DNA of 64,000 nt from Rhizobium rhizogenes (GTDB lineage Bacteria; Pseudomonadota; Alphaproteobacteria; Rhizobiales; Rhizobiaceae). The notes beneath the pieces were generated by a model. That model was not told the origin of the DNA. It did no database searches and saw only the letters and a program-made list of their open reading frames with translations. This document shows positions 1 to 64,000 of this stretch, piece after piece. The stretch's first letter is position 1, and each line of letters starts with the position of its first letter. Location of the stretch: assembly GCF_002005205.3 (NCBI RefSeq), contig NZ_CP019702.2:1864001-1928000 (forward strand), in the 5' to 3' direction. Made by a program: the position numbers and the translations under genes.

Positions 1-2
1 CG

Positions 3-1202
3 GCTGAGGAAGTGCGCTTCACCTGCGCTTATGATGGCAACGGCTGCGAAATTCTGAAAGATATTCTGGCGCGCTACGAAAAGCAGCACCCGGACGTGAA
101 GATCGTCACGGACGTCGTGCCCTACAAGGCGCTGCTGGAAGGTCTGCCCGTGCAGCTCGCCGGCGGCAGCGGCCCGGATTTCGCAACCGTGACCGACCTT
201 GGCGGCCTCAACCGCTATTATCTCGATCTCACGCCCTATGTGGACGCGAAATATTGGGAAGACAATTTCTCGAACGTGCTGAAATGGTACCGCAGCGGCC
301 CTGACGACAAGGGTATCTATGGCATGCATACGCAGCTCACCATTACCGGCGCCTTCATCAACCGCACTTTGTTCGATCAGGCAAACGTCGCCGTTCCCGG
401 CAAGGATGCGACGCTGGACGACTGGGCGAAGGCTGCAAATGCCGTCGCCAAGGCAACCGGCACGCCTTACCCGATGGCCATCGACCGTTCCGGCCACCGC
501 ATTGCCGGCCCGGCCATTTCCTACGGCGCGAAGATTTTCGATGCTGATGGTAAGCCAATTCTGGTCGATGAAGGCTTCACGACCTTCGTGAAGAAATTCG
601 TCGAATGGAACAAGGACGGCACCATGGCGCGTGACGTCTGGGCCGGGCAGGGCGGCAATACCTATCGCGACGCCGCGCAGGAATTCATCAACGGCCAGCT
701 CGTCTATTATTATTCCGGCAGCTGGCAGACCGCGCGCTTCGACAGCCAGGTGGGCGACGCGTTCGACTGGGAAGTCGTGCCGCAGCCCTGCGGTGGCGCA
801 GCCTGCACCGGCATGCCCGGTGGAACCGGCATCGTCGGCTTCAAGCAGACCAAGAACCCGAAGATCGTTGCAGACATCCTGAACTTCTTGGCGCAGGACG
901 AGAATTATCTCGACTTCACCGTGCGCACCCGCAACGTTCCGGCCCACAAGGCCGTGGCCGACAAGGGCGTGACCTATACCGGTGCGACGCCCGCGACGCA
1001 GAAGGCCATGAATGCCTGGCTGGACCAGATCCCCGGCCTCAGCCCGATTGCCTACACCTATCAGGGTTACAAGAACAATCGCGCCATGTTCAACATCTCC
1101 GTCCAGCGCATCACGCAGGCCATCGTCGGTGAAAGCACCGTCGATGAGGCCATGGCTCGTGCGAAGACGGACCTCGAGGAAGCGTTGAAACAGGCGAAGT
1201 GA
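3..1202 (+). CDS. Sugar ABC transporter substrate-binding protein (5' end cut off)
   Basis: Periplasmic solute-binding protein of the extracellular sugar-binding family 1 (MalE/UgpB-like), delivering a sugar or sugar acid to the permeases encoded just downstream. The reading frame is open from base 3 and starts Ala-Glu-Glu-Val, which looks like the residues around a signal-peptidase site; the start codon and signal peptide therefore lie before the window. A GTG at base 12 is in frame but is unlikely to be the real start. About 400 residues are present, the usual mature length. Two cysteine pairs (near residues 8 and 13, and in a PCGGAAC segment about residue 260) could form disulfides. The gene ends 57 bases before the first permease gene with a strong hairpin between. 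The substrate cannot be read from sequence; the enzymes downstream suggest a uronic acid, a uronide or a related sugar acid (inference). Confidence 0.9.
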   Translation, partial: AEEVRFTCAYDGNGCEILKDILARYEKQHPDVKIVTDVVPYKALLEGLPVQLAGGSGPDFATVTDLGGLNRYYLDLTPYVDAKYWEDNFSNVLKWYRSGPDDKGIYGMHTQLTITGAFINRTLFDQANVAVPGKDATLDDWAKAANAVAKATGTPYPMAIDRSGHRIAGPAISYGAKIFDADGKPILVDEGFTTFVKKFVEWNKDGTMARDVWAGQGGNTYRDAAQEFINGQLVYYYSGSWQTARFDSQVGDAFDWEVVPQPCGGAACTGMPGGTGIVGFKQTKNPKIVADILNFLAQDENYLDFTVRTRNVPAHKAVADKGVTYTGATPATQKAMNAWLDQIPGLSPIAYTYQGYKNNRAMFNISVQRITQAIVGESTVDEAMARAKTDLEEALKQAK

Positions 1203-1212
1203 TCCATCGCCT

Positions 1213-1243
1213 TCCGGCGCGGCGCATGCCGCGCCGCGCCGGA
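1213..1243 (+). terminator. Strong hairpin between binding-protein and permease genes
   Basis: A perfect 12-base-pair G+C-rich stem (TCCGGCGCGGCG at 1213-1224 with CGCCGCGCCGGA at 1232-1243) around a 7-base loop. No T run follows, and the ribosome-binding site of the next gene starts a few bases later, so this is more likely an attenuator or mRNA-stabilising element that raises binding protein over permease than a full terminator. Confidence 0.65.
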
Positions 1244-1259
1244 TCGAAGGAGGACCCTC

Positions 1260-2228
1260 ATGTATAAATTTCTTGCGCCCGTGATGGGCATCGTCGAATT
1301 GCCCTTCGCCTTCCTGCAGAAGGTTCTCGGCCACCGGCGGATCGCCTGGGTATTTCTTACACCCAACCTGATCCTGTTTGCGGTCTTCGCCTTTCTGCCG
1401 ATCGTGCTGAACATGGCCTATTCCGTGACTGGCAGCGAACACATATTGCTTTCCGAACGCCCTTCGGTGGGCGGCGAAAACTTTTCGGTCCTTCTTTCCT
1501 GTCAGAACTATCTCGACCCCAATTCCTGTCAGCGCGACCTGTTCTGGCGCTCGGTCTGGAACACGGTTTTCTTCGTGGTGCTGCAGGTCGGTTTCATGGT
1601 CGGCTTTTCGCTGATCACGGCCATCGTGCTTAACCGCGATATCCGGGCACGGGGTTTCTTCCGTGCCGTCTTCTTCTTCCCCGTGCTGCTGTCGCCCGTT
1701 GTTGTCGCGCTGATCTGGAAGTGGATTCTCCAGCGTTTCGGCGTTCTCAACGCAGCGATGGAGGGTCTGGGCCTCGGTTCGGTCGACTGGTTGCTTGAAG
1801 CCAACCTTGCCTTCGGCTGGTCGGTCTTCCTGTCGGTCTGGGCGCATATGGGTTTCTACACGCTCATTCTTCTGGCCGGCCTGCAGGCGATCCCGCGCGA
1901 TGTCTATGAGGCGGCCCAGCTTGACAAGGCAAGCCCGTGGCGCATCTTCCGGCGTATCACGTTGCCGCTGCTTGCGCCCACCATGCTCGTCGTTCTCGTC
2001 CTGTCGCTCATCAAGGGCGTGCAGACCTTCGATGAAGTCTTTGCCTTCACGGGTGGCGGCCCCGGTTCGGCGACCACCTTCATCATTCAGTTCATCTATC
2101 AGACCGGCTTTGCCGGGACGCCCCGCAATTTCGGCCTTGCGGCTGCCGCTTCACTGCTGCTCGCCGTGGTGCTCGTGGTGCTGACCGCCCTGCAATTCCG
2201 GGCAAACAGGAGCAAGGTCGATGGCTAG
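1260..2228 (+). CDS. Sugar ABC transporter permease (MalF/UgpA type)
   Basis: Inner-membrane permease, 322 residues, of the binding-protein-dependent transport family that pairs with MalG-type partners. Residues 30-50 form the first membrane segment; an insertion of roughly 45 residues follows it and faces the periplasm, including two cysteines. The EAA loop that docks on the ATPase is visible as YEAAQLDKASPWRIFRRITL near residue 217. The ATG follows an exact GGAGG. It overlaps the next permease gene by 8 bases, so the two are translationally coupled. Confidence 0.93.
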   Translation: MYKFLAPVMGIVELPFAFLQKVLGHRRIAWVFLTPNLILFAVFAFLPIVLNMAYSVTGSEHILLSERPSVGGENFSVLLSCQNYLDPNSCQRDLFWRSVWNTVFFVVLQVGFMVGFSLITAIVLNRDIRARGFFRAVFFFPVLLSPVVVALIWKWILQRFGVLNAAMEGLGLGSVDWLLEANLAFGWSVFLSVWAHMGFYTLILLAGLQAIPRDVYEAAQLDKASPWRIFRRITLPLLAPTMLVVLVLSLIKGVQTFDEVFAFTGGGPGSATTFIIQFIYQTGFAGTPRNFGLAAAASLLLAVVLVVLTALQFRANRSKVDG

Positions 2229-3264
2229 GATTGGCGCATTTCTGACCCGTACCCGCGGCCGCAACGGCAAGCTGCACTGGACCGACTGGCTGTCCTACGC
2301 CTATCTCGGCGTGGCGGTGCTGATGATGTTCGGTCCTGTCGTCTGGCTGGTGCTCTCCTCGTTCAAGACGGAGGCCGATCTGCAGCGCTTTCCACCGCGT
2401 CTTCTGCCCTATACGCAGGAAACCGTGGTGGTGGATGGGCAGGCAGCGCCGCTGCCGGCCTATGTCGACAAGGATGGCCGCAAGTTCGGCATGGTGCGCC
2501 GCATCGGTCTCGTTGCCCAGGTGGTCGACCCGGCCAAGCCAGCCGAAGTCCTGAAGATGCAGTTCAACGAGCTGAAGCCTGCCGAAAAGGTGGCGATGGC
2601 GACGGAAAACTACACCGAGCTTTTCCAGCGCTTCAATTTCCCGCTTTATTTCTGGAACTCGACCTTCATCACGGTGACCTCCACGCTCATCATGCTGATC
2701 GTCAATTCCATGGCGGCCTTCGCGCTCTCGAAATACCAGTTCAAGGGCAGGGGCGTGGTGCTGGCGCTGGTTGTCGGCACGCTGATGATCCCGCAGACCG
2801 TCGTGCTGGTGCCGCTGTTTCTCATTACCAGCCAGCTCGGCATGATCAACAGTCTCTGGGGCGTCATCATTCCGGGGGCGGCGACACCGACCGGCGTCTT
2901 CCTGCTGCGGCAATACATGCTGACGATCCCGGATGAAATCCTCGATGCGGCGCGCATGGACAAGGCCAGCGAGTGGAAAATCTACTGGCGCATCATCCTG
3001 CCGCTTTCGGCCCCGGCGCTTGCGGTTCTGGCGATCCTTGCGATCATGTGGCGCTGGAACGACTTCCTCTGGCCGCTGATCGTGCTGACCCGCAACGACA
3101 ACTTCACCCTGCAGCTGGCGCTCAACTCCTTCCAGGGGGAGATGACGACGGAATGGAGCAATCTTCTGGCCATGACGGTGCTGACACTCGCCCCGATCGC
3201 GCTGGTCTTCATGTTCCTGCAAAAATACATCGCCACCGGCATTGCATCGACGGGCGGCAAATAA
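2221..3264 (+). CDS. Sugar ABC transporter permease (MalG type) with enlarged periplasmic loop
   Basis: Second inner-membrane permease of the importer, 347 residues, against about 275-300 for most MalG-like proteins. The extra length is a stretch of about 85 residues (roughly 55-140) between the first and second membrane segments, mostly hydrophilic and expected to face the periplasm. The EAA loop is visible near residue 240 (LDAARMDKASEWKIYWRIIL). It begins inside the last codons of the preceding permease gene. The protein ends with a membrane segment and a short basic tail, as is normal for the family. Confidence 0.93.
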   Translation: MARIGAFLTRTRGRNGKLHWTDWLSYAYLGVAVLMMFGPVVWLVLSSFKTEADLQRFPPRLLPYTQETVVVDGQAAPLPAYVDKDGRKFGMVRRIGLVAQVVDPAKPAEVLKMQFNELKPAEKVAMATENYTELFQRFNFPLYFWNSTFITVTSTLIMLIVNSMAAFALSKYQFKGRGVVLALVVGTLMIPQTVVLVPLFLITSQLGMINSLWGVIIPGAATPTGVFLLRQYMLTIPDEILDAARMDKASEWKIYWRIILPLSAPALAVLAILAIMWRWNDFLWPLIVLTRNDNFTLQLALNSFQGEMTTEWSNLLAMTVLTLAPIALVFMFLQKYIATGIASTGGK

Positions 3265-3286
3265 TCCTCAGGGAGGAAACACGACA

Positions 3287-4366
3287 ATGGCAAGTATAGA
3301 GCTTCGTCAGGTCAAAAAGACATATGGTGCCCTCGATGTGATCAAGGGTGTGGATCTCGATATCAAACACGGTGAATTCTGCGTTTTCGTCGGCCCTTCC
3401 GGCTGCGGCAAGTCGACCCTGCTGCGCATGATCTCCGGTCTCGAGGAACTGAGCGGCGGCGATATCGTCATCGGCGGCGACGTGGTCAACACGGTGCCGG
3501 CGGCGGATCGTGGCCTTGCCATGGTGTTCCAGTCCTATGCCCTTTATCCGCATATGACCGTGCGCGAAAACCTCTCTTTCGGGCTTGAAAATATCGGCAC
3601 ACCCAAGAAGGACATCGCCGAAAAGATCGCCCAGGTCGCCAAGATGCTGCAAATCGACCAGCTGCTGGAGCGTCGCCCGAAGGATCTGTCCGGCGGCCAG
3701 CGCCAGCGCGTCGCCATCGGCCGCGCGGTGGTGCGCGAGCCGCGCGTGTTCCTTTTCGACGAGCCGCTTTCCAACCTCGATGCGGAATTGCGCGTCGATA
3801 TGCGCGGCGAAATTTCCAGCCTGCACCGGCGGCTCGGCAATACCATGATCTATGTGACGCACGATCAGGTGGAGGCCATGACCATGGCCGACAAGATCGC
3901 CGTTCTGCGCGCCGGCAAGCTCGAACAGTTCGGCGTGCCGCTCGATCTTTATAACCGCCCGGCCAATCTTTTCGTGGCGGGCTTCATCGGCTCGCCGAAG
4001 ATGAATTTCTTTGCCGGCGAAGTAACTTCGGACGCAGCGCCGTCGCTCAAGATCGCCACAGGCGAGCTGATCCCTCTGCCGCAGACCGGTTTTGCCTACA
4101 GGCCCGGCCAGAAGGTGACGCTCGGCATCCGCCCGAACCATGTGCAGGCGGGTGGCGAAGGCGCGCTGACCATGTCGGTGCGAACGGCCGAGCAGCTGGG
4201 CGGCGAATCCTATCTTTACGGCACGCTCGGCGATGGCACCCGGGTGACGCTGCATCTTTCCGGCCAAACCTCGACATCGGCGGACGAAGTCATCCGTTTG
4301 TCGGCGCCGCTGGAACATATCCATCTTTTCGACACGACGAGCGGGCTGACGCTCCGGCAGGACTGA
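3287..4366 (+). CDS. Sugar ABC transporter ATP-binding protein (MalK/UgpC type)
   Basis: ATPase subunit of the importer, 359 residues from the chosen start. Walker A GPSGCGKST lies at residues 36-44, the signature LSGGQ at 134-138, Walker B VFLFDEP at 154-160, and the switch histidine in THDQVEA near 191. The C-terminal 130 residues form the MalK-type regulatory domain. An in-frame start 45 bases earlier exists, but the ATG at 3287 has GGGAGG at 3271-3276 and gives the N-terminus typical of the family. It completes a four-gene importer and runs straight into the catabolic genes. Confidence 0.95.
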   Translation: MASIELRQVKKTYGALDVIKGVDLDIKHGEFCVFVGPSGCGKSTLLRMISGLEELSGGDIVIGGDVVNTVPAADRGLAMVFQSYALYPHMTVRENLSFGLENIGTPKKDIAEKIAQVAKMLQIDQLLERRPKDLSGGQRQRVAIGRAVVREPRVFLFDEPLSNLDAELRVDMRGEISSLHRRLGNTMIYVTHDQVEAMTMADKIAVLRAGKLEQFGVPLDLYNRPANLFVAGFIGSPKMNFFAGEVTSDAAPSLKIATGELIPLPQTGFAYRPGQKVTLGIRPNHVQAGGEGALTMSVRTAEQLGGESYLYGTLGDGTRVTLHLSGQTSTSADEVIRLSAPLEHIHLFDTTSGLTLRQD

Positions 4367-4403
4367 CAGCCTTAAGCGCAACCCGCAACGCAGGATCATT
4401 GAC

Positions 4404-6128
4404 ATGACCGATAAAAAACTCCGCTCCGACCGCTGGTTCGCACCCGATGACCTGCGTAGCTTCGGCCACCGTTCGCGCATGATGCAGCTTGGTTATGCGG
4501 AGGAGGATTTTGTCGGCAAACCCGTCATCGGTATCCTCAATACCTGGTCGGAGCTGAACACCTGTCATTCGCATTTCCCTGAGAGGGTGAAGGATGTGAA
4601 ACGCGGCGTGCTGCAGGCGGGTGGTTTCCCCGTCGAAATGCCGTCGCTCTCGGTGGACGAAAGCTTCACCAAGCCGACATCGATGCTTTACCGCAACATG
4701 CTGGCCATGGAGACGGAGGAGATGATCCGCTCGCATCCGCTTGACGGTGTGGTGCTGATGGGCGGTTGCGACAAGACGACGCCAGGCCTCGTCATGGGGG
4801 CGATCTCCGCCGGCGTGCCGATGATCTATCTGCCGGCCGGCCCGATGCTGCGCGGCAATTATGCCGGCAAGGTGCTGGGTTCGGGTTCGGACGCCTGGAA
4901 ATATTGGGACGAGCGCCGTGCCGGCAACGTCACGGACGAGGAATGGCGCGGCGTGCAGGGCGGCATCGCCCGTTCTGCCGGTGTCTGCATGACCATGGGC
5001 ACCGCCTCGACCATGACCGCCATCACCGATGCCCTTGGCCTCACCCTGCCGGGAGCTTCCTCTATTCCGGCGGTGGATGCCGAACATCAGCGCATGTCGG
5101 CAGGTTGCGGCCGGCGTATCGTGGAGATGGTGGCCGAGGATCTGACGCCGGACCGTATCCTGACCGCGACCGCATTTCGCAACGCCGCCATCGTCGCCAT
5201 GGCGACGGGCTGCTCCACCAATGCCGTCGTGCATCTTATCGCCATGGCGCGGCGCGCCGGCGTGCCGATGACGCTCGATGAGCTGGACGAACTTGGCCGG
5301 GTCACGCCGCTGATCGCCAACGTCCGCCCGTCCGGCAAAGACTATTTGATGGAGGATTTCTACTATGCCGGCGGTCTGCGCGCACTGATGAAGCAGTTGG
5401 AAAGCCGTCTCGACTGTTCGGCGCTGACCGTGACCGGCCGCAGCATGGGTGAGAACCTCGAAGGTGCGAAGGTCTATAATGACGACGTCATCCGCTCGCT
5501 CGATAACCCTGTCTATGCGGAAGGCTCGCTTGCGGTGCTGCGCGGCAATCTTTGCCCTGATGGCGCCGTCATAAAGCCCGCCGCCTGCGATCCGAAATAC
5601 CATATCCATGAAGGCCCCGCGCTGGTCTTCGACAGCTATCCCGAGATGAAGAAGGCGATTGATGACGAGAATCTCGATGTCACGCCGGATCATGTTCTGG
5701 TGCTGCGCAATGCCGGTCCGCTCGGCGGTCCCGGATTTCCGGAATGGGGCATGCTGCCGATCCCCAAGGCGCTGATCAAGAAGGGGCACCGCGACATGGT
5801 GCGTATTTCCGATGCCCGCATGTCCGGCACGTCCTATGGCGCCTGCGTGCTGCATGTCGCGCCGGAAAGCTTTGTCGGTGGCCCGCTGGCGCTCCTGAAG
5901 ACCGGCGATATCGTCCGCCTCGATCTGCCGCAACGCCGTCTCAACATGCTGGTCAGCGAAGAGGAAATCGCCAGCCGCCGCGCCGCCTGGCAGGCGCCGG
6001 CACCGCGTTATGAACGCGGTTATGGCTATCTTTTCTCCAAGCATGTCACCCAGGCCGATCAAGGCTGTGACTTCGACTTCCTGCAGACGGATTTCGGCCG
6101 CACCGCCGGCGAGCCCGATATTTTCTAA
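4404..6128 (+). CDS. IlvD/Edd family dehydratase (sugar-acid dehydratase)
   Basis: Cytoplasmic Fe-S dehydratase of 574 residues, closest in type to pentonate/hexonate dehydratases such as L-arabinonate dehydratase rather than to dihydroxy-acid dehydratase. These enzymes remove water from a sugar acid to give a 2-keto-3-deoxy acid. Cluster and metal motifs are visible: NTCHSHF near residue 55, GGCDKTTPG near 124, and GVCMTMGTASTM near 195. The last replaces the GACGGMYTANTM seen in IlvD and fits the sugar-acid branch. It lies 37 bases after the ATPase gene and 9 bases before the dehydrogenase gene. In a Udh-type pathway it would act after oxidation and lactone opening (inference). Confidence 0.9.
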   Translation: MTDKKLRSDRWFAPDDLRSFGHRSRMMQLGYAEEDFVGKPVIGILNTWSELNTCHSHFPERVKDVKRGVLQAGGFPVEMPSLSVDESFTKPTSMLYRNMLAMETEEMIRSHPLDGVVLMGGCDKTTPGLVMGAISAGVPMIYLPAGPMLRGNYAGKVLGSGSDAWKYWDERRAGNVTDEEWRGVQGGIARSAGVCMTMGTASTMTAITDALGLTLPGASSIPAVDAEHQRMSAGCGRRIVEMVAEDLTPDRILTATAFRNAAIVAMATGCSTNAVVHLIAMARRAGVPMTLDELDELGRVTPLIANVRPSGKDYLMEDFYYAGGLRALMKQLESRLDCSALTVTGRSMGENLEGAKVYNDDVIRSLDNPVYAEGSLAVLRGNLCPDGAVIKPAACDPKYHIHEGPALVFDSYPEMKKAIDDENLDVTPDHVLVLRNAGPLGGPGFPEWGMLPIPKALIKKGHRDMVRISDARMSGTSYGACVLHVAPESFVGGPLALLKTGDIVRLDLPQRRLNMLVSEEEIASRRAAWQAPAPRYERGYGYLFSKHVTQADQGCDFDFLQTDFGRTAGEPDIF

Positions 6129-6137
6129 GGACGCGAC

Positions 6138-6935
6138 ATGTTGAAGCGATTGCTCATCACCGGTGCCGGCGGCAAGCTGGGCAGCATGCTGCGCGGGCGG
6201 CTTGGCCATGTCGCCGAAACGATCCGTCTTTCCGACGTCGTCGATCTCGGTGAGGCAGCCCCCCATGAGGAGCTTGTTCGCTGCCGGCTCGAAGACGAGG
6301 CGGCGGTTCATGAACTGGTAAAGGGCTGTGACGGCATCGTCCATCTCGGCGGTATTTCGGTGGAAAAGGCTTTTGATCCCATCGAGGCCGCCAATCTTCG
6401 CGGCGTCTACAATCTTTATGACGCGGCGAGACAAAACGATCTGCCGCGGATTCTGTTCGCCTCCAGCAACCATACGATCGGTTATTATCCGCAGGGGCGG
6501 CAGCTTGAGCCGGAAACACCCTTTCTGCCGGACGGCCTTTATGGCGTCTCGAAGATTTTCGGTGAGGCGATGGCAAGCCTCTATCATTCCAAATTCGGCC
6601 AGGAGACGGCCATCGTCCGCATCGGGTCATGCGAAGAAAAGCCCACCAATTGGCGGATGCTGTCGACCTGGCTGAGCTATGGCGACTTCGTCTCGCTGAT
6701 CGAGGCCACCTTCCGTGTGCCGAAACTCGGCTGCCCGGTCATCTGGGGCGTTTCGGCCAATGACGACAGCTGGTGGGACAATTCCCATGTCGATTTTCTC
6801 GGCTGGCAGCGGCGCGACAATGCTGCACATTACCGGGCGGAAATCGAACGCGACGTACCGCGCCCCGACCCGGGGGCCGCGATAGCGAAATATCAGGGCG
6901 GCATCTTCACAGACGAGCCCATTCACAGAACTTGA
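6138..6935 (+). CDS. NAD-dependent uronate dehydrogenase-like SDR protein
   Basis: Extended short-chain dehydrogenase/epimerase-fold protein of 265 residues. It has an N-terminal Rossmann motif TGAGGKLG (residues 8-15), the conserved HLGGISVEKAF segment near residue 73, the catalytic-type SSNHTIGYYP and YGVSK (Tyr-x3-Lys), and SANDDSWWDNS near the end. These blocks match what I recall of Agrobacterium uronate dehydrogenase, which oxidises galacturonate or glucuronate to the aldaro-lactone with NAD. Many positions differ elsewhere, so this is probably a paralogue with a related but possibly different substrate. It sits between the dehydratase and the RraA-like gene, which supports a role in sugar-acid catabolism. 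Confidence 0.85.
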   Translation: MLKRLLITGAGGKLGSMLRGRLGHVAETIRLSDVVDLGEAAPHEELVRCRLEDEAAVHELVKGCDGIVHLGGISVEKAFDPIEAANLRGVYNLYDAARQNDLPRILFASSNHTIGYYPQGRQLEPETPFLPDGLYGVSKIFGEAMASLYHSKFGQETAIVRIGSCEEKPTNWRMLSTWLSYGDFVSLIEATFRVPKLGCPVIWGVSANDDSWWDNSHVDFLGWQRRDNAAHYRAEIERDVPRPDPGAAIAKYQGGIFTDEPIHRT

Positions 6936-6969
6936 AACACATCCATCCGCCCACTGCGAGGAGACAGAG

Positions 6970-7680
6970 ATGAACAATGAAACGCGCGAAAAACTGATGA
7001 CGATTTCCGTCGCCACGCTGGCGACGGCGCTTTACAAGCGCGGCCTGCGCAACCAGGTCATCCAGGGCGTGCGCCCGCTGGGCTACAAGGGCACGAACAT
7101 GGTGGGCCCGGCCTTCACCCTGCGTTACATGCCGGCCCGTGAGGACCGCAACCAGCTTGTCGAATTTCGCAATCCCGCCCATCCGCAGCGCGTCGCCATC
7201 GAGACCTGCCCGCCGGGCCATGTGCTTGTGATGGACAGCCGCAAGGACGCGAGTGCCGCTTCGGCCGGCGATATCCTCGTTACGCGCCTGATGGTTCGCG
7301 GCGGTGCGGGCATCGTTTCGGATGGCGGTTTCCGTGATGCGGCCACCATTGCCGAGCTGGATATTCCTGCTTACCACACCCGCCCATCGAGTCCCACCAA
7401 CCTCACCAAACACGAGGCTATCGAGATCAACGGCCCGATCGGCTGCGGCGATGCTCCGGTCTTTCCGGGTGACATCATCGTCGGCGACGCTGATTGCGTC
7501 ATCGTCATCCCGGCGGGCATTGCCGACGAGGTAGCGACCGAGGCGGTGGAAATGACGGCTTATGAGGATTTCGTGGTGGAGCAGGTCAAGGCCGGCCAGA
7601 CGATCATCGGGCTTTACCCCTGCACCAAGGAAGAACACCAGACGGCTTTTGCCGAATGGCGCAAGAAGAACAACCGCTGA
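6970..7680 (+). CDS. RraA-like protein, probable aldolase or decarboxylase
   Basis: 236 residues of the RraA/HMG-CHA aldolase family. The family hallmark is visible as VSDGGFRDAATI near residue 116, holding the Arg-Asp pair that binds substrate and metal in the aldolases. RraA of E. coli inhibits RNase E, but many family members are class II pyruvate aldolases or oxaloacetate decarboxylases. The length (against about 160 for E. coli RraA) and the setting after a dehydratase and a dehydrogenase favour an enzyme that cleaves a keto-deoxy sugar acid (inference). The start follows GAGGAG. It ends 3 bases before the convergent regulator gene. Confidence 0.82.
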   Translation: MNNETREKLMTISVATLATALYKRGLRNQVIQGVRPLGYKGTNMVGPAFTLRYMPAREDRNQLVEFRNPAHPQRVAIETCPPGHVLVMDSRKDASAASAGDILVTRLMVRGGAGIVSDGGFRDAATIAELDIPAYHTRPSSPTNLTKHEAIEINGPIGCGDAPVFPGDIIVGDADCVIVIPAGIADEVATEAVEMTAYEDFVVEQVKAGQTIIGLYPCTKEEHQTAFAEWRKKNNR

Positions 7681-7683
7681 GCC

Positions 7684-10035
7684 TTACAGCCAGCCCAGTG
7701 CTTTCGCCGCGCGGATCGCCTCCGCGCGGCGTTTGCAATCCAGCTTACGGAACAGGTTGCCGAGGTGAAATTTCACCGTCACTTCCGAGATGTTGAGTGT
7801 CTGGGCGATCTTCTTGTTCGACATGCCGCTGGCCAGCAATTGCAGCATCTGCGCTTCCCGCTGCGAAAGCCCGCCATGCAGCGCGCGTGCCTGCGGTGAG
7901 TTGACCGAGGCGGCAAAAATCGACAGCGCGGTGCGCACATCGGAAGAGGTTTCGATGAAACTGCGGATGCGGCGATTGTTGAGAAGCGGTGACAGAAAGA
8001 CGCGCTCTTCCGACAGCACGCCGTTGCAGCCAAGGCGGGTTGCCGATTCAAGAGCGGTGAGGATATGGGCGCGGGCGGTGGCATTGTCGCGGCGCTGCTG
8101 CGCGGCATAGCTCTGCCAGATTCTTAGCGCGACCTTTTCACGATTGGTGACCTTTGGATTGGCGATCATCGCGTCGATCTGGCGGGAGAGATAGGCGCGC
8201 GGTGTGAAAAGATGCACCGCATCGCGCAGCCATGCCATCACATAGGCGATTTCGTCCCGCCGCGTCAGGCGGGAAAGGTCTTCATGGGCGCTTTCCACCC
8301 AGTTGCGGCCCATCGGCATGCGGATTGCCGAAAGCGTCGCGGCGGCATCCGCCCACCGGTTGGCGTTCTGATAGGCGAGGGCCGTCCTGATCTCCATCAT
8401 CGCATGGAATTGCAGCCCTTCCGAAAGGTGAATCCACAGGCCATCGAGAAAGCCCGGACGAACGGTCATCGGAAAATGGTCGATCAACACCTGCGAGGCG
8501 TAAAACAGGGCAAATTGCATCAGGCTCGGCCAGATTTCGGCAGCGGCGAAGTGATCGAATTCGTGCTCGACGAAATGTAGGAGGTCGCGTGGCTTTCCCG
8601 CTTCATAGGCAAGGCAGGCTTCCGCCAGCCGCAACATCCGGAACTCCTGCGCGGCATCATGCGGCACCTGTTCCAACCGTGCGCGCGCCTCCTGCGCCGC
8701 CCGGCGGGCCAGAAGCACATCGCCGCTCATCAGCCGCAGTACGATCTGATGCAGGTGGATGAAGAATTCCAGCAGGGGCTGCCCGCCCATCTTGCGCAGA
8801 TAGATAAGCGCGCGGGCGGCAGCCGCCTCCGCCTCACGGAAATTGCGGCGGCGGATTTCAAATTCCAGCAGCGCATTGTAATAGGCCGCCCATTTACCGT
8901 GATCATCCATCGGATAATCGGCCATGAACTCGCCGAGCCGCGTTATGACAGCGTCATTGGGCGTCAGGTCCTCGGCGATCATCAGGTTTAGCCGGAAGGT
9001 GCGGGCGGCGAAGGAAAACCGCGAGCCACGGGCAAGCACCTTCAGCGGATCAAGATAATCCGAACCGAGACTCTTGCCGAGCAGATGGCGCACGCGTTGC
9101 AATTCACCCTGTTTCAGCAGCGCGCGGGTGACGGCAAAGAGCACGGTTTCATTGGCCGCGATCATATCCTGTGAAAACCGCATGATGATTTCGCGAAACC
9201 GGTCGACGCTGCTTCTGTAGATCAGCTCACGGCCGTCGGCGCGCTCAAGGATTTGTGCGGCATGGGTCTCGTAACCGCGGTCCAGCAGCATGGCCATGGC
9301 GGCCAGCGAACGCCCAGCCTTTTCGAACGCCGAGGCGACCTCCACCACGGCGCTGCCGGCCTGCAATGTGGCGAGGCGTTCTTTTGCCGCAACCGTCAGA
9401 AGCCGTATCAGCGTGCGGTGATTGTCGGGCTTTCCCGTCAGAAAGGGCGGCAGAAGCTTGCTCCAGTCCGCATCTGGATCTGCGGAGGGATTTTCGAGCC
9501 AGAAGGACAGTTCGACCGTTTGGGCAGGGGAAAGATGCGGCAGATAGCTTTCCCGCAAATAGTCGGCACATAACGTTTCGTCCGGCAGGCGCGCCAGCGA
9601 CAGGAAGGCCGGCCACCCCGCATAATCCTCGAGTGCCAGATGCTTCTGCTCAGGCGGAAGGCTTTCGGCCTCGTCCTGCCTGAAGGCCAGTTCGTCCGAT
9701 CCTATGGTGAGCGAGCCGCGATGCAGGATGTGCCGCGCCATGCCACTGATCCGCTGGTCCGGCCGGCAGGCGATGACGACGAAACGCACGGACTCCAGGA
9801 TAGGGGCGGGCATGCGTACCGCCCGTGCAAAGACCGGAACGTCCCACAGCAGGCAGCCATTTGCCGCGTCGTCGCCTTGCGGCTGGTGCGTGCGGCATAT
9901 CTGCGTTCCCAGTTCTTCTGCGAGCATCTCCAGCAACACGCTTTTTCCGGCCCCCGCCGGCGCGCGCAGAAATACCACGCCCGCGGTTTCGCTGGCGATG
10001 CGGTGGCAGAGGCGGGGACGGGGCAGGAGTGTCAT
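7684..10035 (-). CDS. Large LuxR-family transcriptional regulator (MalT-like)
   Basis: 783-residue cytoplasmic regulator with the MalT/LAL layout: an N-terminal P-loop (APAGAGKS, residues 25-32), a long helical middle region probably made of TPR-like repeats, and a C-terminal LuxR-type helix-turn-helix (LSQREAQMLQLLASG, then KIAQTLNISEVTVKFHL). No clear Walker B aspartate pair follows the P-loop, so ATP use is uncertain. No good Shine-Dalgarno precedes the ATG. The gene is divergent from the importer at 10172 and convergent with the RraA-like gene, so it could control either cluster; two direct repeats in the shared promoter region make the rightward importer the better guess (inference). Confidence 0.88.
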   Translation of the reverse strand: MTLLPRPRLCHRIASETAGVVFLRAPAGAGKSVLLEMLAEELGTQICRTHQPQGDDAANGCLLWDVPVFARAVRMPAPILESVRFVVIACRPDQRISGMARHILHRGSLTIGSDELAFRQDEAESLPPEQKHLALEDYAGWPAFLSLARLPDETLCADYLRESYLPHLSPAQTVELSFWLENPSADPDADWSKLLPPFLTGKPDNHRTLIRLLTVAAKERLATLQAGSAVVEVASAFEKAGRSLAAMAMLLDRGYETHAAQILERADGRELIYRSSVDRFREIIMRFSQDMIAANETVLFAVTRALLKQGELQRVRHLLGKSLGSDYLDPLKVLARGSRFSFAARTFRLNLMIAEDLTPNDAVITRLGEFMADYPMDDHGKWAAYYNALLEFEIRRRNFREAEAAAARALIYLRKMGGQPLLEFFIHLHQIVLRLMSGDVLLARRAAQEARARLEQVPHDAAQEFRMLRLAEACLAYEAGKPRDLLHFVEHEFDHFAAAEIWPSLMQFALFYASQVLIDHFPMTVRPGFLDGLWIHLSEGLQFHAMMEIRTALAYQNANRWADAAATLSAIRMPMGRNWVESAHEDLSRLTRRDEIAYVMAWLRDAVHLFTPRAYLSRQIDAMIANPKVTNREKVALRIWQSYAAQQRRDNATARAHILTALESATRLGCNGVLSEERVFLSPLLNNRRIRSFIETSSDVRTALSIFAASVNSPQARALHGGLSQREAQMLQLLASGMSNKKIAQTLNISEVTVKFHLGNLFRKLDCKRRAEAIRAAKALGWL

Positions 10036-10062
10036 CGGGAAAGGGATAGGGCATCCAGATAT

Positions 10063-10095
10063 AAAAACCTATACTCATTCTTCAAAAAACTATAC
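10063..10095. promoter_or_regulatory. Two direct repeats in divergent promoter region
   Basis: AAAAACCTATAC at 10063-10074 and AAAAAACTATAC at 10084-10095 match at 11 of 12 positions, and their starts are 21 bases apart, two turns of the helix. They lie in the 136-base region between the MalT-like regulator gene and the divergent importer operon. Tandem direct repeats in phase are the usual binding pattern for MalT-like activators, so this is a candidate regulator site. Confidence 0.45.
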
Positions 10096-10171
10096 CTTTC
10101 GGCAATTGTTCAAACCGCCATCTGGTGAAAACTTGTGCTCCGGCAACCGATGCACAAGGAACGTTCCACCG

Positions 10172-11200
10172 ATGCAGCAACATCCGCTGGTCGCGATTTT
10201 GAACAGGCTCGGCACCTTCGTGCTGGTCATGATCGCCCTGTCCATCATGATTTTCGGGCTCGCCCGTGTGGTCCCCGGCGATCCTGCCCGCATGGCGTTG
10301 GGTCCTGCGGCAACGCAGGAGCAGGTGGATGCGCTGCGCGGCGAGATGGGCCTCGATAAGCCGCTTGCCATCCAATATCTCGATTACATCGGCAATGCCC
10401 TGCACGGCGATCTCGGTTTTTCGCTGGTGTCGCAGCGCCCCGTCACCACCGATCTGGCGCAGACCGTTCCGGCAACCGTCGAACTGGTGCTGGTCTCTGT
10501 CATCTTCATGTTTGCCGTCGCCATTCCGCTGGGCGTCATCACCGCACATTACCGCGACCGGCCGCTGGACCATATCGGCCGTATCCTGTCGCTCACCGGG
10601 GTGACGATCCCGAGCTTTCTTTTCGCCATCACGCTGCAATTGCTGGCCGCCCGGTTTCTCTCCGGCTGGCCGATCATCGGCAGGCTCGATCACTCGCTCG
10701 GCTGGCAGGGCGGCCCGACGGGCTTCATCCTGATCGACGGCATGCTGGCCGGACGGTTCGATGTGGTGCTGGATGCGCTGAAACACCTTGCGCTGCCGGC
10801 TTTTGCGCTTTCCATGGCCGGCATCGGCCAGATCACCCGCATTACCCGCTCCTCGATGATTGAAAACCAGCGCAAGGACCATGTGCTGACCCTGCAGAGC
10901 TTCGGCGTGCCGGAGCGGGTGATCATCTTCCGTTACCTGCTGAAGCTCTCTTCCATTGCGCCGCTGACGATCATGGGCCTCGAATTTGCGTCGTTGATCG
11001 GCAATGCCTTCGTGATCGAGATGGTCTTCGCCTGGGGCGGGTTCGCTTCCTACGGGTTGAACGCCATCCTGCAGAAAGACCTCAATGCCGTCACTGCCGT
11101 GGTGCTGGTGGCCGGCCTGTTCTTCATCGTTGCGAACCTGATCGTGGATGTCCTGATCTCGATCATCGACCCGCGCCTGCGCCGCAAGGAGGCTCGCTGA
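10172..11200 (+). CDS. Oligopeptide-type ABC transporter permease (DppB family)
   Basis: Inner-membrane permease of 342 residues for the dipeptide/oligopeptide/nickel importer family. The N-terminal membrane segment is followed by the typical LARVVPGDPARMALG stretch; five further membrane segments follow. An open frame extends far upstream over the promoter region, but the ATG at 10172 is preceded by AAGGA and matches the family's normal N-terminus. The stop overlaps the next gene by one base (TGATG). First gene of a long operon with HyuA-like and DUF917 genes, which suggests an amide-like or cyclic substrate rather than ordinary peptides (inference). Confidence 0.92.
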   Translation: MQQHPLVAILNRLGTFVLVMIALSIMIFGLARVVPGDPARMALGPAATQEQVDALRGEMGLDKPLAIQYLDYIGNALHGDLGFSLVSQRPVTTDLAQTVPATVELVLVSVIFMFAVAIPLGVITAHYRDRPLDHIGRILSLTGVTIPSFLFAITLQLLAARFLSGWPIIGRLDHSLGWQGGPTGFILIDGMLAGRFDVVLDALKHLALPAFALSMAGIGQITRITRSSMIENQRKDHVLTLQSFGVPERVIIFRYLLKLSSIAPLTIMGLEFASLIGNAFVIEMVFAWGGFASYGLNAILQKDLNAVTAVVLVAGLFFIVANLIVDVLISIIDPRLRRKEAR

Positions 11201-12081
11201 TGGCTGATATGAAAATGCTCGAACCCACCGATCGCGGTTTAAGCGCCGGTTACATGATGTGGTATCGCTTCAGCCGCAATCCGGCGGCGGTTATCGGTTC
11301 GCTGATCCTTCTGTCGGTGCTGGTGCTGGCGGTCTTCGCGCCATGGCTCACGCCCTATCCGAAACATATCGGCGCGGTCGTCGATTTCCGCGCCCGCCAT
11401 ATGCCGCCGGATCTGGAGCACTGGTTCGGCACCGACAAGGCCGGGCGCGATATCTTTTCCCGTACCATCTTCGGGCTGCGGGTCTCGCTCCTTCTCGTCG
11501 TCGGCGTGCTCGGTATTTCGGTTCCCGTCGGCACGGTGCTCGGCCTCATCGCCGGTTATTTCGGCGGCTGGACCGAGAAACTCATCAGCGGCCTGACGAA
11601 TGTGATGCTGGCCATGCCGCCGCTCGTCATGGCGCTGGCGGTCTCCAACCTCCTGGAACCGACGCTGACGAACGCCATGATCGCGATTACGCTGCTGTGG
11701 TGGACCTGGCACGCGCGGCTGATCTATTCGGTGTCGAAGTCCATTGCGTCCGAAGACTACATCGAGGCGGCGCGTCTTGCCGGTGCCGGCCCCCTGCACA
11801 TTCTCTTTCGCGAAATCCTGCCCAATTGCGTCTCGGTCATATCGGTCAAGACGACGCTTGATGCCGCCTTCGTCATCCTGTTCGGCGCGACGCTCAGCTT
11901 CCTCGGTTTCGGCGTCAAGCCGCCGACCCCCGACCTTGGATCGATGGTTGCCGACGGGCGCCAGTTCATGCCGGATTTCTGGTGGGAAGTGCTCTGCCCC
12001 GGTGCGGCCGTGCTTTACGTGACGCTGGGTTTCAACCTGCTGGGCGACGGCCTGCGCGACATGTTCGACGTGGAAAGCTAA
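11200..12081 (+). CDS. Oligopeptide-type ABC transporter permease (DppC family)
   Basis: Second permease, 293 residues. It has the N-terminal segment of DppC proteins, then the conserved HWFGTDKAGRDIFSRTIFG block near residue 70, the EAA-type loop EAARLAGAGPLHILFREILP near residue 190, and the C-terminal LSFLGFGVKPPTPDLGSM stretch. The start codon overlaps the stop of the DppB-like gene by one base, and the ATPase gene starts 5 bases downstream, so the three are translated as one unit. Confidence 0.93.
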   Translation: MADMKMLEPTDRGLSAGYMMWYRFSRNPAAVIGSLILLSVLVLAVFAPWLTPYPKHIGAVVDFRARHMPPDLEHWFGTDKAGRDIFSRTIFGLRVSLLLVVGVLGISVPVGTVLGLIAGYFGGWTEKLISGLTNVMLAMPPLVMALAVSNLLEPTLTNAMIAITLLWWTWHARLIYSVSKSIASEDYIEAARLAGAGPLHILFREILPNCVSVISVKTTLDAAFVILFGATLSFLGFGVKPPTPDLGSMVADGRQFMPDFWWEVLCPGAAVLYVTLGFNLLGDGLRDMFDVES

Positions 12082-12085
12082 GGCC

Positions 12086-13732
12086 ATGACTGAACCGCTT
12101 CTCAAGGTCGAAAATCTCAACGTTACCTTCACCAATTATGGCCGCACCCGGCAGGTGCTGCGCGATGTCGCCTTCACCGTTGCCGCTGGCGAGCGTGTGG
12201 CGCTGATCGGCGAAACCGGATCGGGCAAATCGGTCACCGCCAAGACGATCATCGGCACTTTGCCGAAGAATGCCGCGATCACCTCCGGCACCATCGTCAT
12301 CGATGGCCGCGATGTGCTTGCCCTGCCGCGCAGAGAACGTGAGGCGCTGAAGGGAACGGCGTTTTCACTGATCATGCAGGACCCGCTATCGTCCTTCAAT
12401 CCGGTCTTCAAGATCGGCACGCATCTTGATGATGTCATGCGCTTTGCCGACAAACGCGATGGTATCAATTCGTCCAAGGCGGAGCGCCGCAACCGCATCG
12501 CAGCCGTTTTGCGCCGGGTACAGCTTGCCGATACCGAGCGGGTGATGAACGCCTATCCGTCCGAGCTGTCGGGCGGTATGCGCCAGCGCGTGCTGATCGG
12601 CCTTGCCCTGCTGCACCAGCCGAAGCTCCTGATCGCCGATGAGCCGGGCACGGCGCTCGATGTGACGACGCAGGATGAAATCCTCAATCTCATCAACCAG
12701 CTGGTTGCCGAAGAAAACATGGCGCTGCTGATGATTACCCACAATCTCGGCGTCGTGCGCAAGGTGGCGGACCGCGTGGTTGTCATGCACCACGGCGATA
12801 TCGTCGAGACCGGCCCTTGCACGCAAATCCTGCATAGTCCCGCCAAGGACTATACGCGTTCACTGCTGGATGCCGTGCCGCCGCTTTATGGCCCGCGCGT
12901 TACCGATCTGGCGCAAAGCACGCGGCAGCCGATCATCACAATCGAAGGTCTGAACAAGATTTACGGCAGGCGCAATGGCTACCATGCCGTGCGCGACGTG
13001 AACCTGACGCTGAAGCAGGGCGAGGTTTTTGGCCTTGCCGGCGAATCCGGTTCCGGCAAGACCTCGGTTGCCCGCATGATCATGGGCCTTTCGCGTCCCA
13101 CCTCCGGTAATCTCGTCATCGACGCCCCGGTGCCTGAGCGCGGCAAGCGGCTGACGCAGATCGTCTATCAAAATCCGGGTACTTCGCTCAATCCGAAGCG
13201 TACCGTCAGGCAGACGCTTTCCCTGCCGCTGAAATCCATCGGCATGGATGGCCAGGCGCGGGAAAGCCGGATGCAGGAACTGATGGGGCTGGTGCGACTG
13301 CCGCAATCCTATCTCGGCAAATATCCGCACGAGCTTTCCGGCGGTCAGAAGCAGCGCGTGGCGATTGCCCGCGCGCTGGCGGCCGAGCCGAAAATCCTCA
13401 TCCTCGACGAGCCGACGGCCGCACTCGATGTCTCCGTGCAAAAGACGGTGATCGACCTTCTGCTGCAACTGCGCGAGGAGCTTGGCCTCACCTATCTGAT
13501 GATCTCGCACGACCTGTCGCTGATGCGCAATTTCTGCTCGCGCATCGCCATCATGCTGCGCGGCGAGATTGTCGAGGAGGGTGTGACATCGGCGGTCTTC
13601 GCCGAGCCTGCCCATCCCTATACCCGCGCCCTGATCGCGGCCATCCCCGTCGTCACCGACGAGGAAGAACGTCTCAAACCCACCGTGACCGAGGAAGAGC
13701 GCATGCGCTTCCTCGTAAAAACGACCGATTGA
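12086..13732 (+). CDS. Fused double ATP-binding protein of oligopeptide-type importer (DppD-DppF)
   Basis: 548 residues carrying two complete ATPase domains that are separate proteins in E. coli. Domain 1 has Walker A GETGSGKS at residues 42-49 and the signature LSGGMRQRV near 161; domain 2 has GESGSGKTS near 318 and LSGGQKQRV near 417, each followed by a normal Walker B. Both sites look catalytically intact. The linker near residue 250 carries the end of the DppD-type C-terminal region that often binds an Fe-S cluster in family members, but here I see no cysteine cluster. The stop overlaps an ATG of the following gene. Confidence 0.94.
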   Translation: MTEPLLKVENLNVTFTNYGRTRQVLRDVAFTVAAGERVALIGETGSGKSVTAKTIIGTLPKNAAITSGTIVIDGRDVLALPRREREALKGTAFSLIMQDPLSSFNPVFKIGTHLDDVMRFADKRDGINSSKAERRNRIAAVLRRVQLADTERVMNAYPSELSGGMRQRVLIGLALLHQPKLLIADEPGTALDVTTQDEILNLINQLVAEENMALLMITHNLGVVRKVADRVVVMHHGDIVETGPCTQILHSPAKDYTRSLLDAVPPLYGPRVTDLAQSTRQPIITIEGLNKIYGRRNGYHAVRDVNLTLKQGEVFGLAGESGSGKTSVARMIMGLSRPTSGNLVIDAPVPERGKRLTQIVYQNPGTSLNPKRTVRQTLSLPLKSIGMDGQARESRMQELMGLVRLPQSYLGKYPHELSGGQKQRVAIARALAAEPKILILDEPTAALDVSVQKTVIDLLLQLREELGLTYLMISHDLSLMRNFCSRIAIMLRGEIVEEGVTSAVFAEPAHPYTRALIAAIPVVTDEEERLKPTVTEEERMRFLVKTTD

Positions 13733-13749
13733 TGAAAGAGGAGCCTGAC

Positions 13750-15306
13750 GTGTATCGCGTTGGAATTGACGTCGGCGGCACGAATACCGATGCCGTTGTG
13801 TTGCAGGATAAAACCGTTCTGGCGGGGGTGAAGGCCTCCACGACAGAGGATGTGACGTCAGGTGTCATCGAAGCCCTTGAAAAGGTCATCGAGGCATCGG
13901 ACATTGACAGGGCACGCATTGGCGCCGTGATGATCGGCACCACGCATTTCACCAATGCGGTGATCGAGCGTCGGCATATGGACGAGGTGGCCGCCATCCG
14001 TCTCGGCCTGCCTTCCGGCGCCGGCCTGCCGCCCATGGTCGATTGGCCGGATGATCTCAAGGAAATCGTCGGCAACCACGGTTATCAGGTGCGCGGCGGT
14101 TATGAATTCGACGGCCGCGAAATCTCGCCGCTCGATGAGGACGAAATCGTCCGCATCGCCGCCGATATCCGCGCCAAGGGCCTGAAGGCCGCCGCCGTCA
14201 CCTGTGTCTTCAGCGGCATCAATGATGTGATGGAGCTGCGGGCGAAGGAAATCCTGCAGGAACGCTGCCCCGGCCTGCCGGTGGTCATGTCCAAGGATAT
14301 TGGCCGTCACGGTCTGCTTGCGCGTGAAAGTGCGGCGATCATGAATGCCAGCCTGCTGTCGCTTGCCGACCGCACCGTTGCGGCTTTCGGCGAGGCGCTG
14401 AAGGCTGCAGGCATCACCTGCCCGTTCTATATCACCCAGAACGACGGCACGCTGATGGCGGCGGATGTGGTGCGCGGTTTCCCCGTGCTCACCTTCGCGT
14501 CCGGCCCGACGAATTCCATGCGCGGTGCGGCTTTCCTCACCGGTCTCAAGGATGCCGTGGTGGTGGATGTCGGCGGCACCACCTCCGATGTCGGCTCGCT
14601 GTCGCACGGCTTCCCGCGTCAGGCCTCGACCACGGTGGATATTGGCGGTGTGCGCACCAATTTCCGCATGCCCGATGTCTTCTCCATCGGTCTTGGCGGT
14701 GGTTCGCTGGTGGTCAATGGCGATCACGGCGTGACCGTAGGACCAAAATCCGTCGGTTACCGGGTTCGCCGCGATGCACTCTGCTTCGGCGGCTCGACCC
14801 TGACGGCGACCGATATCGCCGTTGCCTCCGGCAAGGCCGATGTGGGCGAGAAGGTGCTGGTCGCCAGCCTCGACAAAAAGCTCGTGGATGCGGCGGTCGG
14901 CAAGATCAACGACATGCTTGAAGCCTGCGTGGAGCGCAGCCGCATCTCGTCGTCACCGGTGCCGGTGATCGCCGTTGGCGGCGGCTCCATCCTGATGCCG
15001 GATCGTATCGGTGACCTCGAAGTCATACGGCCGGAGAATTTCGCGGTGGCCAATGCCGTTGGTGCGGCCATTGCGCAGATCAGCGGCGAGACCGACCGGG
15101 TCTTCTCGCTGATCGACGGACGCACGCGCGAGAGCGCGCTGGCCGAGGCGGAAGCGGAGGCCCGCGAAAAGGCGATTGCCGCCGGCGCGATTGCCGAAAC
15201 GCTTGATGTCATCGAGCGCGAGGATATGCCGCTTGCATACCTGCCCGGCAACGCTACCCGCATTCATGTGAAAGTTGTTGGAGAAATGGGAGCCAATCAT
15301 GGCTGA
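13750..15306 (+). CDS. Short HyuA-like hydantoinase/oxoprolinase family protein (copy 1)
   Basis: 518 residues with the hydantoinase/oxoprolinase N-terminal and central domains. The ATP-binding start GIDVGGTNTDAV is at the N-terminus; GTTHFTNAV, a second phosphate-type loop DVGGTTSDVGSL near 280, and VGGGSI near 410 are visible. Full-length HyuA proteins have close to 700 residues; this one lacks the usual C-terminal domain, and no HyuB partner gene is near. Family members use ATP to open hydantoin or 5-oxoproline rings. ATG at 13732 overlaps the previous stop, but GTG at 13750 has GAGGAG exactly 6 bases before it and gives the conserved start, so I chose GTG. It is paired with the DUF917 gene that follows. 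Confidence 0.88.
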   Translation: MYRVGIDVGGTNTDAVVLQDKTVLAGVKASTTEDVTSGVIEALEKVIEASDIDRARIGAVMIGTTHFTNAVIERRHMDEVAAIRLGLPSGAGLPPMVDWPDDLKEIVGNHGYQVRGGYEFDGREISPLDEDEIVRIAADIRAKGLKAAAVTCVFSGINDVMELRAKEILQERCPGLPVVMSKDIGRHGLLARESAAIMNASLLSLADRTVAAFGEALKAAGITCPFYITQNDGTLMAADVVRGFPVLTFASGPTNSMRGAAFLTGLKDAVVVDVGGTTSDVGSLSHGFPRQASTTVDIGGVRTNFRMPDVFSIGLGGGSLVVNGDHGVTVGPKSVGYRVRRDALCFGGSTLTATDIAVASGKADVGEKVLVASLDKKLVDAAVGKINDMLEACVERSRISSSPVPVIAVGGGSILMPDRIGDLEVIRPENFAVANAVGAAIAQISGETDRVFSLIDGRTRESALAEAEAEAREKAIAAGAIAETLDVIEREDMPLAYLPGNATRIHVKVVGEMGANHG

Positions 15307-16432
15307 GACACGCAAGCTGAAATATGACGAAGCGGCATTGCGGACGCTGACCCGTGAAGACCTCGACGCGCTGGAAATCGGCGCCGGCATTCTCGGCACG
15401 GGCGGCGGCGGCAATCCCTATCTCGGCAAGCTGCTGGCGCTGGAGGCCATGAAGGCCGGTTACGAGATGAAGATCCTCGCAACCGACGCCATCGAGCCGG
15501 ATGCGCTCTGCATGTCCATCGGCGGCATCGGCGCGCCTGTCGTCGGCGTCGAGCGCATTCGCGAAGGCCGCGAAGGCCTGCGTTGCCTGCGGGCGATGGA
15601 AGAGCTGATCCGCACGCCCGTAGACGCCATTGTCTGCGAGGAAATTGGCGGTTCCAATTCCATGAACCCGCTGGTGACTGCGGCGCTGGGCGGTCTGCCG
15701 ATCCTCGATTGCGACGGCATGGGCCGGGCCTTCCCGGAAATGCAAATGACCACCTTCTCCATCTACGGCCATAGTTCCACGCCATCGGTGATGTGCGATC
15801 TGCACGGCAATGCCGTTATCTTCAGCCATGCCGTTTCCGAAGTCTGGCACGAGCGTATGGCGCGCGCCTGCGTCGTCTCGCAGGGCGGCGGCGCGATGCT
15901 GGCGACCGCGCCGATGCAGGCGCATTACGTGCACCAGTATGGCATTCCGAAAACCTACACCAAGGCGATCGCCATCGGTGAGGCGGTGATCCGCGCCCGC
16001 AAACAGCAGGAAGACCCGATTGCCGCAGTCTGCGCACTGGAAGGCGGGCGGCGCATCTTCAACGGCAAGATCACCGATCTGAAGCGCCATCTGCGCGGCG
16101 GTTTCGCGGTTGGCGATCTCACGCTGTCCGGCTTCGACGATTGCGCCGGCCAGACGGCGGGCGTTGCCATCCAGAACGAATTCCTGCTGTTCTCCCGAGA
16201 CGGCAAGGTGGAAGTGACGGTGCCCGACCTGATCGTCCTGCTCGATGTCGACACCGGTTATCCGATCACCACCGAAGTGCTGCGCTACGGCCAGCGTGTG
16301 GCCGTCATCGCCATCCCCTGCCATGACCTGCTGCGCAGCGCCCGCGCGCTTGAGGTCGTCGGGCCGGCGGCATTCGGTTACCCGGATATTCCTTTCTCAC
16401 CGCTGCCCGTTCCGGTCAGCAAGGCTGCCTAA
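15299..16432 (+). CDS. DUF917 / S-methyl-thiohydantoin desulfurase family protein (copy 1)
   Basis: 377 residues of the DUF917 family, whose N-terminal domain is named after S-methyl thiohydantoin desulfurase and whose genes commonly sit beside hyuA. Conserved blocks: GTGGGGNPY near residue 32, EEIGGSNSMNPL near 115, DCDGMGRAFPEMQMT near 140, and RYGQRVAVIA with GPAAFGYPD near the C-terminus. No signal peptide. The ATG lies within the last 8 bases of the HyuA-like gene and has GGGAG 6 bases before it; an in-frame start 24 bases earlier is less likely. The biochemical role of most family members is not known; context suggests work on a cyclic amide. Confidence 0.87.
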   Translation: MAETRKLKYDEAALRTLTREDLDALEIGAGILGTGGGGNPYLGKLLALEAMKAGYEMKILATDAIEPDALCMSIGGIGAPVVGVERIREGREGLRCLRAMEELIRTPVDAIVCEEIGGSNSMNPLVTAALGGLPILDCDGMGRAFPEMQMTTFSIYGHSSTPSVMCDLHGNAVIFSHAVSEVWHERMARACVVSQGGGAMLATAPMQAHYVHQYGIPKTYTKAIAIGEAVIRARKQQEDPIAAVCALEGGRRIFNGKITDLKRHLRGGFAVGDLTLSGFDDCAGQTAGVAIQNEFLLFSRDGKVEVTVPDLIVLLDVDTGYPITTEVLRYGQRVAVIAIPCHDLLRSARALEVVGPAAFGYPDIPFSPLPVPVSKAA

Positions 16433-16475
16433 CCATAAGCGGGGCCAATGACCTGCAATAAAGAGGAGAACGATA

Positions 16476-18071
16476 ATGAAAATGCCTGTACTTTCTTCCC
16501 GTCTCGCCGCGCTGGCGCTCGGCACGGCGCTCGTGCTGCCGTTTGTTTCTTCCGCAGCCCTTGCGGAAGACAAGGTGTCGGTCGCGGTCAACACCATGCA
16601 GATATTCAGCTCGCTCGACCCGGCGAAGGTGACTGATTACACCGGCTACATGGCCATCGTGAACATGTATGACGGTCTGACCACGGTGAACGCCAAGGGC
16701 GAGATCGTGCCGCATCTGGCGAAATCCTGGGATATTTCGCAAGATGGTCTGACCTATACCTTCCACCTGCGGGACGATGCGAAATTCCAGGATGGCACGG
16801 CGGTGAAGGCTGCCGATCTTGCCTGGTCGATCCAGCGCCTGCTCGGCATCAACAAGGGTCCGTCGAACCTCATCGTCGGCGTGCTGAAGCCCGAAAACGT
16901 CACCGCGCCTGACGATGCGACGCTGGTCATGAAGATCGAGCGCCAGTTTTCGCCCTTCATGGCGGCGACGCCCTTGATGATGGCGATGAACAAGACGCTG
17001 ATCGAAGCCAATGCCAAGCCGGAAGACAAGTGGGGCGAGGCCTATGTCGGCGAACATTCCGCCGGTTCCGGCCCCTACAAGCTCGTCAGCTACAACCGTT
17101 CCGCCGATATGGTCATTGCCCGCAATGCCGATTATTTCCTCGGCTGGACGAAGGGCAAGCCCATCGACGAAGTGCGCTTCGTGCAGACCAGCGACGACGC
17201 CACCGTCAAGGCGCTGGCGGAAAAGGGTGAACTCGGCCTTTCCTCGCACGGGCTTGGCAACGACACCTATGAATCCATCGGCCGCATGAAGGGTTACAAG
17301 CTGATCCAGACCCGCACCGCCGGCGGTTTCGTCATCAAGCTCAACACCAAGGTCTATCCGACCGATGACGTCCATGTGCGCCGCGCCATCGCCTATGCGA
17401 CGGATTACAAGACGATCCAGGAAGTGATCTATCCGGGCTTCGACATGCGCGGACCGCTCTCCGACGCGTTCAAGGATGCGCATAACGGCGATATCCAGCC
17501 GGGCGTTTACGATCTGGAAAAAGCCAAGGAAGAACTGGCGAAGTCGAAATATGCCGGCCAGAAGATCACGCTGGTCAACAGCTATGTCGCGTCGCTGGCC
17601 TTCGAGGCCGAAGTGGCGCTGCTATTGCAATCGAGCCTCGAGCAGATCGGCATCACGCTCGATATCAAGCCGGAGCCGTGGAACCGTATCGTCGAGCTGT
17701 CCTCCAAGCCCGAAACCACCCCGGCATCGACGCAGGTGAACATCTCTCCGACCTATCCGTCGCCGGACGCGATGTTCTACAACCAGTATCATTCCAAGGC
17801 TTCCGGCACCTGGATGTCGATGGAATGGTTGCAGAATGCCGAGATCGACGGCCTGATCGACAAGGTCCGCGCCACCACCGATGTGAACGAGCAGAACGCC
17901 ACCTACAAGGAACTGCAGACGAAGATCGCCGATCTTCAGCCTGACGTCTGGGCCGTTGCGCCGAACCGCCGTTATGCGGCGAACAAGTGCCTTCAGGGTT
18001 ACGAGTTCATTCCCATGCAGAGCTGGGACCTGAACTTCTCCAACTTCCATTGGGACTGCAAGGCGGAGTGA
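16476..18071 (+). CDS. Oligopeptide-type ABC transporter substrate-binding protein (family 5)
   Basis: 531-residue periplasmic binding protein of the DppA/OppA/NikA family. A signal peptide is clear: basic start, hydrophobic stretch at residues 8-26, then SSAALAE with likely cleavage after residue 30. The family pattern DGLTYTFHLRDDAKFQDGT is near residue 90. The C-terminal part holds NISPTYPSPDAMFYNQYHS, the usual long-range region that closes over ligand. The ATG follows AAGAGGAG. It belongs with the permeases at 10172-12081 and the ATPase at 12086. Ligand unknown. Confidence 0.93.
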   Translation: MKMPVLSSRLAALALGTALVLPFVSSAALAEDKVSVAVNTMQIFSSLDPAKVTDYTGYMAIVNMYDGLTTVNAKGEIVPHLAKSWDISQDGLTYTFHLRDDAKFQDGTAVKAADLAWSIQRLLGINKGPSNLIVGVLKPENVTAPDDATLVMKIERQFSPFMAATPLMMAMNKTLIEANAKPEDKWGEAYVGEHSAGSGPYKLVSYNRSADMVIARNADYFLGWTKGKPIDEVRFVQTSDDATVKALAEKGELGLSSHGLGNDTYESIGRMKGYKLIQTRTAGGFVIKLNTKVYPTDDVHVRRAIAYATDYKTIQEVIYPGFDMRGPLSDAFKDAHNGDIQPGVYDLEKAKEELAKSKYAGQKITLVNSYVASLAFEAEVALLLQSSLEQIGITLDIKPEPWNRIVELSSKPETTPASTQVNISPTYPSPDAMFYNQYHSKASGTWMSMEWLQNAEIDGLIDKVRATTDVNEQNATYKELQTKIADLQPDVWAVAPNRRYAANKCLQGYEFIPMQSWDLNFSNFHWDCKAE

Positions 18072-18090
18072 TCTTCGCCTCATGAAAACC

Positions 18091-18118
18091 GGCCCCGCCA
18101 CAAATGGCGGGGTTGGCC
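18091..18118 (+). terminator. Hairpin after binding-protein gene
   Basis: CCCCGCCA at 18093-18100 pairs with TGGCGGGG at 18105-18112 around a 4-base loop, 20 bases after the binding-protein stop. Only two T residues follow, so partial termination or mRNA end protection is more likely than full termination; the downstream genes run in the same direction. Confidence 0.55.
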
Positions 18119-18189
18119 AGACTTGGAACTTCAAAGGGAAGGAGCATCGCTTGCGGCCGGAAAGGCTGCGGCATGCCCGAGGATGACGC

Positions 18190-19266
18190 ATGATCCAGGA
18201 ATTTTCCGAAGACGATATCGAACCTCTGGCCACCGGTGCCTGGATTCTGGGAACGGGCGGCGGCGGCAATCCCTATATCTCGACGCTCAACCTGCGCCGT
18301 CTTTATGCCGAGGGCAGGCGGGTGAAGGTCATGGATCCCATGGCGCTCGCCGATGACGACATGGTTGCCGTCGTCTCCAAGATGGGTGCACCTCTTGTCG
18401 GTCAGGAGCGGTTGGGGGATCCCGTGCATCTCGCCCGTGCCGTCGAGGTGATGGAGGATTATCTCGGCAAGCCGTTCCGGGCGATCATGAGCGTTGAAAT
18501 CGGCGGTTCCAATGCGCTGTCGTCCTTCCTCGCCGCCGCTGTGCTCGACCGGCCGGTCGTGAATGCCGATGCCATGGGACGCGCCTATCCGGAAGCGCAG
18601 ATGACATCCTTCGCCATCGGCAACCTGCCGATGTTTCCGCTGTCGCTGGTCGATGTGCGCGACAATGAGGTGATCGTGACGCGGGCCGCCTCGTGGAAAT
18701 GGATGGAGCGCATCTCGCGCAAGGTCTGTACCGAAGTCGGCTCCACCGCCGCCACCTGCAAGGCGCCGCGCACCGGCAGGGAAGTGAAGGAATGGGGCAT
18801 TCATTACACCGTCACCAAGGCGACCGAACTCGGGCGCGCGGTGATGGAGGCGCGTGCGCGCCATGACGATCCGGTTCAGGCGGTTCTTAACCACGAGGAC
18901 GGCAAGCAACTGTTCCGTGGCAAGGTGGTGGATGTGGCGCGTGAGACCACCGGTGGTTTCCTGCGCGGCAGCACGACCATTGAAGGCATCGATGCCGACC
19001 GTGGTTCGCGCATGGAACTGGCCTTCCAGAACGAATGGGCGGTCGCCTTCCGCGATGGCCAGCCTGTCGCCATGACGCCGGACCTGCTTTGCCTTCTCGA
19101 CACTGTCTCGGGCGGCGCCATCGGCACGGAATCGGTGCGTTACGGCCAGCGTGTCACGGTTGTCGCCCTGCCGGCGCCGGAGCTTTTGACGACACCTGCC
19201 GGCATCGCCGCCGTCGGTCCGCGCGCCTTCGGTTATGACATTGACTTCAGATCGGTATTCCCATGA
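18190..19266 (+). CDS. DUF917 family protein (copy 2)
   Basis: 358 residues, clearly a paralogue of the protein at 15299: GTGGGGNPY, EIGGSN, DAMGRAYPEAQMTSF, RYGQRV and GPRAFGYD occur in the same order. The two differ over most of the rest, so this is an old duplication or a heteromeric pair, not a recent copy. No signal peptide. Its stop overlaps the start of the second HyuA-like gene (ATGA), so in this copy the gene order is DUF917 then hyuA, the reverse of copy 1. Function is likely tied to its HyuA partner. Confidence 0.87.
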   Translation: MIQEFSEDDIEPLATGAWILGTGGGGNPYISTLNLRRLYAEGRRVKVMDPMALADDDMVAVVSKMGAPLVGQERLGDPVHLARAVEVMEDYLGKPFRAIMSVEIGGSNALSSFLAAAVLDRPVVNADAMGRAYPEAQMTSFAIGNLPMFPLSLVDVRDNEVIVTRAASWKWMERISRKVCTEVGSTAATCKAPRTGREVKEWGIHYTVTKATELGRAVMEARARHDDPVQAVLNHEDGKQLFRGKVVDVARETTGGFLRGSTTIEGIDADRGSRMELAFQNEWAVAFRDGQPVAMTPDLLCLLDTVSGGAIGTESVRYGQRVTVVALPAPELLTTPAGIAAVGPRAFGYDIDFRSVFP

Positions 19267-20801
19267 AACGCATCGGTATTGACGTTGGCGGCACCAATAC
19301 GGATGCCGTTCTGATCGATGGAGACACCATCGTCGCTTCCATAAAGGTCCCGACCACGCAGGATGTCCTGTCCGGCGTAAAGGCGGCGCTTGCCCATGTG
19401 GCGGGCCATGTCGGCACGGCTGACCGGCCGATTGATGCGGTGATGATCGGCACCACGCACTTTACCAATGCGGTGGTGGAGCGCGCCCGGCTGGAACGGG
19501 TCGCGGCGATCCGCATCGCATTGCCAACAGGTTCTTCACTGCCGCCGATGTGCGACTGGCCGAAGGATCTTCGCGAGGCCGTGGATCCGTTGATCTTCAT
19601 GGTCCACGGCGGCCATGAATATGACGGCAGTCCGCTGGTGCCGATGGTTCCCGATGAAATCCGTGAAGCGGCGATGAAAATCCGCGATGCGGGTATCACT
19701 TCCATCGCCATTTCTGCGACCTTCTCACCGCTGACGACGGAATGCGAGGTGAGGGCGGCGGAAATCGTCCGTTCGGTCATTCCCGATGCACGCATCACGC
19801 TCTCCCATACGCTTGGCCGCATCGGGCTTCTGGAACGAGAAAATGTCGCTCTTCTGAATGCAGCGCTGCAAACGCTCGGCAAGACCACGGTTCAGGCATT
19901 TTCGGATGCGCTGCGCGAAGCGGGCGTAAGGGCACCGTTCTATCTGACCCAGAATGACGGCACCGTGGCGCTCGCGGATGTGGCCGCCGCCAACCCCGTG
20001 CACAGTTTCGCTTCCGGCCCGACCAATTCGATGCGCGGCGCGGCCTTCCTCACCGGGCTTTCCGACGCCATGGTGGTGGATGTTGGCGGCACCACCTCCG
20101 ATATCGGCTGCCTTGTCGGCGGCTTTCCGCGCGAGGCGAACAATATCGTCCATATTGGCGGGGTGCGCACGCTTTTCCGTATGCCCGATCTTCTGCCGAT
20201 TGCGCTCGGCGGCGGCACCATCGTTGACCCTGAGACAGGCAAGGTCGGTCCGCGCTCGGTCGGTTACCGCATCCTGACGGAAGCCCGTGTTTTCGGCGGC
20301 GAGACGTTAACGACGTCGGATATTGCGGTGGCCGCCGGCCTGATCGAGATGGGTGACCGCGACCGTGTGAAAGGCCTCGATCCGGCTTTCGTGCAGGCCA
20401 CGCTTCAACGCATCCGTGACATGGTGGCCGACAGTTTCGACCAGATGAAGACCTCGGCCGAAGACGTGCCGCTGGTCGCTGTCGGCGGTGGGGCGTTCCT
20501 GATCCCGGAGACGGTTCCGGGTGCGTCGGAAGTGCTGCGTGTGGAAAATGCCGGCGTTGCCAATGCGCTGGGCGCGGCGATGGCGCAGGTTTCCGGTGAG
20601 ATCGACCAGGTCTTTTCCGGCCTGAGCCGGGACGAAGCCCTTGCGAAAGCCGAGACCGAGGCGCAGAACGCAGCCGTTGCGTCTGGCGCGGAGCGGGCGA
20701 GCCTCAAGACGCTTGAGGTGGAGGATATTCCGATCGCCTATCTGCCGGGCGGCGCTCGCAGAGTGCGCGTACGGGTCATCGGCGATATCGCCTTTCATTG
20801 A
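19263..20801 (+). CDS. Short HyuA-like hydantoinase/oxoprolinase family protein (copy 2)
   Basis: 512 residues, same short architecture as the protein at 13750: starts MKRIGIDVGGTNTDAV and contains GTTHFTNAVVERARL, ASGPTNSMRGAAFLTGL, DVGGTTSDIG and GGGAFLIP. The C-terminal domain of full-size HyuA is absent, and again there is no HyuB. No Shine-Dalgarno is visible; translation is probably coupled to the DUF917 gene through the ATGA overlap. Two distinct HyuA-DUF917 pairs in one operon may act on two successive intermediates, on two stereoisomers, or as one hetero-oligomer (inference). Confidence 0.88.
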   Translation: MKRIGIDVGGTNTDAVLIDGDTIVASIKVPTTQDVLSGVKAALAHVAGHVGTADRPIDAVMIGTTHFTNAVVERARLERVAAIRIALPTGSSLPPMCDWPKDLREAVDPLIFMVHGGHEYDGSPLVPMVPDEIREAAMKIRDAGITSIAISATFSPLTTECEVRAAEIVRSVIPDARITLSHTLGRIGLLERENVALLNAALQTLGKTTVQAFSDALREAGVRAPFYLTQNDGTVALADVAAANPVHSFASGPTNSMRGAAFLTGLSDAMVVDVGGTTSDIGCLVGGFPREANNIVHIGGVRTLFRMPDLLPIALGGGTIVDPETGKVGPRSVGYRILTEARVFGGETLTTSDIAVAAGLIEMGDRDRVKGLDPAFVQATLQRIRDMVADSFDQMKTSAEDVPLVAVGGGAFLIPETVPGASEVLRVENAGVANALGAAMAQVSGEIDQVFSGLSRDEALAKAETEAQNAAVASGAERASLKTLEVEDIPIAYLPGGARRVRVRVIGDIAFH

Positions 20802-20845
20802 TGGTAAGAGGCCCTGCCGGAGTGGGGCGACGAGGGAGTGAGCAC

Positions 20846-21790
20846 ATGACGAAGATCGCACTGGCCATCCATGGTGGTTGCGGCGTGATGCCGGAAGATA
20901 GCATGACGTCTGAGGAATGGGCTGCTGCGCGCGACGATCTGGCAGCGGCGCTGCGTGCCGGTTATGGCGTGCTGAAGGCTGGCGGAACCGCGCTTGAGGC
21001 GGTCGAGGCGGCGGTCGTCGTCATGGAGGACAGCCCGCATTTTAATGCCGGGCATGGTGCCGCACTCAACGAAAACGGCATTCACGAACTCGATGCATCC
21101 ATTATGGATGGTGCCACACTGGCGGCGGGCGCGATCAGCGCGTCCCGCGCCATCCGCAACCCGGTGAAGGCGGCGCGCGCGCTGATGGCGGATGAGCGTG
21201 CCGTCTATCTGACGGGTGAGGCGGCGGACCGCTTCGCCAGGGAAAAGGGGCTAGCCACCGAGCCTCAATCCTACTTCACCACACAAAAGCGCGTGGAGGC
21301 ACTGGCGGCGATGAAGCGCCACGCCGCCACAGGCACGGAAGCGACTGAAAACGAAAAGCACGGGACCGTCGGCGCAGTGGCGCTCGATGCGGCGGGGCAT
21401 CTTGCTGCGGCCACCTCGACCGGCGGTTACACCAACAAGCCGGACGGCCGGGTGGGAGACAGCCCGGTAATCGGCGCCGGCACCTATGCGCGGGATGGCG
21501 CCTGTGCGGTCTCCGGGACCGGCAAGGGCGAGTTTTTCATCCGTTATGTCGTCGGCCACGAGATCGCGTCCCGCGTTGCCTATCTCGGGCAGGATCTGGA
21601 GACTGCCGCCGGCGATCTCGTGCACAAGGATCTGGCCCCCTACGATATCGGTGCCGGGCTAGTGGCGATCGATGCCGAAGGCGGTATTGCCGCACCCTAT
21701 AACACGCCTGGCATGTTCCGTGGCTGGGTGACGCCATCGGGAGAGGCACGCGTGGCCACCCATGACAAGGTCTACGAGGTGAAATTGTAG
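20846..21790 (+). CDS. Isoaspartyl peptidase / L-asparaginase (Ntn hydrolase)
   Basis: 314 residues of the plant-type asparaginase family (E. coli IaaA), a cytoplasmic enzyme that cleaves itself and then hydrolyses beta-aspartyl peptides or asparagine. The autocleavage site is visible as KHGTVGAVALD; Thr174 would become the nucleophile at the new N-terminus of the small subunit. AIHGG at residues 7-11 and NAGHGAALNENG near 67 are family blocks. The upstream open frame runs 48 bases further, but the ATG at 20846 has GAGGGAG at 20832-20838. As the last gene of this operon it suggests that a product of the HyuA/DUF917 steps has an isoaspartyl or other beta-linked amide. Confidence 0.92.
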   Translation: MTKIALAIHGGCGVMPEDSMTSEEWAAARDDLAAALRAGYGVLKAGGTALEAVEAAVVVMEDSPHFNAGHGAALNENGIHELDASIMDGATLAAGAISASRAIRNPVKAARALMADERAVYLTGEAADRFAREKGLATEPQSYFTTQKRVEALAAMKRHAATGTEATENEKHGTVGAVALDAAGHLAAATSTGGYTNKPDGRVGDSPVIGAGTYARDGACAVSGTGKGEFFIRYVVGHEIASRVAYLGQDLETAAGDLVHKDLAPYDIGAGLVAIDAEGGIAAPYNTPGMFRGWVTPSGEARVATHDKVYEVKL

Positions 21791-21893
21791 GTCGCTGTCG
21801 CGGGTAGGATAAAAAACCGGTGACAGGAAGCGCTATCGGCGGCAAAAGGTTTGAACCGTTACCGGCTCGTTTTTCATCCATGGTGCTGGCCTC

Positions 21894-22799
21894 ATGAACA
21901 TCAAGCAGCTCGAAGTCCTGCGCACGCTTCTTTCCACCGGCTCGACCATTGCCACGGCAAAAGCGATGGGTCTCAGCCAGTCCGGTGTCAGCCGGCTTCT
22001 GGCGCAGCTCGAATCGGATCTGTCACTGACACTGTTTGCCCGCGACAAGGGGCGGCTCATTCCGACGCCGGAGGCCGCACTTCTTGCCCGTGATGCCGAA
22101 AACGTGCTGCTCGCCGTCGATCGGATGTCCGGCCACGCCGAGGATTTGCGCAATGGTGCCGCCGGCCCGGAAATCGTCCGCATCGGCCTGCCGAGCAGCA
22201 TGTGGGAAAATTTCGCGCCCGCCATGCTGATCGACTATGTCAGGGATTTTCCCGGCGTGCGTATCGAAACCTTCTTCGAGACAACCACCGCCATCAACAA
22301 GCTGGTGGGTGAGCGGGTGATCGATCTGGGTTTCCTGCGGATGGAAGGCGAGATCGGACCGGGCATTGATGTCGAACGTGTTGCGACCGGCAAAAGCGTC
22401 TGCGTGGTCCGGGAGGATCATCCGCTGGCTGAACTCACCGAAATCACCGTCAAGGATCTGCGCAATGTTCCGCTCATCCTGATCGGCCGGCAGCGGCCGA
22501 ACCGCATGGCGCTCGATCAGGTGTTCAAGAAGGCCGGCGTCAAGCCGATGGTGAAGATCGAGACCCATACCAACAGTTCCGCCTGCGCCTATGTGGCGCA
22601 CGGGTTGGGGGTAACGGTCATCAGCAGTTTTTATGCCAACCTCTACCGGCACCTTCCCGTTGTCGCCCGACCATTCGTCCCGCAGGCCACACAGGAATTC
22701 GGTCTTGCCCGCGCTTCCGGTGCACCCTTGTCCATCGCGGCGCAGGCACTAAGCGATGCCCTGAAGCGGGAAATCCAGCTTTCGCAGAAAATCGACTGA
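21894..22799 (+). CDS. LysR-family transcriptional regulator
   Basis: 301 residues with an N-terminal winged helix-turn-helix (QLEVLRTLLSTGS, then LSQSGVSRLLAQLE at residues 25-38) and a C-terminal periplasmic-binding-fold effector domain. It lies on the same strand between two oligopeptide-type importer operons, 103 bases after the asparaginase gene and 180 bases before the next permease gene. LysR regulators often control an adjacent operon using an intermediate as effector, so it may govern the downstream cluster, the upstream one, or both. A palindrome downstream is a candidate site. Confidence 0.93.
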   Translation: MNIKQLEVLRTLLSTGSTIATAKAMGLSQSGVSRLLAQLESDLSLTLFARDKGRLIPTPEAALLARDAENVLLAVDRMSGHAEDLRNGAAGPEIVRIGLPSSMWENFAPAMLIDYVRDFPGVRIETFFETTTAINKLVGERVIDLGFLRMEGEIGPGIDVERVATGKSVCVVREDHPLAELTEITVKDLRNVPLILIGRQRPNRMALDQVFKKAGVKPMVKIETHTNSSACAYVAHGLGVTVISSFYANLYRHLPVVARPFVPQATQEFGLARASGAPLSIAAQALSDALKREIQLSQKID

Positions 22800-22879
22800 A
22801 AACGGGATTTTGGGCGGAAAATCTCATTGTCCTCATCAGGATAAAACGCGCCGCCATTCTGCATAGACATATGACATTT

Positions 22880-22895
22880 ACGCATAATATTGCGT
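22880..22895. promoter_or_regulatory. Palindrome, candidate LysR site upstream of second importer operon
   Basis: ACGCATAATATTGCGT: arms ACGCA and TGCGT around an A+T centre, 85 bases before the first permease start and in the only sizeable gap after the LysR gene. The surrounding A+T-rich stretch (22855-22905) is unlike the coding DNA on both sides and is the likely promoter region. Confidence 0.4.
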
Positions 22896-22979
22896 GATAT
22901 TTCTCAATCCGTCATAGTCGCCAGCAACGAAACCGATAGAGGCGGGAACACGTTCCCGGCCATCAATCGTGGGGAACCG

Positions 22980-23924
22980 ATGATAAGATTCATACTGAGC
23001 CGTCTTTTGATGGCGCTGCCGACGATCGCATTCGTGTCGATCACGGTCTTTGCGCTCATCCGCTTCATTCCGGGCGATCCGGCTGCCCTGATGCTGGGCG
23101 ACATGGCGCAACCGGAACAGATCGAAGCCATGAGGACCGAACTCGGCCTCGACAAGTCCATGCCGCAACAATTCGTCATCTGGGCCGGCAATGTGGTGCA
23201 GGGTGATTTCGGCCGCTCCATCGTCAACGACGAAGCGGTGTTGCCGCTGGTCGTGTCGCGCTTCCTCGTCAGCGCCGAGATCGTCGTGGTCGCCGTGTTG
23301 CTCGCCAGCCTGATTGCGGTTCCGGCAGGTGTGATCGCCGCCTGGAAACAGAACAGCCTGACCGATCTTGCGCTGGTGGGAACGGCAACCCTGCTCCTCT
23401 CCATCCCGACATTCTGGCTGGGCCTGCTGCTTCTTCTGTTTTTCGGCCTCAAGCTCGGCTGGCTGCCGGTGCTGGGATATGTGTCGATCAGCGATAATCT
23501 TGTTGGTGGCATGCTTTATCTCGTCCTGCCCGTCATGACGCTGGTGATCCACGAAATGGGCGTTCTGATCCGCATGGCGCGCGCCTCGACACTGGAGGTT
23601 CTGCGGCTGGATTACATTACCCATGCCCGTGCCAAGGGTCTTTCGGAAAGCGCCGTGCTCTGGCGGCACGCCTTCAAGAACGCCTTCGGCCCGACCTGGA
23701 CGATGATCGGCCTCATCCTCGGCAATCTCCTCGGCGGCATCGCCGTCATCGAAACGGTGTTCACCATTCCCGGCCTCGGACGGTTGATGGTCGACAGTAT
23801 TTTTGCCCGTGACTATCCGGTCATACAGGGCTGCCTGCTGTTCGTCTCGCTGTCTTATGTGCTGGTCAACCTGTTCGTCGACCTTCTTTATCCCCTCTTC
23901 GATCCGCGTGTGGTTGCCGAATGA
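22980..23924 (+). CDS. Oligopeptide-type ABC transporter permease (DppB family), second importer
   Basis: 314 residues, six membrane segments, with the family block FIPGDPAALMLGDMAQPEQI near residue 30 and the EAA loop near residue 205 (DYITHARAKGLSESAVLWRH). An open frame begins 90 bases earlier, but the ATG at 22980 follows GGGGAA and gives the usual N-terminus. It is clearly not a recent copy of the permease at 10172. The ATGA at its end starts the DppC-like gene. Confidence 0.92.
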   Translation: MIRFILSRLLMALPTIAFVSITVFALIRFIPGDPAALMLGDMAQPEQIEAMRTELGLDKSMPQQFVIWAGNVVQGDFGRSIVNDEAVLPLVVSRFLVSAEIVVVAVLLASLIAVPAGVIAAWKQNSLTDLALVGTATLLLSIPTFWLGLLLLLFFGLKLGWLPVLGYVSISDNLVGGMLYLVLPVMTLVIHEMGVLIRMARASTLEVLRLDYITHARAKGLSESAVLWRHAFKNAFGPTWTMIGLILGNLLGGIAVIETVFTIPGLGRLMVDSIFARDYPVIQGCLLFVSLSYVLVNLFVDLLYPLFDPRVVAE

Positions 23925-24739
23925 AAAAGTTCACACTTAACGGGCTTATCGGCGGCTTTCTCATCGCCCTCCTGCTCATCACCGCCGCAACCGGTCTGTT
24001 CTGGACCCCCTATGACCCGATGAAGCTCGGCTTCGCCTCGCGTCTGGCCGGTCCAAGCGCCAGCCATCTTCTCGGTACCGACGAATTCGGGCGCGATGTT
24101 TTGAGCCGCCTGATGGTCGGCGCGCGCGCCAGCGTCTGGATCGGCTTCCTGACGGTCGCTTTCGCGACGATCTTCGGCACGCTGATCGGCCTTGTCAGCG
24201 GTTATGCGCGGGGCTGGGTGGATGGCGTCATCATGGCCATCAACAATGCGCTTCTCGCTTTTCCGGGCATTCTGCTGGCGCTCGGCCTGCTCGCGGTTTT
24301 TGGCGCAAACCAGTATGGCATCATCTTCGCACTCGGCATCGCCTATACGCCATCCATGGCCCGCGTGGTGCGCGGTGCCGTGCTTTCTCTGCGTGAGCGG
24401 GAATTCATCGAGGCGTCGCTGGTGATGGGCAATGGCGAGATCTACACCATGTTCCGCCACATCCTGCCCAATTGCATCGCGCCGATCACGGTTCTTGCCA
24501 CCTCCATGTTCGGCTGGGCCATCCTGTCGGAAAGCGCGCTCTCCTTCCTCGGCCTCGGCGTGCCGCCGCCGGCCCCCACCTGGGGCAACATGCTGGCCGC
24601 CGGCCGGCCCTTCATCCAGCAGGCTGTCTGGCTCGGGCTTTTCCCCGGTCTCTGCATCGCGCTGACGCTGCTTGGCATCAATCTTCTGGGCGATGCCCTT
24701 CGCGACAGGCTTGACCCGCGCATGAGAGGTCTCAAATGA
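23921..24739 (+). CDS. Oligopeptide-type ABC transporter permease (DppC family), second importer
   Basis: 272 residues with the conserved HLLGTDEFGRDVLSRLMVGAR block near residue 48, the EAA-type loop REFIEASLVMGNGEIYTMFR near 160 and LSFLGLGVPPPAPTWGNML near 207. The start overlaps the preceding stop by four bases (ATGA), and the next gene starts the same way, so this permease pair and its ATPase are tightly coupled. Confidence 0.93.
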   Translation: MKKFTLNGLIGGFLIALLLITAATGLFWTPYDPMKLGFASRLAGPSASHLLGTDEFGRDVLSRLMVGARASVWIGFLTVAFATIFGTLIGLVSGYARGWVDGVIMAINNALLAFPGILLALGLLAVFGANQYGIIFALGIAYTPSMARVVRGAVLSLREREFIEASLVMGNGEIYTMFRHILPNCIAPITVLATSMFGWAILSESALSFLGLGVPPPAPTWGNMLAAGRPFIQQAVWLGLFPGLCIALTLLGINLLGDALRDRLDPRMRGLK

Positions 24740-26370
24740 CTGTTAATACACTTCTCACTGTTCGCGGCCTTTCGCTCGAAGTTGCCAGAACCGGCCATCG
24801 GGTGGTCAAGGATGTCTCCTTCGATATTGCTGCGGGCGAAATCTTCGGCATCGTCGGCGAAAGCGGCTCGGGCAAGACGCTCGCGACCCGCGCGCTCATC
24901 TCGCTTCTGCCACCGGCCATCGCCGTCACCGGCGGATCGATCATCTACAAGGGGCAGGATGTCATGTCCCTGCCGGTGAAGGATCTTCGGCGTCTGCGCG
25001 GCGCGGAGATCGGCGTGGTGTTTCAGGAGCCGATGACCTCCCTCAACCCATCGATGACGATTGGCCGGCAGCTGGAAGAGGGGCTGATCCTTCACACGAA
25101 GTTGTCGCCTGAAGAGCGCCGCGAGAAAATTCTCGACATGCTGCGCCGGGTCGGCATCCGCGATCCCGAAGGTGCGCTGACGGCCTATCCGCACGAGTTT
25201 TCCGGCGGCATGCGCCAGCGCATCATGCTGGCCTCGGTCATGCTGCTGAAACCGGCTTTGCTGATCGCCGATGAGCCGACGACGGCGCTCGACGCGGTCA
25301 TCCAGCGCGATGTCATGGAACTGATGGTGGAGCTGACGCGGGCGGAAGGCACTGCCGTTCTCCTCATCAGTCACGATCTGCCGATGGTGGCACGTTATAC
25401 CAGCCGCATCGTGGTGATGGAAAAAGGCACGATCGTCGAACAGGGCCGCACCGAGGACCTGCTGGACGCGCCGCAGCACCCCTATACGAAGAAACTTCTT
25501 TCCTCCCTGCCGTTTCGTGGTGAGCCGCGCAGTATCGACACCTCCAAGGCGCCAATGGTTTCGGCCCGCGATATCGTTGTGGATTATGCCGGCCGCAAAT
25601 CGCTGCTGAAGAAAGCCAAACCGAAGCGGGCGCTGCATGGCGTCAGCATCGATATTCATGAGGGCGAAGTCGTGGCGCTCGTCGGCGGTTCCGGTTCCGG
25701 CAAGACGACGCTTGGCCGAACCATTGCCGGGCTTGTGCAGGAGAGCGAAGGGCATATCCGCTTTCAGGGCCGCGAGCGCAACGAGGACTGGAAGGATTAT
25801 CGCCTGAATTGCCAGATGGTGTTTCAGGATCCCTATTCCTCGCTCGATCCGCGCATGACCATTCAGGCGCTGGTGGAGGAGGCGTTGCGCCTCGTGCCTG
25901 ACCTCGATCAGGCCGCCAAGCGCAAGCGGGCGCTGGAAACGCTGGAGGAAGTGGGGCTCGGCGCCGATTTTGCCGCCCGCTACCCGCACGAGCTTTCCGG
26001 TGGCCAGCGCCAGCGCGTGGCGATTGCCCGCGCCATTGCCCGCCGTCCGCGGTTCCTGATTGCCGACGAACCGGTCTCGGCGCTCGACGTGACAGTGCGG
26101 GCGCAGGTGCTCGATCTCTTTTCCGATCTGCAGAAACGTTACGGTTTTTCCTGCCTGTTCATCAGCCACGATCTCGGCGTGGTGGAGCAGGTGGCCGACC
26201 GTGTCGTCGTCATGCAGGACGGCCGCATCATCGAAGAGGGTGACCGCGACACGATTTTCGACAGTCCGAGAGAGGCCTATACGCGCCGGCTGCTCTCGGC
26301 CATTCCCGCCCTCGACCAGAATGAAAAGGGCGGCGTGACACTGAAATGGCGTCTGGAAGATGAAGTTTAA
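24736..26370 (+). CDS. Fused double ATP-binding protein, second oligopeptide-type importer
   Basis: 544 residues with two full ATPase domains. Domain 1: Walker A GESGSGKT at residues 41-48 and FSGGMRQRI near 155. Domain 2: GGSGSGKTT near 317 and LSGGQRQRV near 420. Both have Walker B motifs ending in DEP. Same fused layout as the protein at 12086, but divergent in sequence. The start codon overlaps the stop of the DppC-like gene. Confidence 0.94.
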   Translation: MTVNTLLTVRGLSLEVARTGHRVVKDVSFDIAAGEIFGIVGESGSGKTLATRALISLLPPAIAVTGGSIIYKGQDVMSLPVKDLRRLRGAEIGVVFQEPMTSLNPSMTIGRQLEEGLILHTKLSPEERREKILDMLRRVGIRDPEGALTAYPHEFSGGMRQRIMLASVMLLKPALLIADEPTTALDAVIQRDVMELMVELTRAEGTAVLLISHDLPMVARYTSRIVVMEKGTIVEQGRTEDLLDAPQHPYTKKLLSSLPFRGEPRSIDTSKAPMVSARDIVVDYAGRKSLLKKAKPKRALHGVSIDIHEGEVVALVGGSGSGKTTLGRTIAGLVQESEGHIRFQGRERNEDWKDYRLNCQMVFQDPYSSLDPRMTIQALVEEALRLVPDLDQAAKRKRALETLEEVGLGADFAARYPHELSGGQRQRVAIARAIARRPRFLIADEPVSALDVTVRAQVLDLFSDLQKRYGFSCLFISHDLGVVEQVADRVVVMQDGRIIEEGDRDTIFDSPREAYTRRLLSAIPALDQNEKGGVTLKWRLEDEV

Positions 26371-26383
26371 CAGGAAGATGACA

Positions 26384-27220
26384 ATGACTGTGGCTGCCCA
26401 ATTAAATGCGATCTGTGATGCACAGCCTTTCGTGACGCGCTTCATGGTGCGCAATCTCCTGACCGGTGAAGAGATCGGCCGGGGAGAAAACGAGGAGACG
26501 CCATCGGGCAGCACCCGCAAGACGTCGATCATGATGGCTGTGCTGAAAGCCGCCAGCGAAGGGCGGATCGATCTCGACCAGCCCGTCACCTATGAAAAGC
26601 GGCTGGCGGAAGAGGTCGCGAGCGGCATGTTCCGTTATATGACGCCGGGCATCGTCATCTCACTACGCGATGCCGTCGCCGGCATGATGGTGCTGAGCGA
26701 CAATGTCTGCACCAAGATGGTGCTGGAGAGGCTGACGTTGGAAGAGGTGGACGGCTATTGCAAATCGCTCGGCATGGCCAATACCCACCACCGTTTCCTC
26801 ATCCCGCCGCTGGCGCTGGCGGCTGACCATCCGTTGAAGACAGTTACGACCACCTCGGCGGCGGATCAGGTGCTTCTGCTGCAGACCATTCTGGATGCCC
26901 AGTCCTCGCCCGAAGCGCAGGCAAAGCTCGGTTGCAGCCCGCAATTGTGCGAGTGGGCGATGCAGACGCTGAAGAACCAGATTTTGCGTTATGGAATTCG
27001 CTCCCGCCTGCCTTTCGAGGCCGTGGTGGCCAGCAAGAGCGGTCGCGGCAAGCGCGGGCGCATGGATGCCGGCATCGTCTACAGAAACGGCGCACCGTCC
27101 TTCATCATCACCACCTACACAGATGAGGTGCCGCAAACCATGCCTGACGGTACGCCGGGATACACCATCGCGCTCGAGACGATCGGCCGGCTGGCACAGG
27201 CCTGCTGGGACGGGTTTTAA
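26384..27220 (+). CDS. Cytoplasmic class A beta-lactamase-fold serine hydrolase
   Basis: 278 residues with all three serine beta-lactamase/DD-peptidase motifs at class A spacing: S43-T-R-K46, S105-D-N107 and K218-S-G220, plus TTTSAADQVLLLQ where class A enzymes have their TTP..MA stretch. No Glu-x-Leu-Asn motif, which supplies the deacylating Glu166 in true class A lactamases, is seen between the second and third motifs. No signal peptide, so it should stay in the cytoplasm, unlike resistance enzymes. It probably hydrolyses an imported amide or cyclic amide. ATGs at 26360, 26378 and 26384 are possible; CAGGAAG is best placed for 26384. It lies between the importer ATPase and binding-protein genes. 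Confidence 0.85.
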   Translation: MTVAAQLNAICDAQPFVTRFMVRNLLTGEEIGRGENEETPSGSTRKTSIMMAVLKAASEGRIDLDQPVTYEKRLAEEVASGMFRYMTPGIVISLRDAVAGMMVLSDNVCTKMVLERLTLEEVDGYCKSLGMANTHHRFLIPPLALAADHPLKTVTTTSAADQVLLLQTILDAQSSPEAQAKLGCSPQLCEWAMQTLKNQILRYGIRSRLPFEAVVASKSGRGKRGRMDAGIVYRNGAPSFIITTYTDEVPQTMPDGTPGYTIALETIGRLAQACWDGF

Positions 27221-27325
27221 TCGAGCATTTCCAGTAAAAGTGCGTAGCGGTTTTACGTCCGGAAAATGCGTAAAAACAAAGAGATAGAGCACGTCTAAAA
27301 CTTCAATTTAAACGGACGTGCTCTA
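27221..27325. repeat. Rhizobial intergenic palindromic repeat plus perfect hairpin
   Basis: Bases 27221-27290 resemble a short palindromic element that I recall from many rhizobial intergenic regions (GAGCATTT, then AGCGGTTTT, then a GTAAAAACAAAGAG segment). Nested arms GTAAAA and TTTTAC are visible. It runs into a perfect 11-base-pair hairpin: TAGAGCACGTC at 27285-27295 and GACGTGCTCTA at 27315-27325. It lies between the hydrolase and binding-protein genes and could act as an mRNA-processing or attenuation site. Confidence 0.6.
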
Positions 27326-27358
27326 GTCACAATCAACGACAACAAAGAGGGTAGAACA

Positions 27359-28903
27359 GTGAAAAAACTTCTTCTCGCAGGCGTTGCCCTGCTGGTAACG
27401 GCCAATATCGCGGCGGCCCGCGACATCACCATTGCGCAAAGCTCGGATCTGCGCAGCAACAATCCCGGCGTGAACCGCGACGGCAATACGGACGGGGTTA
27501 TCCTGCACATCGTCGAAGGCCTTGTCGGTTATAACAATGCCGGCGAGGTGAAGCCGCTTCTGGCCGAAAGCGTCGAGGTTGCGCCTGACGGCCTGACCTA
27601 TACGTTCAAGCTGCGCAAGGACGTGAAATTCCACAATGGCAAGCCGCTCACCGCAGAGGATGTCGTCTGGAACTGGACACGTTATCTGAAGCCGGAAACC
27701 AAATGGACCTGCCTCAACGATTTCGCGGAAGGCGGGGCAGCGCACGTCACCGGCGTCAAGGCCACGGATGCATCCACGGTCGAGATCTCGCTTGAAAAAC
27801 CCTCCGCCGTTTTCCTCGGCCTGATGTCGCGGCCGGAGTGCGGTTATACCGGCATGATCTCGCCGGAATCGGTTGCTGCCGATGGCAGCTTCGTCAAGCC
27901 GATCGGCACCGGTCCGTTCCAGTGGGACGAGTGGAAGAAAGGCGAATATATCCGCCTCGCTAAATTTGCCGATTATGTTTCGCCGGCAAATGACGGCAAG
28001 CCTGATGGCATGGTCGGCTCCAAGCGGCCGCTGGCCGATGGTATCAAGTTCATGGTCATTCCGGATGCCTCGACCGTGAAGGCGGGCCTTGAATCCGGTG
28101 TGCTCGACACGGCCGAGATTTCTCCCGATCTCATTCCGGAGTTCAAGACCAATGACAAGATGCAGCTGATCGTTGCCCGTAACAACGGCAAGAACCTGTT
28201 CTACATTCAGACCCGCGACAAGGTTCTGAGCAATCCCGGTGTGCGCCGCGCCATGGCGATGGCGCTCGATCTCGATGAACTGGTTGCCGCCGCATCGAAC
28301 GGCACGGGTGAAGCAAACGGTTCGATGGTCTCGCAGGACTCGGTCTATTTCGACGAGACCCAGAAGAAGCGTCCGGCCTATGACATTGAGGCCGCGAAGA
28401 AGGAACTGGAGGCCGCCGGTTACAAGGGCGAGCCGATCTCCATCATCGCCAACAAGCGTGGCAACGTGCCGAGCTTCCCGGCCGCCGTCATGGCTCAGGC
28501 CATGATGCAGCAGGCGGGTCTCAACGTGCAGATCGAGGTGCTGGATTATGCCACGCAGGTCGACCGCCGCCGCTCCGGCAATTATCAGGTGATCTCGCAG
28601 TCGGTTGCCCCGCGTCTCGACCCGGCGCTGATGTATGCCTTCTATGTCGGCAACAAGGACAAGAACGCCTCGCTGATGTGGGATGATCCGAAGGCGATCG
28701 AGCTGATGAAGGCCGCCTATGTCGAGGCTGATCAGACGAAACGCCAGAAGATTTTCGATGAGTTCCATGAACTGATGCTGAAGGAAATGCCGGGCATCTT
28801 CCTCTACGACATGGTCGATGTCTGGGGCGCCACGAAGAAACTCAAGGGCCAGCCGGTCTGGCAGTCGAACGCCCGCCTCTGGGAAGTCTCGGTCGACAAC
28901 TGA
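27359..28903 (+). CDS. Oligopeptide-type ABC transporter substrate-binding protein, second importer
   Basis: 514 residues of the family 5 periplasmic binding proteins. It starts with GTG after AAAGAGGG; the signal peptide MKKLLLAGVALLV is followed by a likely cleavage after IAAA (about residue 20). The family block DGLTYTFKLRKDVKFHNGK is near residue 77. An A+T-rich gap and a repeat separate it from the hydrolase gene, so it may have its own promoter or processed message. Partner of the permeases at 22980-24739. Ligand unknown. Confidence 0.92.
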   Translation: MKKLLLAGVALLVTANIAAARDITIAQSSDLRSNNPGVNRDGNTDGVILHIVEGLVGYNNAGEVKPLLAESVEVAPDGLTYTFKLRKDVKFHNGKPLTAEDVVWNWTRYLKPETKWTCLNDFAEGGAAHVTGVKATDASTVEISLEKPSAVFLGLMSRPECGYTGMISPESVAADGSFVKPIGTGPFQWDEWKKGEYIRLAKFADYVSPANDGKPDGMVGSKRPLADGIKFMVIPDASTVKAGLESGVLDTAEISPDLIPEFKTNDKMQLIVARNNGKNLFYIQTRDKVLSNPGVRRAMAMALDLDELVAAASNGTGEANGSMVSQDSVYFDETQKKRPAYDIEAAKKELEAAGYKGEPISIIANKRGNVPSFPAAVMAQAMMQQAGLNVQIEVLDYATQVDRRRSGNYQVISQSVAPRLDPALMYAFYVGNKDKNASLMWDDPKAIELMKAAYVEADQTKRQKIFDEFHELMLKEMPGIFLYDMVDVWGATKKLKGQPVWQSNARLWEVSVDN

Positions 28904-28912
28904 TCCACTGTT

Positions 28913-28946
28913 GCCCGCGCCGGAGGCGGACCCCGGCGCGGGCTTT
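28913..28946 (+). terminator. Hairpin after binding-protein gene
   Basis: Perfect 11-base-pair stem (GCCCGCGCCGG at 28913-28923 with CCGGCGCGGGC at 28933-28943), 9-base loop, then three T residues. It lies 9 bases after the stop. Probably partial termination, as the amidohydrolase gene follows on the same strand. Confidence 0.7.
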
Positions 28947-29030
28947 CCATCATAGGGTGCAAGGATTTGGCGGTGCATCCGCCGAAGCGCTTGCGCGTGC
29001 CCGCAAAGGGCGGAAATGCGAGGACAAGCC

Positions 29031-30473
29031 ATGAACCGTGATGCCGTGATGTCGATTGCCGCCGAAGTCGAGGCCATGAAGCCCGACTTCACCACCCTAA
29101 GCGACAGTATCTGGGATTTTGCCGAGCTTAAATTCGAAGAACGGCAATCCGCTGGCGTTCTGGCCACCGCGCTTGAGGAAAACGGCTTTGCGGTTCGCCG
29201 CGGCGTGGCAGGCATGGAAACGGCGTTCATTGGCGAATTCGGCAGCGGCAAGCCGGTCATCGCCTTCCTCGGCGAATTCGATGCGCTGGCCGGCATGAGC
29301 CAGGTGGCCGATGTGGCGCAGGTGCAGCCGCGCGAGGCGGGCGCCACCGGCCACGGCTGCGGTCACAACCTGCTCGGCGTCGGCTCGCTGATGGGGGCAA
29401 TCGCGCTCGCCCGGCATCTGAAAGCCAATAATCTGCCCGGCACCGTGCGTTATTACGGTTGCCCCGGTGAGGAGGGCGGTTCCGGCAAGACCTTCATGGT
29501 GCGCGCTGGCCTGTTTGATGATGTCGACGCGGCGCTGACCTGGCATCCGGCACCCTTCAACGGCGTGCGTTCCACTAATAATCTTGCCGTGCTGGAATAT
29601 TTCTACCGTTTCAAGGGTGTTGCGGCCCATGCTTCCAACGCCGCCCATCTCGGCCGCTCGGCGCTCGATGCCGTCGAACTCATGAATGTCGGCGTCAATT
29701 TCCTGCGCGAACACATGCCGCAGGATTGCCGGGTGCATTATGCGATCACCGATACCGGCGGCAAGGCGGCGAATGTGGTGCAGGCGAAGGCAGAAGTGCT
29801 TTACCTGATCCGCGCCCCGGAAATGCGCCAGGCGCTCGATCTTGCCGCACGGGTGGACAAGGTGGCGCGAGGCGCGGCGATGATGACTGAAACCGAGGTG
29901 GAGATCGTCTTCGATACCGCCTCCACCAACCTTCTGCCCAACCTCACGCTGGAAACGGCGATGCATGAAAACATGGTGGCGCTCGGCCCTATCGCCTTCG
30001 ACGAGGCGGATATCGCCTTCGCCAAACGTATTCAGGACACCTTTACAGACGAGGCGATCAAGAGCAGCATCCGGCTCTACCAGATAAAGGGCGATGTTTT
30101 CTTCAACCGGAAGATCGATGGTTCGACACCGCTGCATCTCGGCCTTCGTGATTTCGAGGGCCAGTCGCATTTCCGGGCGGGTTCCACCGATGTCGGCGAC
30201 GTCAGCTGGATCACGCCAACCGCACAGTGCTGGACGCCGGCCTGGGCGATCGGGACCAATCCGCATACCTGGCAGGTGGTGGCGCAGGGCAAAAGCCCGG
30301 CCGCCCACAAGGCCATGGCGCATGCCGCCAAAACGCTTGCCTCGACCGGTCTTGCGCTGATGACCTCACCGGAACTGCTCGCCAGTGCGAAAAGGGAATG
30401 GCAGGAAAAGACCGAAGGCAGCGATTACGTCTGCCCGATTCCCGCAGATGTCATGCCCAGTTCGCATCGATAG
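29031..30473 (+). CDS. M20 family amidohydrolase (AbgB-like)
   Basis: 480 residues, the length of E. coli AbgB, the subunit of p-aminobenzoyl-glutamate hydrolase. Metal-binding blocks of the M20 family are visible: GHGCGHNLLGVGSLMGA near residue 110, the PGEEGGSGK pair of glutamates near 150, TWHPAPFN near 173, and a C-terminal STDVGDVSWITP. Such enzymes remove an acyl or aryl group from an amino acid. No AbgA partner is present, so it would act as a homodimer. The ATG at 29031 is preceded by GAGGACAAG; the frame is open 15 bases further. It is the last gene of the second importer cluster. Confidence 0.88.
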   Translation: MNRDAVMSIAAEVEAMKPDFTTLSDSIWDFAELKFEERQSAGVLATALEENGFAVRRGVAGMETAFIGEFGSGKPVIAFLGEFDALAGMSQVADVAQVQPREAGATGHGCGHNLLGVGSLMGAIALARHLKANNLPGTVRYYGCPGEEGGSGKTFMVRAGLFDDVDAALTWHPAPFNGVRSTNNLAVLEYFYRFKGVAAHASNAAHLGRSALDAVELMNVGVNFLREHMPQDCRVHYAITDTGGKAANVVQAKAEVLYLIRAPEMRQALDLAARVDKVARGAAMMTETEVEIVFDTASTNLLPNLTLETAMHENMVALGPIAFDEADIAFAKRIQDTFTDEAIKSSIRLYQIKGDVFFNRKIDGSTPLHLGLRDFEGQSHFRAGSTDVGDVSWITPTAQCWTPAWAIGTNPHTWQVVAQGKSPAAHKAMAHAAKTLASTGLALMTSPELLASAKREWQEKTEGSDYVCPIPADVMPSSHR

Positions 30474-30553
30474 AACGTACTGTTCCAGCATCCGTCTCGA
30501 TGGCCGATATGCGGGCTTGAGATTGGATTCGACCTGCAATCCTACTTGACGTC

Positions 30554-30576
30554 ATCCTCGGGCTTGCCCCGGGGAT
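30554..30576. repeat. Short palindromic repeat
   Basis: ATCCTCGGG, a CTTG loop, then CCCCGGGGAT: nearly perfect arms. The core resembles a GTCATCCTCGGGCTTGA-type palindrome that I recall from many alphaproteobacterial intergenic regions. Confidence 0.5.
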
Positions 30577-30739
30577 CCGTAATTTCAATGGCTTATGTCT
30601 CCTCACCGTAAGGGCGGGGAGGATATGAAAAGAATGGGTTGGCACGCCTGTCGGCAATCCGACCCTAAGCTCCATCCCTTTCAATCTCCCTTCATCACCG
30701 CCTTGTGTGTCGCTTCGCCGTCAGGCCGCGAAGAAAACA

Positions 30740-30769
30740 TTGACGTTCGAACCAAAAATGGAATAAATA
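30740..30769 (+). promoter_or_regulatory. Candidate promoter of the inositol-type importer operon
   Basis: TTGACG at 30740-30745, an 18-base spacer, then TAAATA at 30764-30769, in an A+T-rich stretch 120 bases before the binding-protein gene. An inverted repeat GTTCGA (30744-30749, approximately) and TCGAAC (about 30772-30777) flanks the -10 element and could be an operator. Confidence 0.4.
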
Positions 30770-30779
30770 TATCGAACAA

Positions 30780-30810
30780 CAGAAAATCGGTTTCATTATT
30801 CCGTTTTCTG
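30780..30810 (+). promoter_or_regulatory. Leader hairpin upstream of binding-protein gene
   Basis: CAGAAAATCGG pairs with CCGTTTTCTG, with one unpaired T in the left arm and a 10-base loop, ending 80 bases before the start codon. It probably lies in the 5' untranslated leader. No known riboswitch is recognised. Confidence 0.35.
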
Positions 30811-30889
30811 GATGAGGAGGTAGCGGCGGGCTTTCCGGTCCGCTTCCGGCTGGGAGAGGTGGCGCCGGACACCGAGGAGGAGAAAAACA

Positions 30890-31819
30890 ATGAAGAAACT
30901 TATCATCAGTGCTGCCATGTCTGTGCTTTTGGGCACGGCGGCACATGCCGAAACCGTCGGCGTTTCGATGGCACTGTTCGACGACAACTTCCTGACCGTG
31001 CTGCGCAACGGCATGCAGGATTATTCCAAGGAACTGAAGGGCGTTACCCTGCAGGTTGAAGACGCGCAGAACGACGTCGCCAAGCAGCAGAGCCAGATCC
31101 AGAATTTCATCGCTTCCAAGGTCGATGCGATCATCGTCAATCCGGTTGATACGGATGCGACGGCGGCCATGTCGAAGCTTGCAGCGGACGCGAAAATTCC
31201 GCTGGTTTACGTCAACCGCCAGCCGGTGAACGTGGATACGCTGCCGGACGGACAGGCATTCGTCGCCTCCGATGAAACGGTGGCCGGCACGCTTGAAGCG
31301 AAAGAAGTTTGCCGCCTTCTCGGTGGCAAGGGCAAGGCCGTCATCATGATGGGCGAGCTTTCGAACCAGGCGGCCCGCATGCGCACGCAGTCTGCCAAGG
31401 ACGTTTTGCAGACCGACGAATGCAAGGGCATTTCGGTTGTTGAAGAGCAGACCGCCAACTGGCAGCGTACGCAGGGTTCCGACCTTGTTACCAACTGGCT
31501 CTCCAGCGGTATCGAATTCAACGCCGTCATCGCCAACAATGATGAAATGGCGATCGGTGCCGTTCAGGCGCTGAAAGCCGCTGGCAAGGACATGAAGGAC
31601 TATGTCGTTGCCGGTGTGGACGCCACGCAGGACGCCCTTGCCGCCATGCAGGCGGGCGATCTCGACGTGACGGTTTTCCAGGATGCTGCCGGCCAGGGCA
31701 AGGGCGCTCTCGATGCGGCTCTGAAGCTCGTCAAGGGCGACAAGGTCGAGAAGAAGGTCTACATTCCCTTCCAGCTCGTCACGCCGGAAAACGTCAAGGA
31801 CTACGTGGCCAAGAACTGA
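30890..31819 (+). CDS. Inositol/rhizopine/ribose-type ABC substrate-binding protein
   Basis: 309-residue periplasmic binding protein of the RbsB family. Signal peptide MKKLIISAAMSVLLG, with cleavage likely after AAHA (residue 20). Conserved blocks include VEDAQNDVAKQQSQIQNFI near 55, IIVNPVDTDAT near 80, YVNRQPVN near 103 and IANNDEMAIGAVQALKAAG near 213. These closely resemble what I remember of rhizobial inositol (IbpA) and rhizopine (MocB) binding proteins, more than ribose-binding protein. The ATG follows GGAGGAG. The ATPase and permease genes follow in the same direction. Confidence 0.9.
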   Translation: MKKLIISAAMSVLLGTAAHAETVGVSMALFDDNFLTVLRNGMQDYSKELKGVTLQVEDAQNDVAKQQSQIQNFIASKVDAIIVNPVDTDATAAMSKLAADAKIPLVYVNRQPVNVDTLPDGQAFVASDETVAGTLEAKEVCRLLGGKGKAVIMMGELSNQAARMRTQSAKDVLQTDECKGISVVEEQTANWQRTQGSDLVTNWLSSGIEFNAVIANNDEMAIGAVQALKAAGKDMKDYVVAGVDATQDALAAMQAGDLDVTVFQDAAGQGKGALDAALKLVKGDKVEKKVYIPFQLVTPENVKDYVAKN

Positions 31820-31829
31820 CGATCCCGTT

Positions 31830-31875
31830 CCGGCATCTGCGCCCGATCGACGTGATCATCGCAGCCAGATGCCGG
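31830..31875 (+). terminator. Hairpin between binding-protein and ATPase genes
   Basis: CCGGCATCTG at 31830-31839 pairs perfectly with CAGATGCCGG at 31866-31875 across a 26-base loop. It starts 11 bases after the stop and has no T run. The 239-base gap to the ATPase gene suggests attenuation or mRNA processing that keeps binding protein in excess. Confidence 0.5.
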
Positions 31876-32058
31876 ATCCGGACGGCAACCCAAGGCCAGG
31901 CCTGCGGGCTGATGTAGATAATAGAATTTCAGTGAATTCAAAGTGTTACAGCGCCGTCACCTGTCTTGAGAGACATGGCGCTGTAAGCCTCCCCGGAAGG
32001 AAGGGCGCGATTTCGCGGGCCATATTTCCGGTCATTTTTGTCTATTGTGGAGGGTGAG

Positions 32059-33600
<1,542 letters not shown>

Positions 33601-33632
33601 GGCGCGCCGGGATTTCTCGAGGAGGAATGATT

Positions 33633-34664
33633 ATGAATACGAACGCCGCCGCCAACGCAGAGTTGGACGCAAAATCCGGACGCAAGCCGCACAGGCGCAT
33701 ACCGCCGGAAGCCAATATCTTTTTCGTGCTGATCGGCATCGCGCTGGTTTATGAAATTCTTGGCTGGATTTTCATCGGCCAGAGCTTCCTTATGAACCAG
33801 CAGCGCCTGACGATCATGATCCTGCAGGTGTCGGTAATCGGCATCATCGCCGTTGGCGTGACGCAGGTCATCATCACCGGCGGTATCGACCTTTCCTCAG
33901 GCTCCGTCGTCGGCCTGACGGCAATGTTGTCCGCCAGCGTGGCGCAATCCTCCACCTGGCCGCGGGCGCTTTATCCGGGCCTCACCGACCTGCCGTTCTT
34001 CATCCCGCTGGCTGTCGGCATTCTGGCGGGTATGCTGGCCGGTTTCATCAACGGACAACTGATTGCGCGCACGAAAATTCCGCCCTTCATCGCCACGCTC
34101 GGCATGATGGTGACGGCGCGCGGTCTTTCCAAGTGGTACACGAAGGGCCAGCCGATCTCCGGCCTGACCGACGGTTTCAACTTCATCGGCACGGGAATCT
34201 GGCCGGTCGTCGTTTTCCTCGTCGTCGCCATCATCTTCCATATCGCGCTGCGTTACACGCGTTATGGCAAGTTCACCTATGCGATCGGCGCTAACCAGCA
34301 GGCGGCGCGCGTTTCCGGTATCAATATCGAGGCGCATCTGATCAAGGTCTATGCCATTGCCGGCATGCTGGCCGGTCTTGCCGGTGTCGTCACCGCAGCC
34401 CGTGCACAGACGGCGCAGGCCGGCATGGGCGTGATGTATGAACTCGACGCCATTGCCGCAGCCGTTATCGGCGGCACATCGCTTGCGGGCGGCGCTGGAC
34501 GCATCACCGGAACGGTCATCGGCACCATCATTCTCGGCGTCATGACATCCGGCTTCACGTTCCTCAGGGTCGATGCCTATTACCAGGAGATCGTCAAAGG
34601 CCTGATCATCGTCGCTGCCGTCGTCGCCGACGTCTACCGACAGAAGAAACGCGCAAAGCGCTAA
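33633..34664 (+). CDS. Sugar ABC transporter permease (RbsC type)
   Basis: 343 residues, an unusually long hydrophilic N-terminus of about 40 residues, then eight or more membrane segments. Family blocks: VTQVIITGGIDLSSGSVVGL near residue 85, GQLIARTKIPPFIATLGMM near 140, and GGTSLAGGAGRITGT near 285. The ATG has GGAGG 7 bases upstream. It completes an importer with the genes at 30890 and 32059 and is followed by a clear terminator. Confidence 0.93.
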   Translation: MNTNAAANAELDAKSGRKPHRRIPPEANIFFVLIGIALVYEILGWIFIGQSFLMNQQRLTIMILQVSVIGIIAVGVTQVIITGGIDLSSGSVVGLTAMLSASVAQSSTWPRALYPGLTDLPFFIPLAVGILAGMLAGFINGQLIARTKIPPFIATLGMMVTARGLSKWYTKGQPISGLTDGFNFIGTGIWPVVVFLVVAIIFHIALRYTRYGKFTYAIGANQQAARVSGINIEAHLIKVYAIAGMLAGLAGVVTAARAQTAQAGMGVMYELDAIAAAVIGGTSLAGGAGRITGTVIGTIILGVMTSGFTFLRVDAYYQEIVKGLIIVAAVVADVYRQKKRAKR

Positions 34665-34685
34665 GCACTCCTCCTCCCGGAACTT

Positions 34686-34715
34686 GGGGCAGGCCTTCAG
34701 GCTTGCCCCTTTTTT
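34686..34715 (+). terminator. Rho-independent terminator of the inositol-type importer operon
   Basis: GGGGCAGGCCT and AGGCTTGCCCC form an 11-base-pair stem with one G-T pair and a 2-base loop, followed by six T residues. It lies 22 bases after the permease stop. Confidence 0.88.
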
Positions 34716-34763
34716 GTGTCCTGATGCTGAAGCCCGCTCTGCTCTGGGTGCGGTTGGCCGATT

Positions 34764-35519
34764 TCAGGCCTTGCTGTTTCGGTAATCGTGAACGGCCTTG
34801 CCGAATGCCTCGAACAGGGCACGTGAGGGTGCATCCGTTTCAGCCCAATATTCCGGATGCCATTGCACGCCGACGGCAAAGCCCTTGGCATCGATGACGG
34901 AAACAGCCTCGATGGTGCCGTCTGCCGCCGTTGCCTCCACCTGCAGGCGTGGTGCGGTTTCGGCTATCGCCTGCCGGTGCAGCGAATTGATCTGGATTTC
35001 ACCCGACATGCCGAGATGCTGCGCAATGCAGGAGCCTTCGCGCACATGCACGGGCTGGCGGATGGCGAAGGCCACGTCGCGGTCGTCATGTTCCGGCTTG
35101 CGGTGATCCCAGACGCCTGGCTGTTCCTGAATTTCCGAAGCAAGCGTGCCGCCGAGCGCGACGTTCAATTCCTGAATGCCGCGACAGATGGCGAGCATCG
35201 GAATGGCGCGTTCGATGGCGCGGCGAATGAGCGGCAGGCTGGTGGCGTCGCGGGCGGGATCGAAGGGGCCGTCGCTCTCCCGCGCCTCTTTTCCGTAAAG
35301 GGCAGGGTGAACATTGGTTGCCGAGCCGGATACGAGCAGACCGTCGACCCGGTCCAGAATGGCGTCGATCTCGTTACCATCCTCGAAAGCCGGGACGATG
35401 AAGGACATGACGCCCGCGACTTTCAGGGCGGCGGAGAGATACTGGTTTTGCGCGGCGTGCCAGTCGGCTCCGGCGAAATGCCTGATGTCGGCGGGGACGG
35501 CGATAATGGGTTTTGGCAT
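34764..35519 (-). CDS. Gamma-glutamyl-GABA hydrolase-like class I amidotransferase (PuuD family)
   Basis: 251 residues with the peptidase C26/class I glutaminase fold. The nucleophile elbow is AICRGIQELNVALGG (Cys about residue 113), and the catalytic His is in GVQWHPEY near 219. PuuD cleaves gamma-glutamyl-GABA in putrescine breakdown; other family members act on other gamma-glutamyl amides. The start has GGAG 6 bases upstream. Convergent with the importer operon and divergent from the TRAP binding-protein gene, with no putrescine-pathway neighbours, so its substrate is open. Confidence 0.87.
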   Translation of the reverse strand: MPKPIIAVPADIRHFAGADWHAAQNQYLSAALKVAGVMSFIVPAFEDGNEIDAILDRVDGLLVSGSATNVHPALYGKEARESDGPFDPARDATSLPLIRRAIERAIPMLAICRGIQELNVALGGTLASEIQEQPGVWDHRKPEHDDRDVAFAIRQPVHVREGSCIAQHLGMSGEIQINSLHRQAIAETAPRLQVEATAADGTIEAVSVIDAKGFAVGVQWHPEYWAETDAPSRALFEAFGKAVHDYRNSKA

Positions 35520-35811
35520 GGCTGCTCCGGGGCGAATCTTCGAAATTTGTGCGACTGCCGGTGAGCCAAGTCAAGCAGGCGTTTTGCGTTTTGGCGGGAA
35601 TGGATGCGCCTAAAGTATAAGGCGCCGCGAAGATATTTCAGTTGCAAATAAAATACGAAGGTGACTTCCGGAAATGGCCGGTTTTCCGCGATTAATTCTT
35701 GATGCGGGTGCTTGTCAGTCGGGCGGTAACCGTGCTTACTTTGCTGCGATGCCTGAACAGCAAAAGGGGAATTCAAAGCTGCGGGCAGCGTTCATATCTG
35801 GGAGGATATAG

Positions 35812-36906
<1,095 letters not shown>

Positions 36907-36938
36907 TTATTCGGTAACGGCGGCGGACCGGGCAAAGG

Positions 36939-36967
36939 CCTCGGAGATTTCGGTCTCCGGGGTTTTT
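36939..36967 (+). terminator. Terminator after TRAP binding-protein gene
   Basis: CCTCGGAGA at 36939-36947 pairs with TCTCCGGGG at 36954-36962 (one G-T pair) around a 6-base loop, followed by five T residues, 33 bases after the stop. Confidence 0.8.
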
Positions 36968-37126
36968 GCTGTGCGGAAGCCTTCATGTATCCGACAACAA
37001 AGGATGATTTACGATCGGACCTGTTGTGAGCGAAAGCAGCAGGCTCCGCGACCAGCCGGAGTGTCGGTGGGGATTGGCCACGCCGACCTCGGCAAAGGCC
37101 TTGCTCTCAACTGTGGAGGTGATGTG
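36968..37126. other. Gap before candidate small gene
   Basis: Together with the flanking parts, the 389 bases between the convergent TRAP genes hold a terminator (36939-36967), a candidate 29-residue gene (37127-37216) and two hairpins. In the rest I see no gene. Confidence 0.5.
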
Positions 37127-37216
37127 ATGTGGAAACCACTGAGCATTACGCTTTGGCTTAGGAAAAACCGGACGGGCTGGTCTATCTCCGTCCGGTTCAA
37201 TTTTCTAAGCAGATAA
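37127..37216 (+). CDS. Candidate 29-residue protein of unknown function
   Basis: A short frame starting MWKPLSITLWLRKN and ending NFLSR. What supports it is the Shine-Dalgarno: GGAGGTGAT at 37115-37123 is fully complementary to the 3' end of 16S rRNA and puts GGAGG 7 bases before the ATG. The sequence alternates hydrophobic and polar residues in two runs around Asn-Arg-Thr-Gly, which looks like a beta-hairpin rather than a membrane helix. Most of its coding region is also a hairpin (37157-37209), so it could instead be part of a structured RNA. I do not recognise the family. Confidence 0.4.
   Translation: MWKPLSITLWLRKNRTGWSISVRFNFLSR
37156..37210. repeat. Long interrupted hairpin
   Basis: AACCGGACGG (37166-37175) pairs with CCGTCCGGTT (37187-37196) across a 12-base loop; outside it GCTTAG (37156-37161) pairs with CTAAGC (37205-37210), with short unpaired bases between. 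It lies within the candidate small gene and between two convergent operons. Confidence 0.5.
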
Positions 37217-37222
37217 GCTAAC

Positions 37223-37250
37223 GGAAGGCAGGGCTGGAACCCTGTCTTCC
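37223..37250 (-). terminator. Hairpin downstream of TRAP permease genes
   Basis: GGAAGGCAGGG at 37223-37233 pairs with CCCTGTCTTCC at 37240-37250 (one G-T pair) around a 6-base loop. It is 46 bases past the large-permease stop on the minus strand. No T run follows in either direction, so termination is likely but inefficient. Confidence 0.5.
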
Positions 37251-37295
37251 ACTCCGCAACTATAAGCGTTTCGCCCAATCCTTACAAGACAGCTC

Positions 37296-38765
37296 TTACG
37301 GTCCGATCTTCGGGGGTTCGCCGAGATTAGGCATGCCCGGCAAGCCCCCTGGCTGGCCGAAGTTGGGCATGGTGTTGCCGCCTTGATTGCCGAAGGCGGG
37401 CACCTCGATCTTGATGGAGTTCAGATCGACCTCGGGCGCCTTGTCGAGCCAGTAGGTGACGGATTCCGGCCAGAAGATCACGATGGCGACGAGGATAAGC
37501 TGCATGCCGAGCCACGGGATGGCGCCCATGTAGATATCCGATGTCTTGACCGAGCGCGGCGCGATGGAGCGCAGGTAGAACAGCGCAAAACCGAAGGGCG
37601 GATGCATGAAGCTCGTCTGCATGTTGATGCAGATCAGCACGCCGAACCAGATCAGGTCGATGCCGAGCGACTGGGCGATTGGCGCCAGCATCGGAATGAC
37701 GATGAAGGCGATCTCGAAGAAATCGAGGAAGAAGGCGAGGAAGAAGATGAAGATGTTGACGAAGATCAGGAAGCCGATGGGGCCGCCCGGAATGCCCGAC
37801 AACATATGCTCGATCCACAGCGAACCGTCCATGCCCTGAAAGACGAGGGAAAAGCAGGTGGCGCCCACCAGAATGAACACCACCATGGAGGTGATATGCA
37901 TGGTGGAATGCATGCCCTGCTTGACGAGGTCCCAGGTAAGGCGGCGATGTGCTGCGGCAAGCGCCATGGCACCAACGACGCCGAGCGCCCCGGCTTCCGT
38001 GGGGGTTGCAAGGCCGAGGAAAATGGTGCCGAGCACAAGGAAGATCAGCACGATGGAGGGGATCATGCCCGCCAGCACGCGAAATACCAGCTTGCGGTCC
38101 AGTTCGCCGCGGGCTTCCGGCGGCAGCGCCGGCAGGTCCTTCGGCCGCACGATCGACATCAACAGGATGAAGAGCATGAAGATGGCGACCTGCAGGATCG
38201 ACGGGCCGACCGCACCGAGATACATGTCGCCCACGGATTTGCCGAGCTGATCGGCAAGGACGATCAGCACGAGTGACGGGGGAATGACCTGCGTGATCGT
38301 GCCCGATGCGGCGATGACGCCGGTGGCAAGCCGCGGATTATACCCGTATTTCAGCATGATCGGCAGCGAGATCACGCCCATGGTGATGACGGAGGCGGCA
38401 ACCGTGCCGGTGATGGCGCCGAGGATCGCGCCGACGATGATGACGGCATAAGCGAGACCGCCGGGAATGGCGCCGAACAGTTTGCCCGTGCCCTCCAGCA
38501 AATCCTCCGCCAGCCCGCATCGTTCGAGGATCGCGCCCATGAAGGTGAAGAAGGGAATGGCGAGCAGAAGATCGTTCGAGACGATGCCGAAGATGCGCAG
38601 CGGCAAAGCCTGAAGAAAGGCCGGTGAAAAATGCTCGGTGAAGATACCGATGACACCGAAGACGAGGCCGACGGTGGCAAGCGAGAAGGCGACTGGAAAT
38701 CCGTAAAGCATGAAGATGATCATGCCGAGGAACATCAGTGGCGGAAGAATACCATATTCAAACAT
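37296..38765 (-). CDS. TRAP transporter large permease (DctM family)
   Basis: 489-residue inner-membrane protein with about 12-13 membrane segments, the sodium-coupled channel part of the TRAP transporter. ILERCGLAEDLLEG near residue 80 and SGTITQVIPPSLVLIVLADQLG near 155 are family blocks. After the last membrane segment it has a tail of about 45 residues rich in Gly, Pro and Asn, not common in DctM proteins of about 430 residues; its role is unknown. AGGA precedes the ATG. It follows the small permease gene by 32 bases. Confidence 0.93.
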   Translation of the reverse strand: MFEYGILPPLMFLGMIIFMLYGFPVAFSLATVGLVFGVIGIFTEHFSPAFLQALPLRIFGIVSNDLLLAIPFFTFMGAILERCGLAEDLLEGTGKLFGAIPGGLAYAVIIVGAILGAITGTVAASVITMGVISLPIMLKYGYNPRLATGVIAASGTITQVIPPSLVLIVLADQLGKSVGDMYLGAVGPSILQVAIFMLFILLMSIVRPKDLPALPPEARGELDRKLVFRVLAGMIPSIVLIFLVLGTIFLGLATPTEAGALGVVGAMALAAAHRRLTWDLVKQGMHSTMHITSMVVFILVGATCFSLVFQGMDGSLWIEHMLSGIPGGPIGFLIFVNIFIFFLAFFLDFFEIAFIVIPMLAPIAQSLGIDLIWFGVLICINMQTSFMHPPFGFALFYLRSIAPRSVKTSDIYMGAIPWLGMQLILVAIVIFWPESVTYWLDKAPEVDLNSIKIEVPAFGNQGGNTMPNFGQPGGLPGMPNLGEPPKIGP

Positions 38766-38797
38766 GGGAAATATCCTGAAGATTCAGATCGGCGCGA

Positions 38798-39337
38798 TCA
38801 TTGCAGGGGTTTTTCGTACTTCGTATCCAGCGCATAAAGCCCGTTGAGGGCGCCTATGCGCTTGATGAGTTCGGAAAATCCCTGAAGAACCAGCAGGGCG
38901 AAACCGGCGAAGATGACGAGTTTCACGGGCCAGCGGATGAGGCCGCCGGCATTCGAGGATACTTCGTTCTGGTGCCAGGACAGTGTGAACATGGGCCAGG
39001 ACAGCCAGGCCAGATAAACGCAGCCTGGCAGCAGGAACAGAACGATGCCGACAATGTCCACCCAGATGCGGCTGCGCGCTGAAATCGCGCCATAGATGAT
39101 ATCGACACGCACATGCTCGTTCATGCGCAGCGTATAGGATGCGCCGATAAGCACGATGAAGGCGAACATGTACCACTGGATCTCCAGCCAGCCGTTCGAG
39201 CTGTAGTTGAAGGCATAACGAACCATGGCGTTGCCGGCGCTGACGAGGCAGCAGATGAGCACCAGGTAACCGGCGACCTTGCCCAGAGCTTCGCTCGCAA
39301 GGTCTATCAAAGCACTTATTTTCAAAAGCGATTTCAT
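38798..39337 (-). CDS. TRAP transporter small permease (DctQ family)
   Basis: 179 residues with four predicted membrane segments, the helper subunit that pairs with DctM. VSAGNAMVRYAFNYSSNGWLEIQWYMF near residues 35-60 is the family region (shown here only by its ends: VSAGNAMVRY and WLEIQWYMF). The start has GAGGGG upstream. The gene lies first in a two-gene minus-strand operon; the matching binding-protein gene is on the plus strand at 35812. Confidence 0.9.
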   Translation of the reverse strand: MKSLLKISALIDLASEALGKVAGYLVLICCLVSAGNAMVRYAFNYSSNGWLEIQWYMFAFIVLIGASYTLRMNEHVRVDIIYGAISARSRIWVDIVGIVLFLLPGCVYLAWLSWPMFTLSWHQNEVSSNAGGLIRWPVKLVIFAGFALLVLQGFSELIKRIGALNGLYALDTKYEKPLQ

Positions 39338-39751
39338 GACTTTCCCCTCTTCCCTTACCGGGCCCTTTGCGGGTTATGGCGGAGAGCAAAGCCGGAAAGC
39401 TCCCGCGGCGGCCACGCCTCCACGTGTCTCCGCTCAGACTAGTTCCGGTGTTCCTCCCCACAGAATCCCGTGTATGGGCAGGCCGTACGAAAAGCAACTA
39501 AAACCGCGACCGGACGGGGCGAAGGGCCGTGCTTTTCAACCGTTTGCGCAAGAATGTTGCCCGGTCGCACGCTTTGCCCGGTTCGGCGGATGCCGCGTGC
39601 GGCATGGCTGCTCTTTCGCTCGGAACGCATTGCGCTTTTCTTCGACTTCATGTTACCTCTGCTGACGGAGAATCCGGCATGAGCCCGTCACCGTTCGCAG
39701 GATAATGGTCTTGCGCGGCGGGAGCGTCGGATGGAGCAAAGGGGAAGCGGA
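39338..39751. other. Intergenic region without a recognised gene
   Basis: 414 bases between divergent transcripts (TRAP permeases leftward, oxidase subunit IV rightward). It must carry both promoters. Short open frames cross it on both strands but none has a convincing ribosome-binding site or protein-like composition. Confidence 0.5.
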
Positions 39752-39976
39752 ATGAGCGAACACCACACGGGTCCGGTCGAAGTTGGCGCCGAGATGAACT
39801 ACGCCGAGCATGAAAAGACCTATAACGGCTTTCTGGCTCTGACGAAATACGGCACCATGGTCCTGTGCGTGCTGCTGCTGGCCATGGTCGCCGGTTTCTT
39901 CACGTCTGCGGGCTTCCTTGGCGGCCTCATTGTCTTCCTCGTGCTTTCGGCTGCGGGCTTCATTCTGCTGCGCTGA
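39752..39976 (+). CDS. aa3-type cytochrome c oxidase subunit IV
   Basis: 74 residues: a soluble N-terminus MSEHHTGPVEVGAEMNYAEH, followed by two hydrophobic segments or one long hairpin (residues 33-72). This is the small fourth subunit found in alphaproteobacterial aa3 oxidases, which associates with the main subunits in the inner membrane. The other oxidase genes are not in the window. The ATG at 39752, with GGGGAAGCGGA before it, gives the conserved start; an earlier in-frame ATG at 39731 adds seven residues. Confidence 0.85.
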   Translation: MSEHHTGPVEVGAEMNYAEHEKTYNGFLALTKYGTMVLCVLLLAMVAGFFTSAGFLGGLIVFLVLSAAGFILLR

Positions 39977-40047
39977 ACGATCCGCCGTCTCGAAGGATTT
40001 CCTGCGCGGGGACCCGGAAGATGCCGGACAATCGGAAAGGCCAGGCC

Positions 40048-40578
40048 ATGAAACGTCTGTTATCCTGTCTGTTTCTGTTCGTGGTGCTGGCGCAGCCCGC
40101 GCTGTCGCGAGATATATCACCGTCTGAGCAGGACAGTTTGCGCCAGCAGATCGAACGGTTCAACAGCGCCCTGAACGGGCAGGATTTCGAGACTGTCGGC
40201 AAGACGGTGCCGCCGAAAATCTTCGAGTCCATCGCACGCGATGCGGGCGTGACCGTCGAGCAATTGCGCAGCGCCCTGACGACGCAGATGCAGATGGCGC
40301 TCGCTGCGGTCAAGATAACCGAGTTTACCATGGACAAGCAGGCGATCCGCCTTGAGCAGACGCCGGACGGAACGCCCTATGCGCTTATTCCGACGAAAAC
40401 GGTGATGGAAACCAACGGTCAGACGATCGAGGCGAATTCCCACACGCTGGCGCTGATGGACGGTACCGACTGGTATCTGCTGCGCGTGAGTGACCAGCAG
40501 CAGGTGACGATCCTGCGAAAGGTCTATCCATCCTTCGCTACCGTGGAGTTTCCGGACGATTCCATGCAGGTGAAATAG
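40048..40578 (+). CDS. Secreted protein of unknown function
   Basis: 176 residues with a clear signal peptide (MKRLLSCLFLFVVLAQPALS, cleavage after residue 20). The mature part is mixed alpha/beta: two helices (about 25-85), then strands including TPYALIPTKTVMETNGQTIE and a C-terminal WYLLRVSDQQQVTILRKVYP. The layout resembles small periplasmic NTF2-like proteins, but I do not recognise a family. An in-frame ATG 27 bases earlier is possible; the chosen start makes a proper signal peptide. It lies 71 bases after the oxidase subunit gene on the same strand. Confidence 0.75.
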   Translation: MKRLLSCLFLFVVLAQPALSRDISPSEQDSLRQQIERFNSALNGQDFETVGKTVPPKIFESIARDAGVTVEQLRSALTTQMQMALAAVKITEFTMDKQAIRLEQTPDGTPYALIPTKTVMETNGQTIEANSHTLALMDGTDWYLLRVSDQQQVTILRKVYPSFATVEFPDDSMQVK

Positions 40579-40655
40579 CCGTCATTCCCGGAAGTATCTC
40601 GGCTTTATGCGGAATACGTTGCCCTGTTTCGGCTATTGCGCCGGCCTCGCCTGCG

Positions 40656-41909
40656 TCAGGAAAAACGCCCCGGCCGGAACGGATCGACGGAGATCGCCGT
40701 CTCCTCGCCATTGGCCAACTGCGTTACGAGACGGGCGGTCGCCGCCGATTGCGTCAGGCCCAGATGGCCGTGGCCGAAGGCGTAGATGACGGAAGGCGTG
40801 GTGCGCGCCGTGCCGATGACGGGAAGACAGTCCGGCATTGACGGGCGAAACCCCATCCATTGCCGTCCGCCCTCCGTCTTGAGACCGGGCAGGAAACGTC
40901 CTGCCTTTTTCAGCATCGCTTCCGACCGCTTGAAATTCGGCTCCAGATCCAGCCCGCCAAGCTCGACCGCGCCACCGACACGGATGCCGGAGGAAAGCGG
41001 CGTCACGACGAAGCCATGATCGTTGAAATAAAGCTGGCGCGTCAGGTTGAATGCGCCGGCGGGCAGGGTGGTGTTGTAGCCCCTCTCCGTTTCCAGAGGC
41101 ACGATATTGCCAAGCGTCGCGGCAAGTTTCTTCGACCAGGCGCCGCATGCGATCACCACCCTGTCGGCATCGATCTTGTCGCCGTTCTCCAGGGTGACGA
41201 TCGTGCTTTCACCGACAGCATCGATGCGTTCCGCCTCGCCCTTGCGCAGGCTCGCACCCCTGGCAATCACCAGATCGAAAATCGCACGGGTGAAATCATG
41301 AGGATCGGAGACCTGCATGCCGTCCGGCGAGAACATGGCATGGCGGAACTGCGGGGCAAGACCCGGCTGCAATTCGTCTATCCGGTTACGGCCGACACGC
41401 TCAAAGGAGAAGCCCGCGCGCTGCTTTTCATCCCAGTCCCTGGCGGCGGCGTTCAGGCTTGCCTCGCTGTCATAGAGATCAAGCGTACCGGTTCTCGAGA
41501 CAAGGGCGGAAAGTTCCGGCATGGCGGCGACATGCGCCATTTCCGTGGCCGCCAGCCGGTTGATATCGCTCAGCACTCTCAGCCCATGGCGGAAGTTGCG
41601 TTCGGCGCTGGCACGCCAGAAACGCCAGAGCCACGGTGCGATCTTTGCGGCATAGGCCGGCGGCACGCTGAGCGGGCCGAGCGGATCGAACAGCCAGCGC
41701 GGCGCTTTTTTCATGATGCCGGGGGAGGGAATGGGGATGATTTCCGGAAAGGCCAGTATACCGGCATTGCCGGAACTTGCGCCACCGGCAATCTCGCCGC
41801 GCTCCAGAAGGACGACCTCCCGCCCGGCGTTCTGCAGATAAAGCGCCGCCATCGAACCGATAATGCCGGTGCCGATCACCAGCACGTCGCATTTCAGGGT
41901 TTTGGTCAT
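40656..41909 (-). CDS. FAD-dependent D-amino acid oxidoreductase (DadA-like)
   Basis: 417 residues of the DAO family. N-terminal FAD-binding motif VIGTGIIGSMAALYL (GxGxxG at residues 13-18), then GGASSGNAGILAFPEIIP near 41, and a C-terminal IYAFGHGHLGLTQSAATARL typical of DadA-type dehydrogenases that oxidise D-amino acids to 2-oxoacids and pass electrons to the respiratory chain. AGGAG is 5 bases before the ATG. It stands alone, convergent with the secreted-protein gene and divergent from the chemoreceptor, so its substrate is not indicated by context. Confidence 0.88.
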   Translation of the reverse strand: MTKTLKCDVLVIGTGIIGSMAALYLQNAGREVVLLERGEIAGGASSGNAGILAFPEIIPIPSPGIMKKAPRWLFDPLGPLSVPPAYAAKIAPWLWRFWRASAERNFRHGLRVLSDINRLAATEMAHVAAMPELSALVSRTGTLDLYDSEASLNAAARDWDEKQRAGFSFERVGRNRIDELQPGLAPQFRHAMFSPDGMQVSDPHDFTRAIFDLVIARGASLRKGEAERIDAVGESTIVTLENGDKIDADRVVIACGAWSKKLAATLGNIVPLETERGYNTTLPAGAFNLTRQLYFNDHGFVVTPLSSGIRVGGAVELGGLDLEPNFKRSEAMLKKAGRFLPGLKTEGGRQWMGFRPSMPDCLPVIGTARTTPSVIYAFGHGHLGLTQSAATARLVTQLANGEETAISVDPFRPGRFS

Positions 41910-42229
41910 CGGCGCTCCTGCAACACAAATCTTTCAAGCCCGCCATAACAATGAATGGCGCCTCGATGAAAGGCCGCATTGCGTCGCGATCGCAGAAATA
42001 TCAGCACTGTGGCAAATAAGCGGTTCATATATGGCTGGGGCGTAACGATCGTTCTTCCGGTCTTCACCGCCAGATCAGGCCTTTGGCGCGATAGTTATAA
42101 ACCATCATTAATCGCTATTTAACGCTGTCCCGCTAGTTTTGCGCGCGGGCAGACTGACCGGTTTTCAGCCTCTGGATTATCCAGGGTTAGGAGGTCCGCA
42201 AACTTGTCTTGGTTGGGGGTTGAAAAAGC
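41910..42229. other. Divergent promoter region, no gene seen
   Basis: 320 bases between the DadA-like gene and the chemoreceptor gene. A+T-rich around 42085-42125. An AGGAGGT at 42189-42195 stands 8 bases before a TTG at 42204 that is out of frame with the chemoreceptor; the short frame it opens runs about 26 codons into that gene. Confidence 0.5.
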
Positions 42230-43966
42230 ATGTCTCACTTTTCTAGGTTTGGGTTGGATGCGTCTGCGGTGCTGGAAGCCCTGAACCGCTCACAGGCGAT
42301 CATCGAATTCGATCTGACCGGCAAGGTTCTCAAAGCGAACGATAATTTCTGCAAGGCCATCGGTTACACGCAGGAAGAGATCGTCGGCCGCCATCATCGC
42401 ATGTTCCTTTCCACTGAAGATGCGGCGTCTGCGCAATACAAGGCTTTCTGGGAAAAACTGTCGCGCGGCGAACACGACAAGGGCCAGTACCGCCGGCGCG
42501 CCAAAAGCGGCGCCGATATCTGGATCGAAGCGTCCTACAATCCGGTTTTCCGCTTCGGCAAACCCTACAAGGTGGTCAAGATCGCCACGGACATCACCGT
42601 GATCAAGCGCCAGAGCGCCGAGGACAATGGCAAGCTCTCCGCACTTTCCCGTGCGCAGGCCATGATCGAATTCTCACCGGACGGAACGATCCTGAGCGCT
42701 AACGAGAATTTCCTCGAAGCGATGGGATATTCGGCGCAGGAAATCATCGGCAAGAACCACTCGATGTTCTGCGATCCCTCCTATGTCGGGTCAGCGGAAT
42801 ACCGGACCTTCTGGGAAGGGCTGCGAACCGGCCATTTCTCCACCGGCCAGTTCATGCGGCTCGGCAAGGCTGGCAAGCGCGTCTTCATCCAGGCATCGTA
42901 TAATCCCATCCTCGATGATCGCGGGCAGGTCTTCAAGGTTGCCAAATTCGCCTTCGACGTGTCGGACCGGGTACATGCGGTGGAAGAACTCGGTGCGGCG
43001 CTGGAGAGGCTCTCCCAGTGCAACATCCGCATCACGCTGGACAAGCCGTTCGTTGGCGAGTTCGAAGGACTGCGGCGCGATTTCAACAAATCGATCGCGG
43101 AATTCCAGAAGACGCTCGAGAATGTTCTCGGCCAGACAGGTGACCTGACGCGCAGCAGCCAGGAAGTCAGCGAGGCCTCCGTCAATCTCGCCGAACGCTC
43201 CCGCGAGCAGGCCGTGGCGCTGGAGGAAACCTCGGCGGCGCTGGAAGAGATCACCGCGACGGTTCAATCATCCACCGAGAACATGAAGGAGACGCGCAAA
43301 CTCGTGCAGAGCGCGCGGGCATCCACGGTCGCTTCCACGGAAGTGGTCGAACGGACGGTCGACGCCATGCAGCGCATCGAGACCGCATCGCGGGAAATCA
43401 GCCAGATCATCGGTGTCATTGACGAGATTGCCTTCCAGACCAACCTTCTGGCGTTGAATGCTGGTGTCGAGGCGGCACGGGCGGGCGATGCCGGCAAGGG
43501 GTTTGCCGTGGTGGCGCAGGAAGTACGCGAACTGGCGCAACGCTCCGCCAACGCCGCCAAGGAAATCAAGGTGCTGATCAATAATTCCGGCAGCGAGGTT
43601 CTTGAAGGTGTCCGGCTGGTTGGCGAGACCGGCGAGGCGCTGAAACAGATCGACGCACTGGTCAGGCACATTGACGGCAATGTCGACATGATTTCGAAGG
43701 CGGCCGATGAACAGGCCGTCGGCATCAGCGAAATCAACAAGGCCGTCAACCGGCTCGACCGGATGACGCAGGAAAATGCCGCGATGAGCGCCCGTACCAC
43801 CGCGATCAGCACCACGCTGGCGCAGGGCGCCGATGTGCTGGCACAGCTTGTCAGCCTGTTCAAACTGAACCGCCGCACGGTTCAGCGCGAAGACGGAGCG
43901 TCCGCCCGGCCGGAATTTTCAAACGCCGGCCGGCGCGACCAGCAGGCGGGACGCGCCGCAGCGTGA
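42230..43966 (+). CDS. Cytoplasmic methyl-accepting chemotaxis protein with two PAS domains
   Basis: 578 residues, no membrane segment. Two PAS domains lie at about 10-125 and 135-250 and are similar to each other (IIEFDLTGKVLKANDNF and MIEFSPDGTILSANENF, then GYTQEEIVG and GYSAQEIIG), typical of energy or redox taxis sensors that may hold FAD or heme. A HAMP-like stretch follows, and the signalling domain occupies about 300-520, with the tip AFQTNLLALNAGVEAARAG. No C-terminal pentapeptide for CheR/CheB docking. The start follows GGGGG; an in-frame stop lies three codons upstream. It would tune swimming to internal redox or metabolic state. Confidence 0.93.
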   Translation: MSHFSRFGLDASAVLEALNRSQAIIEFDLTGKVLKANDNFCKAIGYTQEEIVGRHHRMFLSTEDAASAQYKAFWEKLSRGEHDKGQYRRRAKSGADIWIEASYNPVFRFGKPYKVVKIATDITVIKRQSAEDNGKLSALSRAQAMIEFSPDGTILSANENFLEAMGYSAQEIIGKNHSMFCDPSYVGSAEYRTFWEGLRTGHFSTGQFMRLGKAGKRVFIQASYNPILDDRGQVFKVAKFAFDVSDRVHAVEELGAALERLSQCNIRITLDKPFVGEFEGLRRDFNKSIAEFQKTLENVLGQTGDLTRSSQEVSEASVNLAERSREQAVALEETSAALEEITATVQSSTENMKETRKLVQSARASTVASTEVVERTVDAMQRIETASREISQIIGVIDEIAFQTNLLALNAGVEAARAGDAGKGFAVVAQEVRELAQRSANAAKEIKVLINNSGSEVLEGVRLVGETGEALKQIDALVRHIDGNVDMISKAADEQAVGISEINKAVNRLDRMTQENAAMSARTTAISTTLAQGADVLAQLVSLFKLNRRTVQREDGASARPEFSNAGRRDQQAGRAAA

Positions 43967-44012
43967 CAGGGCGGGTCTTTGCCCGCTCCGACTTATCGAC
44001 GCTATTTGGTGA

Positions 44013-44040
44013 TGCGGATGCCTGTGGTCAGGTATCCGCA
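44013..44040. terminator. Hairpin between convergent chemoreceptor and monooxygenase genes
   Basis: TGCGGATGCCTG and CAGGTATCCGCA form a 12-base-pair stem with one G-T pair and a 4-base loop (TGGT). It fills most of the 79-base gap between convergent genes, so it probably serves both. There is no strong T run. Confidence 0.65.
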
Positions 44041-44045
44041 CGCTG

Positions 44046-45356
44046 TTATCCCCGCAACGTCGGACGGTCGATGCCAAGGTGGTCGCGCAGCGTCGAGCCT
44101 TCGTATTCCTTGCGGAACAGGCCACGTTCCTGCAGAAGCGGCACGACCTCGCGGTTGAATTCTTCGAGCCCACCAGGGAAGAAGGGCGGCATGACGTTGA
44201 AGCCGTCGGCCGCGCCGTTTTCGAACCATTCCTGCATCCGGTCCGCCACGTCCTTGGCCGTGCCCATGACGATATGGTGGCCGCGTCCGGCGGCGACGCG
44301 CAGCGCCAGTTCGCGGATCGTCAGCTTTTCACGGCGCGCCAGTTCGGTCAGAAGTTCGGCGCGGCTGCGCAGCTGATCGGAGATCGGCAGGTCCGGCAGC
44401 GGGCCGTCGAGATCGTAATCCGCCAGGCTGTGGCCGATGCGTTCTTCAAGCAGCGGCATGGCGCTCTTGATATCCGTCCAGCGGTTCAGTTCCTTCAGCT
44501 TTTCACCGGCTTCCTCGAAGCTCCTGCCGATGATCGGCATGAAACCCGGCATGACGGCCACACTTGCCGGATCGCGGCCGAACTTTTCCACCCGCGCCTT
44601 GAGACTGGTGTAGAAGGCCTGCGCTTCGGAAATCGCCTGCTGTGCGGTGAAGACGATATCGGCGGTACGGGCGGCGAGATCCTGTCCCGGGCCGGAGGAG
44701 CCGGCCTGAATGAGAACCGGGTGTCCCTGCGGCGAGCGCGGAATATTGAGCGGCCCCTTGACCGTGAAATATTTGCCTTCGTGATTGAGGATGTGGACCT
44801 TTGCCGGATCGACATAGCGGCCCGCCTGCTTGTCCTTGATGAAGGCGTCGTCATCCCAGCTGTCCCAAAGGCCGCGAACGACGTTCACATATTCTTCGGC
44901 CACCGCATAACGCTCGTCATGCTCGGGGTGGTCCTTGGAGAAATTCGCCGCCGTGCGGGCATAAGAAGTGGTGACGATGTTCCAGGCCGCGCGGCCATGG
45001 CTCAAATGGTCGATGGACGCGAAGGCGCGGGCGGTGTGATAGGGCTCGCCATAGGTTGTGGAGGCCGTTGCGGCCAGGCCGATCTTGTCGGTCACCATGG
45101 CAAGCGCTGCGAGCAGGGTCAGCGGCTCGAAGCGCGCGATCATCGACGGATGGGCGTCGACGCCGCTGGTCAGGCCGTCGGCCAGGAAAACCATGTCGAA
45201 CTTCGCCGCTTCGGCCATTTTCGTAACGCGGGTGAGCAGATCGAGATTCTCGCTGCCGGCCTCCGCATCGGGGTGACGCCAGCCGGAAACGTGGTGCCCG
45301 GCGCCCTGCAGGAAAAGGCCGAGATGCATCTGTCTTTTGCGGGTCGTATTGGTCAT
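44046..45356 (-). CDS. FMN-dependent monooxygenase of the NtaA/SnaA/DszA family
   Basis: 436-residue flavin-using oxygenase of the bacterial-luciferase-like superfamily, NtaA branch. MHLGLFLQGAGHHVSGWRHP at the start, FLADG near 60, and SSGPGQDLAARTADIVF near 225 are family blocks. Such enzymes need FMNH2 from a separate reductase and cleave C-N or C-S bonds in nitrilotriacetate, EDTA, sulfones or similar compounds. No reductase gene is nearby. ATG 45356 has AAGG at a workable distance; ATG 45365 is too close to it. Last gene of the six-gene minus-strand operon. Confidence 0.88.
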   Translation of the reverse strand: MTNTTRKRQMHLGLFLQGAGHHVSGWRHPDAEAGSENLDLLTRVTKMAEAAKFDMVFLADGLTSGVDAHPSMIARFEPLTLLAALAMVTDKIGLAATASTTYGEPYHTARAFASIDHLSHGRAAWNIVTTSYARTAANFSKDHPEHDERYAVAEEYVNVVRGLWDSWDDDAFIKDKQAGRYVDPAKVHILNHEGKYFTVKGPLNIPRSPQGHPVLIQAGSSGPGQDLAARTADIVFTAQQAISEAQAFYTSLKARVEKFGRDPASVAVMPGFMPIIGRSFEEAGEKLKELNRWTDIKSAMPLLEERIGHSLADYDLDGPLPDLPISDQLRSRAELLTELARREKLTIRELALRVAAGRGHHIVMGTAKDVADRMQEWFENGAADGFNVMPPFFPGGLEEFNREVVPLLQERGLFRKEYEGSTLRDHLGIDRPTLRG

Positions 45357-45383
45357 GGGGATCATGCCTTCATGTCGGTCGGG

Positions 45384-46730
45384 TTATATTTCAGTTGCCA
45401 GAAGCGTCTCGAGCTTCCGGAGATCGGCTGCGGTTTTCATGCTCCGCACCAGTGCCGGAATTCCGGCGAATTTCTCATTGCCGCCGGTGGCATCGGCGAA
45501 TTTCTCCGTCGGATCGTCGATGCCCGGCAGGCCGTCGATGCGACGTGACAGCAATGTTCCGTCTTTCTTTGTCACATCGATGACCACGAAACGGGTGGTC
45601 GGGTCGGGCGACAGGCGGCGGGCTGTTTCGTCATGCCGGCGCGAGACTTTTGCCGAAAGTGTCAGCAGATCGGCGCGTGCCGGGCGCTCGTCGAAATGGC
45701 CGATGCCGAGTGCTCCGTCCGCGAGCGCTGCGGCGAAAACATATTCGGGGCTGAAGCGCGCATCGATGCCGGTGGCGGGCGTGGCGGTGCCGACAAGGGC
45801 GGCATCGCCGCCCGGCGGGAAGGTGATGACAACAGTTTCGATTTCGTCCGGCGTCAGATCATGCGCGTTGCGCAGTGCCAGCGCTCCAACGGCGACGGGG
45901 TGGGCGGCGGTGCAACAGGGAAAGGCCTTGAGGGTGAGGCCGGGCGAGACGATCTGCCAGGGTGCACCCCAGCCGGAGAGAACCCGTTTCGGTTGCTCGG
46001 CGCCGAAGGCGAAGGCCGAATAAAAGCCGATGGGATTTTCCAGAAAATCCGCTGCACCCTGAAAACCTGACCGAGCCAGCCGCGCCGCAGTGAGACCGGC
46101 GCGGGTGGCAAGCCCGGCATGAAGCGGCTTGGCATCGAACCCGAATTGCAGGCGAAGCCCGGCCGATTGCGTGGCGGCAAGGCCGAGTGCGGCGGCTGTG
46201 GTCTGCGGATCGAATTTCAGGAGATGGGCGATGGCAGCGGCAGCGCCGATGGGACCGAGCGTGGCGGTGGCGTGGAAGCCGTTTTCGTAATGTTTGGTGC
46301 CGAGCGACAGGCCAATCCGCGCCATCGTCTCCAGCCCGACAATATAGGCGGCGATGAAGGCGTCCGCCGTCGAATTTTCCTCCACCGCAACGGCCAGAAG
46401 CGCGGGAATGATGGCGACGGTGGGGTGACCACGCACGCTGCCATGCACATCGTCATAATCAAGCACATGGCCGGCATGGCCGTTGATGAGGGCGGCGGTA
46501 AAGACGTCGGTGCGCAGATCATGGCCGATGATACCTGCCGTGCCTGAGGTGCCCGAGGTAAAGCTGTCGATCAGGATTTGGGTGCTTCTGTCGGCAGCAC
46601 CGCCCAGCACGCAGGCGAAAAAATCGATCAGTGCCGTGCGGGCAATCGTCACCGCCTCATCGTCGCCTAGAGGATCAGACGCGGCGATGGCTTCGGCCAG
46701 ATGAAGGGTGAGTTTTTCCTCGGTGGCCAT
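45384..46730 (-). CDS. MmgE/PrpD family protein
   Basis: 448 residues of the MmgE/PrpD family, which includes 2-methylcitrate dehydratase, cis-aconitate decarboxylase and an iminodisuccinate epimerase described from Agrobacterium. The N-terminal helical domain carries INGHAGHVLDYDDVH near residue 78, where the conserved Asp and His that line the active site are found. An in-frame ATG lies at 46754, inside the ATPase gene; 46730 has GAGGGGA upstream and gives a normal N-terminus. With an amino acid importer before it and an NtaA-like monooxygenase after it, the epimerase type is the most attractive reading (inference). Confidence 0.87.
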   Translation of the reverse strand: MATEEKLTLHLAEAIAASDPLGDDEAVTIARTALIDFFACVLGGAADRSTQILIDSFTSGTSGTAGIIGHDLRTDVFTAALINGHAGHVLDYDDVHGSVRGHPTVAIIPALLAVAVEENSTADAFIAAYIVGLETMARIGLSLGTKHYENGFHATATLGPIGAAAAIAHLLKFDPQTTAAALGLAATQSAGLRLQFGFDAKPLHAGLATRAGLTAARLARSGFQGAADFLENPIGFYSAFAFGAEQPKRVLSGWGAPWQIVSPGLTLKAFPCCTAAHPVAVGALALRNAHDLTPDEIETVVITFPPGGDAALVGTATPATGIDARFSPEYVFAAALADGALGIGHFDERPARADLLTLSAKVSRRHDETARRLSPDPTTRFVVIDVTKKDGTLLSRRIDGLPGIDDPTEKFADATGGNEKFAGIPALVRSMKTAADLRKLETLLATEI

Positions 46731-46734
46731 GGCG

Positions 46735-47532
46735 TCAGATCCCCTCGCCATCATTGAGCCGTGCCGCCTGTCCTCCCAGACCCTTGACGAAGGCGTTGAT
46801 GCGCGGATTTGTCGAACGGTAGAAGATATGATCAGGCGTGCCCTGATCGACGATCAGGCCGTTTTCGGTAAACACGATCTTGTCGCTGATTTCTTCGGCG
46901 AAGCGCATTTCATGGGTGACGAGAATGCTGGTCATGCCGTCATTGACGAGATCGCGGATGACGGCGAGCACTTCACCCACGGTTTCCGGGTCGAGCGCGG
47001 AAGTGACCTCATCGAACAGCACCAGTTCCGGCCGCATGGCAAGCGCGCGGGCAATCGCCACGCGTTGCTGCTGGCCGCCGGAAAGCTGGCCGGGATAGGC
47101 ATCGACCTTCTGGGAAAGGCGGACCTTTTCCAGCAGTTCACGGGCATGACGCTCGGCTTCAGCCTTTGGTGTGCCGAGGATTTTGATCGGCGCGATGGTG
47201 ATGTTTTCCATGACAGTCAGATGCGGGAAGAGATTGAACTGCTGGAAGACGATGCCGATGCGCTTGCGCAGTGCGATGCGCTCGGCCTCGGTCTTCAGCT
47301 GGTCTACCCGGGTGCCACCAACGGTGATCTTGCCCGATTGCGGGATGAGCAGGCCGTTGATGCAGCGCAGGATGGTGGATTTGCCGGAGCCGGAAGGGCC
47401 GATGATGGAGACGGCGTCGCCCTTGTTGACCGTAAGGTCTATGCCTTTCAGGACCTGATTGTCGCCGAAGGAGAGATGAATCCCTTCGAGTTCGACAAGC
47501 GCTTTGGCGGTTTGTGGTGCGGATGCGGACAT
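46735..47532 (-). CDS. Polar amino acid ABC transporter ATP-binding protein
   Basis: 265 residues of the GlnQ/HisP class. Walker A GPSGSGKST at residues 45-53, signature LSGGQ at 150-154, and Walker B VLFDEVTSALDPE at 171 onward (Val instead of the usual Pro after DE, as in a subset of the family). A TTG 12 bases earlier is in frame; ATG 47532 is preferred. It pairs with the permeases at 47545 and 48324. Its stop lies 5 bases inside the start region of the MmgE/PrpD gene. Confidence 0.94.
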   Translation of the reverse strand: MSASAPQTAKALVELEGIHLSFGDNQVLKGIDLTVNKGDAVSIIGPSGSGKSTILRCINGLLIPQSGKITVGGTRVDQLKTEAERIALRKRIGIVFQQFNLFPHLTVMENITIAPIKILGTPKAEAERHARELLEKVRLSQKVDAYPGQLSGGQQQRVAIARALAMRPELVLFDEVTSALDPETVGEVLAVIRDLVNDGMTSILVTHEMRFAEEISDKIVFTENGLIVDQGTPDHIFYRSTNPRINAFVKGLGGQAARLNDGEGI

Positions 47533-47544
47533 GGCTTGTTCCAA

Positions 47545-48327
47545 TCAGCGGGAGGCGAAGCGCCGCTCGAGGCGCTGCGTGAAACGGGAGACGGGATAGC
47601 AGAACAGGAAGAACGCCATCAGAACGGTGAGATAGACCACGACGGTGAAGTCATTGCGCTGCACGGCGGTGCTGGCATCTGTCGCGGCATGCAGCAGTTC
47701 ATGCACGCCGACCAACGAGGCGAGCGCCGTGCCCATGGTGATTGACGCGTAAAGGTTCATCCATGGCGGCAGCGAGCGCTTCACGCATTGCGGCAGGATG
47801 ATCCAGCGCAGCGTCTGATTGCGCGAAAAGCCCAGCCCCTGGGCGGCTTCCCATTGCGCCGTCGGAATGGACTGGATGGCGCCGCGGGTGATTTCGGCGA
47901 TATGGGCGCTGGCGGGAATGGCAAGCCCGACGACGGCCTTGATCCAGTCCGGGAAGGGGATGTAATTGCCAAAGGCGACGATCTCGAAGGGGAAGATGTA
48001 GGTCGCGGCAAAGATCAGAACCAGATGCGGGGCGTTGCGGAAAATCTGCACATAGGTGAGCGCCGGCGCGCGCACGAGGCGGTAGGGCGCAAGCTCCATG
48101 ATGCCGAGCAGGACGCCGATGAAGGTGCCAATCGCGATCGCCAGAATGCTGATCAGCACATTCATGGCGAAACCCTTGCCGAGATAGGGCAGCCATTCGA
48201 GCAGCACCTGTCCGAGCGACGGATCGAGGATCAGCCACAGCACGACGGCGATCAGAACGCCGAGCAGCAGAATGGTGCCGAAAGGCGGCTTCTTTGCCGC
48301 CTGTGTTGGAGAAACCACCGCGCTCAT
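47545..48327 (-). CDS. Polar amino acid ABC transporter permease
   Basis: 260 residues of the HisM/GlnP family: a hydrophilic tail, then five membrane segments. The EAA-like loop QWEAAQGLGFSRNQTLRWII is near residue 165, followed by LPQCVKRSLPPWMN. The start codon overlaps the stop of the other permease gene (ATGA). The two permeases form the membrane channel of one importer. Confidence 0.93.
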   Translation of the reverse strand: MSAVVSPTQAAKKPPFGTILLLGVLIAVVLWLILDPSLGQVLLEWLPYLGKGFAMNVLISILAIAIGTFIGVLLGIMELAPYRLVRAPALTYVQIFRNAPHLVLIFAATYIFPFEIVAFGNYIPFPDWIKAVVGLAIPASAHIAEITRGAIQSIPTAQWEAAQGLGFSRNQTLRWIILPQCVKRSLPPWMNLYASITMGTALASLVGVHELLHAATDASTAVQRNDFTVVVYLTVLMAFFLFCYPVSRFTQRLERRFASR

Positions 48328-49067
48328 TGGCCGAACCCCGGAACCGCAAGACGCCGTTCAAGCCAGAGACCGGCCCTTGCGACGATAAAATTGATGACGC
48401 TGAAGAAGATGAGAATAACGAGCATCAACTCGACCACATTGTCGCGCTGTGTCCAGATCAGGATCGAGGCATAGGTGATTTCACCCACCGCGATCGCCGA
48501 GCCGACCGTGGTGAGCTTCACCAGATTGACGAGATTGTTGATGATCGAGGGCAGGGCAGTGCGGATTGCCAGCGGAAATTCGACGTAACGCAGCACTTCG
48601 AAGGAGCTGAAACCGATCGCGCGCGCCGCTTCGATGGTGGTGGCCGGCACCGCTTCGATGCCGCCGCGCAGCGCTTCCGCGTGGAAGGCGGCAATATGCA
48701 GGCCGGTGACGGCGACGACCCAGAAGAACGGGGTGAGCGGATTGTTCTGCGCGCCGCCCAATGCATTGGAAATCAGCATGTTGAGCACGAGGAAACCGCA
48801 CATCAGCTGCACCAGTGTCGGCGTGTTGCGCGTCAGCTCCACATAGGCGCGCACGGGACCGGCGAGCCAGACCTTGCCCGATGTCAGCATGGCGGCGAAA
48901 ACAAAGCCGAAGACGAGGCTGAGCGGCAAAGTGACGGCGACGAGGATGAGCGTCATCTTCATGCCGTCAAGCCAGATCTGAACCTCGTAGCCGCTGTTCA
49001 GAAAATCATAGTTGAGGCCGAGATGCGCGGTGAGTTCAATGAAGCGCGCTGTAAATGAATCCTGCAT
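48324..49067 (-). CDS. Polar amino acid ABC transporter permease
   Basis: 247 residues of the same permease family as its downstream partner, with the family block RNTPTLVQLMCGFLVLNMLI near residue 78 and the EAA-like loop TIEAARAIGFSSFEVLRYVE near 142. First permease gene in the operon; 193 bases separate it from the binding-protein gene, enough for an attenuating site, though I do not see a perfect hairpin there. Confidence 0.93.
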   Translation of the reverse strand: MQDSFTARFIELTAHLGLNYDFLNSGYEVQIWLDGMKMTLILVAVTLPLSLVFGFVFAAMLTSGKVWLAGPVRAYVELTRNTPTLVQLMCGFLVLNMLISNALGGAQNNPLTPFFWVVAVTGLHIAAFHAEALRGGIEAVPATTIEAARAIGFSSFEVLRYVEFPLAIRTALPSIINNLVNLVKLTTVGSAIAVGEITYASILIWTQRDNVVELMLVILIFFSVINFIVARAGLWLERRLAVPGFGQ

Positions 49068-49260
49068 CGGAAATCCATGCTGTTATTGCGGGTGCCGCCC
49101 GGCGGGCGGCGCCAGAATGGCCTGCCTTGTTATAAAGCAGAAAAGAACGGCAGGCGAAACCGGCCGTTCCTGATGGTCAGGGGAAATCACTCCGCTCTTT
49201 TGCCGTCGTCCTCACCTGTGATGGGGACGGGCAGATAGCGGAAAAGCCCTGCTCCTGTCC

Positions 49261-50100
49261 TTATTGGGCGGCAGAGAGCTTCTTCTGCTGTTCTTCCATG
49301 TAGCCGATGCTCGGCAGGCGGTTGGCCTTGGCGAATTCGAGCATCTTGCCGGAGGCGTGCAGTTCCTTGACGATCTTGTCGAGTGCGGCCTGGGTATCGC
49401 TTTCACCCTTGCGCAGCCAGATCACGGAATCGGAAGGGATGAGGTCGGTGGGGATAAGGATGCCATAATCCTTCCACTCGTCGGCGCGGTCCTGCAGCAT
49501 CAGGCTCAGCGTGCCGTTGACGTGGACGGAGACATCGCAATTGCCGCCCTTCAGCGCCAGCAGCGATTCCGGCTGGCTCGGCAGGGCCTTTACCTGTGCG
49601 CCATATTCCTCGATCAGCGGCTGGGTGTAGTTCGACCCTTGCGAAACGCAGGCGATCTTGCCCTTCAGGTCCGGCCAGTCCTTGATACCACTGTCCTTGC
49701 GGCCGATGGCTGCGCCGCCCTGGCGGTCATAGGGGGTGGGCACATAATCGAGGGTTTTGGCGCGCTCTTCCGTGTATTGCATGTTGGCGATCAGAATATC
49801 GACCTTGCCCTGCTGCAGGAACTGCACGCGGTTGGGCGGGGTAACGGTTTCTGTGACCAGCTCGACACCGAGGCCGGCGGCCAGCGCCTTGGCCACATCG
49901 ATGTTGAGGCCCTTCTGTTCCTGCGTCTTCGGATCGATAAAGCCGAAGGGCGCGCCCGATAGGATCACGCCGACGGTGAGCTTGCCGCGACCCTTGATCC
50001 GGTCGAGCGTTGCATCCGCATGGGCGGCGGTGGCCATCGAAGCGATGACGACGGTTCCGGCGATGAGTTTTGCGGCAAATCTGGAGAAAGAGAGGGCCAT
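49261..50100 (-). CDS. Polar amino acid ABC transporter substrate-binding protein
   Basis: 279 residues of the family 3 periplasmic binding proteins (HisJ/GlnH-like). Signal peptide MALSFSRFAAKLIAGTVV, with cleavage likely after ATAAHA (about residue 28). GRGKLTVGVILSGAPFGFID near 37 and PPNRVQFLQQGKVDILIANM near 90 are typical. A frame extends 72 bases upstream, but ATG 50100 has AAGGAAA before it and makes a proper signal peptide. First gene of the six-gene operon that ends with the NtaA-like gene. Confidence 0.92.
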   Translation of the reverse strand: MALSFSRFAAKLIAGTVVIASMATAAHADATLDRIKGRGKLTVGVILSGAPFGFIDPKTQEQKGLNIDVAKALAAGLGVELVTETVTPPNRVQFLQQGKVDILIANMQYTEERAKTLDYVPTPYDRQGGAAIGRKDSGIKDWPDLKGKIACVSQGSNYTQPLIEEYGAQVKALPSQPESLLALKGGNCDVSVHVNGTLSLMLQDRADEWKDYGILIPTDLIPSDSVIWLRKGESDTQAALDKIVKELHASGKMLEFAKANRLPSIGYMEEQQKKLSAAQ

Positions 50101-50501
50101 GGGTATTTCCTTTTGATTGTAGATGGAAACTACATGAGGCACCCGCCAAGAGCGAGAATTGGCATTGCGCAAAAAATACTATGAATAAAATCGTGTTCCA
50201 ATAAAGCTTAGAGGGCGAAAAAATATCCTAATAATTTTAAATCGTAGAATCCTGTTCTTTGGTCGCGCTGTCTGCATCTGGCCGTAAGGCCGCGCGGGAC
50301 AATCCGGACGCCGTTTGCCGGCCAAATGGCCGAAGGGAAAACGAGCGAATACCGCTTGTTTCTTCTCCCCGAGGGGGAGAAGGTCACGGCAGCGGGATGA
50401 GGGGGCTACGGTAGAGATATCCGGAGAGCTGGCCCCCTCATCTGATCCTTCGGGCCTTCTTCTCCCCGGCGGGGAGAAGAAGCAAGCGGCACGCCCTGTG
50501 C
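50101..50501. other. Intergenic region with promoter area and large repeat
   Basis: 401 bases between two minus-strand genes. The part nearest the binding-protein gene (50150-50265) is markedly A+T-rich and is the likely promoter of the amino acid importer operon. Bases 50352-50489 are a rhizobial repeat. No gene seen. Confidence 0.6.
50352..50489. repeat. Large rhizobial intergenic palindromic repeat
   Basis: 138 bases with nested inverted arms. Outer: CCGCTTGTTTCTTCTCCCC (50352-50370) with GGGGAGAAGAAGCAAGCGG (50471-50489), one mismatch. Inner: GATGAGGGGGC (50396-50406) with GCCCCCTCATC (50432-50442). Each outer arm also folds on itself (TTCTCCCC with GGGGAGAAG). The motif set is a dispersed repeat type that I recall as common in Rhizobiaceae; it has no coding capacity. 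Confidence 0.8.
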
Positions 50502-52790
50502 TTATCTCCCGGCGTTATAAGCCGCGATCGCCGCCATGTTGACGATATCGCTGTCCTTGGCACCCATCGAGGTGATCTGCACCGACTTGTCGAGGCCGAC
50601 GAGCAGCGGGCCGATGACGGTTGCGCCGCCCAGTTCCTGCAGCATCTTGGTGGAGATGGAGGCGGAATGGATGGCCGGCATGACCAGAACGTTGGCCGGG
50701 CCGGAAAGCCGGGCGAAGGGATACTGGCTCTGCATGCGGTGATGGTTCAGCGCCACATCGGCCGACATCTCGCCGTCGACCTCGAAGTTGACATTGCGCC
50801 GGTCGAGGATTTTCACCGCCTCGCGCACTTTGTCGGAACGCTCGCCGGTCGGCTGGCCGAAGGTGGAATAGGCGAGCATGGCGACGCGCGGCTCATAGCC
50901 GAAACGGCGGGCGAGGCCGGCTGCCTCTTCGGCGATATCGGCAAGGTCGTCGGCCGATGGCATGTCATGCACGGCGGTATCGGCCACGAAGACCGTGCGG
51001 TTGCGCGAGACAACAAGCGAAACGCCGATGACGCGATGGCCGGGTTTGGTGTTGATGCAGCGGCGGATATCCTCGAGCGCCGTCGAGTAATTGCGGGTAA
51101 CGCCGGTGACCACGGCGTCCGCATCGCCCATCGCCACCATGCAGGCAGCGAAATGGTTGCGGTCATTGTGGATCAGGCGCTGCACGTCACGCAGCAGGAA
51201 ACCACCGCGCTGCAGCCGCGCATAGAGATAATCGACATAGGCATCGACGCGGCTGGAGAGGCGGGCATTGGTGATCTCGATATTGGCGCGGTCGAGATCG
51301 ATGCCGGCACGTTCCGCATTGGCCTTGATGATATCGTCGCGGCCGAGCAGGATGGCGGTGCCAAGCCCTTGAGCGGTAAACGAAATCGCCGCGCGCATAA
51401 CCTGTTCTTCTTCCGCTTCGGCAAAGACCACGCGCTTCGGCGAGCGGCGCACGCGCTCGTAAAGGCGCTGCGTCGTCGAGGCCATCGGGTCGCGGCGGGC
51501 GGAAAGCTCGCGGGCATAGGCGTCGAGGTCAGGCAGTTCGCGCCGGGCGACGCCGGTTTCGATGGCGGCTTTCGCCACGGCCACCGGAATGGCCGAGATC
51601 AGGCGCGGATCGAACGGAACCGGAATGATATATTGCGGCCCGAAGCGCGGGCGGTTGCCCTGATAGGCTGCTGCGACATCATCAGGCACGTCCTCACGGG
51701 CAAGATCGGCCAGCGCCTGCGCGGCGGCGATCTTCATCGCATCGTTGATCTGGCTGGCGCGCACATCGAGCGCGCCGCGGAAGATGTAGGGGAAGCCGAG
51801 GACGTTGTTGACCTGGTTCGGATAATCCGAACGACCGGTCGCCATGATGGCGTCGTCACGGACGCGCGAGACTTCTTCGGGGGTGATTTCCGGGTCCGGA
51901 TTGGCCATGGCGAAGATGATCGGCTTCGGCGCCATGGACCGGATCATCTCTTCACTGAAAGCGCCCTTCTGGGAGAGGCCGAACACCACATCCGCGCCCT
52001 TCATGGCTTCCGCCAGCGTGCGATTGTTGGTTTTCACCGCGTGGGCGGATTTCCACTGGTTCATGCCTTCGGTGCGGCCCTGATAGATCACGCCCTTGGT
52101 GTCACAGAGCGTGATGTTTTCCGGGTTGAAGCCCATGGCCTTGATGAGGTCCATGCAGGCAATCGCCGCAGCACCCGCGCCGTTACAGACCAGCTTGGTG
52201 GTCTTGAAGTCGCGGCCCGTCAGTTCGATGGCGTTGATGAGGCCGGCGGCGGCGATGATGGCGGTGCCGTGCTGGTCGTCATGGAAAACGGGAATATCCA
52301 TCAATTCGCGCAGGCGGCTTTCGATGATGAAACATTCCGGCGCCTTGATGTCTTCCAGATTGATGCCGCCGAAGGAGGGGCCGAGGTAGCGCACGCAATT
52401 GATGAATTCATCCGCATCCTCGGTATCGACCTCAAGATCGATGGAATCGACATCGGCGAAACGCTTGAAGAGGACGGATTTGCCCTCCATGACCGGCTTG
52501 GAGGCGAGCGCGCCGAGATTGCCAAGCCCGAGGATCGCCGTGCCGTTGGAGATGACGGCGACCATGTTGCCGCGTGTCGTATAATCGTAAGCGGTCGCCG
52601 GATTTTCGGCGATGGCTTTCACCGGCACGGCCACGCCAGGCGAATAGGCGAGCGACAGATCCCGCTGCGTCGCCATCGGCTTGGTCGGGGTGATTTCCAG
52701 TTTTCCCGGTCTGCCTTCCGCGTGGAAATCCAGGGCTTCCTGATCCGTAACCGATGTTCTTGTGCTGGCGGGTTTTGGCGTGTCGGACAT
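50502..52790 (-). CDS. maeB: Malic enzyme with phosphotransacetylase-like domain
   Basis: 762 residues, the two-domain form usual in rhizobia and in E. coli MaeB. Residues 1-430 are the malic enzyme: [13 protein letters not shown] with the catalytic Tyr near 50, [15 protein letters not shown] with the catalytic Lys near 98, the metal-binding pair in FHDDQHGTA near 170, and the nucleotide-binding VCNGAGAAA near 200. Residues 440-762 resemble phosphate acetyltransferase but serve regulation by acetyl-CoA in known homologues. It converts malate to pyruvate and CO2; NAD or NADP preference cannot be told here. No good Shine-Dalgarno precedes the ATG. Confidence 0.92.
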
Positions 52791-53267
52791 GGGCTGAGCG
52801 TGCTTTCGTGTCGATAACAGTGTAAAAATATCCGTCGTTGTTATTGTATTTTTCGCGCGCCTGCCAAGCCTTGAATGTTGTTCAGTGCAGCAAATTTAAC
52901 GCGGGGGAAATTTGCGGCCGTTTCAATCGATTAAGTCGATATTCTTAACCTCGCGCCGGGTTCGTGGGTTCCGGGTGCCACCGGCCGGCCGCGGATGCGG
53001 CTTCTTGGGACGCCGAGATTTCCGCGATCCCCGGAGATGTTTTCGCGGCGAATTGTGCGGAACCTCGCAAGCCATCTCGCGTTAGCGAAACGGGTCCCCA
53101 GGCAATCGACATGTCCTCCAAATGCCCCGCCGCTCGTTCACCAAGCTTTCACAAGGCGAATTTATGAGCTTGCGCTTGTCCGCCCGTAAACCGATGATGG
53201 CGGCATTGGGAAATATGTATATTGTCCGGCGCGCCGGGAAATTTTTTGATGTTGGAAAGGTTTTGTC
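52791..53267. other. Divergent intergenic region, no gene recognised
   Basis: 477 bases between the malic enzyme gene (leftward) and the mannose-1-phosphate guanylyltransferase gene (rightward). Promoters for both must lie here. CCGG-CGCG-CCGG at 53226-53237 followed by six T residues (53242-53247) is a small terminator-like or leader hairpin 20 bases before the GTG start. Short frames through the region are not convincing. Confidence 0.5.
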
Positions 53268-54698
53268 GTGAAGGAACACACTCGAAAGATCACGCCGGTT
53301 CTTCTTGCTGGCGGTGCCGGTTCGCGTCTCTGGCCTGTCTCGCGCGATCAGCTGCCCAAGCAGTTCCAGCCGCTGGTCGGCAATCTTTCGACCTATCAGC
53401 AGACGCTGATGCGGGTGGGCGACAAGGGGCTTTATGCCGAGCCGCTCGTCATCACCAACGAGGATTTCCGTTTTTTCGCCCGCCGTCAGGCGGAAGAGAT
53501 CGGCCTGCCGGCAACGGTGGTGCTTGAACCCGCCCGCCGCGACAGCGCTGCCGCCATGGCGGCTGCCGCCGTGCTGGCGGAGCGTCGTGAGCCGGGATGT
53601 CTGGTGCTGGCGCTCGCCGCCGACCATGTGGTGCTCGATGCTGACAAGTTCTCCGACGCCGTGAAACTCGGGGCCAAGGCTGCCGATCAGGGCAATATCG
53701 TCGTCTTCGGCCTGGTGCCGAGCGAGCCGCGCACCTCCTATGGTTATATCAAGCCGGGCGAGGCGATCGACGGCGAGGAGGACCTGAGCACGGTCGATGC
53801 CTTCGTGGAGAAGCCTGACATGAAGACGGCGATCTCCTATCTGGAAAAGGGCTATCTCTGGAACTCCGGCAACTTCCTGTTCCGTTCCGATGTGATGATC
53901 GCCGAGCTGAAGGCCTTCGCGCCGGAGATTCTTTCGGCGGTGACGCAGGCGGTCGAGCAATATGAAAGCGACCTCGGTTTTGTGCGTCTGCATCAGGAAA
54001 GCTTCGAGGCCTCGCCGAAAAATTCCATCGACTATGCGGTGATTGAAAAAACCAAACGCATGGCGGTGGTGCATGGCCATTTCCGCTGGTCGGATATTGG
54101 CAGCTGGGATGCGATCTGGGAGATCGCCGACAAGCGCGGCAATGACAATGCGCTGGAAGGCGATGGCGTCTTCATCGATTCCGAAGGCTGCCTCATTCAT
54201 TCCACGCAACTGCTGACGACGGTGGTGGGGGCGAAGGATCTGGTGGTGGTGGCCACCAAGGATGCGGTTCTGGTGGTGCCGAAGAACCGGGTGCAGGATG
54301 TGAAGGGTCTGGTGGAGACGCTGAAGGACGGCGAACATGCGCCGCAGACGCAGAGCCACAAGCGTGTTTATCGTCCCTGGGGTTATATCGAACACATGTA
54401 TGTGGACGAACGTTACCGGGTCGGCCACATCACGGTCGATCCCGGCCATCGGATCTCGTTCCAGAAACATTATCATCGCTCGGAACACTGGATCGTGGTC
54501 AAGGGCACGGCGACGGTGACGATGGGCGAGGAAACGCGGCTTCTGACGGAAAACCAGTCGGTCTATATCCCGATCGGTCAGCTGCACCGTCTGGCAAACG
54601 AGGGCCAGATCCCGCTCGAACTGGTCGAAATCCAGACAGGGGCCTATATCGGTGAGGATGATGTCATCCGCATCGAGGATGATTACAAGCGGCAATAA
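53268..54698 (+). CDS. manC: Mannose-1-phosphate guanylyltransferase / mannose-6-phosphate isomerase
   Basis: 476-residue bifunctional cytoplasmic enzyme that makes GDP-mannose for surface polysaccharides. The N-terminal nucleotidyltransferase has LLAGGAGSRLWPVSRDQLPK at residue 12 onward and FVEKPD near 180. The C-terminal type II isomerase cupin has GHRISFQKHYHRSEHW near 398, whose histidines bind metal. The start is GTG, preceded by GGAAAGG at a distance. It stands alone between the malic enzyme gene and a terminator, not in a polysaccharide cluster. Confidence 0.93.
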   Translation: MKEHTRKITPVLLAGGAGSRLWPVSRDQLPKQFQPLVGNLSTYQQTLMRVGDKGLYAEPLVITNEDFRFFARRQAEEIGLPATVVLEPARRDSAAAMAAAAVLAERREPGCLVLALAADHVVLDADKFSDAVKLGAKAADQGNIVVFGLVPSEPRTSYGYIKPGEAIDGEEDLSTVDAFVEKPDMKTAISYLEKGYLWNSGNFLFRSDVMIAELKAFAPEILSAVTQAVEQYESDLGFVRLHQESFEASPKNSIDYAVIEKTKRMAVVHGHFRWSDIGSWDAIWEIADKRGNDNALEGDGVFIDSEGCLIHSTQLLTTVVGAKDLVVVATKDAVLVVPKNRVQDVKGLVETLKDGEHAPQTQSHKRVYRPWGYIEHMYVDERYRVGHITVDPGHRISFQKHYHRSEHWIVVKGTATVTMGEETRLLTENQSVYIPIGQLHRLANEGQIPLELVEIQTGAYIGEDDVIRIEDDYKRQ

Positions 54699-54729
54699 TA
54701 TCGCCGGCCGCATTGAACCCGTATGATCG

Positions 54730-54763
54730 AAGGCGAGCCGGAGTTCTGTCCGGCTCGCCTTTT
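54730..54763 (+). terminator. Rho-independent terminator after manC
   Basis: A perfect 13-base-pair stem (AAGGCGAGCCGGA with TCCGGCTCGCCTT), 6-base loop, then TT. It lies between convergent genes and ends 5 bases before the stop of the opposite gene, so it may serve both. Confidence 0.85.
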
Positions 54764-54767
54764 CCGT

Positions 54768-55505
54768 TCACGAAGCCAATGCGTTCACACAATGGGCAAA
54801 GGCATGGGAAAACATCGCCGCCTCCAGTCCCTGGCGCCAGAACAGCCACCCGAACAACAGGCCGGGTATGAAATTGGTGAGCAGGATCGCGGCGATAAGT
54901 GCCGGTTGCGGCTGGGCGGCGATCGCGAACAGAAACGGCAGATGACCGGCGGCGAAGAGGGCGGCTGCCATGGTGACGGCGGCCCACAAAATCGGCGGAC
55001 GGACTTCTCCCTTGCCTGTCAGACGCCAGAGTACCCATGCGAAAAACGACATCAGGCCCCATCGGGTCAGCAATTCCTCGGTAATCCCGCCATAGAGTAT
55101 CCGGGTTGCCAGCGGCACGGGAAAAGCGCTCATGCCCGCCACCGTCGCCGTATCTGTCACTGATGGCAGGATAATCCGTGCATAGGCGATCATCAGGAGG
55201 CCGACAGCAAGCCCGGTGAGCAGCGCGGCCGGCAACTGTCTTTGCAGCGCGAGGCGTTGGTTATTTCCCCGCAGTAGCGCGTCGATCAGCGGTGTACCAA
55301 GCCCGACCTTTGCCGCAAGAGCCTGACCGACCGCAACGGCAGCCACGGTCAGTATCGTCGGTTGCACAAGTATCAGCGCGCGCATCATCTGCGAAAGTTG
55401 CTCTCCCGGCACAAGCTGCGCGAAACCTGCCAGCCATAGCGAGGCGACCCCCACCAGGCCGATGATCAAAAGAATGTGCCAGTTTTTCATTTTCGTTTTG
55501 CCCAT
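54768..55505 (-). CDS. CPBP family intramembrane metalloprotease
   Basis: 245-residue multi-pass membrane protein (about seven segments). All family motifs are present: E143-E144 with R148 (TEELLTRW), F184 to H188 (FAAGH), and H234/H238 with N241 (SHAFAHCVN), which form a metal site inside the membrane. Bacterial members process prenylated or membrane peptides, or give bacteriocin self-immunity; the role here is unknown. An in-frame ATG 15 bases later is also possible; neither has a clear Shine-Dalgarno. Convergent with manC. Confidence 0.83.
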   Translation of the reverse strand: MGKTKMKNWHILLIIGLVGVASLWLAGFAQLVPGEQLSQMMRALILVQPTILTVAAVAVGQALAAKVGLGTPLIDALLRGNNQRLALQRQLPAALLTGLAVGLLMIAYARIILPSVTDTATVAGMSAFPVPLATRILYGGITEELLTRWGLMSFFAWVLWRLTGKGEVRPPILWAAVTMAAALFAAGHLPFLFAIAAQPQPALIAAILLTNFIPGLLFGWLFWRQGLEAAMFSHAFAHCVNALAS

Positions 55506-55670
55506 TTATCCGCAGACCCGGTATCGATGCGGGAGACGGCCGCAGCCTCAGACTTTAAAGAGCCAGCATTGCCAGTAAGTTACGCGATGAAATGAGGATT
55601 TTCCCGCCGCCGGCCCGCACGGTTTCCCGGCCTGTAAAAGCCCCGAAATGACCCTGAATAGATTCGTATC

Positions 55671-55686
55671 TTAGGCGGTTGCCTAA
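55671..55686. promoter_or_regulatory. Palindrome upstream of the sugar importer operon
   Basis: TTAGGC, GGTT, GCCTAA: perfect 6-base arms, 55 bases before the binding-protein gene, in the promoter region. A candidate regulator site, weaker than the one at 55710. Confidence 0.3.
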
Positions 55687-55709
55687 TCAAAAATCTTCGC
55701 ATACGTTCC

Positions 55710-55725
55710 AACTGCAACGTTTCAG
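55710..55725. promoter_or_regulatory. Candidate LacI-type operator 1
   Basis: AACTGCAACGTTTCAG: an imperfect palindrome with centre AACGTT, just before the Shine-Dalgarno of the binding-protein gene. It matches the site at 57090-57105 at 14 of 16 bases and has the same position relative to the downstream gene. Confidence 0.5.
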
Positions 55726-55740
55726 TGAGGGAGGAGACTC

Positions 55741-56973
55741 ATGCGAATGCGTGTTATTTCTGCGGCCTTTTTGGCCAGTGTCATGATTCCGGCGGGCATG
55801 GCCGGAGCCACCGATCTTGAGGTGACCCATTGGTGGACATCGGGCGGCGAAGCCGCAGCGGTGGCCGAGCTTGCCAAGGCTTTCGATGCGACCGGCAATA
55901 AATGGGTGGATGGCGCGATTGCCGGTTCGGGCGGCACGGCCCGTCCGATCATGATCAGCCGCATCACCGGCGGCGACCCGATGGGCGCCACGCAGTTCAA
56001 CCATGGCCGGCAGGCGGAAGAGCTGGTGCAGGCCGGCCTGATGCGCGACCTTTCCGACGTTGCCGAAAAGGGCAAGTGGAAAGAGGTCATCAAGCCGGCA
56101 AGCCTGCTCGACAGCTGCACGATCGACGGCAAGATTTATTGCGCGCCGGTCAACATCCATTCCTGGCAATGGCTGTGGCTTTCCAACGAAGCCTTCAAGA
56201 AGGCGGGCGTCGAGGTTCCGAAGAACTGGACGGAATTCGTCGCGGCCGCACCGGCGCTGAAAAAGGCCGGCATCCAGCCGCTCGCCCTTGGCGGGCAGGC
56301 ATGGCAGGCCAACGGCCTGTTCGACACGCTGACGCTTTCGATCGGCGGCAAGGACCTCTATCAGAAAGTCTATGGCGACAAGGATGCCGAAGCGGCAGCC
56401 GGCCCCGAGATGGCGAAGATTTTCGCGGCGGCCGTCGAGGCCCGCGATATGGCCAGGGGCACCAATGTTCAGGACTGGAACCAGGCCACCAACATGGTGA
56501 TAACAGGCAAGGCTGGCGGCCAGATCATGGGTGACTGGGCGCAGGGCGAATTCCAGCTGGCCAACCAGAAGGCCGGTGCGGATTATTCCTGCCTGCCGGG
56601 TCTGGGCCTCAACGACTATATCACCACGGGCGGCGACGCCTTTTATTTCCCGGTGCTGAAGGACGAGGCGAAAACCAAGGCGCAGGACGTGCTGGCAGAA
56701 ACCATCGTCGATCCGAAAACGCAGGTCGCCTTCAACCTGAAGAAGGGCTCGCTGCCGATCCGTGGCGACGTCGATCTCAATGCCGCCAATGACTGCATGA
56801 AGAAGGGTCTGGAAATTCTGGCCAAGGGCAATGCGCTGACCAGCACCGACCAGCTGGTTTCTGCCGATACGCAGAAACAGAAGGAGGACCTGATGGCGGA
56901 ATTCTTCGCGGGCTCGATGTCGGCGGAAGATGGGCAGAAGCGTTTCGCGAGCATTATCAGCTCGGCTGACTGA
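55741..56973 (+). CDS. Sugar ABC transporter substrate-binding protein (GtsA-like)
   Basis: 410 residues of the family 1 sugar-binding proteins, nearest in type to glucose/mannose-binding proteins such as Pseudomonas GtsA: THWWTSGGEAAAVAEL near residue 30 and APVNIHSWQWLWLSN near 137. Signal peptide MRMRVISAAFLASVMIP, with cleavage likely after MAGA (about residue 22). GAGGGAGGAG precedes the ATG. First gene of a six-gene operon with two permeases, an ATPase, an epimerase-like enzyme and a dehydrogenase. Confidence 0.92.
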   Translation: MRMRVISAAFLASVMIPAGMAGATDLEVTHWWTSGGEAAAVAELAKAFDATGNKWVDGAIAGSGGTARPIMISRITGGDPMGATQFNHGRQAEELVQAGLMRDLSDVAEKGKWKEVIKPASLLDSCTIDGKIYCAPVNIHSWQWLWLSNEAFKKAGVEVPKNWTEFVAAAPALKKAGIQPLALGGQAWQANGLFDTLTLSIGGKDLYQKVYGDKDAEAAAGPEMAKIFAAAVEARDMARGTNVQDWNQATNMVITGKAGGQIMGDWAQGEFQLANQKAGADYSCLPGLGLNDYITTGGDAFYFPVLKDEAKTKAQDVLAETIVDPKTQVAFNLKKGSLPIRGDVDLNAANDCMKKGLEILAKGNALTSTDQLVSADTQKQKEDLMAEFFAGSMSAEDGQKRFASIISSAD

Positions 56974-57089
56974 TTGTGATCTCTCCGGATCGGGGAGTGG
57001 TTCACCGCTCCCCGATCCAACGTCCGGTCTGTGCGATAATTACCGGCACGGACCAGGTTTCATGCGGCAAGGTTTTTTGCTTGGCTGCG

Positions 57090-57105
57090 AACTGTAACGT
57101 TACAG
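57090..57105. promoter_or_regulatory. Candidate LacI-type operator 2
   Basis: CTGTAACGTTACAG at 57092-57105 is a perfect 14-base palindrome in the gap between the binding-protein and first permease genes, overlapping the start of the AGGAGAAGG ribosome-binding site. TGTAACGTTACA-like sequences are typical of LacI-family regulators of sugar genes. Confidence 0.6.
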
Positions 57106-57116
57106 GAGAAGGTAAC

Positions 57117-58019
57117 ATGGCAGGACAAGCGCGCTCCGGGCGCCCCAATCAGCTCTTTCGCAATCTTAATTCCAAGATTGCCTCCATTCCCATGATCTTG
57201 ACCGCCATGGTGATCTTCCTCGGCGGCACGATCTGGACGGTGGTTTATTCCTTCACCAATTCCAAGCTTCTGCCGCGCGCGAGTTTCATCGGTTTCGACC
57301 AATATGAGCGTTTGTGGGCCGCGCCGCGCTGGATCGTATCCATCCAGAATCTGGCGATCTACGGCGTGCTGTCGCTGATCTTCAGCCTTGTCATCGGCTT
57401 TGTGCTGGCGGCGCTGATGGATCAGAAAATCCGTTTCGAAAACACCTTCCGCACCATTTTCCTCTATCCCTTCGCCCTGTCCTTCATCGTCACCGGCCTT
57501 GTCTGGCAATGGCTGCTGAACCCGGAATTCGGCATCCAGTCCGTGGTCCGCTCGATGGGCTGGGAAAGCTTCACCTTCGATCCGCTCTATAATTCCCAGA
57601 TCGTCATCTACGGCATCCTGATTGCCGCGCTCTGGCAGGGCACCGGGCTCGTCATGTGCCTGATGCTGGCGGGCCTTCGCGGTATCGATGAGGATATCTG
57701 GAAGGCGGCGCGCGTCGACGGCATTCCGATGTGGAAGACCTATATTCTCATCATCATTCCCATGATGCGGCCGGTCTTCATCACCACGCTGGTCATCATC
57801 GCCAGCGGCATCGTCAAGGTCTACGATCTGGTGGTGGCGCAGACCAGCGGCGGGCCGGGCATCGCCTCCGAAGTGCCGGCGAAATATGTCTATGACTACA
57901 TGTTCCAGGCGCAAAATCTGGGGCAGGGCTTCGCAGCCTCCACCATGATGCTTCTGACGGTCGCGATCATCATCATTCCATGGGCCTACCTCGAATTCGG
58001 AGGCAAGAAGCGTGGCTAA
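57117..58019 (+). CDS. Sugar ABC transporter permease (MalF type)
   Basis: 300 residues, six membrane segments after a basic N-terminus. The EAA loop DEDIWKAARVDGIPMWKTYI is near residue 200. A frame extends 141 bases upstream over the operator, but ATG 57117 has AGGAGAAGG before it. It overlaps the next permease gene by 8 bases. Confidence 0.93.
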   Translation: MAGQARSGRPNQLFRNLNSKIASIPMILTAMVIFLGGTIWTVVYSFTNSKLLPRASFIGFDQYERLWAAPRWIVSIQNLAIYGVLSLIFSLVIGFVLAALMDQKIRFENTFRTIFLYPFALSFIVTGLVWQWLLNPEFGIQSVVRSMGWESFTFDPLYNSQIVIYGILIAALWQGTGLVMCLMLAGLRGIDEDIWKAARVDGIPMWKTYILIIIPMMRPVFITTLVIIASGIVKVYDLVVAQTSGGPGIASEVPAKYVYDYMFQAQNLGQGFAASTMMLLTVAIIIIPWAYLEFGGKKRG

Positions 58020-58953
58020 TATCAGCACATTGAACACGGTTGTCGCCGCAAACGATGCGGTTTCCAAGGAGCTTTCCGGCCCGCGCGGCAAGAAGCCGAA
58101 GAAGGCTTTTTCCCGCCGCAACATTATTCTCTACGGCACGCTGTTCGTGGCTGCCGCCTATTATCTGCTGCCGCTCTACGTGATGGTGGTCACCTCTCTG
58201 AAGGGCATGCCGGAAATCCGGCTCGGCAACATTTTCGCGCCGCCGGTGGAAATCACCTTCGAGCCCTGGGTGAAGGCCTGGGCCAATGCCTGCACCGGCT
58301 TGAACTGCGATGGGCTTTCGCGTGGCTTCTGGAATTCGGTGCGTATCCTCGTGCCTTCGGTGGTGATCTCGATCATCGTCGCTTCCGTCAGCGGCTACGC
58401 CATGGCCAACTGGAAATTCAAGGGATCGGAACTGTTCTTCTCGATCCTCATCATCGGTGCGTTCATTCCCTATCAGGTGATGATCTATCCGATCGTCATC
58501 GTGCTGCGTGAAATGGGTGTCTACGGCACGCTGACCGGCCTCGTCATGGTTCACACCATCTTCGGCATGCCGATCCTGACACTGCTGTTCCGCAATTACT
58601 TCGCCTCGCTGCCGGAGGAATTGTTCAAGGCGGCGCGTATCGATGGCGCGAATTTCTGGCAGATCTATTTCCGCATCATGCTGCCCATGTCGCTGCCGAT
58701 CTTCGTCGTGGCGATGATCCTGCAGGTGACCGGCATCTGGAACGACTTCCTGTTCGGCGTGGTGTTCACGCGGCCGGAATATTACCCGATGACGGTGCAG
58801 CTCAATAACATCGTCAACTCCGTGCAGGGCGTGAAGGAATACAACGTCAACATGGCCGCAACCCTTCTGACGGGTGCCGTGCCGCTGATCGTCTATTTCG
58901 TCTCCGGCAGGCTATTCGTGCGCGGCATTGCCGCAGGCGCAGTAAAAGGTTGA
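58012..58953 (+). CDS. Sugar ABC transporter permease (MalG type)
   Basis: 313 residues: an N-terminal cytoplasmic tail of about 40 residues, then six membrane segments. The EAA loop LPEELFKAARIDGANFWQIY is near residue 205. Two cysteines (NACTGLNC) lie in the periplasmic loop after segment 1. It completes the channel with the preceding permease and ends 5 bases before the ATPase start. Confidence 0.93.
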   Translation: MANISTLNTVVAANDAVSKELSGPRGKKPKKAFSRRNIILYGTLFVAAAYYLLPLYVMVVTSLKGMPEIRLGNIFAPPVEITFEPWVKAWANACTGLNCDGLSRGFWNSVRILVPSVVISIIVASVSGYAMANWKFKGSELFFSILIIGAFIPYQVMIYPIVIVLREMGVYGTLTGLVMVHTIFGMPILTLLFRNYFASLPEELFKAARIDGANFWQIYFRIMLPMSLPIFVVAMILQVTGIWNDFLFGVVFTRPEYYPMTVQLNNIVNSVQGVKEYNVNMAATLLTGAVPLIVYFVSGRLFVRGIAAGAVKG

Positions 58954-58958
58954 GCTAT

Positions 58959-60047
58959 ATGAACAAAAGCGTTTCCATCCGCGATCTTTCCCTGTCCTTC
59001 GGTGCCGTTACCGTGCTGAAAGACCTCAATCTCGATATTTACGACGGTGAGTTCCTCGTGCTGCTCGGCTCTTCCGGCTGCGGCAAGTCGACCCTCCTCA
59101 ACTGCATCGCCGGGCTTCTGGAGCCGACCGACGGGCAAATCTTCATCAAGGACCGCAACGTTACCTGGGAGGAGCCGAAGGATCGCGGCATCGGCATGGT
59201 GTTCCAGTCCTATGCGCTTTATCCGCAGATGACGGTGGAGAAGAACCTGTCCTTCGGCCTTCAGGTCGCCAAGGTGCCGAAAGAGGAGATTGACCGCCGC
59301 GTCAAAAGGGCGGCCGGCATCCTCCAGATCGAGCCGCTGCTGAAACGCAAACCGGCCGAGCTTTCCGGCGGCCAGCGCCAGCGTGTCGCCATCGGCCGGG
59401 CGCTGGTGCGGGATGTGGATGTGTTCCTGTTTGACGAACCGCTTTCCAACCTCGACGCCAAGCTGCGCTCGGAGCTGCGCGTGGAAATCAAGCGGCTGCA
59501 CCAGTCGCTGAAGAACACCATGATCTATGTGACGCACGATCAGATCGAGGCGCTGACGCTGGCGGATCGCATCGCCATCATGAAAAGCGGCGTCATCCAG
59601 CAGCTGGCTGACCCCGTCACCATCTATAACAAGCCGCGGAACCTCTTCGTTGCCGGTTTCATCGGTTCGCCGTCGATGAATTTCCTGCGTGGTGAGTTGA
59701 TCGAGAAGGACGGCAAGGTGGTATTCACCACCAATGGCGTGACTTTCGCGCTTGAGGGCTATCATGCGGAAACGCCGCTTGCCGCCGGCCGTGCCGTGGT
59801 ACTCGGCGTGCGTCCCGAACATGTCCGTGTCGATGCCGATATCCTCAGTGGCGAAGTGCATGAGGCCGTTGTCGATATCGAGGAGCCGATGGGCGCCGAC
59901 AATCTGATCTGGCTGAAACATGCCGGGCATACCATGTCCGTGCGTGTCGGTGGCCACAGGCGGTTTTCGCCGGGCACGAAGGTGCGCCTCGGCCTCGACA
60001 TGGCCATGGCGTCGCTGTTCGACGCGCAAAGCGAGGAACGGCTTTAG
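58959..60047 (+). CDS. Sugar ABC transporter ATP-binding protein (MalK/UgpC type)
   Basis: 362 residues. Walker A GSSGCGKST at residues 37-45, LSGGQRQRV near 134, Walker B VFLFDEPLSNLD near 153, THDQIEALTLADR near 190, and a C-terminal TOBE-type regulatory region. An in-frame TTG nine bases earlier is the only rival start. ATPase of the importer at 55741-58953. Confidence 0.94.
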   Translation: MNKSVSIRDLSLSFGAVTVLKDLNLDIYDGEFLVLLGSSGCGKSTLLNCIAGLLEPTDGQIFIKDRNVTWEEPKDRGIGMVFQSYALYPQMTVEKNLSFGLQVAKVPKEEIDRRVKRAAGILQIEPLLKRKPAELSGGQRQRVAIGRALVRDVDVFLFDEPLSNLDAKLRSELRVEIKRLHQSLKNTMIYVTHDQIEALTLADRIAIMKSGVIQQLADPVTIYNKPRNLFVAGFIGSPSMNFLRGELIEKDGKVVFTTNGVTFALEGYHAETPLAAGRAVVLGVRPEHVRVDADILSGEVHEAVVDIEEPMGADNLIWLKHAGHTMSVRVGGHRRFSPGTKVRLGLDMAMASLFDAQSEERL

Positions 60048-60104
60048 GCGCCCTACTTTTCCCCCACACACAATCCCAAGACCAACATCTCTATGGAGGA
60101 GACA

Positions 60105-60869
60105 ATGACAGAACTCGGTTTTCAGCTTTACAGCGCCCGCAATTTCCAGCCGTTTTCCAATATTCTGAAGAAGCTCTCGGCGGCGGGTTACAAACAGGTC
60201 GAAGGTTATGGCGCCATGTATGCCTCGCTGGATGATGCCGGTTTGAAGGGCCTGCGCGCCGAACTTGATGCCAATGGCCTTTCCATGCCGACGGGTCATT
60301 TCGGCCTCGATCTTCTTGAGGGCGATCCGAAAAAGGCGCTCAATATTGCCAAGGTTCTGGGCGTGGAGGCGATCTATTGCCCTTACCTGATGCCCGACCA
60401 GCGCCCGGCGGATGCCGCTGGCTGGTTCGCTTTCGGCAAGCGCCTGCAGGAAGCCGGCAAGCCTTTCGTGGATGCCGGGCTGATTTTCGGCTGGCATAAC
60501 CACGATTTCGAGTTCAAGGCGCTTGCCGATGGCTCCACCGCGCAAGAGCAGATTCTGGCCGGCGGACCGGACCTGAAGTGGGAAGCGGATATCGCCTGGA
60601 TTATCAGAGGCAATGCCGATCCGCTCGCCTGGATCGAGAGTTACGGCAAGCGCATCACCGCCGTGCACGTGAAGGACATCGCACCGTCGGGCGAGAATGC
60701 GGATGAAGACGGCTGGGCCGATGTCGGCCATGGCACGGTGGACTGGAAGGGCCTCGTCGCGGCGCTGAAGGCGAAATCCGCCACGAAACATTTCGTGGTC
60801 GAACACGACAATCCAAAAGACATCGACCGGCTGATCACCCGCTCGATCGCCTCGTTCAAAACCTACTAA
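60105..60869 (+). CDS. TIM-barrel sugar isomerase/epimerase-like protein
   Basis: 254 residues of the xylose isomerase-like (AP endonuclease 2) fold. Metal-site regions: GWHNHDFEF near residue 131, WEADIAWI near 164, HVKDIAP near 190, and FVVEHDNP near 231. Family members epimerise or dehydrate keto-sugars and inositols. GGAGGAG precedes the ATG. The pairing with a Gfo/Idh/MocA dehydrogenase gene 23 bases downstream is a common arrangement for sugars that are first oxidised to a keto form, then rearranged. Confidence 0.88.
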   Translation: MTELGFQLYSARNFQPFSNILKKLSAAGYKQVEGYGAMYASLDDAGLKGLRAELDANGLSMPTGHFGLDLLEGDPKKALNIAKVLGVEAIYCPYLMPDQRPADAAGWFAFGKRLQEAGKPFVDAGLIFGWHNHDFEFKALADGSTAQEQILAGGPDLKWEADIAWIIRGNADPLAWIESYGKRITAVHVKDIAPSGENADEDGWADVGHGTVDWKGLVAALKAKSATKHFVVEHDNPKDIDRLITRSIASFKTY

Positions 60870-60892
60870 GTCTCACATTTCGGAGTTTCATC

Positions 60893-62026
60893 ATGGCCAG
60901 GGATCTTGGCGTCGGCATCATCGGATGCGGCAATATCTCGTCTGCATATTTTTCGCTGGCACCGCTCTTCAAGGGTATCAAGGTGCTCGCCTGCGCCGAC
61001 CTCAACCGCAATGCGGCGGAGCTGAGGGCGGAAGAATTCGGCGTTGTCGCGCAGTCCATCGAGGAACTGCTCGCCAACAAGGACATTGACGTGGTGGTGA
61101 ACCTCACCATTCCCGCCGCGCATTTTCCGGTATCGAAAGCAGCCCTCGAGGCGGGCAAACACGTCTATTCGGAAAAGCCGCTGGTGCTGTCACTGGAGGA
61201 AGGCGAGGAGCTGCGGCGCATCGCCCGCGAGAAGAAGCTTTCCGTCGGCTGCGCGCCGGACACGTTCCTCGGCGGTGCGCACCAGCTTGCCCGGCAATAT
61301 ATCGACGACGGCAAGGTCGGGCGCATCACGTCAGGCACATGCCATGTGATGAGCCCTGGCATGGAGATGTGGCACCCCAATCCGGGCTTCTTCTTCCTGA
61401 AGGGCGGCGGGCCGATCCTTGATCTCGGCCCCTATTACGTTGCCAATCTCATCAACCTCATCGGCCCGGTCAAACGTGTCGGCGCGCTGACCACGATGGC
61501 GAACCCCACCCGTACGGTGACCAGCCAGCCACTCAACGGCGAGATCATTCCGGTCGAAACACCGACCAATATCCACGCCCTGCTGGAATTCGTGAACGGC
61601 GCGACGATCACGCTTTCGGCCAGCTGGGATGTCTGGTCGCATCGCCACGCCAATATGGAGCTTTATGGCACGGAAGGCTCGATCTACGTGCCGGACCCGA
61701 ACTTCTTCGGCGGTGTGGTCGAAGCCAGCGGCCGCGACAAGAATATCCAGCCGCTGGAAGACTGGGCGCATCCTTTCGGTATTGCCAACCAGGAAAGCCC
61801 GAACGGGCCGCGCGCCAATTACCGCACTGCAGGCCTTGCCGATATGGCGATTGCAATCCTTGAAGGCCGCGATGCCCGTTGCTCGCTCGATCGCTCGCTG
61901 CACGGTATCGACGTGATGACCTCGATCCTGAAATCGGGGGAAGAGGGCCGTTTCATCGAGATGACGACCACCTGCACCCAGCCGGCGGCACTCGGCATCG
62001 AGGAGGCGCGGGCGCTGCTGCGCTAA
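60893..62026 (+). CDS. Gfo/Idh/MocA family oxidoreductase
   Basis: 377-residue cytoplasmic NAD(P)-dependent dehydrogenase for sugars or inositols. N-terminal Rossmann motif GVGIIGCGNIS near residue 6, the EKPL motif (YSEKPLVLSLEEGEEL) near 93 with its catalytic-type Lys, and LDLGPYYVANLINLIG near 178 with the conserved Asp and Tyr. Last gene of the sugar operon. It probably oxidises the imported sugar or reduces a keto intermediate; direction and substrate are not shown by the sequence. Confidence 0.92.
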   Translation: MARDLGVGIIGCGNISSAYFSLAPLFKGIKVLACADLNRNAAELRAEEFGVVAQSIEELLANKDIDVVVNLTIPAAHFPVSKAALEAGKHVYSEKPLVLSLEEGEELRRIAREKKLSVGCAPDTFLGGAHQLARQYIDDGKVGRITSGTCHVMSPGMEMWHPNPGFFFLKGGGPILDLGPYYVANLINLIGPVKRVGALTTMANPTRTVTSQPLNGEIIPVETPTNIHALLEFVNGATITLSASWDVWSHRHANMELYGTEGSIYVPDPNFFGGVVEASGRDKNIQPLEDWAHPFGIANQESPNGPRANYRTAGLADMAIAILEGRDARCSLDRSLHGIDVMTSILKSGEEGRFIEMTTTCTQPAALGIEEARALLR

Positions 62027-62036
62027 GCCCCCGTTT

Positions 62037-62079
62037 ACAAAAAAGAAGGCCCGGCGTACTGCCAGTCCGCCGGGCCTTC
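62037..62079 (-). terminator. Terminator for the minus-strand small genes
   Basis: A perfect 12-base-pair stem (GAAGGCCCGGCG at 62045-62056 with CGCCGGGCCTTC at 62068-62079), 11-base loop. The run of A residues at its left reads as a T run on the minus strand, so it ends transcription of the two small genes; read from the plus side it also stands 18 bases after the dehydrogenase gene and can act as a weaker terminator. Confidence 0.8.
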
Positions 62080-62127
62080 CCCGCTCAGCCGGTTGCGGCG
62101 AGCGTCGCGTGTTCGGGCTTGAACTCC

Positions 62128-62298
62128 TTAAAAGCCGATGAAAAGCCCCAGCCACCGTGCAACGGTTCTGATCATCCAGATCAGGAACACGAACGGGGCT
62201 ATGCCAACCGCTGCGACGAGTGCCGCCGAGGCGACAACCAGCGCAGCGGTGAGATTGCGCCTGAACCGATGGCGTTTTGTGTCGAGGGCCTTATCCAT
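62128..62298 (-). CDS. Small membrane protein of unknown function (56 residues)
   Basis: MDKALDTKRHRFRRN, then a hydrophobic stretch (about residues 16-42: LTAALVVASAALVAAVG and PFVFLIWM) and a short tail RTVARWLGLFIGF. One membrane helix, possibly two. A basic N-terminus suggests a cytoplasmic start. It begins inside the last codons of the gene at 62291 (ATGGATAA), and a terminator follows 50 bases after its stop. A longer in-frame start adds five residues. I do not recognise it. Confidence 0.6.
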   Translation of the reverse strand: MDKALDTKRHRFRRNLTAALVVASAALVAAVGIAPFVFLIWMIRTVARWLGLFIGF

Positions 62299-62428
62299 GA
62301 CGTATGGCGGCAACCAGCCCGCGAATGGTGAGCATGACGTAAAGCATGCCCGCCATCGCCATCAGCAGGCCGGTGCCGAGAGAGTTGAGATTGCTCAGCG
62401 AAAACAGAAATGTATCAGCCGCCACCAT
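62291..62428 (-). CDS. Tiny membrane protein of unknown function (45 residues)
   Basis: Starts MVAADTFLFSLSNLNS and continues GTGLLMAMAGMLYVMLT (one membrane helix) with a basic end RGLVAAIRHG. GAAGGG stands 8 bases before the ATG. Its stop overlaps the start of the next gene by 8 bases, so the two are translationally coupled and their products may work together in the membrane. No family recognised. Confidence 0.5.
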   Translation of the reverse strand: MVAADTFLFSLSNLNSLGTGLLMAMAGMLYVMLTIRGLVAAIRHG

Positions 62429-62610
62429 TGGCAGGACCCTTCAAGAACAGCAAATTCGGCATTGTTCTAGATCGCGCCGGTTTCCCGCTTATGTCCCGTT
62501 TGTTTCGTCTTGTTGCTGTGACGGGGCATTTTCGTGATGGCGCGGATTGGCCTCATATCCGCAAGGCCCTTCACAAGCCTGTCGGTTTGGTTTAAAGCCG
62601 CTCCCCGTAA

Positions 62611-62643
62611 TCCGGTCGCAGCCCACCCGGTCAAAACAAGGGA
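62611..62643 (+). promoter_or_regulatory. preQ1-I riboswitch
   Basis: TCCGGTCGCAGCCCACCCGG followed by TCAAAACAAGGGA. GGTCGCAG and the tail AAAACAAGGG match the Thermoanaerobacter preQ1-I aptamer that I know, including the A-rich tail that forms the pseudoknot. P1 is CCGG (62612-62615) with CCGG (62627-62630). The tail's AAGGG (62638-62642) is also the Shine-Dalgarno of queC, 10 bases before its ATG, so preQ1 binding would hide the ribosome site and turn off translation. Downstream genes make the precursor of preQ1, which agrees. Confidence 0.85.
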
Positions 62644-62652
62644 TCCCAAATT

Positions 62653-63363
62653 ATGAAAACCATCGTCATCTGCTCCGGCGGATTGGACTCCGTTTCGCTT
62701 GCGCATAAAATCGCGGCGGAACACGAACTTCTCGCTCTCGTCTCCTTCGATTATGGCCAGCGCCACAGGAAGGAGCTGGAATACGCCGCCGATTGCGCAA
62801 GGCGTCTCGGCGTGCCGCATCATGTCATCGATATCAGAACCATCGGCGCGCATCTCACCGGCTCGGCACTCACCGACGACGTGGAGGTGCCTGATGGCCA
62901 CTACGCGGAAGAGACCATGCGCTCCACCGTGGTGCCGAACCGCAACGCCATCATGCTCACCATCGCTTTCGGGCTGGCCGCCGCGCAGCAGGCGGATGCC
63001 GTTGCGATTGCCGTGCATGGCGGCGACCATTTCATTTACCCCGACTGCCGGCCGGGCTTCATTGACAGCTTCAATGCCATGCAGGCGCATGCGCTGGAAG
63101 GTTATGCCGACGTCAAGCTCTTTGCGCCCTATGTCACCGTTTCCAAGGCGGCGATTGTGACCGATGGTGCGAAATACGGCACGCCGTTTGGCGAAACATG
63201 GTCCTGTTACAAGGGCGGCTTGCGTCATTGCGGCCGCTGCGGCACCTGCGTGGAGCGGCGCGAGGCCTTTCATCTGGCCGGTGTTACCGATCCGACCGAT
63301 TATGAGGATCCGGACTTCTGGGTAGCGGCCACCCATGCCTTTGCGGCACAGGAGGTGCGCTGA
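62653..63363 (+). CDS. queC: 7-cyano-7-deazaguanine synthase
   Basis: 236 residues. Converts 7-carboxy-7-deazaguanine with ATP and ammonia to preQ0 in queuosine synthesis. The ATP-pyrophosphatase loop SGGLDS is at residues 8-13, and the zinc site is the C-terminal cluster CYKGGLRHCGRCGTC (four cysteines, about residues 190-204). First gene after the preQ1 riboswitch; its stop overlaps the queD start by one base. Confidence 0.97.
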   Translation: MKTIVICSGGLDSVSLAHKIAAEHELLALVSFDYGQRHRKELEYAADCARRLGVPHHVIDIRTIGAHLTGSALTDDVEVPDGHYAEETMRSTVVPNRNAIMLTIAFGLAAAQQADAVAIAVHGGDHFIYPDCRPGFIDSFNAMQAHALEGYADVKLFAPYVTVSKAAIVTDGAKYGTPFGETWSCYKGGLRHCGRCGTCVERREAFHLAGVTDPTDYEDPDFWVAATHAFAAQEVR

Positions 63364-63719
63364 TGTTCCGCATTACCAAGGAATTTCACTTCTCCGCCTC
63401 GCATCAGCTAAAAAGCCTGCCGTCCGATCACCAGTGCAACCGTCTGCACGGCCATAATTACATCGTTGAGGTCGAATTATCGGGCGAAGCCCTGAACGAG
63501 CACGGTTTCGTGCGCGACTATCACGAGCTTTCGCCGCTGAAGCGTTATATCGACGATCATTTCGACCATCGCCACCTGAACGACGTTCTCGGCCACGACC
63601 GGGTGACGGCGGAATATCTGGCGAAGCATTTCTACGACTGGTGCAAGGATCGCCTGCCGGAAACCAGCGCCGTGCGGGTGAGCGAAACCGCCAAGACCTG
63701 GGCGGAATACCGGCCATGA
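63363..63719 (+). CDS. queD: 6-carboxy-5,6,7,8-tetrahydropterin synthase
   Basis: 118 residues, normal for QueD. It converts dihydroneopterin triphosphate to carboxytetrahydropterin. Zinc-binding histidines: FSASHQL near residue 14 and HGHNY near 29-33; the catalytic Cys lies in [10 protein letters not shown] (Cys about 25). It overlaps queC by one base and queE by four (ATGA), so all three enzymes are made from one message under the preQ1 riboswitch. Confidence 0.97.
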
Positions 63720-64000
63720 CGGTGGCTGCACACAAGATTGCAGCCAAGGAAACCACAATCCGCATCAGCGAAATCTTCGGCCCGACCATTCAGGGAGAGG
63801 GTTTGTTGATTGGTCTGCCAACGGTTTTCGTGCGTACCGGCGGCTGCGATTACCGCTGTTCCTGGTGCGATACGTTACATGCGGTCGATAGCGACTACCG
63901 CGACACGTGGAAACCGCTGTCGGTCGAGGCGATCTGGCAGGAGGTGCGGCGGCTTTCCGGCGGTGTGCCGTTGACTGTGTCACTTTCAGGCGGCAATCCA
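63716..64000 (+). CDS. queE: 7-carboxy-7-deazaguanine synthase (3' end beyond window)
   Basis: First 95 codons of a radical SAM enzyme that converts carboxytetrahydropterin to 7-carboxy-7-deazaguanine. The Fe-S cluster motif CDYRCSWC (C-x3-C-x2-C, about residues 44-51) is present, preceded by FGPTIQGEG, a QueE hallmark. The start overlaps the queD stop (ATGA). The rest of the gene lies past the end of the window; SLSGGNP at the end is the expected SAM-binding GGxP region. Confidence 0.95.

Follow-up and report, generated by a model that had tools for sequence, protein, structure and literature searches.

What compound would be served by an operon whose nine genes, all on the plus strand (10172-21790), comprise those for an Opp/Dpp-type importer, two HyuA-DUF917 pairs and a homologue of isoaspartyl peptidase? 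Cyclic dipeptides occur in abundance. We put it at close to an even chance that this is a catabolic operon for peptide-derived cyclic amides, with cyclic dipeptides (2,5-diketopiperazines, possibly containing Asp or Asn) as the likeliest substrates; the reaction, the substrate and the division of labour between the pairs are what we infer below.

Excerpts of one study (PMC3852281) describe cleavage of cyclo(Asp-Phe), cyclo(Asp-Asp) and cyclo(Gly-Phe) by Rhizobium sp. NA04-01 and cite Agrobacterium radiobacter NM 5-3 for cleavage of Gly-containing rings; there a hydrolase, which is called unclear, first acts on cyclo(Gly-Leu), and a dipeptidase follows. According to the same excerpts, cyclic dipeptides withstood the peptidases tested, the hydrolases responsible are called unclear, and, as a point against our reading, diketopiperazine cleavage occurred in only 3 of 34 cyclic-amidase strains, the non-cleaving ones including other Rhizobiales genera (Ochrobactrum, Aminobacter). 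The caprolactamase authors propose, in an excerpt of their report (PMC6061476), that cyclic dipeptide hydrolases may be encoded by some of the so-called oxoprolinase genes. A homologue of the second DUF917 protein at 97% (P0006) is named from Agrobacterium radiobacter, strain not stated.

Layout of the operon

The gene calls, order and single strand proposed in a sequence-only reading of the window (the whole 64,000-nucleotide stretch of DNA that was analysed) were borne out, every gene being in place on the plus strand; 30 window proteins were scanned for domains. The operon begins with two Opp/Dpp/Nik-type permease genes, perB (10172..11200, 342 aa, BPD_transp_1 and BPD_transp_1_N), whose start codon was read as the ATG at 10172 with AAGGAA just upstream, and perC (11200..12081, BPD_transp_1 and OppC_N), followed by a fused ABC ATPase of DppD-DppF type (12086..13732) with two ABC_tran stretches and oligo_HPY. 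The first pair comprises hyuA1 (13729..15306), which encodes a short HyuA of 525 aa and starts with TTG at 13729, ATG being the next codon, and DUF917-1 (15299..16432, 377 aa, ATG at 15299). A family-5 solute-binding protein gene (16476..18071, SBP_bac_5) separates it from the second pair, DUF917-2 (18190..19266, 358 aa) and hyuA2 (19263..20801, a short HyuA of 512 aa). The last gene (20846..21790, ATG at 20846, PF01112) encodes an IaaA-like homologue of isoaspartyl peptidase/asparaginase-2. Four junctions overlap (perB/perC, ATPase/hyuA1, hyuA1/DUF917-1 and DUF917-2/hyuA2), and the remaining gaps measure 4, 43, 118 and 44 bp. Divergent from the operon, on the minus strand, lies a gene for a large LuxR-type protein (7684..10035, 783 aa, Pfam GerE) that is probably its regulator.

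Conservation of the gene set

Of 205 relatives found, 80 loci were kept for comparison, of which 52 carry both pairs (type A) and 27 are single-pair loci with their own importer (type B). All 52 type-A loci share an eight-gene core, perB through hyuA2, in the same order together with a divergent LuxR gene upstream of it, so the gene set is not a product of chance; the locus is spread over Rhizobiaceae at large and Roseobacteraceae. Linkage of paired hyuA-DUF917 genes with IaaA, put forward earlier as a matter for a survey across genomes, proved to be conserved. Among 50 loci with a readable downstream region, IaaA is present in 37, an M19 dipeptidase in 14 (an identity backed by Pfam in two loci) and both in 11, while IaaA is not beside hyuA2 in 13, three of which have the M19 gene alone; by the survey's neighbourhood rule, ten loci have neither.

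The idea that the operon runs on through the LysR gene and the second importer from 21894 onward was considered and rejected, near-identical Agrobacterium-type relatives lacking them at that place. Other genes follow iaaA in L003, L006, L012 and L050, whose iaaA genes are 94-96% identical, and because synteny stops at iaaA we treat the LysR gene and second importer as separate.

HyuA and DUF917 subunits

Both HyuA proteins contain Hydant_A_N and Hydantoinase_A domains and keep both GGT motifs (residues 13 and 279 in HyuA1, 6 and 272 in HyuA2), which, from the ASKHA fold, we take to be the nucleotide site. No HyuB partner was found among the 30 window proteins scanned; instead, a short HyuA gene twice adjoins a DUF917 gene on the same strand. 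This arrangement extends beyond the window: among 88 DUF917 loci sampled, with pairing scored by 3′-end distance, HyuA pairing was seen in 61 of the 65 loci whose DUF917 reached 250 bits with our queries, compared with 1 of 23 below 250 bits, and an Opp-type importer lay near 27 of 62 paired loci but only 3 of 26 unpaired ones. We found no measured activity for any HyuA-DUF917 pair in the open-access literature.

The earlier link of DUF917 with thiohydantoin chemistry found no support here. Both proteins do contain the S-Me-THD_N and S-Me-THD_C domains (PF06032 and PF20906), which would favour thiohydantoin desulfuration as in ergothioneine breakdown, but against the desulfurase models NF058529 and NF058532 DUF917-1 scores 105.8 and 114.1 bits and DUF917-2 93.5 and 113.4 bits, far under the curated NCBIfam cut-offs of 440 and 450. 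Desulfurase identity was rejected for both, and with HyuA-paired DUF917s scoring apart from stand-alone ones, we regard desulfuration as hardly credible. The structure model of DUF917-2 (pLDDT 88) has one clear match, 2o3i, a protein without assigned function; the weak VIA-align rows speak neither for nor against any reading.

Hydantoins present a different possibility, in which the pairs would open rings such as carboxymethyl- or carboxyethyl-hydantoin, which arise when amino acids are carbamoylated, and yield N-carbamoyl amino acids. The best PDB match of HyuA2 is an N-methylhydantoinase, and other HyuA-DUF917 pairs lie near NCS1 permeases (linked to 11 of 62 paired loci), PucR and Asp/Glu/hydantoin-racemase genes; the NCS1 and PucR links suggest hydantoin- or nucleobase-like rings for those other members. 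The M20 amidohydrolase family includes carbamoylases, and M20 genes occur near some pairs and, outside the operon, at 29016-30473 of the window. The operon itself, however, holds no carbamoylase candidate, its importer is of peptide type and its downstream enzymes are of dipeptidase families, leaving hydantoin catabolism unlikely here.

Origin of the two pairs

The pairs had been described as paralogous but well diverged, and pairwise comparison agrees (52% identity over 513 aa between HyuA1 and HyuA2; 39% over 353 aa between DUF917-1 and DUF917-2). Trees of both subunits concur in placing pair 1 (HyuA1-DUF917-1, a HyuA-first lineage) with single-HyuA LuxR operons and pair 2 (DUF917-2-HyuA2, a DUF917-first lineage) in another lineage that has AroM genes. 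Closest to pair 1 are four operons that each have a single HyuA, a count that refers to the operon only, since other replicons of these strains may hold more (for example, Ensifer record H32). These four contain one DUF917 (Ensifer L139) or two (L137, L171 and L174); positions 10074-10343 of L139 are a candidate broken second DUF917, with no Pfam match. Pair 2 has as relatives the 27 type-B loci. Local duplication of one pair was rejected, the two lying in different supported groups of both subunit trees, and the gene-order label changes only 3 times on the trees, compared with shuffled means of 30 (DUF917) and 26 (HyuA). The apparent opposite internal order of the pairs, noticed earlier, is inherited, not the result of an inversion. 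Judged from the sequences, the operon is a merger of two cassettes and not a local duplication; therefore, ring opening in parallel is at least as good a fit as opening in consecutive steps. Opening in two steps, as first proposed, is not required, each pair having relatives in one-HyuA operons.

Importer and terminal peptidase

The permease, ATPase and SBP_bac_5 families of linear-peptide Opp/Dpp importers are all present, and importers of this type, with peptidases, usually serve peptides, which raises the possibility of a linear-peptide importer carrying HyuA-DUF917 genes as unrelated passengers. We consider this very improbable: the enzyme genes stay among the importer genes in all 52 two-pair loci, and the binding proteins lack an amine-binding residue. 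Asp436 of the DppA precursor, which we take to hold the amino end of a linear peptide, is kept in four of four E. coli peptide binders (DppA, OppA, MppA and DdpA, a putative D,D-dipeptide binder) but missing in 79 of 79 relatives, being replaced by Thr, Asn or Ser in 52/52 type-A proteins (Thr in the window) and by Val or Ile in 27/27 type-B proteins; a fragmentary Haloferax protein (L138) was excluded from the comparison, and the argument was made without a structure model. The missing Asp is tempered as an argument for a cyclic ligand by GsiB, which lacks it as well and serves uptake of linear glutathione. A second DppA site, Arg383, does not discriminate, being absent from OppA, MppA and DdpA too.

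The IaaA homologue is the sole PF01112 match in its own genome. It is 44% identical to E. coli IaaA and keeps all eight residues checked (N67, T179, T197, R207, D210, T230, G231 and G233), presumably the Thr nucleophile and Asp-binding residues; the same eight are shared by all 38 relatives with 300 aa or more, among them L046, which lies outside the operon. Its score against the NCBIfam equivalog PRK10226 is 246.6 bits against a cut-off of 567, and on sequence it is a homologue rather than a certified equivalog. IaaA acts on a beta-linked Asp whose alpha groups are free. Because an ordinary Asp diketopiperazine opens to alpha-linked dipeptides, IaaA misfits the simplest diketopiperazine version. 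The claim that it performs the final step stands in part: a peptidase with conserved residues does end the operon, but an obligatory role is not supported, given the 13 loci without it.

This misfit would be eased if the imported rings were opine- or Amadori-type lactams (agropinic-acid-like compounds, pyroglutamyl derivatives) or derived from isopeptides, with IaaA splitting a beta-aspartyl product, which suits it better than plain diketopiperazines. Among PDB sequences, AgaA, whose structure was solved with agropinic acid, matches the binding protein best, and E. coli iaaA adjoins the Opp-like glutathione importer to which GsiB, likewise without the Asp, belongs. AgaA is, however, just one of many family-5 proteins that match the binding-protein model (pLDDT 74) with similar scores, and a spread over Rhizobiaceae and Roseobacteraceae is not expected of opine use; a search on agropinic acid gave no fitting paper among the matches listed. 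We judge such lactams distinctly unlikely as substrates.

Proposed function and comparison with known systems

We return to cyclic dipeptides. The Opp-type importer would take in the ring, and each HyuA-DUF917 pair would act as a two-subunit ATP-dependent lactam hydrolase in which HyuA uses ATP to activate the ring amide, as its counterparts do in 5-oxoprolinase and caprolactamase, while DUF917, in HyuB's place, finishes hydrolysis. The two pairs, of different lineage, would probably handle different rings or stereoisomers in parallel, and the freed dipeptide would be cleaved by IaaA if beta-aspartyl or, in relatives, by the M19 dipeptidase. Import with ATP-dependent opening of a cyclic amide, as the sequence-only reading had it, is supported at the level of sequence by the conserved linkage, the kept GGT motifs and the missing linear-peptide amine site; nor did we find, in the open-access literature, a described pathway for this gene set. 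More tentatively, and with odds clearly against it, HyuA-DUF917 may form an unrecognised class of ATP-dependent cyclic-dipeptide hydrolases, with this operon behind the reported Agrobacterium/Rhizobium degradation and its two pairs covering different rings or stereoisomers. If so, DUF917, named after thiohydantoin chemistry, would have a second function. With an importer, two candidates for ATP-dependent ring opening and genes of dipeptidase families in one conserved locus, the cyclic-dipeptide hydrolase question becomes directly testable, and the survey, in splitting HyuA-paired from stand-alone DUF917s, should end desulfurase annotation of the paired ones.

Among known systems, the S-methyl thiohydantoin and thiohydantoin desulfurases share both DUF917 domains and are set apart by their cut-offs and by the HyuA partner of our high-scoring relatives. 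Excerpts of one report (PMC11055893) place DUF917, AroM, dipeptide-ABC and peptidase genes near cyclodipeptide-oxidase genes; its non-CDPS clusters share DUF917, AroM-type, dipeptide-ABC and peptidase genes with the loci described here, but the oxidase component is absent here. This linkage lends no support here, because the CDO-B marker PF19585 exceeds its cut-off in none of 398 Pseudomonadota genomes (one weak match lies below it), with none in the window's genome. In E. coli iaaA-gsiABCD, too, iaaA has an Opp-like importer as its neighbour, and the linear-peptide Asp is missing from the binding protein of that importer; this cluster differs in having no HyuA-DUF917 and in importing glutathione. 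The one-HyuA operons (type B; the Ensifer and Qingshengfaniella LuxR operons) contain the same families, each nearest to one pair, and differ in the AroM genes of type B and in that no IaaA was seen beside them. Finally, 5-oxoprolinase, N-methylhydantoinase and caprolactamase CapAB (HyuA/HyuB) are likewise two-gene enzymes, and their HyuA has the same N-terminal and central domains as well as the two GGT motifs, whereas here HyuA is short (525 and 512 aa, against 689 positions in the CapA model) and DUF917 replaces HyuB.

Conservation of a nine-gene operon with two HyuA-DUF917 pairs

The operon lies at 10172–21790 (+ strand) and comprises, in order, two Opp/Dpp/Nik-type permease genes, a fused ABC ATPase, hyuA1, DUF917-1, a family-5 binding protein, DUF917-2, hyuA2 and an asparaginase-2 (IaaA-type) gene; gene calls and domain matches, with starts read individually, bore out both the positions and the gene names given in the sequence-only reading. 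Its proteins are 94–100% identical to those of an Agrobacterium pusense locus (L004), placing the window close to Agrobacterium. Within the genome carrying it (5.48 Mb, three contigs), DUF917-1 and DUF917-2 are the only matches to PF06032 and the operon IaaA gene is the sole match to PF01112, while Hydantoinase_A is matched by HyuA1, HyuA2 and a gene on a different contig, whose match spans almost all of the profile. Three M19 genes all lie outside the operon (the nearest is 63% identical to the operon M19 of a relative), and no AroM gene was found in this genome. After iaaA, a second Opp-type importer cluster (22890–30473) carries a LysR gene ahead of it, a binding protein, an M20 amidohydrolase and a beta-lactamase-family serine hydrolase (26360–27220; 61.6 bits against a class A cut-off of 200); it follows iaaA in only some near-identical relatives.

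A genome-collection scan with DUF917-2 was restricted to the best 80 of 205 relatives, a set spanning about 75% identity and more, and yielded 52 loci with both pairs (type A), 27 with pair 2 only (type B) and one too short to class. The order perB-perC-ABC-hyuA1-DUF917-1-SBP-DUF917-2-hyuA2 and a divergent LuxR gene are conserved in all 52 type-A loci (41 Rhizobiaceae, 4 Roseobacteraceae, 1 Paracoccaceae and 6 without a family label). In type-B loci, the importer accompanying DUF917-2/hyuA2 is transcribed divergently, and pair 1 is not in the stretch; 26 of the 27 hold an AroM gene and 25 an AroM-LuxR fusion gene. The fusion joins AroM to a GerE DNA-binding domain of LuxR type (L054, 8903–9790, and, listed apart from the type-B cluster, L131, 8007–8918, both − strand; Pfam matches in two members). 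It sits beside HyuA-DUF917 pairs and looks like a regulator with AroM as a racemase-like sensor domain.

Downstream genes could be read in 50 type-A loci, two others ending too early. The co-occurrence of paired hyuA-DUF917 genes with IaaA, put forward in the sequence-only reading as a check, holds in 37 of these 50, with iaaA at most 400 bp downstream. M19 genes, backed by Pfam in two members, occur in 14/50 (11 alongside iaaA, three with M19 only). By the 400-bp rule ten loci have neither, although two of those loci (L028 and L046) do include an IaaA-like gene. One of the 37, from Xaviernesmea oryzae (L014, ending at 13642, + strand), has an iaaA split over two frames with an M19 gene adjoining, reflecting either a broken copy or an assembly error.

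Independent origins of the two pairs

HyuA-DUF917 gene order follows descent: on a DUF917 tree of 93 proteins (the window, six type-A and four type-B loci, plasmid records and further genomes; four rows without an order label), the HyuA-first/DUF917-first label changes three times, versus a shuffled mean of 30. DUF917-1 groups with HyuA-first operons from Ensifer adhaerens (L139), Qingshengfaniella (L137) and two further loci (L171, L174), in each of which a single HyuA goes with an Opp-type importer and a LuxR gene; DUF917-2 groups with type B. A HyuA tree of 79 proteins, built by a quick tree search with SH-aLRT support only, places HyuA1 in an 11-row group (support 98) with exactly these four loci and HyuA2 in a 13-row group (support 99) with type B, Ketogulonicigenium and one further genome. 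Because both subunit trees place pairs 1 and 2 in different groups, the operon is a composite, in which a LuxR-type operon gained another pair that had evolved independently.

Type B demonstrates that pair 2 is able to stand alone in its operon. The case is weaker for pair 1, whose nearest operons mostly hold two DUF917 genes (each of L137, L171 and L174; a single one in L139 only). Subject to this caveat, we infer parallel rather than sequential roles, and ring opening in two consecutive steps, as suggested earlier, is not required, since the pairs come from separate lineages and pair 2 occurs alone in type B.

The HyuA-DUF917 family at large

A sample of 88 DUF917 loci from Pseudomonadota, mostly Alphaproteobacteria, was assembled from 16 of 150 plasmid records with a match and 72 stretches of other genomes, hand-picked at about one per genus from matches in 26/397, 35/385 and 42/297 genomes (overlapping draws), and labelled by phmmer with about 70 query proteins rather than Pfam. 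A short HyuA adjoins DUF917 on the same strand in 62/88; splitting at 250 bits against the query DUF917s, 61/65 high scorers are paired versus 1/23 low scorers. The unpaired high scorers (L121, L155, L158, L168) have no HyuA within the stretch, and Opp-type importer genes lie near L155 and L158. Transport genes near the 62 paired loci are Opp-type (27), NCS1 (11), PotD-type (5), DctM (2), OPT (2) and BPD2 (2), with none found at 17 and two at some; Opp-type and NCS1 genes each lie near three of the 26 unpaired loci. AroM is near 19 paired loci, ten of these with Opp and none with NCS1. We read HyuA-DUF917 as probably one ring-opening module for different rings, the importer hinting at substrate size. 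IaaA and M19 are each near only 2/62, so the peptidase linkage is a trait of type A and its nearest relatives rather than of the whole family.

One HyuA accompanies two or more DUF917 genes in 11/62 paired loci (two different DUF917 in, for example, L111, L137, L169, L170, L171 and L174); this arrangement was not seen in type A, which has a whole second pair instead. Genes for a sigma factor, an anti-sigma factor, fasciclin and DUF4394 proteins occur at L146 18768–23301 in Alloyangia and at L137 13065–15912 in Qingshengfaniella, close to HyuA-DUF917 operons in both. In Shinella zoogloeoides (L140, 15505–18975, − strand), a HyuA-DUF917-Opp operon lies beside Mur ligase-family and cyanophycin synthetase genes, either by chance or through a link to Asp-containing peptides.

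Loss of the linear-peptide amine site in the binding protein

We take Arg383 and Asp436 of E. coli DppA (precursor numbers), both swapped in a published mutant according to the title of structure 8z1z, to be the sites for the two peptide ends. An alignment of the window binding protein covered the 80 sbp1-like proteins of the scan loci, a further seven taken from other HyuA-DUF917 loci, and controls from E. coli. The Asp436-equivalent is present in E. coli DppA, OppA, MppA and DdpA, with Ala in NikA and Ser in GsiB. At about 20% identity to these controls, at which the Asp column could be misplaced, the linear-peptide amine site is lost: the column holds Thr, Asn or Ser in 52/52 type-A proteins, Val or Ile in 27/27 type-B proteins, Arg in the 80th (from an unrelated operon) and Asp in none of the seven others. 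The Arg383 column did not discriminate. The missing Asp argues against ordinary linear peptides as ligands; a ring would suit it, but so would ligands of glutathione-like or opine type. Among PDB sequences, AgaA, solved with agropinic acid according to its title, comes closest.

Catalytic features and candidate substrates

Both GGT motifs are kept in HyuA1 and HyuA2, and 40 columns of DUF917 do not vary across 20 HyuA-paired proteins, a set that includes both window proteins. Thiohydantoin desulfurase identity was rejected for the window DUF917s, which score far below the NCBIfam cut-offs. A DUF917-2 model (pLDDT 88) clearly resembles only 2o3i, and since 2o3i itself has no assigned function, no mechanism follows. 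The near-constant pairing with HyuA and the operon's lack of HyuB suggest that DUF917 would take HyuB's place as the hydrolysing partner of HyuA.

PMC3852281 reports that 15 peptidases left 11 diketopiperazines uncut, that 3/34 cyclic-amidase strains cleaved some, with Rhizobium sp. NA04-01 cleaving cyclo(Asp-Phe), cyclo(Asp-Asp) and cyclo(Gly-Phe), and that two recombinant D-hydantoinases were inactive; it also refers to Agrobacterium radiobacter NM 5-3 and to a two-enzyme cyclo(Gly-Leu) route in which a dipeptidase follows a hydrolase called unclear. PMC11055893 describes cyclodipeptide oxidases with genes for DUF917, AroM, dipeptide-ABC proteins and peptidases in their neighbourhood and suggests hydantoinase activity for DUF917, and PMC6061476 covers HyuA-HyuB chemistry, naming cyclic dipeptide hydrolases as possible relatives. 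DUF917 also occurs in PMC7513527, PMC12915319 and PMC9503626. No description of this gene set was found in the open-access literature searched.

In our judgement, the operon very probably uses ATP to open an imported cyclic amide of some kind. The importer type, the altered binding site, the dipeptidase genes and the activities reported for strains suggest that the ring may be a cyclic dipeptide; we put cyclic dipeptides or close cyclic peptide amides at roughly an even chance. IaaA requires beta-linked Asp, and opening a plain diketopiperazine gives none. This specificity counts against a plain cyclic dipeptide: either the ring would have to be beta-aspartyl, or a side reaction at Asn/Asp would be needed, or IaaA has a side role. 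The operon IaaA is 44% identical to E. coli IaaA but scores under the NCBIfam equivalog cut-off; of the eight E. coli residues checked, none is changed in it or in 38/38 relatives of at least 300 aa (one outside the operon). In E. coli, iaaA adjoins Opp-like glutathione importer genes, and thus provides a precedent for IaaA beside an Opp-type importer.
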